64,000 bases of DNA, taken from contig NZ_LR134378.1 in assembly GCF_900637555.1 (NCBI RefSeq), positions 320,001 to 384,000 of the forward strand, given 5' to 3'. Both the position numbers and the translations under genes were made by a program. Under the pieces are notes generated by a model that worked only from the letters and a program-made list of their open reading frames with translations, was not told the DNA's origin and did not search any database. Positions 1-64,000 of this stretch are shown in pieces. Each line of letters starts with the position of its first letter. Within the stretch, counting starts at the first letter, position 1. This stretch comes from Lautropia mirabilis. Its GTDB lineage: Bacteria; Pseudomonadota; Gammaproteobacteria; Burkholderiales; Burkholderiaceae_E.

Positions 1-1215
1 AACGGCAAGACGGCCACGATGCCCGATTTCAAGCTGACGGCCGACGACACGCCCCCGACGGCCCCCACGATCTCGCCGGTCGGTACGGATGGCCTGCTGG
101 GCGCCGCTGCTGTCGGCAAGCCGCTGGCGGTCTCGGGCCACGGTGAGGCCAACAGCCTGATCAAGCTGACGCTGGGCGCGCAGAGCCTGGAAACGGTGGT
201 GGGCGCGGACGGCACCTGGGCGGTGACGCTGCCGGCCAATGCCCTGCCCGCCACGGGCAACGCCACCCTGTCAGTCACGGCCAGCGACCTGGCCGGCAAC
301 GTCTCCACCGCCACCACGCAGACGCTGACCGTCGACACCACGCCGCCCCCGGCACCGACGATCCAGTTCACCGGCGGCACCGACAACTATGTGAACGCCG
401 CCGAGAAGGCTGCCGGCGTGACGCTGGCCGGCACGGCCGAAGCCGACAGCACGGTGAAGGTGACGGTCGGCACCGTATCGCATGACGCCAAGGCCGGCGC
501 CGACGGCAAGTGGAGCGTGGCCTTTGCCGGTGCCGAACTGCCGGCTGACGGCACCCATCTGGTGACGGCCGTGGCCACCGACAAGGCAGGCAACGCCTCC
601 GCACCCAGCGCCGGAACGCCCATGGTGGTGGACACCAAGCCCCCGGTGCTGACCGACACGCACGCCGGCGGCACGGATCGCGTGCTGAGCGGGGTCCCCT
701 TCCTGATCACGGGCAAGACCGAAGCTGGTGCCTCGGTGCAGGTGGAGTTCACGCTGGCCGACGGCAGCAAGCAGGTCCAGACGGCCGTGGTGACCGACAC
801 CGGCCCGGACTCGGCCAACTGGACCCTGCCGACACCGATCGTGGCGCAGGGCAACCCCATCGGCGCCAAGCAGACCACGATCCACATCACGGCCACCGAC
901 AAGGCCGGCAACGTCTCTGCCGTGGATCACACCTTCGCGATCATGTCGCAGAGCTTCCCGTTCGGAACGGCTCCAGCGGGCAGCAACACGCTGTCCCTGA
1001 AGGCACTGACGACCGGATCGGAAGGCGACGCCATCCAGAAGGCCCAGGCCTCGACCGGTGATGCGCTCTCGTTACCACTGGCACAGACCGAGCCCTCTTC
1101 GACGCCGCTGCCGGCCACCGCCAGTGCTGCATCGTCAATCGCGCCCAGCAGCGCGCAGCAGCTCTCCTTGCTGCTTTCGCAGGACGAGCTGCAGCAGGGG
1201 CTAGCGCACCTCTGA
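1..1215 (+). CDS. Ig-like repeat surface protein, C-terminal part (5' end outside window)
   Basis: The frame is open from base 1, so the gene starts upstream; the first ATG (19) is internal. The visible ~404 residues contain about three bacterial Ig-like (Bap-type) repeats of ~95 aa. Each ends in a D-x-AGN-type turn followed by a VDTTPP or VDTKPP linker. The protein ends in a Ser/Ala/Thr-rich tail closing in SQDELQQGLAHL. The tail lacks the GTQ-PW-HP end shared by the next two genes, though all three have Leu/Ser-rich segments near the end. No RTX calcium repeats or LPxTG anchor are visible. The role inferred from family is adhesion or biofilm formation at the cell surface. Start, N-terminal domain and total length cannot be known here. 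Confidence 0.8.
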   Translation, partial: NGKTATMPDFKLTADDTPPTAPTISPVGTDGLLGAAAVGKPLAVSGHGEANSLIKLTLGAQSLETVVGADGTWAVTLPANALPATGNATLSVTASDLAGNVSTATTQTLTVDTTPPPAPTIQFTGGTDNYVNAAEKAAGVTLAGTAEADSTVKVTVGTVSHDAKAGADGKWSVAFAGAELPADGTHLVTAVATDKAGNASAPSAGTPMVVDTKPPVLTDTHAGGTDRVLSGVPFLITGKTEAGASVQVEFTLADGSKQVQTAVVTDTGPDSANWTLPTPIVAQGNPIGAKQTTIHITATDKAGNVSAVDHTFAIMSQSFPFGTAPAGSNTLSLKALTTGSEGDAIQKAQASTGDALSLPLAQTEPSSTPLPATASAASSIAPSSAQQLSLLLSQDELQQGLAHL

Positions 1216-1223
1216 ACCCTGAT

Positions 1224-1247
1224 GCCCGGCGGTTTCTTCCGCCGGGC
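1224..1247 (+). terminator. GC-rich hairpin after first Ig-repeat gene
   Basis: A 9-bp perfect inverted repeat (GCCCGGCGG / CCGCCGGGC) with loop TTTCTT lies 8 bases after the stop. No T-run follows, so it may be a weak or Rho-assisted terminator, or simply an mRNA 3' stabiliser. Confidence 0.4.
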
Positions 1248-1569
1248 GGTGGGGCACATGGCGGGACGTAAAAGGAGACCGTGGTCCGGCCCGCAGGTGC
1301 GCACACGTAACAAGCCGTCACGAGACGCACACAAAAAATGCGGTTTGTGCATGCCACAATGACCTGTTTCAATACACCTTTTTTTGACGAATGGTCGAAT
1401 CCGGCCGCCGGACTGCATCCGATGTCTCATTGAAGCGTCGGTTTGCATGACACTCGGCGACACCGGGCCATGTATTCGCCCCCTGGGCACCTCATGAACG
1501 GGTGCCAGGCGGCCATGTCGGAACCGCCCGGCCCGGCCTTCGTCAGACCACAGGACGGAAGACAGGATC
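1248..1569. other. Intergenic leader between Ig-repeat genes
   Basis: About 320 bases without a gene. A run of seven or more T at 1379-1385 leads into a -35-like TTGACG (1384-1389), but I see no matching -10 about 17 bases on. GGAAG and AGGA sit shortly before the ATG at 1570 and can serve as ribosome binding site. The long leader suggests this gene has its own promoter. Confidence 0.4.
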
Positions 1570-4236
1570 ATGGCAGCAAGACTGAACATCCAGCGCACGG
1601 GTGACGGCGGGGTCGAGCAGCTCCAGCTCAAGCCCGGCAACAACAAGCTCAGGGTCGTGCCCGGGCGCACCTTCAACCTGCAGGATCCGGACGGCCAGCC
1701 GATTGATCCGTCCCAGCTTCGCGTGCTGCAGGTGGACAACGACCTGATCATCGAGAACATCCCGGTGGAAGGCAGCACCGAAACGGCCTCGGTGACACTG
1801 GAAGGCTACTACCAGGTGTGCAGCGCCACTGACCGTTGCACGGTCAGCGTGGGCGGTGAAGACGCCGCCGTCGCCCAGGGTGCCGAAGGCCAGGAGAATC
1901 TGGGCACCACCGAGAACAGCCAGGCCACGGTGCTGGCAGACGTGAGCACCAAGCCCCTGGGCGCGCTCTCGGACGGCACCTTCGTGCTGTACGACACCGG
2001 CTTCCAGGCCCCCGAGCAACCAGCCACCGAGGATTTCCCCATCCGTCCCGTGCTGTACGGTGCAGGCGGTCTGGCCGTGGTGGCCCTGGCCGCCGGTGGT
2101 GGTGGCGGCGGCGGTGATCCCTCCGGCGCCCCCAACCTGGGCGACGTGCCACTGGCGCTGAAGTCGGCCACCTCGTTCAACAACCGCTTCCCCACCATTT
2201 CCGGCACGGCCAAGCCCGGTACCGTGGTGACCCTGCGCCTGGACACCGACAACGACCAGCGCGAGAACGTCACCTACTCCGCCACGGCCGACGCCAACGG
2301 CAACTGGAGCGTGAACCTGCAGTCCGCCAAGCCCGCTACCGGCAACCTGCCGGCCACCGGCCTGTCGGACAGCAACACGCTGGAAGTGTCGGGCGCGCTG
2401 GATGGCGTGCAGGGTGCCGCGCTGCCCGTGGTGACGCTCACCTATGACAACACCCCGCCGGCCAGCGCCGAGATCGCCGCAGTGAGCGGTGACAACATCA
2501 TCACCGCCGCCGAGAAGACGGCCGGCGTGGCGGTTTCCGGCACGGCCGAAGCCAACGGCACGGTCGAACTCAAGATCGGCGGCACCACCAAGCTGGTGGC
2601 CGTGGATGCCGAGGGCAAGTGGAACACCACGCTGTCTGCCGCCGAACTGCCGGCCGCCGACGGCCAGTACCCGCTGACGGCCACGGCCATCGACGCAGCC
2701 GGCAACCGCGGTCCGGCCGCCACCTCCTCGGTCACGCTGCACACCAACAGCAAGGCCCCCGTCATCGGCAGCATTGCCAGCGATGACATCATCAATGCCG
2801 CCGAGGCGGCTGCCGGCGTGAAGCTGCAGGGTTCGGCCGAGGCCGGCTCGAAAGTGGAGCTGACCTTCGGCACCAACAAGGTGGCAGCCACCGCCGACGC
2901 CAACGGCCACTGGGAAGTGACGGCACCAGCCACCGGCATCGCCGACGGCAAGTACACGCTGACGGCCGCCGTGACCTCGCCAGCCGGCGGCACGGCTTCG
3001 GCCACCCGCGCCTTCACCGTGGACAAGACGGCACCGGCCAAGGCCACCAACATCAAGCTGGACGGTGGCGACAACGTCATCACCGCCGCCGAGGCACGGG
3101 ACGGCGTGCACTTCACCGGCAACGCCGAAGCGGGCTCCAAGGTCTCGGTGACCTGGAACGGCCACACCCACACCGGTACTGTCGGCAGCAACGGCAGCTG
3201 GGACGTGCAGTTCGTGCCCTCCGAGCTGCCCAAGCCCGCCGCCGGTGCCACCGCCAGCAGCACCTACCAGGTGACGGTGACGGACGCTGCCGGCAACACC
3301 AGCGGGGCAGATAGCCACGCCGTGACGGTGCAGGGTGCCCCGGCACCGACCATCGCGCCGTCGCCGTCCGCACCTGCGCCGGCCACGCCAGCTCCCGCGG
3401 CGCCAACCACACCCGCACAGCCCCCTGCCTCGCCCAGCCCGGCACCGGCCACACCCACCAATCCGGACACCAACACGGGCGACACCTCGGCACCGCCAGC
3501 CACCAACCCGTCACCTGCCCCAGCGCCTGCCAATCCAGGCGCAGGCGATACCACGGCACCGGCACCCGCCAATCCGTCACCCGCTCCAGCGCCCTCCACG
3601 CCTGCGAATCCGGGCACGGGTGACACCACGACGCCTGCCCCCGCCAACCCATCGCCCACCGCTCCACCCGCGGCCAACCCTGCGCCCACCACGCCGCCAA
3701 CCGCCGACACGCCTGATCCCGCGACGCCGCCAGCCGCCACCCCGCCAGCTGCATCGCCCTCGGCCCCACCTGCGACGCCGGGTGCGACCGGCGCCAACGA
3801 CACCGTGACCCCGACCGACGGGACCACGACCGGCGCGACTGCAGGCGCCGCAGCACCGGCTGCCGACGCGGCCACCGACGCGACCAACTCGTCGACCACG
3901 ACCACGACGACAACCACGACCAGCCCGCCAGCAGCCCCCGCAGCGACCCCGGCAGGCTCCCCGGCCGCTGGTGCTGCCGCCAGCAGCAGTGCCCCGACAC
4001 GCTCGCTGGCCACCAAGTCGCTGACCGACACGGATGATTCCACGGACACGTCGAGCACGTCGCAAAAGAGCCTGACCCTGGACGATCTGACCAGCAGCAG
4101 CGCCGAGGAGTCGCTTTCCAGCGCCCCCGCAGCCGCCCCCACGCCGACGGCGCCGCCGCCGGCACCAGTCAGCACCACGGCCACCGTGGATTCGCTGGTG
4201 GGCACGCAGCCCTGGGATCATCACCCCACGGTATGA
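1570..4236 (+). CDS. BapA-prefix-like Ig-repeat adhesin, 888 aa
   Basis: Likely a large cell-surface or biofilm protein. Residues 1-110 form a beta-rich domain resembling the BapA prefix domain, containing LRVLQVDNDLIIENI. Residues ~155-182 are a hydrophobic stretch ending in seven glycines. About four Ig-like repeats follow (~190-595), with recurrent DDIINAAEAAAGV-type and AGN-type motifs. Then come ~160 residues of Pro/Ala/Thr linker and a Ser/Leu-rich end closing in TATVDSLVGTQPWDHHPTV. There is no classical signal peptide, as in BapA/LapA-type proteins secreted by type I systems, but no such exporter lies in this window. It is paralogous to the gene at 4531. Family function is inferred from architecture only. 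Confidence 0.85.
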   Translation: MAARLNIQRTGDGGVEQLQLKPGNNKLRVVPGRTFNLQDPDGQPIDPSQLRVLQVDNDLIIENIPVEGSTETASVTLEGYYQVCSATDRCTVSVGGEDAAVAQGAEGQENLGTTENSQATVLADVSTKPLGALSDGTFVLYDTGFQAPEQPATEDFPIRPVLYGAGGLAVVALAAGGGGGGGDPSGAPNLGDVPLALKSATSFNNRFPTISGTAKPGTVVTLRLDTDNDQRENVTYSATADANGNWSVNLQSAKPATGNLPATGLSDSNTLEVSGALDGVQGAALPVVTLTYDNTPPASAEIAAVSGDNIITAAEKTAGVAVSGTAEANGTVELKIGGTTKLVAVDAEGKWNTTLSAAELPAADGQYPLTATAIDAAGNRGPAATSSVTLHTNSKAPVIGSIASDDIINAAEAAAGVKLQGSAEAGSKVELTFGTNKVAATADANGHWEVTAPATGIADGKYTLTAAVTSPAGGTASATRAFTVDKTAPAKATNIKLDGGDNVITAAEARDGVHFTGNAEAGSKVSVTWNGHTHTGTVGSNGSWDVQFVPSELPKPAAGATASSTYQVTVTDAAGNTSGADSHAVTVQGAPAPTIAPSPSAPAPATPAPAAPTTPAQPPASPSPAPATPTNPDTNTGDTSAPPATNPSPAPAPANPGAGDTTAPAPANPSPAPAPSTPANPGTGDTTTPAPANPSPTAPPAANPAPTTPPTADTPDPATPPAATPPAASPSAPPATPGATGANDTVTPTDGTTTGATAGAAAPAADAATDATNSSTTTTTTTTTSPPAAPAATPAGSPAAGAAASSSAPTRSLATKSLTDTDDSTDTSSTSQKSLTLDDLTSSSAEESLSSAPAAAPTPTAPPPAPVSTTATVDSLVGTQPWDHHPTV
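3505..3660 (+). repeat. Pro/Ala/Thr-rich coding tandem repeat
   Basis: Inside the linker of the 888-aa protein, units of about 20-25 residues of the form NPSPAPAP..PANPG.GDTT recur roughly three times with high DNA similarity. This is a likely stalk and a possible site of length variation by slipped pairing. Confidence 0.6.
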
Positions 4237-4280
4237 CGCCAACGGGAACGGCCCAGGCCGTTCCCCCGCCGTCTCACCAG

Positions 4281-4304
4281 GCCCGCCTCATGGCGGGCTT
4301 TTTT
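4281..4304 (+). terminator. Rho-independent terminator
   Basis: GCCCGCC, loop TCAT, GGCGGGC, then TTTTTT. A second perfect inverted repeat, GGGAACGGCC / GGCCGTTCCC (4244-4265), precedes it. This is a strong end for the 888-aa gene. Confidence 0.85.
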
Positions 4305-4530
4305 CTGTCTGCCATCCCGCTGTCTGGCATCCCGCCGATGATGACTGGCCAGCCCGCTCAGCCCGATGGCTCACCCGACAGGTGAGATCGTCTGTAAAAA
4401 ACAACGACTGCCGCTTTACCTGACACTTGAACTCGCAATCTATCCCTGTCGGCGCGTAGGACATGTGGGCGGATGTAAACCGTTTTGATAGGCTTGCAAG
4501 ATAAGGATACATCCCTACGGAACGAGCATC

Positions 4531-7500
4531 ATGGCAGCACGATTCGAGATCTATCGGACGCAGGACGGCGGTGTGGAACAGCTGCGGCTCAGGCCCGGCG
4601 AGAACCGGGTTCGGGTGCTGCCCGGGCGACAGTTCCGGCTACAGGATTCCAACCTGGACGCCGAACAGCTGCGAGTCCTGCAGGTGGACAGCGATCTGGT
4701 GATCGAGAACGTGCCGCTGGACGGCGATGCCGGCACCGCCTCAGTGATTCTGGAAGGCTACTACCGCATCTGCAGCGCCTCGGACCAGTGTGCCGTGACG
4801 GCCGGTGGCGACGAGACTGTGAGCATTCCGGACGCGGCAGAAGGTGCCGGGGGCGCCGTACTGCTGGCCGACGTGAACACCAAGCCGCTGGGCGCGCTGA
4901 ACGACGGCACCTTCGTGCTGTATGACCCCAAGTTCGAGGCCCCCATCCTGCCCGTGCTGGGTGACGTGCCCACCAAGCCGCTGCTGTACGGCCTGGGCGG
5001 CGCGGCCGTGCTGGGCCTGGCCGCAGCCGGTGGTGGTGGCGGGGGCGGCGGCGATGGTCAGGCGCCCCAGGGCAACATCTCGCTCACGCTCAAATCCGCC
5101 ACCTACTTCAACACGCGCTTCCCCGTGCTGAACGGCACGGCCGAACCCGGCTCCGAAGTGCAGGTGCGCATCGACACTGATGGCGACCAGCACGCCAACG
5201 TCACCTACACCACCAAGGCCGACGAAAACGGCAACTGGGCGGTAGACCTGAAGACCGCCACGCCCAGCAGCGGCACGCTGCCCGCCACCGGCCTGTCGGA
5301 CACCAACAGCCTGGAAGTGGTGGGTTCCAACAAGGGCGTGCAGAGCACCCTGCCGCTGACCACGCTGCACTTCGACGACACGCCGCCGGCCAGCGCCGAA
5401 GTGGCGTCCGTGGCCGGTGACAACATCATCACTGCCCCGGAAAAGGCCGCAGGCGTTGCCATCAGTGGCACGGCCGAGGCCAACGGTTCGGTGGAACTCA
5501 AGCTGGGCACGGTGACCCGCCTGGTGGCCGTGGACGCCAACGGCAACTGGAGCACCACGCTGCAAGCCGATGACCTGCCCGCTGCCGATGGCTCCTACAC
5601 GCTGAGCGCGACCGCCATTGATGCCGCCGGCAACCGCGCGCCGGAAGTGACCAGCAAGGTCATCATGAACACCACCGGCACCGCCGCCATCATCGGCACC
5701 ATCAGCGAAGACGGCTACGTCAACGCCAAGGAAGCGGCTGCGCCGGTGAAGGTGATGGGTACGGCCGCGCCCAACAGCAAGGTTGCGCTGTGGCTGACCG
5801 ACGAGAAGAACCCGCTGGCCGAGGTCCAGGCTGATGCCAACGGCAAGTGGGAAGCGGGCGTGCCGCTACCGGCAGGGCTTGCCGACGGCAAGCATGCGCT
5901 GTCGGTCACCACCACCAACGCCCAGGGCAACACCGCCACCAGCAAGGCCGAGTTCACGCTGGACAAGACGCCGCCCGCACCGGCTGCCAACCTGAAGCTG
6001 GAAGGAAACGACACCACCATCACCAGCCTCGAAGCCAAGAACGGCGTGAGCCTGAGCGGCACGGGCGAAGCCGGCACCAAGGTGACGGTCTCCATCGGTG
6101 GCGGCAAGACGCAGACCGCCACGGTGGGCGCCAACGGCGGCTGGAAGGTGGAATTCAAGGAAGGCGATCTGCCCATGCCCGGCCAGGGGAACAGCACCAA
6201 CACGGCCTTCAACGTGGTGCTGCAGGACAAGGCCGGCAACGACAGTGCCGTTGCCACCCAGAACGTGACGCTGCAGGGCCCGCTGAGACCGCTGTCCACC
6301 CCCCTCATCAGCACGATTGCCGGCGATGACATCATCAACGCCGCCGAGGCCCAAGGTGCCGTATCGGTATCCGGCATTGCCGACGCGGGCTCGATCGTCC
6401 ATGTCAAGCTGGGCAGCAGCACGGACACGGTCACGGCCGGCATCAATGGCGCCTGGACCGCCCAGTTGACGAACCTGTCCAAGGTACCCGACGGCAGCTA
6501 CGACGTGACGGCAGTCGCCTCGCAGCCAGGGCGCGCAAACTCGGTCGCCGCCGCGCACAAGGTCACCCTCGACAAGACCGCTCCGGGTCAGCCCACCAAC
6601 ATCAAGACCAACGGTGGCGACACCACCATCAGCGCTGAAGAGGCCAAGACCGGCAAGATCACCTTCACGGGCGATACGCCGACCGGCGCCCAGAATGCCG
6701 ATACGGTGACCGTGACCTGGAACGGAGTGTCGAAACCGGGCACCGTCACCAACGGCAAATGGAGCGTGGACTTCGATTCGGTGCCCTCGGTACCGGCCGG
6801 CCAGGCCAGCACCACGGCCGACGTGACTGTGGTGGCCCACGACAAGGCGGGCAACAACAGCACCACCGCCAAGCAGACCATCACGGTGCAGAACAGCGCC
6901 TTGCCATCCTTGGCCCCGACATTCGACCCCGTCGCCCAGGACGATATCGTCAATAAGGCCGAGGCGGGTAGCGTGAACATCTCGGGTACGGCGGCGCCCA
7001 ACGCCACGCTCCAAGTGGTCATCGGCACTCGGCCCCCTCAGTCCGTGACGGCCGATGGCCAGGGCAAGTGGATCATTGAGGGCCTCAACATGAGTGGGCT
7101 GCCCGACGGCAAGTACATCATGTCGGCAACCGCCACTGCTCCGGGGGGCACGACGTCGGCTCCCGCCAACCACGAGTTCACGGTCGACAAGACACCGCCC
7201 AGTTTGCATTTCTCCGGTTTCGCAAAGACTCAGACCATCGCACCTGAAGCTGCGAAGGGCGACTTGACCTTCCGTGGCTCGTCGGGGGAGGCTAACACCA
7301 CGCTGTCGGCCACCTGGAACGGCAAGCCCGTCCCCATCAGCCACACGGTGGGTTCATTCTGGAGGGTCACGGTTCCTGCCGCCGACATTCCCCCCGCGCC
7401 CGCCAATGGCACGGCCAAAGCCGCGCTGGTCGTGACTTCCACCGACAAGGCCGGCAACACGGCCGAGACCACGCTGGACGTGACGATCCAGGGTGCACCG

Positions 7501-8619
7501 GCCGTCACGCGCCAGACCACCGTGAACGGCAAGGTCGCAAATGACGACGTGATCAACGCCGTGGAAGCCAATGGCGTGGAAGTGTCGGGCACGGCCGAGC
7601 CCAACTCCGACATCCGCGTGCAGGTGCCGGGCACGAAGGTTGCGACCACCGTCCGGTCCGGCGCCGATGGCCTCTGGAAAGCGGCCCTGAACTTCACTGG
7701 TCTGCAGGATGGCCAACATACCATCGAGGCCACCGCCTCCCAGCCTGGCAGCACCTCGACATCCGTGGGCACCCACACGGTCACGCTGGCCAAGACCCCA
7801 CCGGCCAAACCCACCAACCTGCAGTTCGACGGCCACGCCAGCAAGGTCATCACAGGGGCGGAAGCCACCGATGGCGTCACCGTCACGGGCGATGTAGCAC
7901 CGGGATCGAAGGTGCAGGTCCAGCTGGGCACAACCACTCGGCCGGCAGACGTCGACGCTGCCGGGCACTTCTCGGCCACGCTGCCGGCCCCAGCCGTCAC
8001 CCCGGGTGGCTCGCAGCCCTATTCGGTCACCGTGACGGTGGCCGATGCCGCCGGCAATAAGCCGCAAAGCTGGGCCGAACGGATCGAGGTGCAAGGCCCC
8101 GCCCTGAAGCCGGCAACGCCGGTGCCCGCCGCCGTCACAACGGCGGCACTCACGCCCGCCACTCCGGACGCAGATGCCGACGCGGCAGGCGGTGCCGCGG
8201 CGCAACCGGCCACACCCACCACACCTGCAGCGGCGCCCGCAGCGGATGCGGCCGCCCAGCCCACTACCCCGGCAGCGCAGCCGTCCGCCCTCGGCATCGC
8301 CGCGGGGGATACCCTGGGCAAATCGCTGGCCACGGCCAAGGCGCTGCCCAGCCATCAGGGCAGCCGCCTGTCTCTGAACGAGCTGCTGGACCAGAGCGAG
8401 ACGCTGTCGCTGCCGGGTGAGGCATCCAGCGCCGGGTCGAATGCCGCCACATCGGCTGCCGGCAGCACGGCAGGCACGGGGACGCCCCCCGCCGCAGCGG
8501 CCGCTACGGACGTGGCGACGGCCGTGGAGTCCAGCGCCACCGCACTGAGCAGCACGGCCACGGTGAACACGCTGCTGGGCACCCAGCAGCCGTGGGAAAC
8601 GACGCACCCTGCGCTCTGA
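4531..8619 (+). CDS. BapA-prefix-like Ig-repeat adhesin, 1362 aa
   Basis: Larger paralogue of the 888-aa protein. Residues 1-115 match its prefix domain, sharing the order VEQL, LRVLQVDxDLxIEN, LEGYY and FVLYD. A hydrophobic stretch with seven to eight glycines follows at ~155-180. About nine Ig-like repeats (~185-1190) have the same turn motifs (AGN, DDIINAAEA, DKTPP). An Ala/Pro/Thr linker comes next. The C-terminus has SLNELLDQSETLSL and ends TATVNTLLGTQQPWETTHPAL, matching the paralogue's end. No signal peptide, RTX repeats or LPxTG are visible. The inferred role is adhesion or biofilm formation through a dedicated exporter not seen here. GGAACGAGC upstream of the ATG gives a modest ribosome binding site. 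Confidence 0.85.
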   Translation: MAARFEIYRTQDGGVEQLRLRPGENRVRVLPGRQFRLQDSNLDAEQLRVLQVDSDLVIENVPLDGDAGTASVILEGYYRICSASDQCAVTAGGDETVSIPDAAEGAGGAVLLADVNTKPLGALNDGTFVLYDPKFEAPILPVLGDVPTKPLLYGLGGAAVLGLAAAGGGGGGGGDGQAPQGNISLTLKSATYFNTRFPVLNGTAEPGSEVQVRIDTDGDQHANVTYTTKADENGNWAVDLKTATPSSGTLPATGLSDTNSLEVVGSNKGVQSTLPLTTLHFDDTPPASAEVASVAGDNIITAPEKAAGVAISGTAEANGSVELKLGTVTRLVAVDANGNWSTTLQADDLPAADGSYTLSATAIDAAGNRAPEVTSKVIMNTTGTAAIIGTISEDGYVNAKEAAAPVKVMGTAAPNSKVALWLTDEKNPLAEVQADANGKWEAGVPLPAGLADGKHALSVTTTNAQGNTATSKAEFTLDKTPPAPAANLKLEGNDTTITSLEAKNGVSLSGTGEAGTKVTVSIGGGKTQTATVGANGGWKVEFKEGDLPMPGQGNSTNTAFNVVLQDKAGNDSAVATQNVTLQGPLRPLSTPLISTIAGDDIINAAEAQGAVSVSGIADAGSIVHVKLGSSTDTVTAGINGAWTAQLTNLSKVPDGSYDVTAVASQPGRANSVAAAHKVTLDKTAPGQPTNIKTNGGDTTISAEEAKTGKITFTGDTPTGAQNADTVTVTWNGVSKPGTVTNGKWSVDFDSVPSVPAGQASTTADVTVVAHDKAGNNSTTAKQTITVQNSALPSLAPTFDPVAQDDIVNKAEAGSVNISGTAAPNATLQVVIGTRPPQSVTADGQGKWIIEGLNMSGLPDGKYIMSATATAPGGTTSAPANHEFTVDKTPPSLHFSGFAKTQTIAPEAAKGDLTFRGSSGEANTTLSATWNGKPVPISHTVGSFWRVTVPAADIPPAPANGTAKAALVVTSTDKAGNTAETTLDVTIQGAPAVTRQTTVNGKVANDDVINAVEANGVEVSGTAEPNSDIRVQVPGTKVATTVRSGADGLWKAALNFTGLQDGQHTIEATASQPGSTSTSVGTHTVTLAKTPPAKPTNLQFDGHASKVITGAEATDGVTVTGDVAPGSKVQVQLGTTTRPADVDAAGHFSATLPAPAVTPGGSQPYSVTVTVADAAGNKPQSWAERIEVQGPALKPATPVPAAVTTAALTPATPDADADAAGGAAAQPATPTTPAAAPAADAAAQPTTPAAQPSALGIAAGDTLGKSLATAKALPSHQGSRLSLNELLDQSETLSLPGEASSAGSNAATSAAGSTAGTGTPPAAAAATDVATAVESSATALSSTATVNTLLGTQQPWETTHPAL

Positions 8620-8640
8620 AGGCCCTGAAAAGCCCGGAAA

Positions 8641-8678
8641 AAAGCCCCCCGCCCGGTAGCAACGGGCGGGGGGCTTTT
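8641..8678 (+). terminator. Strong, probably bidirectional terminator
   Basis: AAAGCCCCCCGCCCG, a 7-base loop, and CGGGCGGGGGGCTTTT form a 15-bp stem. The A-run on one side and the T-run on the other let it serve both the adhesin gene and the converging OmpA-like gene. Confidence 0.85.
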
Positions 8679-8737
8679 GCGTTCAGCGTGTCGTGCGCGG
8701 GTTCAGGGCGTCGCCCGCCGCCCCTGACCTTCCTGTC

Positions 8738-10207
8738 TCAACCCACCAGAATGTCCACCCGGCGGGCGCGCTGCAGCGTGGCCTTGTCGGCGCGGACCTT
8801 GGTGCGGGGGGAGGTCTTGCCGGCACCCACCACCGTGATGCGGGCCGAGGAGAAGCCCCCTTCGCTGATGGCGCCTGCCACGGCACGCGCACGGCGCTCG
8901 GACAGGGTCTTGTTGTAGGCGGCGGAGTAGCGCGGATCGGCGTAGCCGGTGACACGCACCCAGGCGGTGCGGCCCAGGCAGGCGCCCAGCTGCTGCAGGC
9001 GGCGCGTCTCGGCCGGCGACAGGCTGGAACTGCCCGACTTGAAGAAGATCGGCGCGGACAGTTGCTTCAGCGACCGCGGGCAGCTTCCGGCTGCAACGGT
9101 GCGCAGGTTGCGGCTGTCGGTAGCGGCCTGGCGGGTATCGCGCGCGTTGCGGCTGTCGCGGCTGTTGCGGGCATCTCGTGCCTTGGTGGCAGCATTGCGT
9201 GCATCGGCAGCCTTCTGCGCGTCGGCCTGGGCACGGGCGTCCCGTCCTGCCAGGCGGTTGGCATCGGCCAGACGCTGGGCACCCTGGGCTGCTGCACCGG
9301 CGGCAGCCAGACGGGATGCTCCGGCAGCGCCTGCCTCATCACGGGCCAGCACGCGGTAACCGTTGGGGACTTGGGCGCGGATCAGCTCCAGCGTTTCGCG
9401 GCCCTGGGCGGGCGTCTGGGCACCGCCAAACACTTCCACCACGTCGCTGCGCACACGCAGTTCGCTGATGTTGCGTTCACGGACCAGGGCCACCAGGGCG
9501 GTCAGCTGCGGCTCCCAGCGGGCAGCGGCATGACCATCGATGTGGCGCAGGCGCAGACTGCCCTCGACGGGCTCGCCCCGGGCGCCCAGGCGAATGGCAT
9601 TCATCCACTGGTTGCGGGTGTCGTCGTCGGGCACTTCGCCCGCCAGGCGGATGCCACCTGCCGGATCGTGCGCCAGCGAGAAGCTCGGCGGACCGGGCAG
9701 CTCAATCATCGCGTCGCCCGTGGCGGGCCTGGGTGGCTGATCATCGTCCTCGGGGGCCATCACCGATTCCCCAGCGGGAACGGCCGGGCCTGCCTGGCTG
9801 TCGGCCATGGCATCGGCCGGTGTCCCGTTCGTGGCGGCAACGCCGGCCGACAATGCGGCAGCCTTGTCCTGCGGAGCATTGTCCTTCGAGACAGGGGCCG
9901 CCCGGCGGTCATCCGACGGGCCGGCGCCCTGGACATTGGCCTGCCGCCCTGCGCCCTGCCCATCCTGGCCCTGCGCCGATCCGGCTGCCTGGGCAGCCTG
10001 CCTGCCCAGAGGCAGCTCGATGGATTCCGTATGCGTGTTGCCGGAGGCGGAGGCAAGCTGCTGCTGCGCCTCGTGCTGGGCATCGCCCTCGCCCTCCTGC
10101 ACGCCGAACAGCGTCAGCAGCAGGACGAACAGCAACAGGACGCCCACTTTCAGCGAGGTGAAGCGGCGCACGGACTCGGGCGGATGCAGTGGCGAAGGTG
10201 ATGGCAT
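8738..10207 (-). CDS. OmpA-C-like envelope protein with BON-like region
   Basis: 489 aa. An N-terminal membrane anchor (residues ~19-37, LLLFVLLLTLFGV) is followed by a ~120-aa low-complexity Ala/Gln linker. A BON-like region (~165-285) comes next, then an Ala/Arg-rich helix with DARNAATKARDARNSRD repeats. The OmpA C-terminal peptidoglycan-binding domain spans ~385-489, with FKSGSSSLS, GYADPR and LSERRARAV. The layout (single anchor, BON, OmpA) resembles ArfA/YiaD-type proteins that bind peptidoglycan from a membrane anchor. It is last in a probable two-gene unit with the gene starting at 11796 (47-base gap). A terminator follows. Confidence 0.8.
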   Translation of the reverse strand: MPSPSPLHPPESVRRFTSLKVGVLLLFVLLLTLFGVQEGEGDAQHEAQQQLASASGNTHTESIELPLGRQAAQAAGSAQGQDGQGAGRQANVQGAGPSDDRRAAPVSKDNAPQDKAAALSAGVAATNGTPADAMADSQAGPAVPAGESVMAPEDDDQPPRPATGDAMIELPGPPSFSLAHDPAGGIRLAGEVPDDDTRNQWMNAIRLGARGEPVEGSLRLRHIDGHAAARWEPQLTALVALVRERNISELRVRSDVVEVFGGAQTPAQGRETLELIRAQVPNGYRVLARDEAGAAGASRLAAAGAAAQGAQRLADANRLAGRDARAQADAQKAADARNAATKARDARNSRDSRNARDTRQAATDSRNLRTVAAGSCPRSLKQLSAPIFFKSGSSSLSPAETRRLQQLGACLGRTAWVRVTGYADPRYSAAYNKTLSERRARAVAGAISEGGFSSARITVVGAGKTSPRTKVRADKATLQRARRVDILVG

Positions 10208-10254
10208 GGCGTTCCTGCGTCAGGGGCGAGTCGAGGGCGGACAGATCGGAGCGG

Positions 10255-11796
10255 TCAGGGCCTGTGGGCCTGGCCGTAGGGGTGGCTTTCCGGCGGGGTG
10301 CCGGCAGGGTCGGCCGCGGCTGTGTGTCCGGAGGAGCCGGACGCATGCTCGGACAGCACGTGGGCGTCGGAGACATCGCCTCCAGAGCGCCAGCCCTGCT
10401 CGTGCTGCTCCGCGTCGACCACTTCGGCCACGACGTGCTCGACCGTCCGCTCGCGGCGCGGGTTGACGAAGACGGAAGCCAGTCCCTCGTCGGCTTCAGC
10501 CTCGTATTCATCACCGGCGTCCGATCCCCAGACCATGGCTTCCTGGTCCAGCGTGGACTCGGCGGTCTCGGCGCCTTCGTCGTCGGCAGCGTGCGCATCA
10601 TGCGCGGTCTGCGCCTCGCCGGCGGCTGCATCGTCACCCGACTGCACCGTGGCTTCAGCAGCTTCCGTCGAAACGGTCTCGGAGGCCTCATCGGCCGACG
10701 TGTCCTGCGCCGTGGCGCCCATGGCAGCCACCGTGCCTACGGCGACACCCGCGGCTGCAGCCACCCCGGCGGCAGCCGTTTCCGCCACCGGCGTTTCGGC
10801 GGCAGGCATCTCAGCTGCCTGCTGGGCAGCTTCCTGCGTATCGTTGGCCTGGGGGGCACCCGGCCGGCGGCGCATGGCAGCCAGCAGCCCTGCGGCCACG
10901 TTCTCGCGCTTCTCGCCCTTCAGCTCGGCCTGCAGCTCGTCCAGTGCCACCCAGTCCTCGGCCAGGAACAGGCCGGCCTGCTCGGCCCAGCTGAGCGGGT
11001 TGGCCAGTGCATAGCGCGGACCAGCAGCTTCCATCAGGCGGGTAAGTTCACCCATGGAGGTCTCGGCCAAGCGCTCGAAGGTGCGGATGCCGGCCTGGTT
11101 GAGCAGCTCGACGGTGCGGTCATCGATGCCCACCAGCGCCTGCAGACGGTCACGCCCTTCGGCGGTGCGATAGTGCTGCTTCAGCAGGTGCTTGACGGCC
11201 TCGTAGCCGGCCGCGTCATTGGCAATGCGGTTGGCGTGGTAATTGACGGAAGCCTCGCGGTCGGCCACATCATGCTCGCGGGACAGGATGCGCCCTTCCC
11301 AGCTCTGCATGGCTTCCTCGCGGTTGCTGACCACCGCCACGCGGCGTGCCAGCTCGGCCTCGGTGCTTTCCAGCGTGTCCAGGCGGCGGTTGTAATTCAC
11401 TTCCTTGGAACGCAGCTGCTCGCCACGGGCCGCGATTTCCTTTTCGCGCTCGTTCAGCGTCAGGCCCATGCGGTCCAGGTCGGCACGGCGCTTCTCGATG
11501 GCCTGCTCCACGCGGGACAGATCGTCGGAGCGCTCTTCCACACGGCGAGCCTGCTGCAGCAGCTCGGCATCACGGCTGGCCAGCGAGGCCTGCAGATCGG
11601 CCATTTCCTTTTCACGCAGGCGCAGCGTGGCCTGGCGATGACCCAGCTCGGTCTGCTGGGCCAGCAGCACGCTTTCCTGCTGGGCCAGGGCCTCGGCCTC
11701 TTCTTGCGCCTTCTTGCGCCAGTACAGGAAGTCGATGGCGAATTCGATGGCCCAGCCGATCAGCAGACCAAGGACGAGCCAACCCAGTGCGTTCAT
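10255..11796 (-). CDS. Membrane-anchored coiled-coil protein with HhH-like domain
   Basis: 513 aa of unknown function. Residues 4-24 form one membrane helix. Residues ~28-190 are a long charged coiled coil rich in Glu, Gln, Arg and Leu. Residues ~205-280 contain LVGIDDRTVELLNQAGI and a second similar helix pair, like the helix-hairpin-helix/DUF4332 fold. The remainder is acidic and Ala-rich with low complexity and probably disordered. The gene directly precedes the OmpA-like gene, suggesting a joint envelope-spanning structure. Membrane orientation is not clear from sequence. Confidence 0.7.
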   Translation of the reverse strand: MNALGWLVLGLLIGWAIEFAIDFLYWRKKAQEEAEALAQQESVLLAQQTELGHRQATLRLREKEMADLQASLASRDAELLQQARRVEERSDDLSRVEQAIEKRRADLDRMGLTLNEREKEIAARGEQLRSKEVNYNRRLDTLESTEAELARRVAVVSNREEAMQSWEGRILSREHDVADREASVNYHANRIANDAAGYEAVKHLLKQHYRTAEGRDRLQALVGIDDRTVELLNQAGIRTFERLAETSMGELTRLMEAAGPRYALANPLSWAEQAGLFLAEDWVALDELQAELKGEKRENVAAGLLAAMRRRPGAPQANDTQEAAQQAAEMPAAETPVAETAAAGVAAAAGVAVGTVAAMGATAQDTSADEASETVSTEAAEATVQSGDDAAAGEAQTAHDAHAADDEGAETAESTLDQEAMVWGSDAGDEYEAEADEGLASVFVNPRRERTVEHVVAEVVDAEQHEQGWRSGGDVSDAHVLSEHASGSSGHTAAADPAGTPPESHPYGQAHRP

Positions 11797-11875
11797 GCGA
11801 AAGAGCCTCCGGACCCGTGCGATGCGTGTGGCACGGGCTTCAGGTGGAAACGAAACGGTCGAGAGGACGCCGGCA

Positions 11876-12571
11876 TCAGGCCGCCAGCAACTGCTTCAGG
11901 TCGCTGACCACGTTATCGACGGGGTCAGTGTAGCGCACCAGCAGGCGCAGCTTGCCGGTCTTGTCGATGACATAGGACGCGGCCGTATGATCGAGCGTGT
12001 AGCTGGAACCGTCCTGATTGGGCACCTTCTGGAAGAAGACGCGGAATTCGCGCGCCACCTTCTTGGTGGCCGCCATGTCGCCGCGCAGGGCGATGAAGGA
12101 CGGGTCGAAGGAATGCACGTAGGCCGGCAGCACCTCGGCCGTGTCGCGCTCGGGATCCAGCGTGACGAACACCACGTCCAGCCGCTTGCCGTCCGGGCCC
12201 AGTGCGTCCCTGATTTCCTTGGCCTTCAGCAGCGTGGTGGGGCAGATGTCCGGGCACTGCGTGAAGCCGAAGAACAGCAGCACCACGTGGTCCTTGAAGC
12301 TGGCCAGCGTCACGGGCTTGCCGGTGCTGACATCGGTCAGCGACAGCTCGTTGCCGTAGTCGGCGCCGCCCAGGTCGGTGGACTTGAACGTCATGCCCTT
12401 CTCTTTCGAGCAGGCAGCCAGACTGCCCATCAGGGCGCCGCCCCCCAGCCACAGGGCTGCGGCCGGCACGGACGACAGCACACGCCGCCGCGACAGGTGC
12501 GGCGTGCCCAAGGCGTGATCGACGGATAGGGGAAGACGACCGGGAGAGGACTCAGGTGATTTCATGACCAT
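11876..12571 (-). CDS. SCO1/SenC-family copper chaperone lipoprotein
   Basis: A thioredoxin-fold periplasmic protein that by family delivers copper to the CuA site of cytochrome c oxidase. The copper ligands are visible: CPDIC and the later His in DHTAAS. The N-terminus has SRRR, a hydrophobic stretch and the lipobox SLAAC, so it is probably a lipoprotein and possibly Tat-exported. The frame stays open to 12706; I chose the ATG at 12571 because it places a short basic region before the signal sequence (a second ATG is at 12565). No strong ribosome binding site is visible for either. It ends at LKQLLAA. No cytochrome oxidase genes are in the window. Confidence 0.88.
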   Translation of the reverse strand: MVMKSPESSPGRLPLSVDHALGTPHLSRRRVLSSVPAAALWLGGGALMGSLAACSKEKGMTFKSTDLGGADYGNELSLTDVSTGKPVTLASFKDHVVLLFFGFTQCPDICPTTLLKAKEIRDALGPDGKRLDVVFVTLDPERDTAEVLPAYVHSFDPSFIALRGDMAATKKVAREFRVFFQKVPNQDGSSYTLDHTAASYVIDKTGKLRLLVRYTDPVDNVVSDLKQLLAA

Positions 12572-12798
12572 GGAGGGTGACCAGGCGGCTTGCGAAGGAG
12601 AGGGATGCCCGGGCATGGACACGCGCCCATGCCGGCATGATGCGGGCCCTGTCGACATCGCGGAACAGGGGCCGGATGCGAACCGCCGGCCACCTCGACG
12701 CTGCAAGCGACAAATATTAACGCAGGAAGGCGGTCACCACGGAAATTGTGAAGACCGCGTTGCAGGCAGCGCGCCTGCCCACGGGGCGCGACGCCTCC

Positions 12799-13677
12799 TC
12801 AGCCGGGATGGGCGCCCCGGCGAAGGATGTTGATGGGCGCCAGCCCGTCGGCCCGCGCCTTCTGCGCCGGCACCCAGGCATGACCGAACACCAGCTCCAC
12901 CGTGAGCGCAGGCACGCCCGCCTCCGGCGCCGCCGGAAAACCCATTCCGGCCAGATCCGCCTGCAGCGAAGCCGTGGATTCATAGGCCAGCTGGATGTGT
13001 TCGGTGTCCATCACCGGCGCATCGAAGCCGGTCTCCACCATGGCATCGCCCCAGTCGTGCATGTCCTGCAGCGACGGCCACTGCCCTTGCGCCCCGTGCT
13101 GCCCCAGATTCTGTGCCGACGAATCCGGCACCAGCGCACGCAGCTCGCGGCAGGTATCCACCCCCAGGGCCGAGAACACCAGAAGCCCATGCGGCTTCAG
13201 CACCCGATAGCACTCCTTCAGCACCGCCAGCGGATCGTCGAACCAGTGGAACACCAGGTTCGACCAGACCACCTGCACACTGTTGGCCGGCAGCGGCAGC
13301 CGATGCGCATCGGCCGCGATCCAGTGCGGCGGACGGGTCTGGGGCTTCTCGCGCACCCGGATGCGCGCCAGCAGCCCCTGCAGGCCGCGCCGCGCCCGCA
13401 TGTCCAGCCGGTGCTGCTCGATGAGCGGCTGCTCGGCCATGTCCAGCGCCAGCACCTGCGCCTCCGGAAAACGCCGGGCCAGAACCGGCAGCGACCGGCC
13501 CAGACCGCAGCCCAGATCCAGCACCGTCTCCACGCCGTCCAGACGCATCGGCTCCAGCCGCTCGTCCAGCCGACGCTCCACCTCGGCCAGCAGAAAATCT
13601 GCCCGCTGGGCGCCCGAACGCTTTTCATTGAACGACCGGCGCAAGGCGGCACGGTCCAGACCGACTGGCTTAAGCAT
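12799..13677 (-). CDS. bioC: BioC-like SAM methyltransferase
   Basis: 292 aa class I methyltransferase. It resembles malonyl-ACP O-methyltransferase, which makes the methyl ester that primes biotin synthesis. Visible features are VLDLGCGLGRS at ~52-62 (SAM motif I), LALDMAE (acidic ribose-binding end of strand 2), and WSNLVFHWFDDP (post-motif typical of BioC). The start at MLKPVG was chosen because the longer frame to 14016 would run antisense through comF. It is divergent from comF, and the bioC-comF neighbourhood is common in betaproteobacteria. Other biotin genes are absent here, so BioC is likely but a related methyltransferase is possible. Confidence 0.8.
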   Translation of the reverse strand: MLKPVGLDRAALRRSFNEKRSGAQRADFLLAEVERRLDERLEPMRLDGVETVLDLGCGLGRSLPVLARRFPEAQVLALDMAEQPLIEQHRLDMRARRGLQGLLARIRVREKPQTRPPHWIAADAHRLPLPANSVQVVWSNLVFHWFDDPLAVLKECYRVLKPHGLLVFSALGVDTCRELRALVPDSSAQNLGQHGAQGQWPSLQDMHDWGDAMVETGFDAPVMDTEHIQLAYESTASLQADLAGMGFPAAPEAGVPALTVELVFGHAWVPAQKARADGLAPINILRRGAHPG

Positions 13678-13772
13678 GTCGGCGAGTATAGAAGAGGATG
13701 CGCGGCGGATGGGGGGCGTTTGGATAGGATGGAACCAAGAGCCCCCGGTGTCATTCCATCCTTGCCTTCTCA

Positions 13773-14561
13773 ATGGACATGCCAGCCTCTCCTCATGCCG
13801 TGATCTGGCAGCAAGGCCGCCACTGGCTGGGCCAGCTGACCGCCCGGCTGCTGCCCCGCGCCTGCCTGCTGTGCGAAGCACCCTGCCTGGACCAGCCGCT
13901 GTGCGCGCACTGCCGGGAGGCGCTGCCGGGGCGTGGGCGCCTGCGGTGCCCGCGCTGTGCGCTGCCCCTTTCTGCGCGGCCCCTTTCAGCAGATTCAACC
14001 AGCCCCGCCCTGCCATGCCCCCAGTGCCAGCAACACCCGCTGGCGCTGACCGCCACCTTTGCGCTGGCCGATTATCTGCCGCCGCTGGACCGGACGCTGG
14101 TCGCCCTGAAATTCGGCCAGCAACTGCAACTGGCTCGCCCCCTGGGCGGGCTGCTGATGGAGCACCTGCTGGCTAATCCCGCCCAGCCGCTGCAACAGGT
14201 GGACGCGCTGGTGCCGATTCCACTGTCCGGCCCGCGCCTGGCCGAACGCGGCTTCAACCAGAGCCTGCAACTGGCCCGCGGCATGCGCGCCCACGCCCCC
14301 AGCACCTGCCCACCCATCCGCACCGACTGGCTGCTGCGCATGCGCGACACCGCCCGCCAGTCCAGCCTGCCCCGCGCCCAACGTCAGAAGAACCTGCGCG
14401 GCGCCTTCAGCGTGCCGGACCCCAAGCGCGTGTCCGGCCAGCACCTGGCCCTGGTGGATGACGTGATGACCAGCGGCAACACACTGAACGAAGCCGCCCA
14501 GACCCTGCTGGCCGCCGGCGCAGCCTCGGTCATGGCGCTGGTGGTGGCGCGCACGCCGTAG
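13773..14561 (+). CDS. comF: ComF family phosphoribosyltransferase-like protein
   Basis: 262 aa. The N-terminal zinc finger has paired cysteines (CLLC, CAHC, CPRC, CPQC). The C-terminal type I phosphoribosyltransferase fold has the PRPP loop LVDDVMTSGNT near residues 227-237. ComF proteins are linked to DNA uptake and handling of single-stranded DNA in competence, and GntX is the E. coli relative. Length and motif order match the family. It is divergent from the methyltransferase gene, with 95 bases between their starts. The heptamer repeat begins five bases after its stop. Confidence 0.88.
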   Translation: MDMPASPHAVIWQQGRHWLGQLTARLLPRACLLCEAPCLDQPLCAHCREALPGRGRLRCPRCALPLSARPLSADSTSPALPCPQCQQHPLALTATFALADYLPPLDRTLVALKFGQQLQLARPLGGLLMEHLLANPAQPLQQVDALVPIPLSGPRLAERGFNQSLQLARGMRAHAPSTCPPIRTDWLLRMRDTARQSSLPRAQRQKNLRGAFSVPDPKRVSGQHLALVDDVMTSGNTLNEAAQTLLAAGAASVMALVVARTP

Positions 14562-14565
14562 GCCG

Positions 14566-14681
14566 TTGGCGGTGGGCGGTTGGCGGTTGGCGGTTGGCGG
14601 TTGGCGGTTGGCGGTAGGTGGTAGGCGGTAGGTGGTAGGCGGTAGGTGGTAGGTGGTAGGTGGTAGGTGGTAGGTGGTAGG
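14566..14681. repeat. Heptanucleotide tandem repeat (16 units)
   Basis: Sixteen uninterrupted 7-bp units. The first seven are TTGGCGG (the second is TGGGCGG); the next nine are TAGGTGG or TAGGCGG, followed by a partial TAGG. One strand has a GG doublet every 3-4 bases, so G-quadruplex or other non-B structure is possible. A 7-bp unit shifts reading frame on copy change, but no real gene spans it here. It lies between comF and trmL. Confidence 0.95.
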
Positions 14682-15011
14682 CCAACGCATGCTGTCCCAT
14701 GAGGGGGCGACGCGCGCCGTAGCCCCGGGACACGCCGGCCCATGACGGGCGACACGCGCCGAATCCGACCTATCATCCTGCATGAGGGGGCGGTGAAGCG
14801 CCTGAGGCGCTGAACCGACCGAAACTTCTGAGCGAAGAAACCCGAAACAGCGTCATTATTCAGAATCATGAATTCTGATCGCTTCAAATATGACGGCCCA
14901 AGACCCGTTTCGGCCCTAATCGCTGTGAAATTACGGTGCCGAAACAGCACCAAAAGCACCCCAGCCCCAGAACCGGCCCCCAACACCATCCATCCTTCAG
15001 ACCCAGCCACC
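14682..15011. other. Intergenic region before trmL
   Basis: No gene seen. AAGCGCCTGAGGCGCTG (14793-14809) is a small hairpin (GCGCC/GGCGC). An in-frame ATG at 14868 could extend the trmL frame by 48 residues, but that extension has no family similarity and no ribosome binding site. Confidence 0.4.
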
Positions 15012-15563
15012 GTGTTCCACGTCGTCCTTGTCCAGCCCGAAATCCCGCCCAACACCGGCAACGTCATCCGCCTGTGCGCCAACACCGGCTGCGCCCTGCA
15101 CCTCATCGAACCGCTGGGCTTTCCCATCGACCACGCCAAGATGCGCCGCGCGGGGCTGGATTATCATGAATTCACGGCCATAACCGTGCACAAGAACTGG
15201 GCAGCCTTCCTGGACAGCATGCGGGCTTCCATGGCCGCAGCATCCGGCTCTTACCCGCAGGCCGCGCCCAGCCAGACACCCCACAGCAACGCGCGACAAA
15301 TCCCCTTCTCCGGCCGCCTGTACGGCCTGAGCACCAGCGGCCACAAAAGCCCCTACGACCATCGCTTCCTGCCCGGAGACTGCCTGGTCTTTGGCCGCGA
15401 GACCTCCGGCCTGCCCGACGACGTGCAGGACAGCCTGGGCACCGACCACCTGCTGCGCCTGCCCATGCGCCCCCACAACCGCAGCCTGAACCTGTCCAAC
15501 GCAGTGGCCGTGACCGTCTTCGAGGCATGGCGGCAGCAGGGGTTTGAGGGGGCGGCGCTATGA
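15012..15563 (+). CDS. trmL: tRNA (cytidine/uridine-2'-O-)-methyltransferase TrmL
   Basis: SPOUT (TrmH-like) methyltransferase that modifies the wobble base 34 of certain leucine tRNAs. The family-typical start VFHVVLVQPEIPPNTGN lies at a GTG codon (15012), giving 183 aa. An upstream ATG at 14868 would add residues that do not look like the family. The knot motifs LVFGRETSGLP and RPHNRSLNLSNAVAV are intact. Compared with the usual ~155 aa, an insertion of roughly 20-25 residues (SYPQAAPSQTPHSNAR region) sits before YGLSTSG. It converges on the DUF2442 gene. Confidence 0.9.
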   Translation: MFHVVLVQPEIPPNTGNVIRLCANTGCALHLIEPLGFPIDHAKMRRAGLDYHEFTAITVHKNWAAFLDSMRASMAAASGSYPQAAPSQTPHSNARQIPFSGRLYGLSTSGHKSPYDHRFLPGDCLVFGRETSGLPDDVQDSLGTDHLLRLPMRPHNRSLNLSNAVAVTVFEAWRQQGFEGAAL

Positions 15564-15614
15564 CGTACGCGGCCGTATCAATAACAAGACTAGCGGCCGA
15601 CGCACAGCCTAGTA

Positions 15615-15872
15615 TCAGGCTGGAAGCAATGCGGCCATCCCCTGCCGCGTCATGTCTCCCCGCCCGGCCAACAACCCTTCAATAGAAATGTCTTCGTCGA
15701 TGGACTCCCAGTGCAACCCATGACGCCCTATCTCCACACTTTCGCGCTGCGCTGGCGTTGCGTTCAACAAGCGGGGAAACCAAGCTAGCGGTACACCCAG
15801 CGTCCGTCCATCCGAAAGGTCGACCCACATCGTGACGTCATCAAACCGCACCGTCCTGGCCGAAGTGTTCAT
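15615..15872 (-). CDS. DUF2442-family small protein
   Basis: 85 aa, resembling the DUF2442 family (WVDLSDGR, GVPLAWFPRL, IEIGxxGxHWxxIDEDISIEGLL pattern). The function is unknown. I chose the ATG at 15872, which has a strong AGGAGGG ribosome binding site; the frame extends to 15953 without such a site. It overlaps the upstream DUF4160 gene by 32 bases, so the two are translationally linked. DUF4160-DUF2442 neighbours recur in many genomes and are sometimes suggested to be toxin-antitoxin-like, which is not shown here. Confidence 0.85.
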   Translation of the reverse strand: MNTSARTVRFDDVTMWVDLSDGRTLGVPLAWFPRLLNATPAQRESVEIGRHGLHWESIDEDISIEGLLAGRGDMTRQGMAALLPA

Positions 15873-16098
15873 GCCATGCCCTCCTGATTTCATCTCGGTG
15901 TTCTTCAACGACTCGAATGATCTCCAGCTGCTCCGATCTGCTGAAGCCATCACTAGAGGCTATACGAGCATCGGGAAACAGCCAGATCTTTGCATCACCA
16001 CCATTACCCCGAGCATGAATATGGAGCGGCTCCCGAGGACTGCCTTCGTTCGAGTAGAAGAGGAACCGAATCCCCTTGTACCTGAAGACCGTAGGCAT
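15841..16098 (-). CDS. DUF4160-family small protein
   Basis: 85 aa, with MPTVFRYKGIRFLFYSNEG, EPLHIHARGNGGDAKIWL and a C-terminal helix ending near W-x-E-x-F. This is the typical form of DUF4160. The conserved HIHA histidines suggest a metal or nucleic-acid role, but none is established. It starts 6 bases after the gpsA stop and overlaps the DUF2442 gene, so all three may be cotranscribed. Confidence 0.85.
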   Translation of the reverse strand: MPTVFRYKGIRFLFYSNEGSPREPLHIHARGNGGDAKIWLFPDARIASSDGFSRSEQLEIIRVVEEHRDEIRRAWHEHFGQDGAV

Positions 16099-16104
16099 CG
16101 CCCC

Positions 16105-17100
16105 CTACTCCGCCCGAGGCTCCCGCGCCAATAGCGCCGCCACGGCCTCGCGCGGCGAGAGGCGGCCTTCGATGACGGCCAGCACGGCGCGGCTGATGGG
16201 CAGGTCCACGCCCAGCGCCTGGGCGCGGGCCACGACGGCGGGGCAGCAGGCCACGCCTTCGGCGACGTGGCCCAGGGTGGCCAGGATGTCGGTCAGGGAC
16301 TGGCCCTTGGCCAGCAAAAGGCCCACACGCCGGTTGCGGGACAGGTCGCCCGTGCAGGTGAGCACGAGGTCGCCCACGCCGGCCAGGCCCAGGAAGGTTT
16401 CGGCCTGCGCGCCCTGCGCCATCCCGAAGCGGGTGATTTCGGCCAGGCCGCGGGTCAGCAGCGCGGAGCGCGCATTCAGGCCCAGTCCCAGGCCGTCGCA
16501 GGTGCCGGTGGCCACGGCCATGATGTTCTTCAGGGCGCCGCCGATCTCCACGCCCACCAGGTCGGCGCTGCGGTAGGCGCGCATGGCGCCGTGGTGGAAG
16601 GCCTGCACCATGCGGTGCGACAGGGCTTCATCGGTCGAGGCGGCGGTGAGCGCCACGGGCAGGCCGGCGGCCACTTCCTGGGCAAAGCTGGGGCCACTCA
16701 GGCACCCCACGGCGCGGCCCGGCAGGGCGTCGCCCAGCACCTGGTGCGGCAGGCGGCCGGTGCTGGCCTGCAGGCCCTTGGCCAGGCAGACCACGCCGGG
16801 CAGCGCAGATCCGTCCCCCGGTTGCAGGGCCTGAACGGCCTGCGCCACCGGTTCCAGACCGGCCACCGAGGTGGCCATGACCAGCAGGTCGGCGTCGCGG
16901 ACGGCCTCATCCAGCCGGTCGGTGAAGCCCATGGAGGACGGTACCTTCACGTCGGGCAGGTAGCGCTGGTTGGTGCCGGCGGTGCGCAGCGACTCCAGCA
17001 CCTGGGCATTGCGCGACCACAGCGTGACGTCGTGCCGCTGTGCGGCATGGATGGCCAAGGCCGTTCCCCAGGCGCCGGCTCCCAGAATGGCGATCTTCAT
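16105..17100 (-). CDS. gpsA: NAD(P)-dependent glycerol-3-phosphate dehydrogenase
   Basis: 331 aa, full family length. It reduces dihydroxyacetone phosphate to sn-glycerol-3-phosphate for phospholipid synthesis in the cytosol. The Rossmann motif GAGAWGTALA is at 7-16. Also visible are CLAKGL (catalytic-region Lys), SGPSFAQEVA, GGALKNIMAVATG and GLGLNARSALLTRGL. It follows the SH3-domain gene by 6 bases. The secB-gpsA neighbourhood is a common proteobacterial arrangement. Confidence 0.96.
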   Translation of the reverse strand: MKIAILGAGAWGTALAIHAAQRHDVTLWSRNAQVLESLRTAGTNQRYLPDVKVPSSMGFTDRLDEAVRDADLLVMATSVAGLEPVAQAVQALQPGDGSALPGVVCLAKGLQASTGRLPHQVLGDALPGRAVGCLSGPSFAQEVAAGLPVALTAASTDEALSHRMVQAFHHGAMRAYRSADLVGVEIGGALKNIMAVATGTCDGLGLGLNARSALLTRGLAEITRFGMAQGAQAETFLGLAGVGDLVLTCTGDLSRNRRVGLLLAKGQSLTDILATLGHVAEGVACCPAVVARAQALGVDLPISRAVLAVIEGRLSPREAVAALLAREPRAE

Positions 17101-17106
17101 GGCAAC

Positions 17107-17922
17107 TCAGATGCCCCAGACCTGTCCCAGCTCGACATAGCCGGACTGGCCGTCGGCGTGACGCACACGCACGAAGCCGGCATCGTCGGGCTTGTCGTCT
17201 TCCAGCTCGAAGACCACGCCACGGGCGGCCTCGAACCACTGGGGCGCGTCGGCGTTGGGTTCCTGGTAGAGCGGAACGGTGGTGGAAGCCACCACGGTGC
17301 GACGATCGGACAGGTCATCGCGCAGCACCCAGGCGATATCGCCTTCCATGTCACGCACCTTCACCCAGCCCTGCAGCACGGCAATCACCTCCACCGGCAT
17401 GCCGCGCGGCGCCTGATACAGCTTCTTGGCCTTGTCGGACGGGGCGTCGTACATCACCGTGTCGTCGGTGCCGATGGAACGAAAGCGGGCCATGCCCGGA
17501 ATGCGCGAGGGGGGCGGCGCCTTGGTGCTCTTCGGGGCGTTGTTGCTGGCCTTGTCATCATCGCTGGCCGGCCCCAGGGTCTCGCTGGGGTTCATGGGCC
17601 CCTGGGCAGCGGCGCTGCCGGCGGCCGCACGGGTGGCGGCCTTGATGGGCGCAGCCTTGGCGCCGGCCTTGTCGGCGGCAGTGGCAGGCGAGGCGGCCAG
17701 CAGCAGGCTGGCACTCAGCACCGCGGCACTCATGCCGGCCCACAGCGTACCAGACACCTTCCACAGGCTCTGCTGGCGCGTGCCATGCGCATCCGGGCAT
17801 GAATGACCGGCGGCGGTCCCGGCCAGTCGGCCTTGAGCATCATGGGCCTGGCGGGCGGCTGCCCCTCCGGTCGATGGCAGCCCGGCCAGGGCGGCTGCGC
17901 TTCGTGTCTGTCTCGTCTTCAT
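17107..17922 (-). CDS. Secreted protein with two SH3-like domains
   Basis: 271 aa from the ATG at 17922, which follows GAGCAGGCAG. The frame remains open to 18066, so the start is uncertain. A signal sequence (SAAVLSASLLLAASPATA) begins near residue 60, oddly far in, so a later start is possible. After an Ala/Lys linker, two bacterial SH3 units follow: MARFRSIGTDDTVMYDAPS and VVASTTVPLYQEPNADAP. SH3b domains usually bind cell-wall peptides. Similar genes lie between secB and gpsA in some Burkholderiales. The specific role is unknown. Confidence 0.75.
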   Translation of the reverse strand: MKTRQTRSAAALAGLPSTGGAAARQAHDAQGRLAGTAAGHSCPDAHGTRQQSLWKVSGTLWAGMSAAVLSASLLLAASPATAADKAGAKAAPIKAATRAAAGSAAAQGPMNPSETLGPASDDDKASNNAPKSTKAPPPSRIPGMARFRSIGTDDTVMYDAPSDKAKKLYQAPRGMPVEVIAVLQGWVKVRDMEGDIAWVLRDDLSDRRTVVASTTVPLYQEPNADAPQWFEAARGVVFELEDDKPDDAGFVRVRHADGQSGYVELGQVWGI

Positions 17923-18137
17923 CTGCCTGCTCTGTAGCGGCCAGACGCGCCCGGCGCGGCCAGCCGAATCGTTTCTGCCCGAAGCGCCGGAAGCTTCTGG
18001 CGGACGGGGGGCAAGCCACCGTCCGGTCTGCCGCCCGGCACGCGGCAACCCCACACCGTCGGGCAAGGTACGGTCAGGGAACCGTACCCCGGCATGAAGC
18101 GACTGCCCTGCGGGGCAGCCTGCCGCTCAGTGCGTGC

Positions 18138-18650
18138 TCAGTGCGTGGTGCCCGAGGGGTTCTCGGCCTTCTCCAGCTGGGCAGCGCCGTCCTGGTTGGC
18201 GGCACCATCCTGCTGCTGGGCAGCGGCCAGGCGCTGCTGGTAGAGCACTTCGAAGTTGATCTCGGCCAGGTGGATCGGCGGGAAGCCGGAGCGCTGGATC
18301 ACGTCGGCGATGTTGGCGCGCAGGTACGGGTACACCGTGTTGGGGCACACGATGTTCAGCACCACGTCCATCTGGTCTTCGGGGATGTTGCGGATCTCGA
18401 AGATGCCGGCCTGCTTGCCCTCGACCAGGAACACCACACGCTCCTCGTCGATGCGGGTGGTGACGGTGACGGTGATGGTGACCTCGTAGATGCCGTCAGC
18501 CAGCTTCTCGTGGCCGTTGTCGATGGCCACTTCGACCGTGGGCTGGGCCTGTTCCAGGAAGATGTGCGGGGCGTGCGGGATCTCCAGGGACAGATCCTTC
18601 AGGTACATGCGCTGGATCTGGAAGACCGGGTTGCTGTTTTCTTCTGCCAT
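18138..18650 (-). CDS. secB: Protein-export chaperone SecB
   Basis: 170 aa. Holds unfolded precursors and delivers them to SecA for Sec export. Family landmarks present: [14 protein letters not shown] near the start, [13 protein letters not shown], and [24 protein letters not shown] with the downstream INFEVLYQQ. The Gln/Ala-rich tail ([14 protein letters not shown]) is variable in the family. It lies 59 bases after grxC on the same strand. Confidence 0.97.
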
Positions 18651-18709
18651 GCTGGGCTCGGTGGTTGGTGTAGGGAAATGGGAAGGGGCTCAGCGCCCCA
18701 TATCCTGAA

Positions 18710-18970
18710 TCATGCCAGCATTGGCGACAGTTTGCCGGCCCGGTCCAGGGCGGCCAGGTCGTCGCTGCCCCCCACGTGCTGGCCGCCGATGAAGATCTGC
18801 GGCACGGTGGTGCGACCGTTGGCGCGCTCGATCATCTCGGGGCGGCGGGAGGGATCCTGGTCGATGAAGATCAGTTCCAGATCGTTCACGCCCCGCTCGC
18901 GCAGCAGGCGCTCGGCGCGGTGGCAGTAGGGGCAGGTGCGCTTGGCATACATCACGACATGTGCGGCCAT
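18710..18970 (-). CDS. grxC: Glutaredoxin 3
   Basis: 86 aa glutathione-dependent thiol oxidoreductase with the dithiol active site CPYC at 13-16. It has the TVPQIFIGGQHVGGSDDL glutathione-binding segment. The start at 18970 has GGAG 8-9 bases upstream and gives the usual family length; the longer frame to 19105 lacks similarity. It sits in the rhodanese-grxC-secB series typical of beta- and gammaproteobacteria. Confidence 0.96.
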   Translation of the reverse strand: MAAHVVMYAKRTCPYCHRAERLLRERGVNDLELIFIDQDPSRRPEMIERANGRTTVPQIFIGGQHVGGSDDLAALDRAGKLSPMLA

Positions 18971-19159
18971 CTCGTTTCTCCGTTCTTCGGGAAGGGATCC
19001 GGGCGGGCGAGACAGGCGGCAGGCCTGCCCCGAAGCCTGCCCGGAAAAGCATGGGAAAGGATTCTTCAGCGCTGATTGTGAACCATCCAGCGCCCGACCA
19101 CGCAACCGCCCGGCCAGCCGGGCGGTGTTTCGTCGGTTTGCCGCATCAGCGACAGGGGC

Positions 19160-19573
19160 TCAGGCCTTGTCCTTGGGGTTGACCAGCGGCAGGCCGGCCT
19201 GCTGCCAGGCATCGATGCCGCCTTCCAGGCTGTAGACTTCGGAGCGGCCCGAGGCCTTCAGGGCCTTGGAAGCCTTGGCCGACTGCACGCCGTTGGCGCA
19301 GACCAGCAGGATGGGCTTGCTGGCGTCCACGCCGGCAGCGAAGGTCTGCACCTTGTCGGGCATGACGTGGCGGGCGCCCGGCAGATGGCCGGCGCGGAAG
19401 TCGCGGTCATCACGCAGATCGGCCACCTGGGCCCCCTTCTGGTTGATGAGCTGGGTGGCTGCAAGTGCGCCCAGGGCCGTGCCGCCGCCCCCGCGGATGG
19501 CCTGCCAGAGCAGCATGCCGCCCGATGCCAGGGCGATGATGATCAGAAAGACATTCTGGCTGATGAAGTTCAC
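19160..19573 (-). CDS. Membrane-anchored rhodanese-like sulfurtransferase
   Basis: 137 aa. One N-terminal membrane helix (residues ~8-26) and a single rhodanese domain. The active-site Cys is in LLVCANGVQSAKAS, with DLRDDRDFRAGHLPGA as the N-terminal signature. The start is GTG at 19573 with GAGGCGGA upstream. It leads the grxC-secB operon, as YibN does in E. coli. A perfect TATAAT lies on this strand at 19602-19607. The substrate is unknown. Confidence 0.9.
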   Translation of the reverse strand: MNFISQNVFLIIIALASGGMLLWQAIRGGGGTALGALAATQLINQKGAQVADLRDDRDFRAGHLPGARHVMPDKVQTFAAGVDASKPILLVCANGVQSAKASKALKASGRSEVYSLEGGIDAWQQAGLPLVNPKDKA

Positions 19574-19601
19574 GGGGTCCGCCTCTGAAAAATAGGCGAG
19601 A

Positions 19602-19607
19602 ATTATA
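19602..19607 (-). promoter_or_regulatory. -10 element for rhodanese-grxC-secB operon
   Basis: TATAAT reading leftward, in the 58-bp gap between the divergent rhodanese and gpmA genes. The sequence 17 bp upstream is a poor -35 (GCGTGA), so only the -10 is supported. Confidence 0.4.
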
Positions 19608-19631
19608 GCTTTCCCGCCTCGGAGTCACGCC

Positions 19632-20393
19632 ATGACCCACAAACTCGTGCTCATCCGCCACGGCGAAAGCCAGTGGAACCTGGAAAACCGCTTCACCGGC
19701 TGGACCGACGTCGATCTGACCGACAATGGTCGCCAGGAAGCCATCCGTGCCGGCCAGCTGCTGAAGCAGGAAGGCTACGATTTCGACCTGTGCTATACGT
19801 CCGTGCTGCGTCGCGCCATCGGCACCCTCTGGACGGTGCTGGGTGAAATGGACCGGATGTGGCTGCCCGTCACGCACAGCTGGCGCCTGAACGAGCGCCA
19901 CTACGGCAACCTGCAGGGCTGGAACAAGGCCGAGACCGCCGAGAAATACGGTGAGGATCAGGTGAAGATTTGGCGTCGCGCCTACGCCATCGCTCCCCCG
20001 CCGCTGGCCGAGGACGATCCCCGTCTGGTCGAGCAGCTCAACAACCCGCGCTATGCCGGCGTGCCGCGCGCCGAGCTGCCCCGCACCGAGTGCCTGAAGG
20101 ACACGGTAGCCCGCGTGCTGCCCTTCTGGAACGAGACCATCGCCCCGTCCATCAAGGCCGGCAAGCGCGTGATCATCGCCGCGCACGGCAACTCGCTGCG
20201 CGCCCTGGTCAAGCACCTGGACGGCATCTCCGACGACGACATCGTCGAGCTGAACATCCCGACGGCCCGCCCGCTGGTCTATGAGCTGGACGACAACCTG
20301 AAGCCCATCCGCCACTACTACCTGGGCAACCAGGCCGAGATCGAGGCCGCCATGGCCGCCGTGGCCAAGCAGGGCAGCGCCAAGAAGGGCTGA
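19632..20393 (+). CDS. gpmA: 2,3-bisphosphoglycerate-dependent phosphoglycerate mutase
   Basis: 253 aa, full length. Interconverts 3- and 2-phosphoglycerate in glycolysis and gluconeogenesis. The catalytic phosphohistidine motif RHGESQWN is at 9-16. The second histidine is in [34 protein letters not shown] and [22 protein letters not shown] are classic dPGM segments. GGAG occurs before the ATG. It is transcribed away from the rhodanese operon and followed by a terminator. Confidence 0.97.
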
Positions 20394-20459
20394 TCCCCTG
20401 CTGATCCCCTTCCCCGGGCCGTCCCGTGACGGCCCCGGCCCTGCCTTCAGTCAGGAATT

Positions 20460-20493
20460 CGACACCATCGGTTGCAACCGGTGGTGTCGTTTT
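20460..20493 (+). terminator. Terminator of gpmA
   Basis: CGACACCATCGGT / ACCGGTGGTGTCG stem (one U-G pair) with loop TGCA, followed by TTTT. Confidence 0.8.
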
Positions 20494-20507
20494 GCATTCT
20501 GCGCCGG

Positions 20508-20513
20508 TATACT
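20508..20513 (+). promoter_or_regulatory. -10 element upstream of ctpA
   Basis: TATACT, directly after the gpmA terminator and 190 bases before the ctpA ATG. No good -35 is spaced 16-18 bp upstream, since that stretch lies in the terminator stem. Confidence 0.3.
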
Positions 20514-20702
20514 GAAAGATTCATCGGCGCCGCTTTGGGGAAAGCCCAGGCCCTCCTGCGTCCAGTCCTTTCTCCCGACCGGTGACGAGCATGCAGCCCT
20601 GGCCTGCCGGGTCTGCCCGTTTCTGCTGTCCTGGTGGGAAGCTTCCGCCGGGTGGCCTGCAGCGTTCCTGCAGCATCGCCTGCCAAAAGGATCTCATCCT
20701 TC

Positions 20703-22217
20703 ATGTCCAATCTCAGATCTGCCCGCCTCGTCGGCATCGGTGCCATCGCCGGCATTGCGCTCAGCCTGGGCCTTTCCGCACTGGCCGAACGCGGCAACAC
20801 CGGCCGCAACGTCCTTCCGCTGGACGAGCTTCGCCAGTTCAGCGAAGTCTTCGGCACCATCAAGGCCTACTACGTCGAGCCCGTCAAGGACAACAAGCTG
20901 ATCACCGACGCCATCAGCGGCATGCTCACCGGGCTGGATCCGCACTCGGCCTATCTGGACGAGAACGCCTTCAAGGAACTGCAGGTCAACACCCAGGGTG
21001 AGTTCGGCGGCCTGGGCATCGAGATCGGCACCGAAGACGGCTTCATCAAGGTGGTCTCGCCCATCGAGGGCACCCCGGCCTCCAAGGCCGGCGTCAAGGC
21101 CGGCGACCTGATCATCAAGATCGGCGACACCCCCACCAAGGACATGCGGCTGGAAGAAGCCGTCAAGATGATGCGCGGCAAGCCCAAGAGCCCCATCACC
21201 CTGACGCTGCAGCGCAAGGGCGTGCCCGAGCCCATCGTGCTCACCATCGTGCGCGACATCATCCAGGTGCAGTCGGTTCGCAGCAAGCTGCTGGAACCGG
21301 GCGTGGGCTACATCCGCATCTCGCAGTTCCAGGAACACACCGTCAACAACCTGGTGAATCACCTTGAGCAGCTGGCCAAGCAGAACAACGGCGCGCTCAA
21401 GTCCGTGGTGCTGGACCTGCGCAATGACCCGGGAGGCCTGCTGCACGGCGCCATCGGCGTCTCGGCCGCCTTCCTGCAGCCCGGCATGGAAGTCACCTCC
21501 ACCGACGGCCGCACCGACGACGCCAAACGCAGCTTCTACGCCAGCCCGCAGGACTACATGACGGGCAGCGGCAAGACCGACCGCATCTCCTCGCTGCCGG
21601 CCTGGACCAAGACCGCCAAGATGGTGGTGCTGGTCAACGCAGGTTCGGCCTCGGCCTCCGAGATCGTGGCTGGCGCGCTGCAGGACCACAAGCGCGCCGT
21701 CGTGCTGGGCACGCAGACCTTCGGCAAGGGCTCGGTGCAGACCATCCTGCCGCTGGCCGGCCAGAAGACGGCCATCAAGCTCACCACGGCCCGCTACTAC
21801 ACGCCCAACGGCCGCTCCATCCAGGCCCGGGGCATCGTGCCCGACTATGTGGTCGAGGAGTCGGCTGACGGCGACATCAACGGCTTCCGCATCCGCGAGG
21901 CCGATCTGCAGCGCCACCTGAGCAACGACCGCGACACCACGCCGGAAGTGAAGTCCTCGGCGCCGTCGTCGGCCGACCAGGAACGGCTGAAGAACTACAA
22001 GCCCATCGAGCTGGGCGTGCCGGCCAACGACTTCCAGCTGCAGCAGGCGCTGAACTACCTGAACGGCAAGACCATCCAGAAGGCACCGCCGGTGCAGGGC
22101 GTGGTCGACGGCAAGTCGGTCGACGCGAAGGATGCCGCCGGCAAGGACGCCAAGGGACAGGCTGCCGACCCCAAGGCCAGCGCCCCCCAGACGGACAAGG
22201 CTCCGGCCAGGAAGTAA
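20703..22217 (+). CDS. ctpA: C-terminal processing peptidase (S41)
   Basis: 504 aa periplasmic serine protease that trims the C-termini of envelope proteins. An N-terminal signal/anchor helix (~9-30) is followed by a PDZ domain (~98-180, GLGIEIGTEDGF, GDLIIKIGD). The peptidase domain has nucleophile Ser in NAGSASASEI and catalytic Lys in FGKGSVQTI. The extended Lys/Ala tail is variable. The start at 20703 gives a normal signal sequence; an in-frame GTG at 20634 would extend it without benefit. The moeB-like gene begins four bases after its stop. Confidence 0.94.
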   Translation: MSNLRSARLVGIGAIAGIALSLGLSALAERGNTGRNVLPLDELRQFSEVFGTIKAYYVEPVKDNKLITDAISGMLTGLDPHSAYLDENAFKELQVNTQGEFGGLGIEIGTEDGFIKVVSPIEGTPASKAGVKAGDLIIKIGDTPTKDMRLEEAVKMMRGKPKSPITLTLQRKGVPEPIVLTIVRDIIQVQSVRSKLLEPGVGYIRISQFQEHTVNNLVNHLEQLAKQNNGALKSVVLDLRNDPGGLLHGAIGVSAAFLQPGMEVTSTDGRTDDAKRSFYASPQDYMTGSGKTDRISSLPAWTKTAKMVVLVNAGSASASEIVAGALQDHKRAVVLGTQTFGKGSVQTILPLAGQKTAIKLTTARYYTPNGRSIQARGIVPDYVVEESADGDINGFRIREADLQRHLSNDRDTTPEVKSSAPSSADQERLKNYKPIELGVPANDFQLQQALNYLNGKTIQKAPPVQGVVDGKSVDAKDAAGKDAKGQAADPKASAPQTDKAPARK

Positions 22218-22221
22218 GCCG

Positions 22222-22986
22222 TTGAACGACGACCAGCTGCTGCGCTACAGCCGTCACATCCTGCTGGATGAGATCGGCATCGAGGCCCAGGAACGCCTCC
22301 TGGCCTCGCGCATGCTGGTGGTCGGCGCGGGCGGCCTGGGGTCGCCCGCCGCCCTGTACCTGGCCGCTGCCGGCGTGGGCACGCTGATGCTGGCCGACGA
22401 CGACACGGTGGACCTCACCAACCTGCAGCGGCAGATCCTGCACCGCCAGGATCGCATCGGCATGGCCAAGACGGAATCCGCCCGGCTCACGCTCGCGTCG
22501 CTGAATCCGGACGTGCAGTTCGTGCCGCTGCCCCGGCTGGACACCGACGCGGCGCTGGATGAAGCCGTCTCGCAGGCCGACGTGGTGCTGGACGGCAGCG
22601 ACAACTTCGCCACCCGCCACGCTGTCAATCGCGCCTGCGTGCGCCATGGCAAGCCGCTGGTCTCGGGGGCCGCCATCCGTTTCGACGGCCAGCTGGCCGT
22701 CTTCGACACGCGCCAGCCCACCTCCCCCTGCTATCACTGCCTGTTTCCGGACGGCGAGAACGTGGAAGAAGTGCGCTGCTCGCAGATGGGCGTCTTTGCG
22801 CCGCTCACCGGCATCATCGGCACCATGCAGGCCAGCGAGGCCCTGAAGCTGGCCGGCCAGTTCGGCACGCCCAGCGTGGCCCGCCTGCACCTGCTGGACG
22901 GCCGCACGCTGCATTTCACCGAGATCCGCGTGCCGCGCGACCCGGATTGCCCGGTGTGCGCGCATCGGGCCCATCAGGCCCGATAA
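22222..22986 (+). CDS. moeB: MoeB/ThiF family adenylyltransferase
   Basis: 254 aa E1-like enzyme that adenylates the C-terminal glycine of a sulfur carrier (MoaD or ThiS) for molybdopterin or thiamine synthesis. The ATP site is VVGAGGLGSPAALYLAAAG, with LTNLQRQILH as arginine finger region and DGSDNFATR. Zinc cysteines are in CYHC and CPVC, and EEVRCSQMGVFAPLTG carries the conserved Cys. It begins at TTG (22222), with AGGAAG overlapping the end of ctpA; the longer frame would lie inside ctpA. Sequence alone does not settle MoeB versus ThiF. Confidence 0.88.
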   Translation: MNDDQLLRYSRHILLDEIGIEAQERLLASRMLVVGAGGLGSPAALYLAAAGVGTLMLADDDTVDLTNLQRQILHRQDRIGMAKTESARLTLASLNPDVQFVPLPRLDTDAALDEAVSQADVVLDGSDNFATRHAVNRACVRHGKPLVSGAAIRFDGQLAVFDTRQPTSPCYHCLFPDGENVEEVRCSQMGVFAPLTGIIGTMQASEALKLAGQFGTPSVARLHLLDGRTLHFTEIRVPRDPDCPVCAHRAHQAR

Positions 22987-23008
22987 GTCTTCTCGTGCGG
23001 CTGCGCGC

Positions 23009-23767
23009 TCAATGCGCCAGCAGCCATCCTCCATCCAGCCGCAGCATCGCGCGCTCGGCCAGCAGGCGCTCGGGGCCCTGCACCATCAGCCGCTCGGCCG
23101 TCTGCCGGCCGTAATGTGCTTTCAGGAACTTGAAGGCCTCGCGCATCCGCGAGGGCCGCAGGTGCGTGTCATGCGCATCCGAAGCCACCACGCTGTCCCA
23201 GCCCCGCTCCAGGATGGCCTGGGCGGTGCGAAAGGCCCGACGACCGAACTCGCCAATGACGGCAGCCGCCGTGAGCTGAAACAGGCACCCCTCCTCCACG
23301 AAGGGCACCAGCGCATCCACCTTGCGTATCACGGCCTCGTTGCGCTCGGGGTGGGCCACCATGGGCAGCACCCCCTGGCGCACCAGATAGCGCACGGCAC
23401 CAATGGCATTGGGCGGAATGCGGGTATCGGGAAAATCCAGCAGCATCACCTTCATGCCGTCCCAGCCCCCCACGAAGGGAATCTGCCCTTCGGACAGCAG
23501 CTTGAGCGATTCAGGCTGCAGGCTGACCTCCGACCCCAGGTACAGCTTGACATCAATGGCCTTGGACGCCACCAGCCGCTGAAAGGCCTCGAAACGGGGC
23601 CGCAGATACCCCAATGAATTGTTCCACTGCCCGGCACGGATGTGCGGGGTGAGAACCATCTGCGTGACACCTTCAGCACGCGCCCGGCGAATCAGCCGGA
23701 GCGCGCTCTGCCAGTCCTGTGCACCATCATCGACCGCCGGCAGATAATGGCAATGTACATCTATCAC
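23009..23767 (-). CDS. PHP-family tyrosine-protein phosphatase (CpsB/YwqE type)
   Basis: 252 aa metal-dependent phosphatase expected to dephosphorylate the tyrosine tail of the BY-kinase encoded 19 bases upstream. Metal ligands are visible: HCHYLPAVDDG at 5-15, TPH, GSEV, AHPER and the final DAHD. A Wzc-like kinase paired with a PHP phosphatase is the usual CpsB-CpsD arrangement. The neighbouring flippase and polymerase indicate control of polysaccharide chain export. A second, similar gene lies at 37417. Confidence 0.92.
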   Translation of the reverse strand: MIDVHCHYLPAVDDGAQDWQSALRLIRRARAEGVTQMVLTPHIRAGQWNNSLGYLRPRFEAFQRLVASKAIDVKLYLGSEVSLQPESLKLLSEGQIPFVGGWDGMKVMLLDFPDTRIPPNAIGAVRYLVRQGVLPMVAHPERNEAVIRKVDALVPFVEEGCLFQLTAAAVIGEFGRRAFRTAQAILERGWDSVVASDAHDTHLRPSRMREAFKFLKAHYGRQTAERLMVQGPERLLAERAMLRLDGGWLLAH

Positions 23768-23786
23768 CCTTCATACCTGTCCGCCA

Positions 23787-26063
23787 TCAGGTTGTCTGGG
23801 TATCGGGGGCAACCTGAGTGACTGTTGGAACCGAAGAAGACCTGCTACCGCTGCTGCGCCGCCTTTCCCCGCTACGCCCATAGGCATAGGCGTAATCGTG
23901 ACCGTAACCCGAGCTTTCACCGTAGAAACGGTCGGCCTGAGCGAAGTCGTGAGCGTTGAGCGCAACCCCCAGTACTGGTATACCGGCTTTGTCTATGCGA
24001 TGCAACGCACGACGCGTAACTTGCAGCGGCGTACTGTCAGAACGAGCAACAAAGATCATGCTGGAGGCTGCACGGCCCAGTACAAGTGTGTCAGAAACCA
24101 ACTGCACGGGCGGGCAGTCGATGATGATGGTGTCGAAGTGCTTCTTCAGCTCGGCGATCAGCTTGTCGAAGCGGGAGCTCATCAGCAGGTCCAGCGCATT
24201 GCTGGCAGCGCGGCCTGCCGGCAGCACCCGCAGCGGTGAACTGCGCACGCTCTTGATGCACTGATCCAGCGATGCGCGGCGCGTCAGCAGCTGCACCAGA
24301 CCCGGCGTGCCCGGGGGCAGCCCCATGGCTGCACTCACCGACGGACGCCGCAGGTCGGCATCCAGCAGCAGCACTCGCCGCGTGGTCGCCAGGGCCGCGG
24401 CCAGGTTGCAGGCCACCGCCGTCTTGCCCTCGTCGTCCATGGCCGAACTGATGGCCACGACCTTCATGTCCTTTTCCATGCCGGCCAGTGCCACCGAGGT
24501 GGCCAGCGTGCGGATGGCCTCGGCATAGAGGGAATCGGGCATCAGCGTCTGCATGCGGGCGATCTTTCTCGTGCTCGCCCCCGAGAGCTTCGGAATGGCG
24601 GTGAGCAGCGGCCGGCCCAGCTTGGTCTCCACATCATCGGTGCGGCGCAGCGTGTTGCGGATCTGGTCCATCAGCACGATGGCGAAGAAGCCCACCAGCA
24701 GGCCCAGCAGCGCGCCGATGGCGGTCATCAGCACCAGCTGCGGCTTGACCGGTGAGGTGGGCACCTGGGCCGGGTCCACCAGCCGTGCCGGCGGCTTCAC
24801 GAAGTCGCCGGCGGCCGTCACCTCGCGCAGGCGTCCCAGGAAGGTCTGGTACAGCTGGCGGTTGGTCTGGACCTCCTGCTCCATCTGGCGGGCGGCAATC
24901 TCCTTGCTGCCCAGGTTCTGGTAGGTCTGGCGGGCCGCGGCCAGGCTGGCCGCAATCTGGCGCTCGTTGGCACGTGCCGCTTCCAGCTCGCCACCGATCT
25001 CGCGTCGGGCCGCTTCCACCTGCCGGCGCAGGTCGTCCTGGGCCTGGGTCAGCTCGGAGGCCGCCTTGCGGTACTGCGGGTGCGCCTCGCCCATCTGGCT
25101 GCGCAGCTCGGCCAGGCGCGCCTCGGCACCGCTCTGAAGCTCGCGGGCACGGGCCACGGCCGGATTGTTGGCAATGGCCGGCGTGCCCATCACGCGCCCC
25201 CAGTCACTGCTGGAAGCCTGCTTCTGGGCATCCTGGGCGGCTGCCAGCCGGCCGCGCGCATCGATCAGCCGCTGGTTCAGGATGGAGATCTGCCGATCGG
25301 AACCCTCGTCGCTGTCCCGTGCCACGATGCCGTTGACGCGCCGGTACTCGGCCAGCGCCTGCTCGGAGCGGTCCAGATTGGCCTTGAGCTGCGCCAGCCG
25401 CTCGTTCAGCCACTGGTCGGCCTCACGGGTGGCGGAATAGCGGGCATCCATGTCGGCGCGGATGAAGGCTGCCGGCACCTGGTTGACGATGGCCGCCGCC
25501 AGTTGCGGGTCCTGCGACTGGAACGAGACCTTCACCAGCGGCCGCTGGTGCACCTTCACCACCTTCAGGTGGTCGTGGAAGTAGTTGAGCGCCCGCTCTT
25601 CCAGCTGGTTCTCGGTGGTCGGCTCCTTGGCCGACCAGGCCGCACGGATGTCGGCAATGAGGTTCTGCAGCGGGCCGGAGGCCACGAACTCGGGGCGCGA
25701 CGTGAGGTTCAGGTCACGGATGACGCGCAGCGCCACATCCGAGGTCTCCAGGAACTCGGACGCGCCATCTTCCACCGACACGTTGGCCAGGCCGCCGCCC
25801 ACATCCTGAATGGACACGGGGCCCTTGGTGGACTCGAAGGTGACGGACGAGGTCGCCTCATAGACCGGCGTGGTGCGCAGGCCCACCACCAGGGCGATGA
25901 GGGCCGCCAGCAGCACCGGCACCAGCAGGTGGCGGCGCTCGCGCACGATCAGCCGCCAGTAGTCGACGATGACGGGCGTGCTGTTGGCGGCCTCGGGCAC
26001 CACATGGGTGGTTGACGGGGCCACGTCGAAGGGGGAAAGAAAGGAAGGTGCCACCGGCACCAT
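23787..26063 (-). CDS. Polysaccharide copolymerase / BY-kinase (Wzc-like), copy 1
   Basis: About 758 aa. Inner-membrane protein controlling chain length and export. A Wzz domain follows the first membrane helix (~46-62). A long coiled-coil periplasmic region has GNVR-type features, and the second helix is VLMTAIGALLGLLVGFF. The cytoplasmic kinase has Walker A SSAMDDEGKTA, Walker A' LLLDADLRRP and Walker B IIIDCPP. The tail is Tyr-rich (YGESSGYGHDYAYAYG), the expected autophosphorylation cluster. The start is uncertain: ATG 26063 chosen, but GTG 26087 and TTG 26117 are in frame and none has a clear ribosome binding site. Confidence 0.93.
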   Translation of the reverse strand: MVPVAPSFLSPFDVAPSTTHVVPEAANSTPVIVDYWRLIVRERRHLLVPVLLAALIALVVGLRTTPVYEATSSVTFESTKGPVSIQDVGGGLANVSVEDGASEFLETSDVALRVIRDLNLTSRPEFVASGPLQNLIADIRAAWSAKEPTTENQLEERALNYFHDHLKVVKVHQRPLVKVSFQSQDPQLAAAIVNQVPAAFIRADMDARYSATREADQWLNERLAQLKANLDRSEQALAEYRRVNGIVARDSDEGSDRQISILNQRLIDARGRLAAAQDAQKQASSSDWGRVMGTPAIANNPAVARARELQSGAEARLAELRSQMGEAHPQYRKAASELTQAQDDLRRQVEAARREIGGELEAARANERQIAASLAAARQTYQNLGSKEIAARQMEQEVQTNRQLYQTFLGRLREVTAAGDFVKPPARLVDPAQVPTSPVKPQLVLMTAIGALLGLLVGFFAIVLMDQIRNTLRRTDDVETKLGRPLLTAIPKLSGASTRKIARMQTLMPDSLYAEAIRTLATSVALAGMEKDMKVVAISSAMDDEGKTAVACNLAAALATTRRVLLLDADLRRPSVSAAMGLPPGTPGLVQLLTRRASLDQCIKSVRSSPLRVLPAGRAASNALDLLMSSRFDKLIAELKKHFDTIIIDCPPVQLVSDTLVLGRAASSMIFVARSDSTPLQVTRRALHRIDKAGIPVLGVALNAHDFAQADRFYGESSGYGHDYAYAYGRSGERRRSSGSRSSSVPTVTQVAPDTQTT

Positions 26064-26258
26064 CTGGTTGCGATCAGGATTGTTCACAGTCAGTCGATGC
26101 GGCTGGGGCCGCTCCAAATGAGTATCAGGGTCATCCAGCGGCGGCGCTGCCCCTGCGCCGGCCAGGCCCGGCCCAGGACCGGGTGATGCGGACGCCGAGC
26201 GCCCCCGGTGGAGTGCCCGATGCCGATGTGATGCCTTCGAGGGCCGAACGCATGGCCC

Positions 26259-27392
26259 TCAGGCGCGGGCGGGCGCGGCGCCCACCGGTTGCGCCATGTT
26301 CCAGACCTGCTGCCATTTGGGCAGCACGGCCTCCATCGAGTAGGTGGCCTCGGCCTCGCGCCGCGCAGCCTCGACCAGCGCCTGATAGCGGGCGCGGTCG
26401 CGCACCAGCGCCTCGGTCAGCTCGGCAAACGATGCGCCGGTGGGCTGCGCCTCGATGAGCGCGCCGCCGCGCTTCGCAGCACCGTCAATCATGTCGCCCA
26501 CCACTTCGCCGGCCCGGGAGATCATGGCCGGCATGCCGGCCTCCAGGGCCTCCATCAGCACATAGGGCTGCCCTTCCGGGTGCTGCGACGGCAGCCACAG
26601 CAGGTCGTTTTCAGCCAGCTTCGCACGGGTCTGCTCGGCCGGCACCCGGCCCACCAGCTCCACGCAGTCCTGAAGCCCCAGCGCGGCAATGCGCCCGGGA
26701 ATCTCGGATTCCAGCGGACCGGCGCCACAGAGCTGCAGACGCACCTGCACGCCACGATCCCGCAGGATCTTCATGGCGTCCAGACACTGCATGACGCCCT
26801 TTTCAGGCACGAAGCGGGCCAGGTACAGGATGCGGAAGGGATCATGCCCGCCGGGCGTGCGCTCGGGCACCGGTTCCATGAAGACGGCATTATTGACAGC
26901 CACGGCGGCCATGGCCGCCCGCCCACCAATGGCCCGGGACTGGGCCGGGCTCAGCACCACCACCCGGTCAGAAAGGTTCAGCACCCAGCGGGTGATGCGC
27001 CGCAGCCAGGTGCGGCCGTCATCGGGGCCATGCAGCATGCAGCCATGCACCTGATAAATGACGGGCACGCGCAGAAGACGCGACAGCAGCACGAATCCGC
27101 CGTCACGCACCACGCAGACCGGGCGCACCGAACTGTTGACGTGCGCCACCACCGGGCCGCCTTCGGCCTTGGCCTTTTTCAGGCGGCGTGCAAATTCGAG
27201 GTAATCGACCACCAGCCGACGCAATTGCGCCCAGGCACCCTTTTCTTCGGGGCGCCGTCCGATCTGGAAATAATCCAGCCGGACCGGCAGATGCTGCGCG
27301 ATTTCTTCCAGAATCAGCATGTGACGCGCAACCCCGCCCACCAGGCCGCGCGCGGGCCCGGTGGAAACCACGATGGATGGCGAATCTGCCAT
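26259..27392 (-). CDS. Glycosyltransferase family 4
   Basis: 377 aa GT-B transferase, probably adding a sugar to a lipid-linked polysaccharide intermediate at the cytoplasmic face. The N-terminal acceptor half contains GPARGLVGGVARHMLILEEI. The C-terminal donor half has LYLARFVPEKGV, LCGAGPLE and the EX7E-like stretch PEGQPYVLMEALEAGMP. The ATG at 27392 has GGGAG 5 bases upstream. It lies between the Wzc-like gene and the YvcK-like gene on the same strand. Sugar specificity cannot be read from sequence. Confidence 0.88.
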   Translation of the reverse strand: MADSPSIVVSTGPARGLVGGVARHMLILEEIAQHLPVRLDYFQIGRRPEEKGAWAQLRRLVVDYLEFARRLKKAKAEGGPVVAHVNSSVRPVCVVRDGGFVLLSRLLRVPVIYQVHGCMLHGPDDGRTWLRRITRWVLNLSDRVVVLSPAQSRAIGGRAAMAAVAVNNAVFMEPVPERTPGGHDPFRILYLARFVPEKGVMQCLDAMKILRDRGVQVRLQLCGAGPLESEIPGRIAALGLQDCVELVGRVPAEQTRAKLAENDLLWLPSQHPEGQPYVLMEALEAGMPAMISRAGEVVGDMIDGAAKRGGALIEAQPTGASFAELTEALVRDRARYQALVEAARREAEATYSMEAVLPKWQQVWNMAQPVGAAPARA

Positions 27393-27486
27393 GAAACTCC
27401 CTCTGTGCGAAGCGCAGCGCCGCCTGCACGGCACCGTGTGACGGAATGACGGAATCGGGCCGCTGCCACGGCACGGCCCCCATCGG

Positions 27487-27530
27487 AAAAAGCATCAGGG
27501 GAAGGCCCGAACGCTTTCAGGTCTTCCCCT
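27487..27530 (-). terminator. Hairpin after YvcK-like gene
   Basis: AGGGGAAG / CTTCCCCT stem with an 18-base loop. Reading leftward it is followed by GATGCTTTTT. It may separate the wecA-yvcK unit from the glycosyltransferase gene. Confidence 0.45.
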
Positions 27531-27573
27531 AATTGTGGGACAGGGGCCACAAGGAGCCCCGAACGGGATAGTT

Positions 27574-28590
27574 TTACTGGATTTTTCGAAACCCGTTTGT
27601 CGCTTCTAGTAAATGACGTAACTCTTGCAGCACCCGATGCGTGTCGTGATAAGCGCCGCCGTCCTGCATGCGTAAGAAATTGCCGGCAACCACCCGACAT
27701 CCGGCGTGACGCAGCGCATCGGGATCATGAGCGACCTGTCGCCAGCTTTCATCATTGGGCTGATTGCCCAGGTAATCGGGCGGAACTTCGCCGATATTCA
27801 CCAATACCGTATCGATGAACGGACGCTTCAAATGTTCATGCAACACGTTAACATGATCGGCGTCGGTAAAATTCTCAGTCTCGCCCAACTGGGTCATTAT
27901 GTTACATATATAGACCACCTCGGCCGTCGTACGGCAGATGGCCTCGCCAATCTCTTCCACCAGCAGATTGGGCAGGATGCTCGTATAAAGACTGCCCGGC
28001 CCCAGCACCACCAGGTCGGCATTCAGGATGGCCTCCGCCACCTGGGGCGAAGCGTTGCGGGCGGGTTCGCCCTGCATGGTGGTCAGCGCCACCTGGCGGA
28101 TGGGCTTGCGGCACAGCCCGATCTTCGATTCACCGCTGACGCAGCTGCCATCGGCGAAGGTGGCATGCAGCACCAGCGGCTCGGGCGCAGCCGGCAGGAT
28201 CCGTCCCTTGACCTGCATCCAGGCCGACAGCAGCGCCAGCGCCTCGGAAATGGAGCCGCGCATCTCCTTCAGCGCGGCAATGAGCAGGTTGCCGATGGCA
28301 TGGCCCGACAGGAAGGCATCGTCGGTGTCGAAGCGATACTGGAACAGCTCCAGCATCAGCGGGTCCAGATCGGCCAGCGCGCAGATGCAGTTGCGGATGT
28401 CGCCCGGCGGCACCACGTCGATGTAGTCGCGGATGATGCCGCTGCTGCCGCCGTCATCGGCCACCGTCACGATGGCCGAGATGTCCACGTCCAGCGTCTT
28501 CAGCCCGCGCAGGATCACCGGCAGGCCGGTTCCGCCACCGATGACGGCAACGCGAGGCTGGCCCGCGTCCGGGGCAGGTCTACCTTTCAG
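27574..28590 (-). CDS. YvcK/CofD-like (gluconeogenesis factor) family protein with CTG start
   Basis: About 338 aa. Family members bind UDP-sugars and affect cell-wall precursor metabolism. The nucleotide-binding motif VAVIGGGTGLP needs codons upstream of the first ATG/GTG/TTG-type start in the frame (GTG at 28518, which cuts the motif). The frame is open back to a stop at about 28697 with no ATG, GTG or TTG. I propose CTG at 28590-28588. It overlaps the upstream TGA as CTGA and is preceded by AGGTG. Other landmarks: VTVADDGGSSG, PPGDIRNC, SGHAIGNLL and LGPGSLYTS. Coupled to the WecA-like gene. Confidence 0.82.
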   Translation of the reverse strand: MKGRPAPDAGQPRVAVIGGGTGLPVILRGLKTLDVDISAIVTVADDGGSSGIIRDYIDVVPPGDIRNCICALADLDPLMLELFQYRFDTDDAFLSGHAIGNLLIAALKEMRGSISEALALLSAWMQVKGRILPAAPEPLVLHATFADGSCVSGESKIGLCRKPIRQVALTTMQGEPARNASPQVAEAILNADLVVLGPGSLYTSILPNLLVEEIGEAICRTTAEVVYICNIMTQLGETENFTDADHVNVLHEHLKRPFIDTVLVNIGEVPPDYLGNQPNDESWRQVAHDPDALRHAGCRVVAGNFLRMQDGGAYHDTHRVLQELRHLLEATNGFRKIQ

Positions 28591-29810
28591 AGCACACCTG
28601 CCTTCTTGTCGGAAGCGGCCTGTGCCGGCGTGTCGGCGCCAGCAGCCGCCGGTTGCGTCGTCGTGGGCCGGCCGCTGACGGGGCGGCCCGCGGCTTCATC
28701 CTCGCGGTCGATGCGCCGCCAGATCCAGTTGGTCCAGCCGATGAAGGCCAGCAGCGCCGCCACAAAGGTGCCGAACAGCACCGGTTCGGACACGCCCAGC
28801 GCCCAGCCGGTCACACCCACCAAGCCGCAGCAGAAGGCCGCCACGTGGATGACGAACACCGCCTGACCGGCCGTGCAGCCCAGCCGCTGCACCAGGTGGT
28901 GCAGGTGCTTCATGTCGGGCGTCATGGGAGTGACGCCGGCCAGGATGCGGCGGATGATGCAGGAAGCCGAGTCGGCCAGCGGCACGGCCACCACCCACAG
29001 GCACACCACCGGCTTGACGCTGGCGGCACCGTAGGCCGAGGTGACGTGAATGGCATACCAGGCCAGCGTGAAGCCCAGCAGCATGCTGCCGCTGTCGCCC
29101 AGGAAGGCGGCGGCCTTGCGCCGGAAGGGGCTGCGCAGGTTGAACCACAGGAAGCCCGCAATGCCGCCCAGCAGCGCCGCGGCCAGCGGGATCATGCTGC
29201 CCGCGTAGGGCGTCGGCTCCACGCTCAGCATGGCGGCATGGCGCGAGGAGATCATCAGCGCCACCATGAACCAGAACAGGCTGATGAAGCCCAGACCGCC
29301 GCACAGGCCGTCCGCGCCGTCGGTAAAGTTGACAGCATTGATGACCGCCACCGTGCCGATGATGCTGACGGGGAACATGATCCACCAGGCCGACACGTTG
29401 CCGATGCCCAGCACGTCGCCCACCGAGGGCAGGATCTGTCCGCCCAGCGTCACGCCGGCCAGTGCCGCCCCCAGCTGCACCATGGCGCGATAGCGCGCCC
29501 GGATGGGGTTGCGGTCGTCGAGCATGGCCACCACGAAGAGCAGGATGCCGCCCACCCAGTAGCCCAGCGGGGCGCGCTGTCCGGCCGGCGCCGCCAGCTG
29601 CAGCAGCACGGCCACGGCCAGGATGGACCAGCCGCCGATGAGCGGGATCTCGCCCTTGTGGGCCTTGCGGAAGTTGGGCTTGTCCACCCAGCCGGTGCGG
29701 CGAGCCACCGGCTTGAGCGCCAGCATCAGGAACAGGGACAGCAACGCTCCGACCAGGAATGTCGTCCAGGGAAACGAGGCCAGGAAGGCCCCCAGGTCAA
29801 GATCAGGCAT
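28587..29810 (-). CDS. WecA-type undecaprenyl-phosphate glycosyl-1-phosphate transferase
   Basis: 407 aa integral membrane enzyme of the MraY/WecA family. It likely starts repeat-unit assembly by moving a HexNAc-1-phosphate, commonly GlcNAc, onto undecaprenyl phosphate. About eleven hydrophobic segments are present. The catalytic motifs are AMLDDR (metal-binding Asp pair), NAVNFTDGADGL, FLGDSGSMLLGF and the His loop KHLHHLVQRLG. The tail after ~375 is Ala/Pro-rich. Its stop overlaps the start of the YvcK-like gene. It is divergent from the flippase gene at 30315. Confidence 0.93.
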   Translation of the reverse strand: MPDLDLGAFLASFPWTTFLVGALLSLFLMLALKPVARRTGWVDKPNFRKAHKGEIPLIGGWSILAVAVLLQLAAPAGQRAPLGYWVGGILLFVVAMLDDRNPIRARYRAMVQLGAALAGVTLGGQILPSVGDVLGIGNVSAWWIMFPVSIIGTVAVINAVNFTDGADGLCGGLGFISLFWFMVALMISSRHAAMLSVEPTPYAGSMIPLAAALLGGIAGFLWFNLRSPFRRKAAAFLGDSGSMLLGFTLAWYAIHVTSAYGAASVKPVVCLWVVAVPLADSASCIIRRILAGVTPMTPDMKHLHHLVQRLGCTAGQAVFVIHVAAFCCGLVGVTGWALGVSEPVLFGTFVAALLAFIGWTNWIWRRIDREDEAAGRPVSGRPTTTQPAAAGADTPAQAASDKKAGVL

Positions 29811-30314
29811 GGAAGGACACCGGAACGAAGTGCAACTGTGACTGGGAAGTGAGGAGAACGCGCACGCGCAGAAGATACCCCGTTACCGCGCGTCGAACAA
29901 TTTTACGCCATGCCCTGAAAATGGGCATTCAGAGCACGACATGAAGGATAAAGATTGTAGGCGAGCCCCGGCCGGACGCGTGCAGCCTCGCAGGACAGAG
30001 TTCACATCAATTTTGCAGATTGCAGCACTTCTTACACCGTCGCGCCCTCGTTAACAGGGAGCCCCCTTAATATCAACGTTCTCGGGTGATTTCCTGCCTG
30101 CCCATCTGACTGGCGTTCAGCAATACTCGGGCGCTTTCCCGCATGTGCCGCACTGCGGCCCGGACTCCGCCCTGCCCGTATCGTGCTTTCACATCGTGCA
30201 CAGCCCGGAGCCTTCATGCCTGTTGCATGCCGGTCCGTCACCTGCCGCATGCCATCGTTCCCTCACTCTTGCCAGGCACCCTGCCGGCCACGGCCGGTCC
30301 GTGCCACCTCCTCC
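29811..30314. other. Divergent intergenic region (wecA-like / flippase)
   Basis: About 500 bases without a supported gene. An inverted repeat ATGCCC / GGGCAT with loop TGAAAAT lies at 29910-29928. Promoters for both directions must lie here. The best leftward candidate is TTGTTC, 17 bp, TATCTT, which is weak. The frame upstream of the flippase ATG stays open to 30183 but shows no family similarity. Confidence 0.5.
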
Positions 30315-31676
30315 ATGGCGCGCCTGAAAACCAAGCTGCAGAGTTTCTACCGCACCCACCAGTCCTCGCTCTACACCTTCGTCATGCTGGCGGCCGAGCG
30401 CGTGCTCCAGATGTTCATCGGCCTCTGGATTGCCAGCCACATCGCCCGCCGCTTCGACCACGCCACCTTCGCAAACTGGCAGATTGCCATGTCGCTGTGG
30501 CTGGTGTTCGGCACCATCGGCAGCATCTCGGGCGAACGCGTGCTGCTGCCGCGCATCTGCGCCGAGCCGGCCGAGACCATGCCCCGGCTCTGGAACACCG
30601 CACTGGCGGCCAAGCTCATCAGCGGCCTGCTCACGGCCGTGCCGCTGGTGCTGTGGTGCGCCACCATGCCCGATCCCACCATCCTGCAGCTGGCCATCCT
30701 GTGGGCCGTGCAGCTGGTCATCGGGCAGCCGGTGTCGCTGGCCGTCCATGAATACTATGCCCACGAGAACTTCCGCTTCCCGCAGATTGCCCGCATCCTG
30801 GCCATGTTCTCGCGGCTGGGCATCGTGATGATCGTCATGTGGGTCAACGGTCCCGTCACCTGGGTGGTCTGGGGCTGGATCATCGAGATGCTCGTCATGA
30901 GTGCGCTCTTGTGCCGCAACTGGCTCTCCGACGCGCGCATCCGCCCCAGCCTCGTGGACTGGAAGCTCATGCGCGGCCTGTTCGCCCAGGGGGCGGCGCT
31001 GGCCGTGGCCTCCAGCGCCTCGGTGGCGCTGTCGCGCATCGACCGGGTCACGCTGGGCAAGACCATGCCGGCCGACGTGCTGTCGCAGTACGCCGCCGCC
31101 ATGACGCTGCTGGAAGCGGCCTTTGCCTTTGCCGCCATGCTGGCCGTGGTGGTGGGCGCCAAGACGCTCTTCAAGCCTGGCCTCATCAACCGCAACCATC
31201 ACATCGGCATCACCCTGTTTGCGGCCGGCATCGGCCTGGCGCTCACGCTGATGCTCGATCTCATCGCCAACCCGCTCATGACGGGCATCTACGGTGAGCG
31301 GTACGCCGATTCGGCCACCTACCTGCGCATTGCCGCCGGCCTGCTGCCGCTGGTCTTTGCCCAGGCCATCCTGCAGGCCCCGCTGCTCATCCGCGCCACC
31401 AAGACCTACCACGTCACCAAGGCCGTCACGGCCTTCGGGCTGGGCGTGGTGGTGGCCAGCTGGGCCGCCCACCACGAGCACTACACCTGGATCAGCGCCG
31501 GCGCCTACATCGGCTATCTCACGCTCATCGTCTTCGACCTGAACGAACTGCGCCGCCGCGCGGCCGAGCTGTACGGCATCGGCAGGCCGCCGGCCCCGGC
31601 CAACGCCCGGGAAGCCGAGGCTGAAGCCGTCGCGGTGACCGAAGCCGTGGCCGAGGCTGCTGACGCCCCCCAGTGA
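30315..31676 (+). CDS. Wzx-type polysaccharide flippase, copy 1
   Basis: 453 aa membrane protein with about 12 hydrophobic helices. It is expected to flip lipid-linked repeat units to the periplasm. Landmarks are the N-terminal SSLYTFVMLAAERVLQMFIG, and SSASVALSRIDRVTLGKTM where family members carry a conserved Asp/Arg helix. The Ala/Glu/Val-rich tail (EAEAEAVAVTEAVAEAA) is cytoplasmic and disordered. The ATG at 30315 was chosen because the 44-residue extension to 30183 is Cys/Pro/Arg-rich and non-hydrophobic. It is followed by a polymerase-type gene. Substrate unknown. Confidence 0.85.
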   Translation: MARLKTKLQSFYRTHQSSLYTFVMLAAERVLQMFIGLWIASHIARRFDHATFANWQIAMSLWLVFGTIGSISGERVLLPRICAEPAETMPRLWNTALAAKLISGLLTAVPLVLWCATMPDPTILQLAILWAVQLVIGQPVSLAVHEYYAHENFRFPQIARILAMFSRLGIVMIVMWVNGPVTWVVWGWIIEMLVMSALLCRNWLSDARIRPSLVDWKLMRGLFAQGAALAVASSASVALSRIDRVTLGKTMPADVLSQYAAAMTLLEAAFAFAAMLAVVVGAKTLFKPGLINRNHHIGITLFAAGIGLALTLMLDLIANPLMTGIYGERYADSATYLRIAAGLLPLVFAQAILQAPLLIRATKTYHVTKAVTAFGLGVVVASWAAHHEHYTWISAGAYIGYLTLIVFDLNELRRRAAELYGIGRPPAPANAREAEAEAVAVTEAVAEAADAPQ

Positions 31677-31804
31677 CAACCTGCCCGGACCCATGCCTGC
31701 CTGAACCTGCGCCCCGCTGACCCTGCATCGGCCCGGACCTCGCCCCGTCCGGCCAACGCGGACACCGGGGCGCTTGCGGCACCCACACACCCCGAACCGA
31801 ATCC

Positions 31805-33100
31805 ATGGCATCCACTGCAGCCACCCCCGACCTCATCGTCGCCCCCGGTCTGTCCCTGCGCACGCCGCAGCGCGTGCAGGGCTGGCTGCCGTGGGCCTTC
31901 TGGGTGGTCCTGTACTTCTTCCTGACCTACTTCGAGACCCAGAGCGTAGGGGGCGTGAAGTATGCGGTGCTCTGGCGCAGCGCCGTCTTCCTGCCGGCCC
32001 TCTTCATCATCTGGACCCACCCGCTGCCCATGGGGGCGCGGGCGCTGGCCTCGCTCTTCTGGGCCTATCTGTTCTTCTGCTTCGGACCCATCTGGGGCAT
32101 CGCGCTGGGCATCCCCGACGTCGCCTACTCGGTCAACCTGTCGTCCAACCGCATGTTCGTGCCCGTCATGCTGATGGCGCTGATGGCCCTGCGCTGGTAC
32201 CCCGTCGCCGATCTGGCCGTGCGGGTGTTCCCGCTCTTTCTGTGCCTCATCTCCATTCCGCTGCTGGCCGGCATCCTGCCGCCGGTGGGCCTGCAGTGGT
32301 CGCTGGCGGCCGTCTCGGGCATCGATCTCACCGCCTACAACAGCGTCTTCCAGAACCAGCACTCGGCTTCGCTCGCCCACGCCATTGCCGGCATCAGCGC
32401 CTTCACCCTGGCCGCGCGCTTTCCCGGCAAGCGCTCGCTCTTCTACCTGGCACTGGCCATGGGCTGCCTGGCCCTGTGCGTGCTCACCACGGCCCGCGCC
32501 GGCCTGCTGGGCATGATCCTCGGCCTCATCCTGGTGGCCATCTTCACCCGCAAGCTGAAGCTGCTGGCCGCCCCGGTCGCCCTGGTTTTCGTGGCGCTGC
32601 TCGTCACCGCCATGGTCAAGCCCGAGATGATCCAGATGGTGCAGAACCGGCTCACCGGCCAGACGCTCTACACCCGCGGCCCGAGTGCCGACACCCTCAC
32701 CAGCGGCCGCCTCACGCTGCAGGCCGGCGCCCTGCAAGGCTGGGCCGAAAGCGAGCCCCTGCAACTCATCTTCGGCGTGGGCCGCGAGGGCACCAAGAAC
32801 AACAACCTGCGCCTGAACGGCAGCCACCTCATTGCCCACAGCGCCTTCGTCGATGAACTCAGCGCCTACGGCATCGTCGGCTTCATGTCGCTGATGATCA
32901 CCCTCTTCATGGCCTATCGACTGGCCTGGCGAAACGCCCGATTGGGCTATCCGGCCGGGCTGGCCTGCCTGGTGGCGCTATGCGTCTTCGGCAGCCTGCA
33001 GGCCATGGACTACTCGTTCCAGAACATGCTCATCGGCATGCTGCTGGTGCTGGAAACACGTGCCGCCAGCATCAAACAGAATCAAACCGCAAGAGCTTGA
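31805..33100 (+). CDS. O-antigen ligase/polymerase (Wzy/WaaL)-like membrane protein, copy 1
   Basis: 431 aa with about 11 membrane helices and a large periplasmic loop (~275-345). Typical family features are QNQHSASLAHAIAG, LTTARAGLLGMI (Arg in helix) and HSAFVDELSAYGIVGF, where the conserved His-x-x-x-Asp/Glu near the loop end is expected. It could polymerise repeat units (Wzy) or attach chains (WaaL); sequence alone does not decide. It lies 128 bases after a flippase and before a WecG/TagA-type transferase. Confidence 0.85.
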   Translation: MASTAATPDLIVAPGLSLRTPQRVQGWLPWAFWVVLYFFLTYFETQSVGGVKYAVLWRSAVFLPALFIIWTHPLPMGARALASLFWAYLFFCFGPIWGIALGIPDVAYSVNLSSNRMFVPVMLMALMALRWYPVADLAVRVFPLFLCLISIPLLAGILPPVGLQWSLAAVSGIDLTAYNSVFQNQHSASLAHAIAGISAFTLAARFPGKRSLFYLALAMGCLALCVLTTARAGLLGMILGLILVAIFTRKLKLLAAPVALVFVALLVTAMVKPEMIQMVQNRLTGQTLYTRGPSADTLTSGRLTLQAGALQGWAESEPLQLIFGVGREGTKNNNLRLNGSHLIAHSAFVDELSAYGIVGFMSLMITLFMAYRLAWRNARLGYPAGLACLVALCVFGSLQAMDYSFQNMLIGMLLVLETRAASIKQNQTARA

Positions 33101-33436
33101 GCACACAAGGAAATAGCTCACACTATTTATTCGGAACTTTCTTACAAACTAACAGTCTCCATCGGGTTTGAAAAAGTTTGTCTACGGGACAGTCTCTCGG
33201 GCCGATCCCTTACAAAGACAGCCATATTCACTTACAGACCCGCGAGAAGACACTTACATCTGGGGATGATCCGGCCGGGGCAAACATGAGAGATTGGGGC
33301 AATCCGAAAGTCCGGCGCCCGCTGCCAGGAAAGGCCTGAAAACGTCCCGCAAGCCGGTGCGTCCTCTGGCGGGACGCAAGGGGCGGTATCCGTCCAGGCC
33401 TTCCCAAGGGCGTTTCAGCTTCCGCCAGAGAAACCG
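33101..33436. other. Intergenic region before WecG-type gene
   Basis: About 335 bases. The first part (33101-33200) is markedly AT-richer than its surroundings. TTGAAA at 33168-33173 resembles a -35, but no convincing -10 follows. No JUMPstart/ops motif, gene or strong hairpin was seen. Confidence 0.4.
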
Positions 33437-34330
33437 ATGCCCAGCAAACCCCGAACCACACGGCTGTTCCATCAGGACGTCATCATCCAGCCCATGGAGC
33501 AGATCGCCGACCACTGTATCGACCTGGTCGAGACATGCCGCAGCACGGGCCGTCGCCCGGCGCTGGTCTTTGCCATGAATCCCGAGAAATCCATGCAGTC
33601 GCACCGGGATCCTGTCATTCGCCAGCTGCTGCAGCAGTCCGATGTGCTCATCCCCGACGGCATTGGCACCTGCATCGGTGCCCGCATCCTCAACGGCGTG
33701 CGCATCAAGCGCGTGCCCGGTTCGGAACTCATGCCCGAACTCTGTACCCGCGCCGAGCGCGAAGGCCTGTCCATCTACCTGTACGGTGCCTCGCCCGAAT
33801 CCAACGCGGGCGCCCTCAAGACCATCCGCGCCACCTGGCCCCGCCTGCGCATTGCCGGTGCCAGCCACGGCTTCATGCCGCCCGGCACCCTCGAAGACCT
33901 CTCGCGCCTCTACAGCCCCGAGGCCGCCGACACCGTGGCTGCCCGCATTGCCGCGGCCCGCCCCGACATCGTGTTCGTGGGCCTGGGCAGCCCGCGCCAG
34001 GAACGCTGGATGGCCGACATCGGCACCCACCTGCCGGTAGGCCTCTTCCAGGGCGTGGGCGGCACCATCGACGTGCTCTCCGGCGTGGCCAGACGCGCGC
34101 CCCCCTTCTGGCGCAACCTGGGCCTGGAATGGTTCTACCGCCTCATGGAGAACCCCAAGCGGTGGCGCCGCCAGATGGCACTGCCTCGCTACCTGAGCCT
34201 CGTCATGCGCCTGAAGATGGCTCCGTCCCAGCGCCATGACGGCAGCAGCGGCACCGGCAACGTGCCTGCCTCCCCCACCCTCACCGGTGGCCATGGCAGC
34301 GCCCATTCGCCCTCCACCCTCACCGGCTGA
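33437..34330 (+). CDS. WecG/TagA/CpsF family glycosyltransferase
   Basis: 297 aa. Family members add the second sugar (for example N-acetylmannosamine or its uronic acid) to lipid-linked GlcNAc. Landmarks are FAMNPEKSMQSHRDP, LIPDGIGTCIGARILNG, LYLYGASP-type sequence (YLYGASPESN), VGLGSPRQERWM and GVGGTIDVLSG, plus FWRNLGLEWFYRLMENP near the end. The Pro/Thr/Ser tail is extra. The epimerase gene next door is consistent with a ManNAc-type donor. Confidence 0.92.
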   Translation: MPSKPRTTRLFHQDVIIQPMEQIADHCIDLVETCRSTGRRPALVFAMNPEKSMQSHRDPVIRQLLQQSDVLIPDGIGTCIGARILNGVRIKRVPGSELMPELCTRAEREGLSIYLYGASPESNAGALKTIRATWPRLRIAGASHGFMPPGTLEDLSRLYSPEAADTVAARIAAARPDIVFVGLGSPRQERWMADIGTHLPVGLFQGVGGTIDVLSGVARRAPPFWRNLGLEWFYRLMENPKRWRRQMALPRYLSLVMRLKMAPSQRHDGSSGTGNVPASPTLTGGHGSAHSPSTLTG

Positions 34331-34440
34331 CGCCATCCCTGACGCCGGCAGGCTGCCCCACGGGTTCCGCCCCCGGGCCCTGCCGGAAGCCCTGTCCACC
34401 ACCGCCACACGCTCACGCTCCCGTTCACGCTCCGTCCAAC

Positions 34441-35559
34441 ATGACCCCCATCGACATCACCCTGGTTGCCGGCGCACGGCCCAACTTCATGAAGATCGCC
34501 CCGCTCATCCGTGCATTCGGCAAGCGGGCCGGGAAGGTGCGCCACCGACTGGTCGACACCGGCCAGCACAGCGACCCGGGCATGAACCGCATCTTCTTCG
34601 AGGAACTGGGCATCCCCGAACCCGACACCCGCCTCGAAGCCGGCGGCAGCACCCACGCCGAGGTCACCGCCCGGGTCATGGTGGCCATGGAGCGGGAACT
34701 CACCGAGCATCCCGCCCACGGCGTGCTGGTGGTGGGCGATGTCAACTCCACGCTGGCCGCCGCCATCACCGCCAAGAAGCTGCAGCGCGTGCTCATCCAC
34801 GTCGAGGCCGGCCTGCGCAGCGGCGACCGCGGCATGCCTGAAGAAATCAACCGGCTGGCCACCGACGCCATCACCGACCTGTTCTTCGTCACCGAGCCCT
34901 CCGGCCACGAGGCCCTGCTGCGCGAGGGGCACCCCGCCGATCGCATCCACTTCGTCGGCAACGTGATGATCGACAACCTCTTCCATCAGATCCAGCGGCT
35001 GGAGGCCAACCCTGCCAGCGGCGGCCGGGGCGCCGCCCTGCGTGCCGAACTGGGCAGCACGCCCTATGGCGTCGTCACACTGCACCGCCCCTCCAACGTC
35101 GACCATCCCGAGAAGCTGGCCGGCATGGTGGGCGTGCTGCGCACGCTGGCCAAGGACCTGCCGCTGGTCTTCCCGGTGCACCCGCGCACCCGCGCCAGCC
35201 TGGAAAGGCACCGCATCGAACTCGGCCCGAACATCCGCACCACACCGCCGCTGTCCTACATGGAATTCCTCAGCCTCTGGAAGGATGCGCAGATCATCCT
35301 CACCGACAGTGGCGGCCTGCAGGAGGAATCCAGCGCCGTGGGCGTGCGCTGCGTCACCCTGCGTGACAGCACCGAGCGCCCCGTCACCATCACCGACGGA
35401 ACCAATGTTCTGGCCGGAACCAACCCCGCCCACATCCTGGAAGTGGCTCGTGCTGCCCTTTCGCAGCCAGCCTCGGGCAAGCGTCCGCTGCTGTGGGACG
35501 GACGCGCTGCCGAACGCATCCTCGATGTGATCGTCGACTCTCCCCTGTTTGCCCAATGA
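34441..35559 (+). CDS. wecB: UDP-N-acetylglucosamine 2-epimerase (non-hydrolysing) family
   Basis: 372 aa GT-B-fold epimerase inverting C2 of a UDP-HexNAc (GlcNAc to ManNAc, or a diacetamido-uronic acid as in WbpI). Visible are GARPNFMKIAPLI, TGQHSDPGM, GDVNSTLAAA, HVEAGLRSGDRGMPEEINR, TLHRPSNVD and LTDSGGLQEE. It has HVEAGLR and TLHR rather than the GHRREN of E. coli WecB, closer to the WbpI-like branch. With the WbpB/D/E-like genes nearby, a WbpI role is a serious alternative. The next gene begins 1-2 bases after its stop. Confidence 0.88.
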   Translation: MTPIDITLVAGARPNFMKIAPLIRAFGKRAGKVRHRLVDTGQHSDPGMNRIFFEELGIPEPDTRLEAGGSTHAEVTARVMVAMERELTEHPAHGVLVVGDVNSTLAAAITAKKLQRVLIHVEAGLRSGDRGMPEEINRLATDAITDLFFVTEPSGHEALLREGHPADRIHFVGNVMIDNLFHQIQRLEANPASGGRGAALRAELGSTPYGVVTLHRPSNVDHPEKLAGMVGVLRTLAKDLPLVFPVHPRTRASLERHRIELGPNIRTTPPLSYMEFLSLWKDAQIILTDSGGLQEESSAVGVRCVTLRDSTERPVTITDGTNVLAGTNPAHILEVARAALSQPASGKRPLLWDGRAAERILDVIVDSPLFAQ

Positions 35560-35560
35560 G

Positions 35561-36472
35561 ATGACCCCGCCGGACAGCCTGCCCGCCACGCCCGCCCCTG
35601 CCACCCCACCCCGTACGGGCACAGGTGCGCCCCGACGACAGCGCCCGCCCTTCATCCGGCCGGTGCGCATCGGACGTGACGCCGGCGCGCTGGCCGGCAT
35701 CTACCAGCCCGTTGCCGAGCCCCGGCCCGAGACCGCCGTGCTCATCTGCAACCCCTTCGGCCAGGAAGCCATCCGCGCCCAGCGCTCGCTGCGCGTGGTG
35801 GCCGAACGGCTGTCCCGGCAGGGTGTGCCCTCGCTGCGCTTCGACTACTTCGGTACCGGAGACTCCCCCGGCGAGGACGGCAGCGGCCATCTCACCCGCT
35901 GGCGGCAGGACATCCTGCTGGCCGATGTCCACCTGCGCCAGCTCAGCGGCTGCCAGACCACCATCTGGATGGGACTGCGCCTGGGCGCCACCCTGGCCCT
36001 GCAGGCGGCCGAACTCATCGGCGACCTGCCCCGGCCGCGCCGCATCATCCTGTGGGAACCCGTCCTGGACGGCGAACAGTACCTGGGACACCTGGCCCGG
36101 ATGAACGAGTTCTGGACCCGCCAGCGCAACGTCACCAGCGAAGCCCTGGGCTTTGCCCTCACCACCCGCATCCGCCGGCACCTTGAGGCCATCCGGCCGA
36201 ACGGTCTTCCCCTTCCGGCCGGCAGCATGCTGGACCTGCTGGGCACCAAGGACCTGCCGGGCCGCAACACCTTCATCGGCCACTGCCGCAGCCACGACGC
36301 GCCGCTCCAGGACCTCCTGCTCGAAAGCACCGTCGAATGGACCTCCAACACCGCCCTGGACAGCCAGTGGGTGCCCGACGAAGCCATTGCTGCCCTGCTG
36401 GAAATCTGCAGCCAGCCCGCCGGCACCCCGGCCAAGGAAAGCTCCCTGGCCGCCCCGCCCCAGGCGCAGTAG
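35561..36472 (+). CDS. Alpha/beta hydrolase-fold protein lacking nucleophile serine
   Basis: 303 aa, similar to the alpha/beta hydrolases found in EPS and exosortase A-type clusters (hydrolase 2 type). The N-terminal 30 residues are Pro/Ala/Thr-rich. Landmarks are CNPFGQEAIRAQRSL and LRFDYFGTGDS. The nucleophile elbow reads WMGLRLGATLAL, with Arg where hydrolases have Ser, so it may not act as a serine hydrolase. The ATG at 35561 was chosen over an in-frame TTG at 35549. It is followed 22 bases later by a second hydrolase gene. Confidence 0.8.
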   Translation: MTPPDSLPATPAPATPPRTGTGAPRRQRPPFIRPVRIGRDAGALAGIYQPVAEPRPETAVLICNPFGQEAIRAQRSLRVVAERLSRQGVPSLRFDYFGTGDSPGEDGSGHLTRWRQDILLADVHLRQLSGCQTTIWMGLRLGATLALQAAELIGDLPRPRRIILWEPVLDGEQYLGHLARMNEFWTRQRNVTSEALGFALTTRIRRHLEAIRPNGLPLPAGSMLDLLGTKDLPGRNTFIGHCRSHDAPLQDLLLESTVEWTSNTALDSQWVPDEAIAALLEICSQPAGTPAKESSLAAPPQAQ

Positions 36473-36494
36473 TTCCCAACACGGAGAGACCGGC

Positions 36495-37409
36495 ATGGAT
36501 GCATCCGTCATTCCCTATCGTGAAGAAACCCTCTGCTTCGGGCCCGAGGCGCGCCTGATCGGCACCATCACCCAGCCCGCCGACAGGCCGGCCCGGCCCG
36601 GCAGCCAGCCCGGCCTCATCCTGCTCAACGCCGGCATGCTGCCGCGCGTGGGCCCCCACCGGCTCAACGTCGAACTGGCGCGCACCGCCGCCGCCCAGGG
36701 ACTCACCGCCATCCGCTTCGACCTGCCCGGCCTGGGGGACAGCGGCTTCACCAGCAGCCGCCTCTCGCACGAGGACCAGACCCGCGCTGCCATCGAGGAC
36801 GCCATGGCATTGCTGGCCACCACGCCCTTTGCGCCCGACCGCTTTCTCATTGCTGGCCTGTGCTCCGGCGCAGACGCGGGCTTCCAGATGGCCCAGAACG
36901 ATCCGCGCATCGTCGGGCTCTTCATGATGGAGCCCTACTACTTCCCCAACCGCTTCTCGCGCATGTTCCGCACCCTGCGCCGGCTGCGCGAATACGGCCT
37001 GCGCCGGGCCGTGATCCGCATTGCCCAGAAATTGGGCATTGCGGGTGCCCCACACGCCTCCAACGAGTCCAGCGCCCTGCCGCTGCCGGCTCCCGAGGAA
37101 ACCGTGCGCCAGGCCCCTTCACCCGCACGCTTTGCGCACGACCTGGAGGTCCTGCTCAAGCGCGGCGTCAACATCCGGCTGGTCTACGCCAACACGCTGA
37201 TGGGCCGCTACGACCTGCGCCACCATCACCACCACATCTTCAGCCGCCTGGGCCAGCCGGCGCACTTCGCCGTCGAGATGGTGCCCCACACCGACCACGT
37301 CTTCACCCGCATCGAGGCCCGTCGGCACCTCATCCGCGGCATGGCCGCCTGGCTTCAGCACTTCCAGGCCCAGCCCCCGGCCCCTGAAGCGGAGCCGGGC
37401 GCGGCCTGA
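36495..37409 (+). CDS. Alpha/beta hydrolase, polysaccharide-cluster type
   Basis: 304 aa. The oxyanion-loop region is LILLNAGMLPRVGPHRLNVELAR, and the nucleophile elbow GLCSGADAG has a proper Ser. The likely acid and His lie in the C-terminal third (PHTDHVF). A natural five-His run occurs in LRHHHHHIF. The ATG has GGAG 8 bases upstream. It pairs with the preceding hydrolase-fold gene; such pairs occur with exosortase A/EPS loci, where they may act on acyl groups. No exosortase or PEP-CTERM protein is visible here. It converges with the PHP gene, 7 bases apart. Confidence 0.82.
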   Translation: MDASVIPYREETLCFGPEARLIGTITQPADRPARPGSQPGLILLNAGMLPRVGPHRLNVELARTAAAQGLTAIRFDLPGLGDSGFTSSRLSHEDQTRAAIEDAMALLATTPFAPDRFLIAGLCSGADAGFQMAQNDPRIVGLFMMEPYYFPNRFSRMFRTLRRLREYGLRRAVIRIAQKLGIAGAPHASNESSALPLPAPEETVRQAPSPARFAHDLEVLLKRGVNIRLVYANTLMGRYDLRHHHHHIFSRLGQPAHFAVEMVPHTDHVFTRIEARRHLIRGMAAWLQHFQAQPPAPEAEPGAA

Positions 37410-37416
37410 CGGGGGC

Positions 37417-38238
37417 TCAGTTCGCGTACATGCGCTGCGGGATGACGCCCTGCGGCGCAGCCGCCGGCGTGGCCTGTTGAGGCTGCGCCAGCGGCAGCTC
37501 CTCACCCGGCTCGGCCACCCGTTCGGCCAGAATGCGCGCCGGGTTTTCTTCCGTCAGCCGGTAGGCAATGCCCATGCCGAAATGCTGGGACAGATAGCGG
37601 CGTGCCTCGCCCATGCGCGGCGGCCGATGCGCCAGATTGTGCGCATCGCTGGCCACCACATGCGCCAGCCCGCGCGTCAGCAGCGTGTGCGCCGTCTGCC
37701 CCGCCGAACGCCCGAAGGCGCCAACCACCGAGGCCGCCGTCAGCTGCAGCATGCAGCCCATGTCCACGAAGGGCTTGATGATGTCCGGGTTGCGCATCAC
37801 CGCCTTGTTGCGCTCGGGGTGGGCAATGAGCCAGTGCACCCCCTGATCGGCGAACATCCGGCAGGCCACATCCGAACCGTGCGGAATGGCCCCATCCGGA
37901 AACTCCAGCAGCATCATCTTCTTGCCGTTGAGCCCGCCGATCATGGGCAGCTCGCCCCGGGCGAACATGTCGAACACGTCCGGATGCAGGTGAACCTCGC
38001 CGCCCAGCCGCACGTCCAGCGGAATGCCAGCTTCCCACAGCGCCTGCCGGTACTCGGCAAACACGGGCAGCAGCGACGAGCGCTGGTTGTCGAACACGCC
38101 GGGGTAGACATGAGGCGTCAGCACCGACGTATGGATGCCGTTGGCCACGGCCGCACGCGCCAGCTCCAGCGCGTCCTCCATCGTCCGTGACCCGTCATCC
38201 ACGCCCGGCAGCAAATGGCAATGCAGATCGATCATCAT
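37417..38238 (-). CDS. PHP-family tyrosine-protein phosphatase (CpsB/YwqE type), copy 2
   Basis: 273 aa. Same metal motifs as the gene at 23009: HCHLLPGVDDGSR, LTPH, GGEVHLHP, AHPERNKAVMRNPD, ASDAHN. GAGG precedes ATGATG at 38238/38235. The C-terminal ~35 residues are Gln/Pro/Ala-rich and absent from copy 1. It is presumably the phosphatase for the Wzc-like protein at 40385, from which it is separated by the oxidoreductase gene. The two copies are clearly homologous but diverged. Confidence 0.92.
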   Translation of the reverse strand: MMIDLHCHLLPGVDDGSRTMEDALELARAAVANGIHTSVLTPHVYPGVFDNQRSSLLPVFAEYRQALWEAGIPLDVRLGGEVHLHPDVFDMFARGELPMIGGLNGKKMMLLEFPDGAIPHGSDVACRMFADQGVHWLIAHPERNKAVMRNPDIIKPFVDMGCMLQLTAASVVGAFGRSAGQTAHTLLTRGLAHVVASDAHNLAHRPPRMGEARRYLSQHFGMGIAYRLTEENPARILAERVAEPGEELPLAQPQQATPAAAPQGVIPQRMYAN

Positions 38239-38370
38239 CCCGTCCTCAGTTCGTGCCGGCCTGGGGCCGACAGCCTTCCCGGCCTGTGCCGGCCCAAACC
38301 CTATGCCGTGCCCCGTGCCTGGCCCGGTTGCAACACCGGCCCCCGGCACCCAGCCCGGCCCAAAGAACGA

Positions 38371-38390
38371 AACCGGCCAGATGGCCGGTT
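38371..38390 (-). terminator. Terminator of the oxidoreductase gene
   Basis: AACCGGCCA / TGGCCGGTT, a 9-bp perfect stem. Reading leftward it is followed by TCGTTCTTT. Confidence 0.6.
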
Positions 38391-38449
38391 CCTCATGCGT
38401 TCAGGCGGCCGGGCTCAGAGCGCCCGGCCCGGCCATGCCGGGGCAGCGC

Positions 38450-39535
38450 TCAGACCGAGCCCACGGCATCCTGCCTGAATTCATCGATGGCCACCTCGCG
38501 GCCTTCCCAGGCCGACCGATAGCCTGCCGACAGCAGTGCCAGCGAGCGCAGGCCCTGCGAGCCGTCGGTATCCGGCGTGGCGCGTCCGCGCAGCACCTCG
38601 ATGACGTTGTGATAGTACAACGGATGGCCGAAACCATACACCGAAGCCGTCTCGTAGTTCGAATTGAGGATCTGCTCGTCCTCGGGACGCTTGTCCTCGA
38701 ACTCCCAGTGCTCGATCTTGTTGACGGCCACACCGCCCACCTTCACGGTGCCCTTCTCGCCCAGCACCACGATGCTGCCTTCCATGTTCTTCGGATAGGT
38801 CAGCATGGTGACGTTGATGCTGCCCAGCGCACCGTTCTTCCAGCGCACGCTCATCACGCCGGTGTCCTCGGCCTCAATGTCACGTGCCAGCGTGGCCGTG
38901 TAGGCATGCACCCGGTCGACGGGGCCGATCATCCAGTCCAGCAGGTCCACGTAGTGGCTGGCCTGGTTCATGAAGGCACCACCGTCCAGCGCCCAGGTGC
39001 CGCGCCAGGGGGCGGCGTCGTAGTACGATTGCGGCCGCGTCCAGAAGACGTTGATCACCGCCATGTAGATCTTGCCGAAGCGGCCCTGACGGATGGCATT
39101 GCGCAGCGCCTGCAGCGTGGCGTTCTTGCGGTTCTGCTTCACCACGAACAGGTACACGCCGGCCTTCTGACAGGCGGCGTACATGGCCAGGCCGTCCTTC
39201 CAGCGGGTGGCCATGGGCTTTTCGCTGATGACATGACGCCCGCTGCGCGCCACCTCGATGGCCTGCTCCGAGTGCAGGCCCGAAGGCGTGGTCAGCACCA
39301 CGATGTCGGCCGTGGTTTCCTTCAGCATGTCGGTCAGCGAGGCATGACCCCGGGCGCCGGTACGCGCCACCGCCTTCTGCAGGGCTTCCGGATCGATGTC
39401 ACAGACATCCACCAGTTCTGCCTGGTCGGCGTGTTTTTCCAGCGCATCGAAGTGATTGGCCGAAATGCGGCCACAGCCCACCAGCGCGAAGCGGATCTTG
39501 CGGCTGTCTGGGACTTTTACGGTATTTGAGACCAA
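38450..39535 (-). CDS. Gfo/Idh/MocA oxidoreductase, WbpB/WlbA-like
   Basis: 361 aa NAD(P)-dependent sugar dehydrogenase. The Rossmann motif VGCGRISANHFDAL is near residue 17. EKPMATRWKDG carries the catalytic Lys, and GGAFMNQASHYVDLLDWM the active-site Asp/His region. Overall it resembles WbpB/WlbA, which oxidise C3 of UDP-GlcNAcA. The start is TTG at 39535, with AAGGAG 8 bases upstream; upstream ATGs at 39589 and 39667 lack such a site. It has the same inferred pathway as the acetyltransferase (50283) and aminotransferase (50989). Confidence 0.85.
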   Translation of the reverse strand: MVSNTVKVPDSRKIRFALVGCGRISANHFDALEKHADQAELVDVCDIDPEALQKAVARTGARGHASLTDMLKETTADIVVLTTPSGLHSEQAIEVARSGRHVISEKPMATRWKDGLAMYAACQKAGVYLFVVKQNRKNATLQALRNAIRQGRFGKIYMAVINVFWTRPQSYYDAAPWRGTWALDGGAFMNQASHYVDLLDWMIGPVDRVHAYTATLARDIEAEDTGVMSVRWKNGALGSINVTMLTYPKNMEGSIVVLGEKGTVKVGGVAVNKIEHWEFEDKRPEDEQILNSNYETASVYGFGHPLYYHNVIEVLRGRATPDTDGSQGLRSLALLSAGYRSAWEGREVAIDEFRQDAVGSV

Positions 39536-40384
39536 GGGTAAGACTCCTTCACGAACACTCGGCGTTGTGCTGCGAACATCGATGCACATCGGCCATTGCT
39601 CGCGGGTTGCTGCCAACGATTCCGGACAGGCCCGGCAGGCCGCGCAGCTTCTGGCTGCACCTTGCACCGGGTCCCTCCGTCGGAAACCATCCGCTCAACA
39701 TCGCGGGAAAGCCAAGCATAGCCAGTTCGCGTCATGCCAGGGACCAAGAAACGCACAGATCACCCAACAGCCAGGGTGATGAGCATCTCACCATAGTCAG
39801 CCACTAACGAAAACACCATGCAATAGCTTCAAGCAGCAATCCGTCGCCGCGGAACCCCTACATGATGCACGCTGCCTCCACGTGGCCATGTGTCGGCAGG
39901 TTACATAGGTTCTTTCAAAAGTGCCAACCATCCGCATGTTTCGGTTACACATACGTTTCAAATAGTGGCGATGGCCAAGAAAACGACAGAAAACTTTCCA
40001 CTTCGACCGCCTGCACCTCCGAAATGACCGCCCGACAGACATCACTTTCCGGAACACACCGGACCGCTGCGCGTGACCCATGTCACGGCAAGGTTATATA
40101 ACCCCGCTGACAAAGCCGATCTCCAACAGACTTTTGTCAATGACGGCATAATTCCGTGTTGGCAGAAACAGGGGCTTGCGCCTATGCTGCCCGTCTACCG
40201 GGTCAGCCCTCGTGGCCGGCGCCCGCCCGTCGGGGGCTCTGCCTGCCCCGCGCAGGCATCCGGAAGAGCCCCGCCATGGACCTCACGTCCCCCCGGAGCC
40301 CCTGCCAACCCCCAGACAAACAGCCCGCAGTCCGCTCGTAGCGGTCTGCCTCCGATATCCATCGAACCGCGGCAACCTTCCACT
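39536..40384. other. Long regulatory region upstream of second wzc-like gene
   Basis: About 850 bases without a supported gene, partly AT-richer than its surroundings. A perfect 12-bp palindrome, GGTTATATAACC, lies at 40092-40103 and may overlap a -10. The frame upstream of the Wzc ATG is open to 40073 but is not family-like. The size of the gap suggests regulation of the divergent oxidoreductase and wzc genes. Confidence 0.55.
40073..40102 (+). promoter_or_regulatory. Candidate promoter for wzc-like gene, -10 within a palindrome
   Basis: GTGACC (40073-40078), 18 bp, TATAAC (40097-40102). The -10 lies inside the palindrome GGTTATATAACC, so a dimeric regulator bound there would block or modulate initiation. 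The leader would be about 275 bases. Confidence 0.35.
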
Positions 40385-42604
40385 ATGAACATGTCCAATC
40401 CGTTTCCCGTTGACGACGACCTGCCCATGGCCGAGCCGGTCGGGGTCGCACAACGGCCCGGAGTCGCACTCGTCCGCAGCGCGGCGCCCACCTTCGGCAC
40501 CTATCTGAGCATCGTCCGGGAACGTAAATGGCTGGTGCTCGGCACGGCGGCCGTCGTCACGGTGCTGGCCACCGTGGCCGTCAACCTGATGACGCCCATC
40601 TATCAGGCCAGCGCCACCATCCTCATCGAGAACAACAAGCGCAGCGTGGTGCCGCTGGAAGAGATCTATGGCGTGCCCGCCGGCAGCCGCGAGTTCTTCC
40701 AGACGCAGGCCGAGTTCATGCGTTCGCGCGAAGTGGGCATCCGCGTCATCAAGGCACTGGGCCTTGAGAACAACCCCTACTTCAATCCCGAACTCACCCC
40801 CGAAGGCAAGGAACAGGCCGCCGAGGGCAACGTGAAGGAACTGTCCCAGGAAGCCCTGGAAGAGCAGGTCCTCATGCGCTACAAGGCGGGCCTGGACATC
40901 TCGCCCATCAAGAACAGCCAGCTGGTCGAGATCCGCTTCGAGTCCCCGGATCCGGTGCTGGCCGCCAAGATCGCCAACCAGACGGCCGAGTCCTACATCA
41001 CGGCCGACCTGGACGCGCGCTTCGACATGCAGCAGACCGCCAGCCGCTGGCTGAACGACCGTCTGAACCAGCTGCGCACCGACCTGGAAAACGCCGAAGC
41101 CAACCTGCAGGCCTATCGTGAAGAGATCGGCCTGGTGGCCACGCCCACGTCGGCCCTGGGCGGCAACGAGCGTCAGCTCGACAACTCCTCCGACCGCCTG
41201 ATCGCGGCCCGCGTCGAGCGCCAGCGCCTTGAACAGGTCTATCACCAGGTCCAGCGCGGTTCCCGCAACCGCTACGAGGTGCCCGAGGTCTTCAACAACC
41301 CGGCCGTGGTGGCCGCCCGTGCAGCCGAAGCCAACGCCGAGAAGCGCATGGCCGAGGTGGCCGGCTCCATGGGTGCCTCGCACCCGGCCTACAAGCAGGC
41401 CCAGAGCGAACTGGAACTGGCCCGCAGCAGCCTGCGCAAGCAGTCCGAGGCCGTCATCTCCAGCATCTCCAAGGCCTATGAAGTGGCCCGCGAGACCGAG
41501 CGTGCGCTGGAACAGGAAGTGGCTTCCTCCAAGGGCAACATCCAGGAGATCAACCGCAAGGAAGGCAAGCTGAACGTGCTGCAGCGTGAAGTGGCCACGA
41601 ACCAGCAGATCTACCAGACCTTCCTGGCCAAGGTGAAGGAAACCGACGCCACGGCCGACTTCCAGAACCCGATTGCCCGCGTGGTCGACCCGGCCGTGCC
41701 GCCGCTGCTGGCCGCCAAGCCGCCCAAGCCGCAGCTCATCCTGCTGGCCGCGCTCATCGGCACGCTGCTGGGCGCCATGCTGGCCATCAGCCGCGAGCAG
41801 AAGAACGCCGTCATCCGCTCCAGTGACGAAGTCCAGGAAAAACTGGGCGCCCCGCTGCTGGTGGCCGTGCCCAAGCTGACCGGCGAAGATGCCAAGCAGC
41901 TGCCCATGCTGCAGCACCTGCAGCCCCAGTCGCTGTTCTCCGAGTCGGTGCGTTCTGCCCTCACCGGCGTGCGCCTGTCCCTCATGAACGTCGAGCGGCC
42001 GGTGGTGGCCTTCACCTCCACCCTGCCGGGCGAGGGCAAGTCCACCATGGCGGCCAGCTTCGCCATCGAGCAGGGCCGCACCAAGCGCACGCTGCTGATC
42101 GACTGCGACATGCGCAAGCCCGCCGTGCGCCGCATGCTCAACATCCCCGAGAACACCAAGGGCCTGAGCGACCTGTTCCATGGCGAGCCCATGGAGAACT
42201 GCGTGCTGCCGCTCAACGACCTGGACATCTCGGTGCTGGTGGCCGGTACCCGCGCCCGCAATGCGCATGACCTGGTCATGAGCCCGCGCTTCACCGACGT
42301 GCTGGAGCAGCTGAAGGAGCACTTCGAGCTGATCGTCATCGACACCCCGCCGCTGGAGCTGGTGTCCGACGCGCTGCCCATCGGGGCCAACGCCACGGGC
42401 CTCATCTACGTGGTCAAGGCCAACTCCACGCTCATCCCCATGGCACGTCGTGGTCTGGAGCGCATCGCCGCCGCCAACGTCCGCATTCTCGGCGTCATCC
42501 TCAACAACCACGACTTCGAGAAGGCCGGCCGCTACTACGGCGAGTACAACACCTACGGCGAGACCTACGGCCAGGGCTTCTACGGCGAAGGCCACCAGGG
42601 CTGA
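40385..42604 (+). CDS. Polysaccharide copolymerase / BY-kinase (Wzc-like), copy 2
   Basis: 739 aa. The Wzz domain follows helix ~50-68. A long periplasmic coiled-coil region contains GNVR-like ...QIYQTFLAKVKE, and the second helix is LILLAALIGTLLGAMLA. The kinase has Walker A TLPGEGKSTMA (canonical, unlike copy 1), Walker A' LLIDCDMRKP and Walker B LIVIDTPP. The C-terminal Tyr cluster is RYYGEYNTYGETYGQGFYG. The upstream in-frame region to 40073 is not family-like, so ATG 40385 is used, although its ribosome binding site is weak. Expected to control chain length and export of a polysaccharide. Confidence 0.94.
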   Translation: MNMSNPFPVDDDLPMAEPVGVAQRPGVALVRSAAPTFGTYLSIVRERKWLVLGTAAVVTVLATVAVNLMTPIYQASATILIENNKRSVVPLEEIYGVPAGSREFFQTQAEFMRSREVGIRVIKALGLENNPYFNPELTPEGKEQAAEGNVKELSQEALEEQVLMRYKAGLDISPIKNSQLVEIRFESPDPVLAAKIANQTAESYITADLDARFDMQQTASRWLNDRLNQLRTDLENAEANLQAYREEIGLVATPTSALGGNERQLDNSSDRLIAARVERQRLEQVYHQVQRGSRNRYEVPEVFNNPAVVAARAAEANAEKRMAEVAGSMGASHPAYKQAQSELELARSSLRKQSEAVISSISKAYEVARETERALEQEVASSKGNIQEINRKEGKLNVLQREVATNQQIYQTFLAKVKETDATADFQNPIARVVDPAVPPLLAAKPPKPQLILLAALIGTLLGAMLAISREQKNAVIRSSDEVQEKLGAPLLVAVPKLTGEDAKQLPMLQHLQPQSLFSESVRSALTGVRLSLMNVERPVVAFTSTLPGEGKSTMAASFAIEQGRTKRTLLIDCDMRKPAVRRMLNIPENTKGLSDLFHGEPMENCVLPLNDLDISVLVAGTRARNAHDLVMSPRFTDVLEQLKEHFELIVIDTPPLELVSDALPIGANATGLIYVVKANSTLIPMARRGLERIAAANVRILGVILNNHDFEKAGRYYGEYNTYGETYGQGFYGEGHQG

Positions 42605-42618
42605 TCCTTCAGCCCGCT

Positions 42619-42651
42619 CAGGCAGTGACCTTCCCGGAAGGTCACTGCCTG
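42619..42651 (+). other. Perfect long hairpin after wzc-like gene
   Basis: CAGGCAGTGACCTTCC / GGAAGGTCACTGCCTG, 16 bp complementary with almost no loop. There is no T-run, so it may stabilise the mRNA end or act with the following terminator. Confidence 0.7.
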
Positions 42652-42692
42652 GCACCCGGCGCGCATGGCAGGCCGCATCACACTGCCATGCG

Positions 42693-42732
42693 CCCCATGA
42701 AAAGCGCCCCGCGAGGGGCGTTTTTCATGGGG
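42693..42732 (+). terminator. Strong terminator, likely bidirectional
   Basis: CCCCATGAAAAGCGCCCC / GGGGCGTTTTTCATGGGG stem (one wobble) with loop GCGA and an embedded T5 run. Confidence 0.85.
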
Positions 42733-42761
42733 TGACACACATGCAACCCGGCATTTCAGAA

Positions 42762-42790
42762 TTGTCATTCCGGGTAACAGATCCTATACA
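42762..42790 (+). promoter_or_regulatory. Sigma-70-type promoter for glycosyltransferase-flippase unit
   Basis: TTGTCA (42762-42767), 17 bp, TATACA (42785-42790). It lies directly after the terminator and about 150 bases before the next start codon. Confidence 0.6.
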
Positions 42791-42942
42791 TCATGTCGTT
42801 GCCCCTGCACATCCGTAGGGTATGCTTTCATAGTAAAAGAACCGACACATCTTTCTCTTCCGGTTCCTCTGGCGTCGCTTCACGACAATCCGTGCCGCAT
42901 GCCCTCCGCACGGATCGCCAGGCCGGAGAGACCGCGTTTCCC

Positions 42943-44052
42943 ATGCCCAGAATTGCGCTGCTGACCCGTTACGACACCCAGGGAGCCTCCTCCCGCGTCA
43001 GGACCCTTCAGTACCTGCCCGTGCTGCATCAGGCCGGCATCGAGACCGAACACTTCCCGCTGTTCGACAACGACTACCTGAAACGCATGTATGGCGGGCA
43101 GAGCATCAATCTGCAGCGCCTGCAGCTGCTGGCCCGGCGCATCCTGAAGATGCCCTCCATCACCGGCAGCGGGCGCTTCGACCTGCTCTGGATCGAGAAG
43201 GAGCTGCTGCCCTACCTGCCCTTCGGACTGGAAAAGTGGCTGCTGGACAATGGCGTGCCCTACGTGCTGGATTTCGATGACGCCATCTTCCACAACTACG
43301 ACCAGTCCGGAAATCCCCTGGTGCGGCGTCTGCTGGGCCACAAGATCGACCGCCTGATGGCGGGGGCCCGCCTGGTCATGTGCGGCAACGGCTATCTGGC
43401 CGCACGCGCCCGCAATGCCGGCGCTCCGTGGGTCGAGATCCTGCCCAGCACCATCGACTTCGAGAAGTACCGCCCCCTGCCAGCGCCGCAGCAACCGGTC
43501 ATCTCGGCCGACCATCCACTACGCATCGTCTGGATCGGCTCGCCCTCCACCTCCAAGTATCTGGAAATCATCCGCCCGGTGCTGGAGCAGCTCACCAGCC
43601 GCTACCCGCTGGAGCTGCGCGTCATCGGCGCCGAGGCACGGCAGTGGCCCGGCGTGCAGAGCGTGCACATCCCCTGGGCCAGCGACACCGAGGCCAGGGA
43701 ACTCAACCAGTCCCATCTGGGCATCATGCCGCTGGAAGACACGCCTTGGGAACAGGGCAAGTGCGGCTTCAAGCTCATCCAGTACATGGCGGCCGGCCTG
43801 CCGGTCATCGGCAGTCGGGTCGGCATGAACATCGACATCGTGCAGTCCGGCGTCCACGGCTTTCTGGTCAGCGGCCCCGAGGAATGGACGCAGTCCATCG
43901 AGACACTGGCCGCCTCACCGGAGCTGCGTTCGCGGATGGGTGCCGCAGGTCGCAAGGCCGCCGAGAGCACCTACAGCATCGCCGCCGTGGGTCCGCAGCT
44001 GGTGCAGCTGCTCAAGCAGGCCGCCGGCCCTGCCGCCGCGCGCACCGCCTGA
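42943..44052 (+). CDS. Glycosyltransferase family 4
   Basis: 369 aa GT-B transferase. N-terminal half: LLTRYDTQGASSRVRTLQYLP and LWIEKELLPYLPFGLEKWLL, a form seen in many EPS-cluster GT4 enzymes. C-terminal donor half: IVWIGSPSTSKYLE, then LGIMPLEDTPWEQGKCGFKLIQYMAAGLPV, which carries the EX7E-like acidic pair. The ATG at 42943 gives the family start; the longer frame to 42793 overlaps the promoter. Followed by a flippase gene 27 bases on. Sugar specificity unknown. Confidence 0.88.
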   Translation: MPRIALLTRYDTQGASSRVRTLQYLPVLHQAGIETEHFPLFDNDYLKRMYGGQSINLQRLQLLARRILKMPSITGSGRFDLLWIEKELLPYLPFGLEKWLLDNGVPYVLDFDDAIFHNYDQSGNPLVRRLLGHKIDRLMAGARLVMCGNGYLAARARNAGAPWVEILPSTIDFEKYRPLPAPQQPVISADHPLRIVWIGSPSTSKYLEIIRPVLEQLTSRYPLELRVIGAEARQWPGVQSVHIPWASDTEARELNQSHLGIMPLEDTPWEQGKCGFKLIQYMAAGLPVIGSRVGMNIDIVQSGVHGFLVSGPEEWTQSIETLAASPELRSRMGAAGRKAAESTYSIAAVGPQLVQLLKQAAGPAAARTA

Positions 44053-44079
44053 CCCGCCTGCAGCCCTCGACAGACAAGC

Positions 44080-45393
44080 ATGTACCGATCCAAGATCCTG
44101 TGGTCGCTCGCCGGCCTCTTCTCCACGCCGCTTGCGGCCTTCTTCTTCATTCCGCTGCTGCTCTCGCGCATCGACAACGAGCGCTTCGGGATGATCGCCC
44201 TGGCCTGGACGCTGCTCAGCTACGCCTCGGCGCTGGACCTCGGCATCGGCCGGGCCACCACCCAGTACGTGTCCGCCCTGCGCGGCAAGGGAGACCTGGC
44301 CCAGATCCCGCCGGCCATCGACGTGGCCTGGCGCCTGTCCATCACCTACAGTGCCATCGGCGTGGCGCTCTTCCTGGTGGCGGTCGGCTTCGACGTGGAA
44401 AGCCTCATCACCTACCGCAACATCGGCGCGCAGGAACTGAAGATCGCCACCATCATCCTCATCTTCACGCTGCCGGTGCAGGTGCTCAGCGCGCTCTATC
44501 GCGGCATCATCGAGGCCTTCGAGGACTTCCGCGTCCCCAGCATCGTGCGCATGTACCTGGGCGTGGCCAATTTCGTGGCACCCATGCTGGTGTCGCTCTT
44601 CAGCCAGTCGCTGGTGCCGCTGGTGGCCTCCATCCTGATCAGCCGCGCCGTCGGGCTGTTCATGCTGTACTTCAACGTGCGCAAGAAGATGCACGCCCTG
44701 CGGACCAATCTGGGCAGCCAGGCCCTCCAGGCCAGCACGCCGGCCCAGCGACGCAGCATCCGCGTGCAGCTCAACCGCTTCGGCAAATGGATGACGGTCA
44801 GCAACATCGCCCATCCGCTGCTGATGCAGTCCGACCGCTTCATCATCGCTTCGGCCATCTCGGCGGCGGCCGTCACGGCCTACTACATCCCCAACGAGAT
44901 CATCCTGCAGAGCACCATGATCGCCTCGGCCATCACCAACGTGATGTTCCCGATGCTGACCGCGCGCCTGCAGCATGACGCCGGCGAAGGCCACCGCATC
45001 TTCGTCATGTGGCGCAACCGGCTGCTGCTCATCTCGGCCGCCATGTACATCGTGCTGTGCCTGGCCTTCCCCACCATCCTGCAGTTCTGGATGGGCGACA
45101 AGGTGGGACCGGAATCCGCCACGCTGGGCCGCATCATCTGCCTGGGCGCCTTCTTCTACACCGTCTCGGTCATCTACACATCGTACCTGCACGCCCAGAG
45201 CCGGGTGCGCGCCTGCGCCACCATCCAGCTCATTGAACTGGCCGTCTACATTCCGGCCCTGTACCTGTCGGCCCGCTTCTTCGGCCTGCAGGGCGCCGCC
45301 ATCTGCTGGGTGGCACGCGCCATCTTCGACGCCGTGGCCCTGGCCTGGGTCTCGCGCCGGCCGGCCAGCACACCGGTCTCCGCGGCCACCTGA
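44080..45393 (+). CDS. Wzx-type polysaccharide flippase, copy 2
   Basis: 437 aa with about 12 helices. Landmarks are MYRSKILWSLAGLFSTPLAAFFFIPLLLSRI at the start, SYASALDLGIGRATTQYVS, and NIAHPLLMQSDRFIIAS, which contains the conserved Asp-Arg in a helix. It is typical of the MATE/MVF-like polysaccharide exporters. It is probably cotranscribed with the preceding glycosyltransferase from the promoter at 42762. Substrate unknown. Confidence 0.88.
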   Translation: MYRSKILWSLAGLFSTPLAAFFFIPLLLSRIDNERFGMIALAWTLLSYASALDLGIGRATTQYVSALRGKGDLAQIPPAIDVAWRLSITYSAIGVALFLVAVGFDVESLITYRNIGAQELKIATIILIFTLPVQVLSALYRGIIEAFEDFRVPSIVRMYLGVANFVAPMLVSLFSQSLVPLVASILISRAVGLFMLYFNVRKKMHALRTNLGSQALQASTPAQRRSIRVQLNRFGKWMTVSNIAHPLLMQSDRFIIASAISAAAVTAYYIPNEIILQSTMIASAITNVMFPMLTARLQHDAGEGHRIFVMWRNRLLLISAAMYIVLCLAFPTILQFWMGDKVGPESATLGRIICLGAFFYTVSVIYTSYLHAQSRVRACATIQLIELAVYIPALYLSARFFGLQGAAICWVARAIFDAVALAWVSRRPASTPVSAAT

Positions 45394-45401
45394 CGCCGCA
45401 T

Positions 45402-45422
45402 GCCGGGGCACGCCGCCCCGGC
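45402..45422. terminator. GC-rich hairpin between convergent genes
   Basis: GCCGGGGC, loop ACGCC, GCCCCGGC followed by TCCTTCCCC. It lies between the flippase stop and the converging beta-helix gene. Confidence 0.45.
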
Positions 45423-45441
45423 TCCTTCCCCCTGGGGACGT

Positions 45442-47007
45442 TCAGATCCCTTCGATCTGCGGGATGATGGCGCGGTCCACCATCTCGCTGAAGTGCTTGC
45501 CCCCCCGGGGCAGCACCAGCTGGTCACGGCGCGGCACCGGCGCAAACTCGTTGCCCACCAGCTTGATCTGCCGCAGCAACCCCGCCTGACTTTCCGACAA
45601 CTCCAGCAGCGGCCCCCGGCCGGTCCATTGCACCTGATTGCCGGACAGCTCGCACATCAGCAGCGGATACTGCCCCCGATCGTCGCCCACCTGAGCCAGC
45701 ACGTACACCGGCACGTTCATCGACGTGGCCCGGATCTCGTTGCCCACGATGCGCACACCGTACATGCCGCGATCGGTGAAATGGTCGTCAGCCCCGCGCA
45801 GCCCATAGCCCCGGTGGCTCTTGCGCCGCAACTTGCTGTTGAAGGCCGACTCCACCGCAATGTAGGCGCGGCCTGCCGGCCCGGACAGCCGGTTGCCCCA
45901 GAAGGAGTTCTCGTTGGCCACCACCGCGCAGTAGATCATGTACTTGGGCAACCCCTCGCTGCCCACTTCCACCTCGTTCATGTAGAAGTCGTTCTTCGAC
46001 GCCCCCACATAGGCCTGCAGCAGCCCCTCGCCCCGCGCCCGGTTGTTGCGGATGCGGTTGTAGCTGACCGTGTTGAACGATGAGCCGTAGGCCAGATGGA
46101 TGGACGAGGACAGCGAATCCGTCAGCTCGTTGCCGGTAATGACGTTGTAGTGGGACTGGTGCTGGATCGACATGCAGCGGATCTGGCCCTGCAGCTTGTT
46201 GTCCTGCACCAGGCTGCGTCGCACGCCCAGGAACGAAATGCCGTAGTAGGCACCACTGATCTGGTTGCCCTCCAGCAGGTTGTCGTGCGCCGGCACCGGA
46301 ATGTCCGGCAGCACGAAGCGCCGCAGCCAGCTCTCGCGCGGGGAACTTTCCCCCGCCGGCAGCAACCGCTCGGCCTCGATCTCGATGCCGAAGCAGTCGT
46401 GGTCGGGCAGAGGCTCCACCTCGATGACGTTGTTGCGGAACACGTTGTAGGCCACGGCACGCGTGCTGTTGATGCCGTTGCTCATGCCCCGCACATAGAT
46501 GCCGTGACCCACCTGCACATGGCGGATCCGGTTGTCCACCACATGCACACCCTGGGTGTCGATCAGGTAGATGGCGGCCGCCTGGTCCGGGTAGGTCACC
46601 TGGCACTCGATGGACAGGCCGGAGACCAAGAAAGGATCCTTGATCGGGTCCCGCTCGGCCAGCTCCCGCACCAGAAAGCCCGCCCGTTTCGAGCTGCTCT
46701 GCAAGCGGATAAGGCTGCCCTTCTCACCCTTGACGCCCGCCATGGCGCCCGAGAAGCTCACCTGGTCGGTAATGACGTATTCACCGGCCGGAAACACCAG
46801 CCAGATGCCCTGCCGCGCGGCCGCCTGGGCAGCGCGGATCACCGCCAGCGTGTCGTCATCGCGTCCGTTGGCCTTTGCCCCGTACTCCAGCGGCGAGACG
46901 ACCCGATCCAGGCGACCGGGCCCCGTGGGCGTGGCGGCCCGCAGCTGCTGGGCCATCAGGAACGTGGCGGCACCGGCCCCCAGCGTCTTCAGAAACTCCC
47001 TTCTCAT
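45442..47007 (-). CDS. Exported right-handed beta-helix (pectate-lyase-like) protein
   Basis: 521 aa. The N-terminus MRREFLKTLGAGAATFLMAQQLRAA is a Tat-like signal. SPLEYGAKANGRDDD opens the fold, as in pectate-lyase-3 / GH28-related proteins, followed by many short N-x-I/V beta-coil repeats (NNVIEVE, NRIRHV, GNQISGAYYGI, NRIRNNRARGEG). Such proteins in EPS clusters act as lyases, hydrolases or epimerases on the polymer; the activity here is unproven. The start at 47007 has GGAGGAAAA right before it. It lies downstream of the membrane polymerase-like gene on the same strand. Confidence 0.85.
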   Translation of the reverse strand: MRREFLKTLGAGAATFLMAQQLRAATPTGPGRLDRVVSPLEYGAKANGRDDDTLAVIRAAQAAARQGIWLVFPAGEYVITDQVSFSGAMAGVKGEKGSLIRLQSSSKRAGFLVRELAERDPIKDPFLVSGLSIECQVTYPDQAAAIYLIDTQGVHVVDNRIRHVQVGHGIYVRGMSNGINSTRAVAYNVFRNNVIEVEPLPDHDCFGIEIEAERLLPAGESSPRESWLRRFVLPDIPVPAHDNLLEGNQISGAYYGISFLGVRRSLVQDNKLQGQIRCMSIQHQSHYNVITGNELTDSLSSSIHLAYGSSFNTVSYNRIRNNRARGEGLLQAYVGASKNDFYMNEVEVGSEGLPKYMIYCAVVANENSFWGNRLSGPAGRAYIAVESAFNSKLRRKSHRGYGLRGADDHFTDRGMYGVRIVGNEIRATSMNVPVYVLAQVGDDRGQYPLLMCELSGNQVQWTGRGPLLELSESQAGLLRQIKLVGNEFAPVPRRDQLVLPRGGKHFSEMVDRAIIPQIEGI

Positions 47008-47175
47008 TTTTCCTCCGAGGTTCGCGGTGATCGATCCGCCCACTCATCGAGCAACGGCCCGCCCGCCAGATCGGTCGACCTTCCCCGGAGCCCGGGCGTC
47101 CCGCAAGGCTGCAGGAACGTCCGCACAAGGCTGCCGTGCCGGATCATGCTGGGCACGGCGCCTGCCGCAAGGCCC

Positions 47176-48798
47176 TCAGCGCAGCCGCCCCGGGTTGCCC
47201 CGCACGGGGCGCGGGCCCATGGCCTGCTGACCAGCAGCCCGCTGACCGGCGGGCCGTTGGCCGGCCGGGTAGACCTGTCCCGCCGGACGTTGGCCGGCCG
47301 GGTACTGTCCCATCGGGCGCTGGCCGGCCGGGTATTGCTGCACCGGTCGCTGCCCCGCCGGGTACTGCTGCACGCCGCGCTGGCCGGCGGGGTACTGCTG
47401 CATGCCACGCTTGCCGGCGGGGTACTGCTGCATCCCGCGCTGACCGGCGGCCGCGCCCTGCCGCGCCGCCATGGCACCCGGCATGACGGGAGCCGGCATC
47501 GGGCCGCGCACCACGCGCGAGCCCCGGCGCCGCACCCGTGCGTCAAACATCGACGTGCCCGGATGGCGCACCAGGAAGATCGTCACCGGAAGTACATACA
47601 TCCAGTGGAAAGTGTAGGCCTCGATGTACGGGTTGGTGGCGGCAGCAATGAACGCACTGGCACAACCTGCAAACAGGAAGACATCGAAATTGGTCAGCCG
47701 CTTGTGCTTCCAGGTCTCGAAAACGCCCCAGCCATAGCGGATGAACGGCCAGGCATAGACAAGCGCACCCGCAAAACCGACGCGATAGATGGTTGCCAGC
47801 AGCACGATCTCATAACGCCAGGGATACATCTCGCTACGGATGTAATTGACCCCGATGCCGTGCCCGGCACCAATGCCGAAGGAGGAGATGATGCCATCGA
47901 ACAGCGCATTGGCCTGGTTGGTACGTTCGGAGCCGCCACCGCCGGACAGCTCTTCCCAGAAACCGCCAATGATGTAGAGCACGTCCACCTCGGTGAAGCT
48001 GCTGAGCAGGATGATGAAGACGATACCCGCCAGCACGGCAATGCCCACCTGCTTGCCCAGCGCCCAGGCAATGGTGCCGGCGCGCTGGCCGTGGATGCCG
48101 GGGCGCAGCAGCGCCCCCAGCACCAGCCCCACGGGCACCGACAGCATGAGGGCCGAACGGCCGGAGGTGACCGCCACCACCACCAGGATGCCCAGCGTGA
48201 TCAGCAGCTTGGTGCCCATCTCGCCGACGGCCAGCATGGCAAACATCGCGCTGGACATGAAGAGCAGCGTGCCATAGACGTGCATCGTGGCGCCCGAATA
48301 GCCGTCAACCAGGTTGACGTTGGCGTTCTCGGGCTCGATGAAGAAGCTGACTGCCTCAGGGCCACCGTTCAGGAACAGGTAGAAGAACAGGCCCACGCTG
48401 GCCGCGCCGAAGATGGCGTTGTTCTCCATCATCTTCTCGAGCGAGTCGCTCTCGAAGGTGGCCAGCACGCCGCCGGCCACCAGGATCCAGAGCGCAGGCG
48501 ACACGATGTAGATGAAAAGCGTCTGCAGCAGCGCCTCGTTGCTGGCGCCGTTGACCAGCCCCACCACCAGATACAGCAGCGTGACGGCCGACGAGGCCGC
48601 ATGCATCCAGACCACCCGCATGAAGGCGGGCGAGAAATTGGTCAGCGGCCAGCCCAGCGCAGCGGTAAGCGCCAGAAAGCTCACCGACACCGGCTTGATG
48701 GAGTTGGGCACGACCATCGTCAGGAACAGCAATATGACGAAGGACCAACGGAAACAGATCGGCAGCCATGCCGATCTGGCGTTATTCTGAGCAGCCAT
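47176..48798 (-). CDS. Wzy-like membrane protein with tandem-repeat C-terminal tail
   Basis: 540 aa. About 11 membrane helices (residues ~15-415) resemble O-antigen polymerases, with SGRSALMLSVPVGLVLG and the large loop SGGGGSERTNQANALFDGIISSFGIGAGHGIGVN. The last ~120 residues are basic. They contain six to seven repeats of about 10 residues based on RGMQQYPAGQ/RPVQQYPAGQ, ending RPVRGNPGRLR. The start at 48798 (MAAQNN) has GAGGAA upstream; the frame stays open to 48846. It is followed leftward by the beta-helix gene. Polymerase function is inferred. Confidence 0.8.
   Translation of the reverse strand: MAAQNNARSAWLPICFRWSFVILLFLTMVVPNSIKPVSVSFLALTAALGWPLTNFSPAFMRVVWMHAASSAVTLLYLVVGLVNGASNEALLQTLFIYIVSPALWILVAGGVLATFESDSLEKMMENNAIFGAASVGLFFYLFLNGGPEAVSFFIEPENANVNLVDGYSGATMHVYGTLLFMSSAMFAMLAVGEMGTKLLITLGILVVVAVTSGRSALMLSVPVGLVLGALLRPGIHGQRAGTIAWALGKQVGIAVLAGIVFIILLSSFTEVDVLYIIGGFWEELSGGGGSERTNQANALFDGIISSFGIGAGHGIGVNYIRSEMYPWRYEIVLLATIYRVGFAGALVYAWPFIRYGWGVFETWKHKRLTNFDVFLFAGCASAFIAAATNPYIEAYTFHWMYVLPVTIFLVRHPGTSMFDARVRRRGSRVVRGPMPAPVMPGAMAARQGAAAGQRGMQQYPAGKRGMQQYPAGQRGVQQYPAGQRPVQQYPAGQRPMGQYPAGQRPAGQVYPAGQRPAGQRAAGQQAMGPRPVRGNPGRLR
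47240..47455 (-). repeat. ~30-bp coding tandem repeat (YPAGQ units)
   Basis: Six to seven imperfect copies of an about 30-bp unit encoding QQYPAGQRG/P variants at the end of the membrane protein. Neighbouring copies are nearly identical at DNA level, so unit number could vary between strains. Confidence 0.8.
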
Positions 48799-48891
48799 CT
48801 GGCTGTTCCTCACTGAGGGAAAATGGCAAACCCCCGATTCAACCACCAGAATCGGACAGGCGCCAGATAAAATCAGAGAACGTGACCGGAG

Positions 48892-50013
48892 TTACTCTGT
48901 AGCGGCAAGAATATCGACGTTTACTTTTCTGACGTCAAATTTTTCAAGTGCCAGCTGGTAGCTGGCTTCGCCGTGGCGCTCCATCAGCCCCGGCTCGGTC
49001 AGATAACGTTCCATGGCAGCCACCAGGGCCGGCACATTGCGCGCCGGAATCAGGCAGCCGTTCACGTCCTGCGTCACCGTCTCGCGGCAACCCGGCACAT
49101 CGGTGGTGATGACGGGCCGGCCCATGGCCAGGGCCTCCAGCACGGTACGCGGCAGCCCTTCGGAATACGACGGCAGCACGCAGACGCTGGCACGCGTCAC
49201 GAAGGGACGCACATCCTTCACCCCCCCCTCGTAGCTGATCACGTCGGACGTGGCCCAGCTCTCGATCATCGACTCGGGGATGGCATCGGGCGACGAGTCC
49301 TTGTAGCCGATGATGATGAAGCGCGCATTCGGGTACTTCTGCTTCACCTGGGTGGCCGCTTCCACGTACTCGCGGATGCCCTTGGCCTTCAGCAGCCGGG
49401 CGGCCAGCAGGAAGGTCACTTCCGGCCCCGGGGGCAGCGGCACCCGCGCAAACTGCGTCAGGTTCACGCCCGAGCCGTTGACGATGCGGGTCTTCTTCAT
49501 GGGCACAAGGCCCTTTTTCACGAAGAGCGCCCGATCATCGGGATTCTGGAAAATGGCATTGTGCACCGGCACCATGGCCTGGCGATAAAGCTGCGAAGCC
49601 AGGCCCTTGAGCGCATTGCGCTTGGCGCTGCCGCCATGAAAGGCAAAGCCCAGCCCGGTGATCATCGGCACAAAGCGCAGATTCCGGACCCCCGCCGTGC
49701 GCACGGCCAGCCCGCCATAGACCACCGGCTTGATGGTGTAGCAGATCAGCACGTTGGGGCGGACCCGCCGCAGCAGCTTGCGGATGGCCAGCATCGTGAC
49801 CATGTCGCGCAGCGGGTTGATGCCGGTACGGTGCAGCGGCAGCGGCACGAAATCGGCCCCCAGCGCATGGATCTGGTCCAGCACTTCAGGCGTGAGCGGC
49901 GCGGCGGCAGCGCCCGTCACCTTGTAGCCCCTGGCCACCAGGTCCCGGATGAGATCGGCGCGAAACTCGATCAGGGATTCGGCCATTGCACCAATGAGAA
50001 GAGCACGCTTCAA
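48892..50013 (-). CDS. Glycosyltransferase family 4 (PglA-like)
   Basis: 373 aa GT-B enzyme resembling those that add HexNAc sugars to lipid-linked intermediates. N-terminal: LLIGAMAESLIEFRADLIRDL and CYTIKPVVYGGLAVR. The middle region TGLGFAFHGGSAKR is typical. Donor half: FLLAARLLKAKGIREY, then VLPSYSEGLPRTVLEALAMGRPVITTDVPGCRE with the EX7E pair. Upstream on the same strand are only spacer and divergent promoter space. It probably forms a unit with the polymerase-like and beta-helix genes. Acceptor and donor sugars are not known. Confidence 0.88.
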   Translation of the reverse strand: MKRALLIGAMAESLIEFRADLIRDLVARGYKVTGAAAAPLTPEVLDQIHALGADFVPLPLHRTGINPLRDMVTMLAIRKLLRRVRPNVLICYTIKPVVYGGLAVRTAGVRNLRFVPMITGLGFAFHGGSAKRNALKGLASQLYRQAMVPVHNAIFQNPDDRALFVKKGLVPMKKTRIVNGSGVNLTQFARVPLPPGPEVTFLLAARLLKAKGIREYVEAATQVKQKYPNARFIIIGYKDSSPDAIPESMIESWATSDVISYEGGVKDVRPFVTRASVCVLPSYSEGLPRTVLEALAMGRPVITTDVPGCRETVTQDVNGCLIPARNVPALVAAMERYLTEPGLMERHGEASYQLALEKFDVRKVNVDILAATE

Positions 50014-50282
50014 GACTGTATCGCCAAATGAATCAGGTTAAGGTATGTGCCAGCGGCGTCGGGGATTTTATCAGCGTCCCGGATACCCCACGGCCAAATA
50101 CCTACATTCACAAAGGCCTGAAGCTTTTCGTCATGTTAAGACACAAGAGATACGCACAATGTGCCAGCTCAGTGTCCAATTCCTCACCAGTGCTCATTCC
50201 TGCCTTCCGGTGAATGGCGGCCACCGCTATCATTCTCTGTAGATGTAACGAAGGCCCCCACCACCGACAACAGGCCAAGAAC

Positions 50283-50894
50283 ATGGAAAAGACCAAAACC
50301 GCTCCCACCACCATTCACCCCAGCGCCCTCGTCGACGAAGGCGCACAGATCGGTGAAGGCACGAAGGTCTGGCACTGGACTCACGTCAGCAGCGGCGCCG
50401 TCCTGGGCGAGCGCTGCTCGCTGGGCCAGAACGTCTACGTGGGCAACCGCGTCGTCCTGGGCAACAACGTCCGGGTGCAGAACAACGTCTCCATCTACGA
50501 CAACGTCACCCTGGAAGACGACGTGTTCTGCGGCCCCAGCATGGTCTTCACCAACGTGCTCAACCCCCGCGCCCATGTCTCGCGCAAGCACGAATACCGC
50601 AACACCCTGGTGCGCAAGGGTGCCAGCATCGGCGCCAACGCCACCGTGGTCTGTGGCACCACCATCGGCCGCTACGCCTTCATCGGCGCCGGCGCCGTGG
50701 TCTCGCGCAATGTGCCCGACCACGCCCTGATGGTCGGCGTGCCCGCACGCCGCACCGGCTGGGTCTGTCAGTGCGGCGTCAAGCTGCCCAACCTGTCGCA
50801 TGGTCAGGACAGTGCCATCGTTCACTGCCCCGAGTGCCACACCGGCTATAACATCACACCACACGCCTGCGAGCCCACCCAGCCCGAGGCCTGA
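50283..50894 (+). CDS. Left-handed beta-helix acetyltransferase (WbpD/WlbB-like)
   Basis: 203 aa. Hexapeptide repeats run from [25 protein letters not shown] through [29 protein letters not shown], the characteristic form of WbpD/WlbB. These N-acetylate the 3-amino group of UDP-GlcNAc3NA (UDP-2-acetamido-3-amino-2,3-dideoxyglucuronate). [24 protein letters not shown] is also conserved. The C-terminus carries a CQCG and CPEC pair, probably a zinc ribbon. The aminotransferase gene follows directly. The ATG at 50283 gives the family start; the longer frame to 50214 does not. Confidence 0.9.
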
Positions 50895-50988
50895 TTTCCA
50901 ACCCCGTCACGGCGGTGCCCTGCCGCAAGCCCGGCACCGCCCCTGGGCGCCAGCAAGGCGCCAGTCCAAGCCGCAAGAAGAAGCCATC

Positions 50989-52122
50989 ATGCTCGCCCCC
51001 CTGCAACACATCGATTTCATCGACCTCAAGCAACAGTACCGCCGCCTGAAACCCGCCATTGACGAGCGGATGCAGGCCGTGCTCAACCATGGCCAGTACA
51101 TCATGGGGCCGGAAGTGGCCGAGCTTGAGAAGCGCCTGGCCGAATACGTGGGCGTGCGCCATGCCATCGGCATCAGCGACGGCACCACGGCGCTGCAGGT
51201 GGCCATGATGGCCCTGGGCATCGGCCCCGGTGACGAAGTCATCACCACCCCGTTCACCTTCATCGCCACGGCCGAGACCATCAGCCTGCTGGGCGCCACG
51301 CCGGTGTTCGTCGACATCGATCCCGACACCTGCAACCTGGACGCCAACCTGCTGGAAGCGGCCATCACGCCGCGCACCCGCGCCATCATCCCGGTCAGCC
51401 TGTACGGCCAGTGCGCCGACATGGAAGCCATCAACGCCATTGCCGCCCGCCATGGCCTGCCGGTCATCGAGGACGGCGCCCAGAGCTTTGGCGCCACCCG
51501 TCACGGCAAACGCTCGGGCAGTCTGTCCACCATTGGCTGCACCAGCTTCTTCCCCAGCAAGCCGCTGGGCTGCTACGGTGACGGCGGCGCCTGCTTCACC
51601 AACGACGACGAGCTGGGCCGCAAGATGTCGCAGATCCGCCTGCATGGCCAGTCCAAGCGCTACGTGCACTCGGCCATTGGCGTCAACGGCCGGCTGGACA
51701 CCCTGCAGGCCGCCGTGCTGCTGGTCAAGCTGGATCACTTCGACGAGGACGTGAAGCTGCGCGCGGATGCGGGCGCCCGCTATGCCCGCCTGCTGGCCAA
51801 CGCCGCCCACCCGCAGATCCGCCCCGTGACGGTGGCCGAAGGCAACACCAGCGTCTACGCCCAGTACACCGTGCGCGTGCCCAACCGCGCCCGGGTCATC
51901 GAGGTGCTCAAGGCCAACGGCGTGCCCACCGCCGTGCACTATCCCATGTGCCTGCACAAGCAGCCGGTCTATGCCAGCACCCCGCTGGCCGCCCAGAGCT
52001 TCCCGCACGCCGAGAAGGCTGCCGACGAAGTGCTGAGCCTGCCCATGTACCCGGACATCGACCACGCCCTGCAGGCCCAGATCATCGATCACCTGGTCGC
52101 CGCCGTCGAAAGCACGCTCTGA
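50989..52122 (+). CDS. DegT/DnrJ/EryC1 sugar aminotransferase (WbpE/WlbC-like)
   Basis: 377 aa PLP enzyme. Landmarks: IDLKQQYRRLKPAIDERM, GPEVAELEKRLAEYVGVRHAIGISDGTTAL, TPFTFIATAETI, PVSLYGQCADMEAIN, VIEDGAQSFGATRHGK, and SFFPSKPLGCYGDGG with the PLP Lys. By resemblance to WbpE/WlbC it would transfer an amino group to C3 of a UDP-3-keto-GlcNAcA. Neighbour acetyltransferase and the distant WbpB-like dehydrogenase supply the flanking steps. The ATG at 50989 was chosen by family alignment. Confidence 0.92.
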   Translation: MLAPLQHIDFIDLKQQYRRLKPAIDERMQAVLNHGQYIMGPEVAELEKRLAEYVGVRHAIGISDGTTALQVAMMALGIGPGDEVITTPFTFIATAETISLLGATPVFVDIDPDTCNLDANLLEAAITPRTRAIIPVSLYGQCADMEAINAIAARHGLPVIEDGAQSFGATRHGKRSGSLSTIGCTSFFPSKPLGCYGDGGACFTNDDELGRKMSQIRLHGQSKRYVHSAIGVNGRLDTLQAAVLLVKLDHFDEDVKLRADAGARYARLLANAAHPQIRPVTVAEGNTSVYAQYTVRVPNRARVIEVLKANGVPTAVHYPMCLHKQPVYASTPLAAQSFPHAEKAADEVLSLPMYPDIDHALQAQIIDHLVAAVESTL

Positions 52123-52129
52123 TCCTGCC

Positions 52130-53506
52130 GTGAGCGAGTCCACCCCCAGCCCCGCCCCGGACGCGGACAACCATTCCGCGTCCCCGGCGCCCACCGCGCC
52201 GGCCACCCCGCCGGCTGCGGCCGCACCGCGCCAGTCCTCCTACATCCGCACCGTCCTGAAGGTGCTGACCGGCAGTGCGGCCGCCCAGGCCATCCCGCTG
52301 CTGGTCATGCTGCTGCTGGCCCGCCTGGTCAGCGTCGAGGCGCTGGGGGTCTATGCCATCTGGCAGGCCGTCATCTACATCGCCATCGTGCCGGCCACGG
52401 CCCGCATGGAAATCCTGCTGGTGGCACTGCCGCTGGCCAGCGACCGCCGCAAGGCCTTCCGCATCGGGCTGTTCAGCAGCATCGGCGTGGGCCTGCTGCT
52501 GTCACTGGTGGCGGTGCTGGCACACGGCTTCATCGAACAGCGCCTGCCCGGCTGGCCCCTCTCGGCCTCGGTCCTGGTGGGGCTGGGCACCTGGGCGCTG
52601 GCCATGCAGACGCTGTGGCTGGCCATGGCCGTCACCTCCGGCGCCTTTGGTGTGGTCAACCGCATCCGCATCACCTCGGCCGGCCTCACGGCGCTGCTGC
52701 AGGTGGTGCTGGTCCTGTTCTGGCCCAACGGCATGATGCTGATGCTGGGCTTCGTCATCGGCACCAGCATGGGCAGCTGGGCCGCCTGGCTGGGCCTGAA
52801 GGAATTCCTGCTGGCGCATGACCTGCCCGATCCGAGCGGCCGCCACAAGCCCTGCCAGACCTACGGCGAGCTGATGCGCACCCACGGCAAGACGCCGATG
52901 ATCGCCCTGCCCGCCGCCCTCATCAACACGGTGGCCCAGCAGATCCCGCTGCTGCTTACCGGCACCCGCTTCGGCGAGCACGCCGCCGGCCTGCTGGGCA
53001 CGGCATGGCGCACCATCTCGGCGCCCATGTCCATCATTTCCAACTCGGCCCAGGACGTCTTCAAGAACAAGGCCGCCGAGGAGTTCAACCGCACCGGCCA
53101 GTGCCGGGCCGCCTACAAGCAGACCCTGCGGCTGCTGGCCTTCCTGGGCATCTTCCCGTCGGCCGTGCTGCTGTTCTGGGGGCCGCCGCTGTTTGCCCTG
53201 GTCTTTGGCGAGAAATTCCGCGCCGCCGGCGAGATCGCCCAGGTCTTCGCGCCGCTGCTGTTCATCCGCTTCTTTGCCAGCCCGCTGGGCTACACGCTGC
53301 TCATCACCCGGCAGGCCAAGCTGGACCTGTACTGGCAGATCGGGCTGCTGGCCGTGAGCCTGGCCGCCTTCACCCTGCCCCAGGAGGCAATGACGGCCAT
53401 CAAGTGGTTCTCTGTGGGATATACCGCACTCTATGTGGTATATCTGCTACTACAATGGCGTGCGGCTGGGGGCCAAGGCAATCGCCATACCCCACCCAGC
53501 GCCTGA
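52130..53506 (+). CDS. Wzx-type polysaccharide flippase, copy 3
   Basis: 458 aa starting at GTG (52130), 7 bases after the aminotransferase stop. A Pro/Ala/Thr-rich N-terminal tail (~40 residues) precedes about 12 helices beginning TVLKVLTGSAAAQAIPLLVMLLLARL. Family features are LGVYAIWQAVIYIAIVPATARMEILL and ISNSAQDVFKNKAAEEFNRTGQ. It resembles lipopolysaccharide-type translocases found with O-antigen-like loci. Followed 61 bases later by a ligase/polymerase-like gene. Confidence 0.87.
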   Translation: MSESTPSPAPDADNHSASPAPTAPATPPAAAAPRQSSYIRTVLKVLTGSAAAQAIPLLVMLLLARLVSVEALGVYAIWQAVIYIAIVPATARMEILLVALPLASDRRKAFRIGLFSSIGVGLLLSLVAVLAHGFIEQRLPGWPLSASVLVGLGTWALAMQTLWLAMAVTSGAFGVVNRIRITSAGLTALLQVVLVLFWPNGMMLMLGFVIGTSMGSWAAWLGLKEFLLAHDLPDPSGRHKPCQTYGELMRTHGKTPMIALPAALINTVAQQIPLLLTGTRFGEHAAGLLGTAWRTISAPMSIISNSAQDVFKNKAAEEFNRTGQCRAAYKQTLRLLAFLGIFPSAVLLFWGPPLFALVFGEKFRAAGEIAQVFAPLLFIRFFASPLGYTLLITRQAKLDLYWQIGLLAVSLAAFTLPQEAMTAIKWFSVGYTALYVVYLLLQWRAAGGQGNRHTPPSA

Positions 53507-53567
53507 TCGAGCCTCTTGCCCCGCCGCCCTGGCCGGGCAACGAACCGGAACGGCCCAAGGAACCCAC

Positions 53568-55031
53568 ATGGCGGCTCACCTTCTCAAGAAAACACGGTCG
53601 CACCAACCGACCCTCTTCGATACCTTCGGCTACGGAAGTCGGCCCCAGCGTCCTTCGTCGTTCAGCACGATGCTGGTCAGTGCGGCCTTCTTCTTCCATT
53701 TCGGCCTGTTGCCCATCCTGTGGAACGTGGCTACCAGCGTGCCCAGCATCGTCTGGACCGGTACCTCGACCGGCCTGCTCTGTCTGGCTGCCCTGGCCGC
53801 GCGACACAGCAGCATCACCAGCCGCAAGGTCTCCATCTGCACCATCACGTTCCTGTTCGCCTATCCCATCTTTGGCTGGATCAGCTACAAGGCCTGGGGC
53901 CAGTACAGCGGCGAACGCGAGACCATGCTGCTGCAGACGCTGCCCATCATGCTGCTGGGCCTGGCGCTCTATCTGACCGGCGCAGCCGCCCGCAGCCACC
54001 GCATCTACCGGACGATCTGGATGACGTGGTTGCTGATGGCGTGCTATGTCCTGCTCAACGCCAAGAACTTCTCCGTCGAGAACCTCTACCAGACAGCCAC
54101 CGAGACCGGCAACAAGCTCACCTATCAGCAGCTGGGTGACTCGTTCGCCATCTGCAGCACCATCCTGGCTGCCCGCATTCGCCAGGCGCCGCAGCGCTGG
54201 CTCTTCATTGCGGCCGCCATCGGCCTCATGTTCATCATCCCGTCCCGCAGTGCCGCGTTCTTCGGCACGGCCTCGCTGCTCACCGTCATCGTGCTGTTCG
54301 GCGGGTTCTTCACGCGCGTGGTGGTGATCGGCCTGGTGGTGGCCATTGGCCTGGGCTACGAGACCGGGCTGTTCGCCCAGCTGTTCGAGGGTACGCGCTT
54401 CCAGATTGCGTTCACCCCCGGCAGCGAAGACGGCTCCTGGAGCACCCGCCAGGAAATCATGAATCACGGCATGAACGTGCTCACCAGCCGGCCATTCACC
54501 GGTGAATGGGCGTTCCAGCTTGGCGAGATGAAGTTCGCCGGTCTCTACATCCACAACATCCTGGACATCTGGGCACAGACGGGCCTGATCTCCTTCCTGC
54601 TGTTCCTGGCCATCTGGGGCGCCCTGCTGGTCGCACTGATGACCGGTTTCGAGCGCTGGCCGCGCATTGCCAAGGAGACCGCTCCCCTGCTGGTCTTCGT
54701 CGTCCTGTCCTGGTGCCTGGCGCGAAACGTCACCTTCGTGGCGCTGTTCTTCTGCGTGGGCTTTGCCTCCGCAGCCCTGGAACAGGCCCGTTTTGGTCAG
54801 GTCGTCCGCCGTCACCGTGCCGACCAGCTCAACACGCAGTTCAACACGCAGTTCTCGCCCGACTCGCAGTTTGTGCACAGCCAGTTCGCCCCCAACCAGT
54901 TCGCAAACTCCCAGTTCGCGCCCCAGACGCAGCTTTCACCCGACACTCGGTTTGTGCGCAGGCACCAATACCAGGATCATCCCAAGTACCAGGATCACAC
55001 CAAGTTCTTCCCTCCTGGTTCCTCTTCCTGA
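53568..55031 (+). CDS. O-antigen ligase/polymerase-like membrane protein with low-complexity tail
   Basis: 487 aa, ATG at 53568 with AAGGA 8 bases upstream. About 10 helices; the periplasmic loop region contains GSWSTRQEIMNHGMNVLTSRPFTGEW and IHNILDIWAQTGLISF, with the conserved His near the end, typical of the Wzy_C/O-antigen ligase family. The last ~80 residues are polar repeats of the form NTQF/SQFAPNQF/NSQFAP, then HPKYQDHTK. They are hydrophilic and likely cytoplasmic. Follows the third flippase. Ligase or polymerase role inferred from family. Confidence 0.84.
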   Translation: MAAHLLKKTRSHQPTLFDTFGYGSRPQRPSSFSTMLVSAAFFFHFGLLPILWNVATSVPSIVWTGTSTGLLCLAALAARHSSITSRKVSICTITFLFAYPIFGWISYKAWGQYSGERETMLLQTLPIMLLGLALYLTGAAARSHRIYRTIWMTWLLMACYVLLNAKNFSVENLYQTATETGNKLTYQQLGDSFAICSTILAARIRQAPQRWLFIAAAIGLMFIIPSRSAAFFGTASLLTVIVLFGGFFTRVVVIGLVVAIGLGYETGLFAQLFEGTRFQIAFTPGSEDGSWSTRQEIMNHGMNVLTSRPFTGEWAFQLGEMKFAGLYIHNILDIWAQTGLISFLLFLAIWGALLVALMTGFERWPRIAKETAPLLVFVVLSWCLARNVTFVALFFCVGFASAALEQARFGQVVRRHRADQLNTQFNTQFSPDSQFVHSQFAPNQFANSQFAPQTQLSPDTRFVRRHQYQDHPKYQDHTKFFPPGSSS

Positions 55032-55046
55032 CGGCAACCTCTCCGG

Positions 55047-55970
55047 ATGCATCGCCCCATGAACCCATCGCCTTCCGTTGACCACGTCCCGGCGGGCCTG
55101 GCCCCTCAGGCTGAGCCCGCCATGCCCGGCCTCATGCAGCGCCAGTCGGGCCTGGCCGCCCGCGTTCGCAAGCTTGGCTGGCGGCTCTACGAGGAACTGA
55201 TCCTGCCCAACCGGCAGGACGAGTACCGGCGGCTTCTGAAGCATGCCCGGGACCACGGGTACCGCGTCATCGACAACGCCCAGTGGCTGACCCTTCAGCT
55301 GGAAGGCTCGATGGCCCCCGATGAGCGGGTCCTCGTGATGCGCCACGACATCGACACCGACCCGAAGCTGTCGCTGGCCTGGCACCGGATCGAGCAGGAA
55401 CTGGGCTGCCGCGCCAGCTATTACTTCCGGCAGAGCACGATGGATGCGGATGTCATCCAGCAGCTGGCCCGGGATGGTGTTCATGTCAGCTACCACTTCG
55501 AGGAACTGGCCGAATACGCCAAGCAGCATCGGCTGCGTTCACCGGCAGCCGTGCAGGCGGCCATGCCGGCCATCCACGAGCTGTTCGCCCAGAACCTGCA
55601 GACGCTGCGCACGCGCTTCAACGTGCCGATGGACGTCGTCTGCTCCCATGGCGACTGGATGAACCGCTTCCTCAAGATGCCCAACCACGTGCTACTGCAG
55701 GATCAGGCCCTGCGCGAGCGGCTGGGCATCCGCAGTGAATGCTATGACGACAACGTCATGAAACCCTTTGCCTGCTACCTGTCCGACAGCAACCCGCCTC
55801 ACTACTGGGTGCGGGGCGAACCCTTCGCGCTGATCGAGCAGGGCGTCACCCCGCTGGGCATTCTCACGCACCCGAAATCCTGGCGTGCACACTGGCCGTC
55901 GAACTTTTCTGAACTGACCTGCCGTATCCGCGAGGCCCTGAGCTTCCGCTTCGGCAAAGGATGGACATGA
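55047..55970 (+). CDS. Polysaccharide deacetylase-like (CE4/NodB-like) protein
   Basis: 307 aa. Contains RHDIDTDP (CE4-type metal and catalytic Asp motif), HVSYHFEELAEYA, CSHGDWMN and LTHPKSWRAHWP. These are typical of deacetylase-like proteins in EPS clusters that may remove N-acetyl groups from the polymer or a precursor. No signal peptide is evident, so a cytoplasmic substrate is possible. Start alternatives are ATG 55047 and 55059. Its TGA overlaps the next gene's ATG (ATGA), implying translational coupling. Confidence 0.8.
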   Translation: MHRPMNPSPSVDHVPAGLAPQAEPAMPGLMQRQSGLAARVRKLGWRLYEELILPNRQDEYRRLLKHARDHGYRVIDNAQWLTLQLEGSMAPDERVLVMRHDIDTDPKLSLAWHRIEQELGCRASYYFRQSTMDADVIQQLARDGVHVSYHFEELAEYAKQHRLRSPAAVQAAMPAIHELFAQNLQTLRTRFNVPMDVVCSHGDWMNRFLKMPNHVLLQDQALRERLGIRSECYDDNVMKPFACYLSDSNPPHYWVRGEPFALIEQGVTPLGILTHPKSWRAHWPSNFSELTCRIREALSFRFGKGWT

Positions 55971-57130
55971 AGCCGATCCGCATCTGTCATTTCTCCACGG
56001 TCCACCGTGGCGTCGAAATCCGCATCGTCCGCAAGGAACTGGCCTCACTGGCTGCCGCCGGCTATGACGCCCATGCCGTCATCGCCGCCACCCCCGAAGA
56101 GGTGGCCGAAGCGGCCAAGCTCGGCGTCACCATTCATCCGCTCCAGGAGCGCCCCGGCGCCGGCCGCGTCTCGCGCATGACGCGCAAGATGTACGACGCC
56201 TGGCGCCAATGTCGCGCGGTCGACGCCCAGCTCTACCACTTCCACGATCCCGAACTGATCCCACTCGGCCTTCTGCTCAAGCTGAGCGGGCGCAAGGTCG
56301 TCATCGACGTGCATGAAGATCTGGCCAACCAGATCCTGACCAAGCACTGGATCCCGGCCCCCATCCGCAAGGTGGTCTCCCGGCTGGCGCGTGGCATGGA
56401 ACGCATTGCCGCCCGACGGCTGGATGGCACGGTCGTGGCCGCCTCCAAGCTCGGACCCTTCTTCGAGGACGTGGCACGCCGACTGATGGTGGTGCACAAC
56501 TACCCGCTGCTGTCGGAACTGGCCAGCCCTCCCACCGAGGAAGAGGCCAACCTGCCACTGTCGGAACTGGTCAAGAAACTGCCTCCGGCCACCCACGTGG
56601 CCTACGTGGGCGGCATCTCGCGCATCCGCGGCATCTACGAGGCCGTCGCGGCCGTGGAAAAGGCCGACGTCGGCCTGGTGCTGGCAGGCACCTTCAAGAC
56701 CAAGGCCGAACGCGACCAGGCTGCAGCCATGAGCGGCTGGTCCCGTGTCGACGAACTGGGATGGGTCGAGCGTGACGGCATCCGCGCTGCCCTGCAACGC
56801 AGCTTCGCCGGTCTCTGCACCCTGCACCCGACCCCGAACCACGTCAGCGCCGAACCGATCAAGCTGCTTGAATACATGGCGGCCGGCATTCCCTCCATCG
56901 TTTCCGACATCCCCGACTGGGTGGAGTTCGTCGAGAAGCACGACATCGGCCTGTGTGTTGACCCGATGGATGTGGACGCCATCGCCAAGGCCATCGTCAC
57001 CCTGCGTGATGATCCGGAACGACGTGCCCAGATGGGTCGCAACGGCCAGAAGGCCGTCATGGAACAGTACAACTGGAATACCCAGGCCAAGCGTCTGGAA
57101 GCGTTGTACGAAGAGATCCTGAAGAGCTGA
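55967..57130 (+). CDS. Glycosyltransferase family 4
   Basis: 387 aa GT-B enzyme starting MKPIRICHFSTVHRGVEIRIVRKELASLAAAG, preceded by AAGG. ATG 55967 overlaps the previous stop; an in-frame ATG at 55961 also exists. Middle: YHFHDPELIPLGLLLKLSGRKVVIDVHEDL, a signature of EPS GT4 enzymes. Donor half: VAYVGGISRIRGIYEAVAA and LHPTPNHVSAEPIKLLEYMAAGIPSIVSDIPDW with the acidic EX7E-like pair. Last gene of the polysaccharide region. A GGGCGGGG/CCCCGCCC hairpin (57154-57180) follows. Confidence 0.88.
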   Translation: MKPIRICHFSTVHRGVEIRIVRKELASLAAAGYDAHAVIAATPEEVAEAAKLGVTIHPLQERPGAGRVSRMTRKMYDAWRQCRAVDAQLYHFHDPELIPLGLLLKLSGRKVVIDVHEDLANQILTKHWIPAPIRKVVSRLARGMERIAARRLDGTVVAASKLGPFFEDVARRLMVVHNYPLLSELASPPTEEEANLPLSELVKKLPPATHVAYVGGISRIRGIYEAVAAVEKADVGLVLAGTFKTKAERDQAAAMSGWSRVDELGWVERDGIRAALQRSFAGLCTLHPTPNHVSAEPIKLLEYMAAGIPSIVSDIPDWVEFVEKHDIGLCVDPMDVDAIAKAIVTLRDDPERRAQMGRNGQKAVMEQYNWNTQAKRLEALYEEILKS

Positions 57131-57153
57131 GGGCACCTGCCTCAGTCGGACGA

Positions 57154-57180
57154 GGGCGGGGAGCTGCCATATCCCCGCCC
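57154..57180 (+). terminator. GC hairpin at end of polysaccharide region
   Basis: GGGCGGGG, 11-base loop, CCCCGCCC. No T-run follows, so termination strength is doubtful. Confidence 0.4.
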
Positions 57181-57318
57181 GGTGCGCATTGCCATCGATC
57201 GCCGCATCCTCGCCGTCGATACGCCCGACTGATGTTTTTGTGCAACAATACACCTAGACTGAAACCGTGATCGTTTTCCTTGACAACAGGAAAACGGCTG
57301 TTCGTCCACCACGGTCCT

Positions 57319-57341
57319 CCCCCACCAGTGGGGGTTTCAGT
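57319..57341 (+). promoter_or_regulatory. Hairpin overlapping the ribosome binding site of the first lipoprotein gene
   Basis: CCCCCA, loop CCAG, TGGGGG then TTT. The G-run is also the only SD-like sequence before the ATG at 57343, so the hairpin could mask translation start or act as an attenuator. Confidence 0.4.
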
Positions 57342-57342
57342 C

Positions 57343-59169
57343 ATGTGCCCTGCCCTTCCGTCTTTCCTCTTCAAGCCGCATAGCCGCTTTCCAGGCCATC
57401 CGACCATGCTGAGTACCTGTCTTGCCCTATCCCTGACACTGGCCGGTTGCGGTGGCACGGGCCAGGACGAGACGCATCAGGAAATCGCCGCTGCCCCCAT
57501 CACGGTGGACGGCCCCAGCATCACCTCGGAAGCCGCCTTCATCTTCGACCAGAAACCCGGAGAAACGCCCGACATTCTGGACTCGGCGCCCAAGGACGAG
57601 TTCGCCAATGATCTTGCCTGGGCCATGGAGCGCATCGGCAAACCGACGGCCGGACTGATGGACCTCGCATCCGGCATGCTGGTCGCCAGCGCCGAAGCGG
57701 CCACAGCCAACGACGCCGATCATCCGGACGCCGTGCATGGCACGCTGCAGCCCAAGCATCCGCGCCCCACCAACCTGCATCGCCTGAACGACCCCAACCT
57801 GCCTGAGTGGGCCCGGGACTGGGACAAGCCCAGCCGCAACGAGCAGCCCGCACAGAACAGCAACGCCAGCCAGCCCAAACCGTCGGCCGGCAGCAGCGCC
57901 GCCAATGGCAATCCGGGCAGCAACAGCGCCAGCAATAACAGCGCCGCCAGCCAGAATCCGTCTGCTGCCAAGGACCGTCTGGTCAGCGTCACAAGCGATG
58001 GATACCGGCTGAACTCCCCCGAATTCAACCGTCTCTACGGCCCTGGCGTATTCAACCAGTATGCACTGGCCAACACCATCGTCGGCTCCTATCGCAATCT
58101 GGAAACCGTCGTCTCCAACCGCTTCATGGCGCTCAACAGCGGCTATCTGGCCAGCGTGAAGCTCTACTGGCAGACCGGTCTGGGCTATGCAGGCGGCACG
58201 GGCGGCACCATTCGTCTGCGCGTCTACCCCGATGACGGCTCCAGCGCACACCTGCCCGACATGAAGGGCGAGCCGCTGGCCCAGGCTGTCTATCGCCCCG
58301 GCCTCAAACCGGGCGAAGACAAGAAATCCATCTTCCAGGACATCCCGGTGTCGCGTGGCAATCAGCCGCTGCAGGCCGGCAGGATCTATCACCTGGTGAT
58401 GGACAACATCGACGCCCACCCCAACGACAACTTCATCAGCAGCAACAACGCCATCACCTACATCGGCACCGGTCGTCCGGCGCGCTGGCTGAACACCCTG
58501 GACTGGTCCACCCTGCTGGCAAAACGTCCGCGCGGCTCGCGCAATGCCTATACTTGGCTCAACCTCACCGAGAAAGGCACCACCAACAACTACTTCTCGC
58601 CCATTCTGCAGCTGACGATGACCAACGGCCAGATCCAGGGCGTTTCCGACATGGAAGGTGGCAGCGTCGATCCGAAGACGATCTTCACCGCCACCCAGGC
58701 CACACCGGTGCGTGAACGCTTCACGCCTGGCTCGGACAAGACCATCTCCGGCATTTCCTTCTCCACGGCAGCATCGGTAGGCGGACGGCTTGAGTGGCGC
58801 ATCCTTCAAGGGCAGACGGTCCTGGCCAATGGCACCATCGAAGCCCTGCGCCCCAACTATCACCTGATCCGCACCAACACCAGCCTGTCAATGGGGGGCA
58901 CCACCTGGTACGACATCGCGCTGCCCAAGGACATCCGTCTGCGTGCCGGCCAGACCTACGACCTGGAATTCCGTCCGCAAGGCAGCAGCCAGTGGAAATT
59001 CGGCGGCCACCGCAACGGTTCCAGCTACGGTTTCCGGTGGCCTGCAGCCTTCACGGAATCTCAGGCGCAGCACTTCCAAAACGGCAGCTGGCTCGACACC
59101 TACCACTGGAGCTACACCCAGTCACGGCGCGGCTCCAACTGGCCTGTCGTCCTGCACCTGGCACCCTGA
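57343..59169 (+). CDS. Predicted lipoprotein, family with YGPG / WPVVLHLAP motifs, long form
   Basis: About 608 aa from ATG 57343 (alternatives ATG 57406 and TTG 57280). Lipobox LTLAGC near residues 31-36. Residues ~40-215 are a polar Asn/Ser/Pro linker not found in the other copies. The shared module follows: RLYGPGVFNQYAL, SNRFMAL, VKLYWQTGLGYAGGTGG, LRVYPDDGSSAH, YHLVMDNID, ISSNNAIT, ILQLTMTNGQ, GQTYDLEFRPQGSSQW, GFRWPAAFTES and NWPVVLHLAP at the extreme C-terminus. The fold looks beta-rich (jelly-roll-like). I do not recognise the family and assign no function. Location inferred: outer membrane or surface. Confidence 0.8.
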   Translation: MCPALPSFLFKPHSRFPGHPTMLSTCLALSLTLAGCGGTGQDETHQEIAAAPITVDGPSITSEAAFIFDQKPGETPDILDSAPKDEFANDLAWAMERIGKPTAGLMDLASGMLVASAEAATANDADHPDAVHGTLQPKHPRPTNLHRLNDPNLPEWARDWDKPSRNEQPAQNSNASQPKPSAGSSAANGNPGSNSASNNSAASQNPSAAKDRLVSVTSDGYRLNSPEFNRLYGPGVFNQYALANTIVGSYRNLETVVSNRFMALNSGYLASVKLYWQTGLGYAGGTGGTIRLRVYPDDGSSAHLPDMKGEPLAQAVYRPGLKPGEDKKSIFQDIPVSRGNQPLQAGRIYHLVMDNIDAHPNDNFISSNNAITYIGTGRPARWLNTLDWSTLLAKRPRGSRNAYTWLNLTEKGTTNNYFSPILQLTMTNGQIQGVSDMEGGSVDPKTIFTATQATPVRERFTPGSDKTISGISFSTAASVGGRLEWRILQGQTVLANGTIEALRPNYHLIRTNTSLSMGGTTWYDIALPKDIRLRAGQTYDLEFRPQGSSQWKFGGHRNGSSYGFRWPAAFTESQAQHFQNGSWLDTYHWSYTQSRRGSNWPVVLHLAP

Positions 59170-59230
59170 TTCATCCACCTCCCTGTCACCGGCTTTCCGC
59201 CCAGAGCAATCGCTGCCCGGAAAGTCGAAG

Positions 59231-59270
59231 AAAAACGGCCAGCACGCCTTGCAGCGGCTGGCCGTTCTGC
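59231..59270. terminator. Terminator between convergent lipoprotein genes
   Basis: AACGGCCAGC / GCTGGCCGTT stem with a 13-base loop. Reading leftward it ends in TTTTT, so it mainly serves the minus-strand gene starting at 60699. Confidence 0.7.
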
Positions 59271-59281
59271 ATCAGAGGTTT

Positions 59282-59343
59282 CCATCCGATGCTTCAGGTG
59301 CCTTCAACCGGTCTCATGGTGCAAGGTGCAACACCACGGGCCA
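59282..59343 (+). repeat. 62-bp direct repeat, copy A
   Basis: Covers the last ten codons of the minus-strand lipoprotein gene and 32 bases beyond. It matches 60927-60988 in the same orientation with three mismatches, at positions 59293, 59297 and 59299. Confidence 0.9.
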
Positions 59344-60699
59344 ATTGGAATCGGGGTCGCCCGAGCTGTTGTGATTGAAGTGGTTGAAGTTGATCCAGCG
59401 TCCATTCAGCCGATGCTGCGCATGTGACTCCGTAAACGATGCGGGCCAGCTAAACCCATGCCTGGAGCCATTGCGGAAATCGGCGAACATCCACCGACTG
59501 CCGCCTTCAGGGTGAAACTCCACGTCATAGGTCTGACCGGCCTGCAACGTGATGGCGCCGAACGAGGCGTCATACCAATACACCTTGCCAACCTGGTACG
59601 TGTTGTTGGTCGACAGAGCACGGTAATTTGCCCCGGAGCTGATCCGGCCACTGGCCAGTTCCTGGCTGCCATGCATGATACGCCAGCGCAACGAACCTCC
59701 CACTGCGGCAGCCGTCGCAAATGACAGGCCTGTGACCCGCTTGTTGCTGCGGGGATTGAACTGTTCACGCACCGGGCTGTTGCTGGTGGCCGGGAAGATT
59801 CGTTTGGGTGCAACCGATCCGCTTTCCATGATCGTCGACCCCTGTCTTTGACCGTCCCGAGTGGTCAACTGCAGGATAGGAATGTAGTAATTGCCGCTGG
59901 AGGCGTTCTGAGTCAGATCCTCCCATGAGAAAGTAGCTCCTGACCAGGCCGCACGCTTGCCCAGCAGCGTGGCCCAGTCCGTCGTCGAGATCCACCGTGA
60001 CGGACGCCCATTACCTGCATTGCTGATGGCATTGTTGCTGCTGATGTAATTCCGATGTGGCGCGCCATCGACGTTGTCCAACACCAGATGATAGAGATGC
60101 CCGGCCACCAGAGGCTGCTGGCTACTGAAGTGCGCATCACCAAAGATGGGCTTGCCTTGATAGGTCGCCTGACCAGGGGTGAAATAGGCCGTGGCCAGCG
60201 GAGATGCCGAGAGATTCGGACGATGAGCACCACTGCCGTCATCAGGCATCAACCGGAGGCGGATGGTTCCGCCGTTGCCGGACGAATACCCTTTGCCCGG
60301 CTGCCAATAGAGACGGGCAGTACTCAGATGGCCATTGATGGTAGCCCGGAAGCGGTTCGACACCACCTGCTCCCGATTGTTGACAATGCCCGGGATGGTA
60401 TTGCTCAGAGCATCCTGCCGGAAAATGCCGGGACCATAGAGTCGGCGGGCCTCGGCTGAGGTCAACGAGAGGTTGCCACTGCCAGCGGGGACGATGGGAC
60501 CCGCCTTGGCACGACGCTGGGCGGCCTGCTGGCCCAGTACCGGCAGTGCTTTGGCTGCCTGACCGGCAGTGGGTTCATGGGTATCTGCACCGCATGCGGC
60601 AAGCGGAATGACAAGAGCAAGAATGCTCCTGCGCAACGCGCCATGGCCAAATACGGAATTGCTGTGCTTGCTACCGAGGTTTACCTGTTTGGTGTTCAT
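59314..60699 (-). CDS. Predicted lipoprotein, YGPG / WPVVLHLAP family, copy 2
   Basis: 461 aa. Signal sequence RRSILALVIPLAAC with lipobox Cys. Shared module: RRLYGPGIFRQDAL, VSNRFRATINGHLSTARLYW, GYSSGNGGTIRLRLMPDDGS, LYHLVLDNVD, YISSNNAIS, ILQLTTRDGQ, GQTYDVEFHPEGGSRW, GFSWPASFTESHAQHRLNG and WPVVLHLAP at the end. The start at 60699 has GGAG 9 bases upstream and sits 29 bases after a good -10. Opposite in strand to the other three copies. Function unknown. Confidence 0.82.
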   Translation of the reverse strand: MNTKQVNLGSKHSNSVFGHGALRRSILALVIPLAACGADTHEPTAGQAAKALPVLGQQAAQRRAKAGPIVPAGSGNLSLTSAEARRLYGPGIFRQDALSNTIPGIVNNREQVVSNRFRATINGHLSTARLYWQPGKGYSSGNGGTIRLRLMPDDGSGAHRPNLSASPLATAYFTPGQATYQGKPIFGDAHFSSQQPLVAGHLYHLVLDNVDGAPHRNYISSNNAISNAGNGRPSRWISTTDWATLLGKRAAWSGATFSWEDLTQNASSGNYYIPILQLTTRDGQRQGSTIMESGSVAPKRIFPATSNSPVREQFNPRSNKRVTGLSFATAAAVGGSLRWRIMHGSQELASGRISSGANYRALSTNNTYQVGKVYWYDASFGAITLQAGQTYDVEFHPEGGSRWMFADFRNGSRHGFSWPASFTESHAQHRLNGRWINFNHFNHNSSGDPDSNWPVVLHLAP

Positions 60700-60728
60700 C
60701 GCGTTTGTCTCCAGTTGCGACATTTGTA

Positions 60729-60757
60729 ATTTTATGTCACAACGTCGAATTAGTAAA
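60729..60757 (-). promoter_or_regulatory. Promoter of lipoprotein copy 2
   Basis: Reading leftward: TTTACT, 17 bp, TAAAAT. The -35 with preceding GTG matches the promoters of copies 3 and 4. The implied leader is about 22 bases. Confidence 0.7.
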
Positions 60758-60773
60758 CACAATTCGTATTGTG
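60758..60773. promoter_or_regulatory. Perfect inverted repeat abutting the -35, candidate operator
   Basis: CACAAT, TCGT, ATTGTG: a 6+4+6 symmetric site directly upstream of the -35 of lipoprotein copy 2. The position suits an activator or repressor dimer. Confidence 0.5.
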
Positions 60774-60926
60774 AAATTTTTTGCTTATATACCAAGCAGA
60801 TAGCGTTCCGGCACCTCCTCCCACTAGGCAAACAACGTTCAAGAACAAACTGCATACACATCGCGATAGCCCCTCCCTTGGCAGGAAGAAGCTCCCCCAC
60901 CCAGCCATCCGAGGCATCTGGCGCCC

Positions 60927-60988
60927 CCATCCGATGCCTCAAGCGCCTTCAACCGGTCTCATGGTGCAAGGTGCAACACCACGGGCCA
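60927..60988 (+). repeat. 62-bp direct repeat, copy B
   Basis: Near-identical to 59282-59343 (three mismatches). The two copies flank the promoter-proximal and terminal ends of the minus-strand lipoprotein gene. Confidence 0.9.
60959..60988 (-). pseudogene. Remnant 3' end of a further lipoprotein paralogue
   Basis: Reads W-P-V-V-L-H-L-A-P-stop on the minus strand, identical to the end of copy 2, within direct repeat B. The sequence upstream on that strand does not encode the rest of the family, so only ten codons survive. It is most likely the scar of a deleted or recombined copy. Confidence 0.7.
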
Positions 60989-61259
60989 GGACGCACCACA
61001 GGCCTGCTTCCCCTTTGCAACCATCCGCCGCTCCACCAGCCCCCAAAAATGGTGGGGCTTGCAATGGCAGGGAAAGCTGTCTCCAGACAGCCCGAGCATG
61101 GCAATAAGTCCCGATGGACGTAAATACACTGTTCATTTTTGGCCCTTATCCGGACCAAACGTCAATATCACCGTAAAAAGCAGCAATTCCGACACCAGGC
61201 ACGGCGCATATATTCCCTCCCGATAAAACTCGCCACCGAATTTATTCCCAAATACCGTG
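60989..61259. other. Intergenic region between divergent lipoprotein copies 2 and 3
   Basis: No gene seen. The second half is AT-richer. The element TTATCCGGAC occurs at 61146-61155 and again at 63052-63061 upstream of copy 4. Confidence 0.45.
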
Positions 61260-61288
61260 TTTACTTTCCCGGCGCTTGCCCCTAATAT
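61260..61288 (+). promoter_or_regulatory. Promoter of lipoprotein copy 3
   Basis: TTTACT (61260-61265), 17 bp, TAATAT (61283-61288), preceded by GTG as in copy 2. ATG 61317 follows the -10 by 28 bases. Confidence 0.65.
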
Positions 61289-61316
61289 CCCGGGATACCG
61301 ATCCGGAGAGGAATTC

Positions 61317-62675
61317 ATGAAAATTAGCAATAGCAACGTTGCTAATACCGTACATAAACGCACTTCGCGTAACAATATTTTGCTATTTAGCGCCCTTCTG
61401 GCCGGGGCAGTGTTGTCTGGATGCGGCGGTGGCGGCGGTGGTTCTGGCGCTTCGGACGTTCCTGTCCAGCAGACCAAGGCCATTGTCAGCCAGCCCGGCA
61501 GCGAAGGTTACGCACTCAACTCGGCCGAGATCGGCCGGCTCTACGGCCCCGGCGTGTTCCGGCAGGATGCCCTGGGCAACACCATGATCGGCATCAACGG
61601 CAGCCAGGAGAGAATCGTCTCCAACCGCTTCCGGGCCACCATCAGCGGCAACCTGGCCTCGGCACGGCTGTACTGGCAACCGGGAACGGGCTATTCGCGG
61701 GGCAACGGCGGCGTCATCCGTCTGCGCCTGCTGCCCGACGACGGTTCGGACGCCCATGCACCCGACATGTCGGCCACGCCGCTGGCCACGGCAGAGTTCA
61801 CGCCGGGTTCGGCCGCCCAAGGGGATCGCGCCATCTTTGCCGACAGCACGTTCACCAGCCAGCAGCCGCTGGTGGCCGGCCAGATCTACCATCTGGTGAT
61901 GGACAACGTGGCTCCGGATCCGCGCGAGAACTACATCAGCAGCAACAACGCCATCACCCACGAACAGAACGACCGCCCCTCCCGCTGGGTCTCCTCCATT
62001 GACTGGGGCACGCTGCGGGGCTCGCGTGCGGCGGGTTCCTCGGATGCCTTCACGTGGTCCGACTACACGCGCAGCGCCTCCAACGGCAACTACTATGTGC
62101 CCATCCTGCAGCTCACCACGGCAGACGGCCAGCGCCAGGGCATGGCCAACATGGAAAGTGGCGCCGTCGATCCGGGTCGCATCTTCACCATCGGGGCCGA
62201 TCAACCCATCCGGGAACGTTTCCGCCCCACGCGCGAGCGGCGCGTGACGGGCCTGTCGTTTGCCACGGCGGCATCGGTTGCGGGCACGCTGCAGTGGCGC
62301 ATCCTGCAGGGCAGCAACGTGCTGGCCAGCGGGCAGTTCACGACAGACGCGCCCAACTACACCGCGCTGCAGGCCAACGCCAACCGGGTCGGCAAGGTCT
62401 TCTGGCATGACGCCGAGATCAATGGCGGCCAGGGCGTGACGCTGGCCGCCGGCCAGACCTACGACGTGGAGTTCCAGCCCCAGGGCCAGAGCCAGTGGAA
62501 GGTGGCCGACTTCTACAACGGCTCGCTGCACGGCTTCAGCTGGCCAGCGGCCTTCACCGAATCCAATGCCCAGCACCGCGTGAATGGTCAGTGGATCAAC
62601 GTCGACCACTTCAACCACACCCGTGCCGGCAAGGTCGAGGCCAACTGGCCCGTGGTCCTGCACATGGCGCCCTGA
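61317..62675 (+). CDS. Predicted lipoprotein, YGPG / WPVVLHMAP family, copy 3
   Basis: 452 aa. Signal sequence NILLFSALLAGAVLSGC with lipobox Cys followed by six glycines, a flexible tether. The module is complete: GRLYGPGVFRQDALGNT, VSNRFRATISGNLASARLYW, GYSRGNGGVIRLRLLPDDGS, IYHLVMDNV, NYISSNNAIT, YVPILQLTT, GQTYDVEFQPQGQSQW, GFSWPAAFTESNAQHRVNGQW and NWPVVLHMAP at the end. The ATG at 61317 has AGAGGA 6 bases upstream. A longer frame to 61257 lacks similarity. Function unknown; beta-rich and exported by inference. Confidence 0.83.
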   Translation: MKISNSNVANTVHKRTSRNNILLFSALLAGAVLSGCGGGGGGSGASDVPVQQTKAIVSQPGSEGYALNSAEIGRLYGPGVFRQDALGNTMIGINGSQERIVSNRFRATISGNLASARLYWQPGTGYSRGNGGVIRLRLLPDDGSDAHAPDMSATPLATAEFTPGSAAQGDRAIFADSTFTSQQPLVAGQIYHLVMDNVAPDPRENYISSNNAITHEQNDRPSRWVSSIDWGTLRGSRAAGSSDAFTWSDYTRSASNGNYYVPILQLTTADGQRQGMANMESGAVDPGRIFTIGADQPIRERFRPTRERRVTGLSFATAASVAGTLQWRILQGSNVLASGQFTTDAPNYTALQANANRVGKVFWHDAEINGGQGVTLAAGQTYDVEFQPQGQSQWKVADFYNGSLHGFSWPAAFTESNAQHRVNGQWINVDHFNHTRAGKVEANWPVVLHMAP

Positions 62676-63251
62676 CGCCCGCCAGGGTTCCGGAACGCAC
62701 ACGCGCCCCCGCCAATCCCCGGATCGCCAGCCTTTCGCCGGCGGTCCGGGTCGGGTACAACGATTTCGTGTACCTGTCAGGCCACACTCTGCAAGAGAAA
62801 ATTGACACGGAATTTCGGCCGCTTTCGTGCCGGAATGCACCACCGGGGCCCCTTCAGAAATGAGGGCCGGGCGGTCGTTTTTGATCCGTTCAGGAGCATT
62901 TTTCGGGTCTTTATGCGGCCGGAATACGCCAACGACGGGTACGCGCCCAATCCGCGCGTACTGCCCTTCCGTACCCGCAAAGCGGCCACTGGTCCCCGAA
63001 TAACGGCCTCACATCTGTCGCACACCATCATTGACGCCATGCCGACCTTATTATCCGGACATTATCCATAAACTCGCCCCTATTGCGCCCGGAATTCATC
63101 TCCCGTATCCGGCACACGGCGCGGCCATTCATTCCGCTCTGCTGGCGCGCATCATGACGATATCTGGCGCCCATCTCCGCCGAAATAGGTCCATCCGCGC
63201 AGAATCGTCATATCCCCCAATAAATGGGGACTCGACAGTCAGGGGTTTTTG
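62676..63251. other. Intergenic region before lipoprotein copy 4
   Basis: About 575 bases without a gene. It contains a probable terminator for copy 3 (62839-62882), a GGATCGCC/GGCGGTCC imperfect hairpin near 62722-62752, the shared element TTATCCGGAC (63052-63061) and AT-rich stretches. The CCCCCAATAAATGGGG hairpin lies near 63213-63228. Confidence 0.45.
62839..62882 (+). terminator. Imperfect hairpin with T-run after lipoprotein copy 3
   Basis: GGCCCCTTCA, GAAA, TGAGGGCC stem with a small bulge, extended by outer pairing of ACC/GGT, then GTTTTTG. Confidence 0.45.
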
Positions 63252-63280
63252 TTTACTTTACCGACAAGGGCACATACCAT
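63252..63280 (+). promoter_or_regulatory. Promoter of lipoprotein copy 4
   Basis: TTTACT (63252-63257), 17 bp, TACCAT (63275-63280). ATG 63309 follows by 28 bases, the same spacing as copy 3. Confidence 0.6.
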
Positions 63281-63308
63281 TACGCCCGTCAAACTTAGGA
63301 ATAACTCA

Positions 63309-64000
63309 ATGACAAATTGCAATATAAACGTCAGCAAAAAACCTCATAGTCATTCATATATATACAACTCGTTGCGCAAAGGCATCGTCGCCCTGGCCAT
63401 TCCCCTGGCAGCTTGCGGCGTGCATTCGGACGATGACACGGCCCATCTGAACACCAAGGCCGTCTCTTCCCACGCCCCGAACACCCTGGCCACGCAGAGC
63501 GACAGCACCCCGGCGAAGACCACGCAGGCCCCAGGCCGTCGCCAGACCAAGGCCGTGGTATCTGCCGGCAGCGGCAACCACGCGCTGACCTCGTATGAAG
63601 TGCGCCGGCTCTACGGTCCGGGTGTCTTCCGGCAGGATGCGCTGGCCAACACCATCGTCGGCATCAACGGCCGGCGTGAGCAGATCATCTCCAACCGCTT
63701 CCGGGCCACCATCAACGGCCACCTCAGCACCGCCCGCCTCTACTGGCAGCCGGGTCGCGGCTATTCGGCCGGTAACGGCGGCAATATCCGCCTGCGGCTG
63801 ATGCCCGATGACGGCAGCGGCGCACACCGCCCCAACATGTCGGCCACACCGCTGGCCACGGCCTATTTCACGCCGGGTTCGGCAGCCTACCGCGGCAATC
63901 CCATCTTCAACGATGCCTATTTCAGCAGCCAGCAGCCTCTGGTGGCCGGCCGCATCTATCACCTGGTGCTGGACAACATCCACCCGGCGCCGCACCAGAA
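63309..64000 (+). CDS. Predicted lipoprotein, YGPG family, copy 4 (3' end outside window)
   Basis: 230 codons visible. ATG at 63309 with AGGA 8 bases upstream. Signal sequence KGIVALAIPLAAC with lipobox Cys, then a Thr/Ala/Pro linker of ~55 residues. The module starts with RRLYGPGVFRQDALANTIVGINGRREQIISNRF, followed by INGHLSTARLYW, YSAGNGGNIRLRLMPDDGSGAH and IYHLVLDNI. It is closest to copy 2. The first ~100 bases are AT-rich, unlike the rest. Runs off the window; function unknown. Confidence 0.82.
   Translation, partial: MTNCNINVSKKPHSHSYIYNSLRKGIVALAIPLAACGVHSDDDTAHLNTKAVSSHAPNTLATQSDSTPAKTTQAPGRRQTKAVVSAGSGNHALTSYEVRRLYGPGVFRQDALANTIVGINGRREQIISNRFRATINGHLSTARLYWQPGRGYSAGNGGNIRLRLMPDDGSGAHRPNMSATPLATAYFTPGSAAYRGNPIFNDAYFSSQQPLVAGRIYHLVLDNIHPAPHQ

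Follow-up and report, generated by a model that had tools for sequence, protein, structure and literature searches.

The window analysed here is a 64,000-nucleotide stretch (bases 320001–384000) of the 3.17-Mb single-contig genome of Lautropia mirabilis, towards the end of which four paralogous lipoprotein genes lie among genes for a surface polysaccharide:

40385..42604, plus strand: chain-length determinant/tyrosine autokinase (Wzc type), taken as the start of the cluster
45442..47007, minus strand: right-handed beta-helix protein, within the cluster
50989..52122, plus strand: sugar aminotransferase-like protein (best match PseC, under its cut-off)
53433..55031, plus strand: membrane protein, polymerase/ligase-like by reading only, with no family match
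55122..55970, plus strand: deacetylase-like protein (RHDID motif by eye, no family match), used as the cluster marker
55961..57130, plus strand: GT4-type glycosyltransferase, the left neighbour of the copies in all seven cluster-bearing Lautropia genomes
57343..59169, plus strand: copy 1, long-tether lipoprotein (signal peptide from 57406, lipobox LAGC, tether 194 aa, module from 58030)
59314..60699, minus strand: copy 2, lipoprotein on the opposite strand (lipobox LAAC, tether 50 aa)
61317..62675, plus strand: copy 3, lipoprotein (lipobox LSGC, tether 38 aa)
63309..64730, plus strand: copy 4, lipoprotein (lipobox LAAC, tether 64 aa); the window stops at 64000, and the remainder was taken from the genome, where the gene is complete

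The cluster also holds glycosyltransferase-like genes at 42892 and 48892, in addition to that at 55961, and an acetyltransferase-like gene at 50283; the membrane proteins that read as flippase or polymerase gave no family match for those scanned (47179, 52130 and 53433). Beyond the copies the cluster goes on with a PIG-L deacetylase, a WcaI-like glycosyltransferase and a WecB epimerase (UDP-GlcNAc 2-epimerase). The four genes thus lie inside the polysaccharide locus, and not beside it as first described, although the linkage itself is real. Genes of the WecA, WecB and WecG types are situated further left, and of the two Wza-type export genes in the genome the nearer is about 6 kb left of the window. 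From this gene content, including the WecA, WecB and WecG types, the polymer probably contains amino sugars, perhaps with aminouronic acids, the latter by analogy to WbpB/D/E-type pathways.

A whole-genome search with the first 552 of the 608 residues of copy 1 returned exactly four places, which are the four copies, confirming the original observation of four paralogues. Copies 2–4 are 51–52% identical to copy 1 over 341–369 residues (E = 7.6e-106 or better), a likeness far beyond chance. In copy 1, a second in-frame ATG at 57406 falls exactly where the signal peptide begins. All four copies have a lipobox, and their tethers vary as had been read from the sequence. They share one module that starts at RLYGPG, with a length of 379, 376, 379 and 374 residues in copies 1–4 instead of the predicted ~390. 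Its C-terminal end had been given as a fully conserved WPVVLH-x-AP, which does not hold: WPVVLH is present in all window copies, but copy 4 ends WPVVLHQE, without the final AP, and the four copies of a sister genus (genome G010) end NWRVVLH or NWRMVLH, where WR replaces WP. An alignment of 27 family copies, collected as described below, has 37 invariant positions and a mean column identity of 58%; about 32 columns of the C half are missing from one copy of genome G014.

No entry of Pfam or NCBIfam is matched over its curated cut-off by any window copy (copy 4 being represented by its first 230 aa), and matches in PHROGs were at chance level only. The best NCBIfam match among all 27 modules has E = 0.04, and of the sequence searches of the PDB one yielded a pair of rows at chance level (E = 0.13, phage maturation protein) and the other, with the family profile A1, nothing. 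To this extent the family is unrecognised, as had been proposed, but the module is distantly like DUF4082 (PF13313). The whole-protein cut-off of that family, 28.4 bits, is reached by none of the four window copies (copy 4 as 230 aa) and by one of the 27 modules (G014_u791k, 29.8 bits), the other 26 being under it or without a match. When the two halves of the module were compared with DUF4082 by hhalign, against a DUF4082 alignment of four sequences, both aligned in the same register, with scores of 33.1 and 33.2, probabilities of 52% and 56%, and E-values of 1.5e-4 (N half) and 1.1e-4 (C half) from one comparison each; the best of 60 column shuffles scored 21.7 and 19.3, below the real scores. 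Both halves thus appear distantly DUF4082-like, with the difference that DUF4082 is a domain of 143 positions whereas the halves have about 180–210 positions each. In open-licence PubMed Central text we found no function for DUF4082, and one paper names it as a function-less entry in a table.

Structure prediction had been proposed for finding a jelly-roll or lectin fold, and AlphaFold2 models of two paralogues (mean pLDDT 66.5 for the copy 3 module and 65.3 for the other) do match lectin-like beta-sandwiches. For the N half of both models the best bacterial fold match is the lectin-like domain of Cwp84, and the C half matches, among others, phage-tail and CBM-type domains; the module is therefore predicted to consist of two lectin/CBM-type beta-sandwiches in tandem. 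TM scores of the whole model are low, because Foldseek aligns both domains at once. Cwp84 is surface-associated, as the present family would be, but its lectin-like domain (PF18560, Lectin_like) belongs to a clostridial S-layer protease, the structural alignments have only 11–13% identity, and the Pfam model PF18560 matches one family member only, in the C half (E = 0.03). A second likeness is to myophage tail fibres: in those of Deep-Blue and Vp4, a single chain is described as carrying a Cwp84-lectin-like domain and, after it, one of CBM type (PMC11406892). This is the order predicted here, and in one model the chains of phi812 and Douge can be aligned to the two halves, with a large rmsd; tail fibres, however, are parts of the virion. 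A lectin-like fold does not prove sugar binding, since the same list of fold matches also contains viral capsid, PHR and receptor domains. That the proteins are surface enzymes which trim or modify the polymer (lyase, esterase or hydrolase) we consider improbable, as no enzyme family is over cut-off in Pfam or NCBIfam and most of the fold matches are non-catalytic domains.

The family is narrow. When 74 genomes of the bacterial family were searched at the protein level, 10 of them gave 28 rows in total; these became 27 copies in nine genomes once the row of genome G009, a low-complexity signal-peptide match, was dropped. The copies number four in G000, six in G014, two in G016, three in G017 (placed in the same genus as the window genome), two in G018, two in G019, three in G020, one in G021 and four in G010. 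Searches with profile A1 of samples of the order and of the phylum, in which up to four candidates were scored per genome and rare relatives elsewhere are possible, found five of 399 genomes (four Lautropia and one other, G441) and one of 398 genomes (the window genome itself), respectively. The genome search with a family profile, which had been suggested as a check, thus gave matches that were confined, within the order sample, to Lautropia plus a single remote N-domain.

The linkage to polysaccharide genes, also put forward for checking, held for 22 of the 27 copies and survives rearrangement in a second genus. In seven Lautropia genomes, 18 copies are bordered by the counterpart of the 55961 glycosyltransferase on one side and by the PIG-L deacetylase on the other, both flanks being visible in six of these genomes, the contig of G020 stopping after the copies; in that genome the gene finder divides the glycosyltransferase counterpart into two. 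In G010 the four copies are at differing points of a rearranged cluster, all still inside it, and this cluster has in common the kinase, acetyltransferase, aminotransferase, deacetylase-like, glycosyltransferase and PIG-L genes. The five copies outside the cluster (three in G014, one in G020 and one in G021) are all from Lautropia, and the 20 kb read around them held no match to this cluster's genes. The marker gene 55122 is present (E = 1e-10 or better) in eight of the 74 genomes, exactly those with linked copies, and is never found there without family members. G021 has its lone copy and no marker, its best kinase match being 37% identical and resembling the second kinase of other genomes, and G015 (81% complete) has neither copy nor marker. 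The association of family and marker over the 74 genomes is strong (p = 6e-10, by a statistic that ignores relatedness), whereas among the nine Lautropia genomes by themselves co-occurrence does not reach significance (p = 0.22).

The remote relative in G441, a genome from another family of the order, is a 510-residue lipoprotein-like protein that matches positions 59–153 of the 210 of the N-profile (hmmsearch E = 6.5e-7 among 270 sequences). A CBM5/12-like domain adjoins the match at 24.0 bits, just under its cut-off of 26.2, and the gene is on a prophage-like contig. The reverse search with the G441 N-domain in 300 genomes gave two true rows from G017 (E = 3.3e-4 and 7.0e-4), and three other Lautropia genomes were without match; its best row (G291, E = 8.0e-5) is false, being antisense to a chorismate-synthase-like gene. 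Because the false row outranks the true ones and the three Lautropia genomes are empty, the link of G441 to the family is weak. The contig of this sole remote relative, together with top fold matches to viral capsid, phage baseplate and tail domains, would fit an origin from phage tail lectin domains, with the proteins serving as decoys for phages or hindering their adsorption to the polymer. We regard this as highly improbable: neither a pattern scan of viral contigs with the alignment nor a query of phage and plasmid records with the copy 3 module gave a relative, PHROGs gave no sequence similarity to tail fibres, and 22 of the 27 copies are among polymer genes.

In a tree of the 27 modules (13 of 24 inner branches well supported), the first copies of every Lautropia cluster fall in one group (support 100/100) that also contains three unlinked copies, and a counterpart of copy 1 occupies the same place in all seven cluster-bearing Lautropia genomes, the window genome included. 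The remaining copies fall into groups confined to one species or a pair of species, an arrangement that points to later duplications. Copy number is two to four per cluster, with lineage-specific expansion. The intervals around copies 2–4 contain four further features:

60914..60988, minus strand: likely remnant of another minus-strand copy, of which it would be the 3' end (75 nt, 88% identical to 59269–59343 as a direct repeat)
60729..60759, minus strand: promoter-like site TGTTTACT-N17-TAAAAT, 60 nt before copy 2
61258..61288, plus strand: promoter-like site TGTTTACT-N17-TAATAT, 59 nt before copy 3, absent from the consensus scan list
63250..63280, plus strand: promoter-like site TGTTTACT-N17-TACCAT, 59 nt before copy 4, absent from the consensus scan list

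The 75-nt repeat, between copies 2 and 3, is likely to be the tail of a vanished fifth copy. The exact pattern TGTTTACT-N17-TAnnAT has three matches in the window, each ahead of one of copies 2–4 and none elsewhere, and these copies probably have promoters of their own, although the pattern may be explained by the shared descent of the paralogues. In relatives, TGTTTACT was not found before copies (one match in the 14 loci scanned, not ahead of a copy), and one G017 copy has TTTACT-N17-TACCAT by eye. A promoter consensus scan gave one site in 7 kb, fewer than the 2.1 expected from shuffles, and was set aside, the exact shared pattern alone being retained. A hairpin just before the start of copy 1, conserved as judged by eye, was also considered and rejected, as minimum-energy folds contain it in two of seven orthologues only.

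A lipobox is present in 23 of the 27 copies by a pattern test (not a trained predictor). The residue after the lipobox cysteine is Gly, Thr or Ser in these 23 and never Asp, and lipoproteins without Asp at this +2 position are as a rule sorted to the outer membrane. Four copies have no lipobox: by eye, the starts of G017_c3 and G010_a resemble plain signal peptides, that of G010_b resembles a twin-arginine signal, and that of G019_c1 is ambiguous. The tethers, rich in Gly, Ser, Ala, Pro and Thr, span 31–274 residues across the family. Basic charge is found in 16 of 18 linked Lautropia modules versus two of five unlinked ones (p = 0.048), and basic modules would suit an acidic polymer. This argument fails for the G010 copies (+6, −2, −1 and +1), for copy 3 and for its G017 counterpart (−2 each).

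Carbohydrate-binding domains of BcsB are thought to guide nascent cellulose, and the present proteins might likewise be accessory lipoproteins of polymer assembly or export that face the periplasm, where they would bind and guide the nascent chain. We consider this unlikely, though the least so of the alternatives, as tethers of up to 274 residues, a lineage-specific expansion to two to four copies per cluster, and promoter-like sites owned by each of the three window duplicates are all unlike a core export part. Slightly less probable again is that the proteins are adhesins for host, salivary or partner-bacterium glycans, merely sited in a surface-gene cluster. Adhesins would accord with the lectin-like predicted fold, with paralogues that diverge in charge and tether, and with the copies outside the cluster, but would leave unexplained a linkage to one polysaccharide cluster that is kept in two genera despite differing gene order, and a marker that never occurs without the family in 74 genomes.

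Given the real linkage to the cluster and the lectin-like predicted folds, the role originally suggested, that the proteins bind or organise the surface polymer, appears to be the best reading. In the form that we prefer, and to which we give about half of our confidence, the four proteins would be outer-membrane lectin-like lipoproteins that hold the cell's own exopolysaccharide. Each would be exported and then lipidated at the lipobox cysteine (signals read by pattern), sorted to the outer membrane in keeping with the absence of Asp at +2, and presumably displayed at the surface. The low-complexity and probably disordered tether (38–194 residues in the window, longest in copy 1) would space the module from the membrane, and the module, with its two DUF4082-like beta-sandwiches of predicted fold, would grip the polymer made by the surrounding cluster. 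It is the combination of fold, linkage and tether design that points to polymer retention. Copy 1 would be the conserved core member, and copies 2–4 lineage-specific duplicates that may differ in affinity or reach. Those few relatives whose export signals are of other kinds may be set free to serve as matrix proteins. We counted against the retention reading the five unlinked copies, G021 without the marker, the p-value within Lautropia, the low pLDDT of the models, the mixed fold matches, the four copies without a lipobox and the charge exceptions. More tentatively, and with clearly less confidence than in retention as such, the proteins may form a dedicated retention system, in which each exopolysaccharide cluster of this lineage has its own set of tethered double lectins and one polymer is held at several distances: one conserved long-reach member, fast-turning short-reach duplicates under separate promoters, and released forms.

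In their way of working the proteins would be like RbmA, RbmC and Bap1 of Vibrio cholerae, proteins acting together with an exopolysaccharide. These matrix proteins are secreted, whereas most Lautropia copies look lipid-anchored; their genes are linked to polysaccharide genes, as are 22 of the 27 family copies. Profile A1 gave no match at E = 10 among all PDB chains, which may or may not include the three Vibrio proteins. RbmA binds VPS directly (PMC5605196). Among the papers listed from open-licence PubMed Central text we found none on these Lautropia genes, and a narrow search of such text returned nothing on polysaccharide-anchoring lipoproteins. The suggestion of an undescribed system was too strong: this seems to be a new family for a task that falls to different proteins in other bacteria, and five of the 27 copies are outside the cluster.

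In sum, the family is real, narrow and linked to the cluster, and its tethered members are predicted to be double beta-sandwich proteins. In our judgement, the retention of a secreted polysaccharide at the Gram-negative cell surface is well studied in a few models only, and Lautropia brings together, in a small and testable form, four paralogues in a single cluster, variants that naturally have or lack a lipid anchor, and a genome whose only copy occurs without the cluster marker. Should binding not be borne out, what is left is an orphan lipoprotein family of narrow distribution; if the retention reading is true, it would provide a plausible job for DUF4082-like domains, for which no function was found.

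The features below lie to the left of, inside or at the far end of the polysaccharide cluster that contains the four paralogous lipoproteins (copies 1–4), within copy 1, or in other genomes. L005 is a stretch of the same genome reaching past the window end; L056 is a locus of G441, from another family of the order Burkholderiales, and L038 is a locus of G014, a Lautropia genome with six family copies.

Window 1570-4236, very long ORF left of the polysaccharide genes
Window 4531-8619, very long ORF left of the polysaccharide genes
Window 45442-47007, minus strand, beta-helix protein with a twin-arginine-like start, within the cluster on the opposite strand
Window 57406-58029, copy 1 tether with an HPRP motif
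L005:5202-8279, minus strand, 1025-aa protein with a Reg_prop match, adjoining the WecB gene
L056:907-2439, lipoprotein-like gene with a CBM5/12-like domain and part of the family N-domain
L038:9323-10681, family copy with a shortened C half

The adjacency to WecB is found here and in all five other Lautropia genomes in which that stretch was read, and the beta-helix protein has a counterpart in each of the four other Lautropia genomes for which its own stretch was read. The N-terminal start of the 1025-aa protein is Ser/Gln-rich. The two very long ORFs are possibly large adhesins; the start MAAR...GDGGVEQL is common to both.

The G441 gene sits on a prophage-like contig. In the module alignment the C half of the G014 copy is short by about 32 columns, and this copy is perhaps decaying.

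The HPRP motif recurs in five of the seven copy 1 counterparts, including copy 1 of the window, so the tether may do more than provide spacing.
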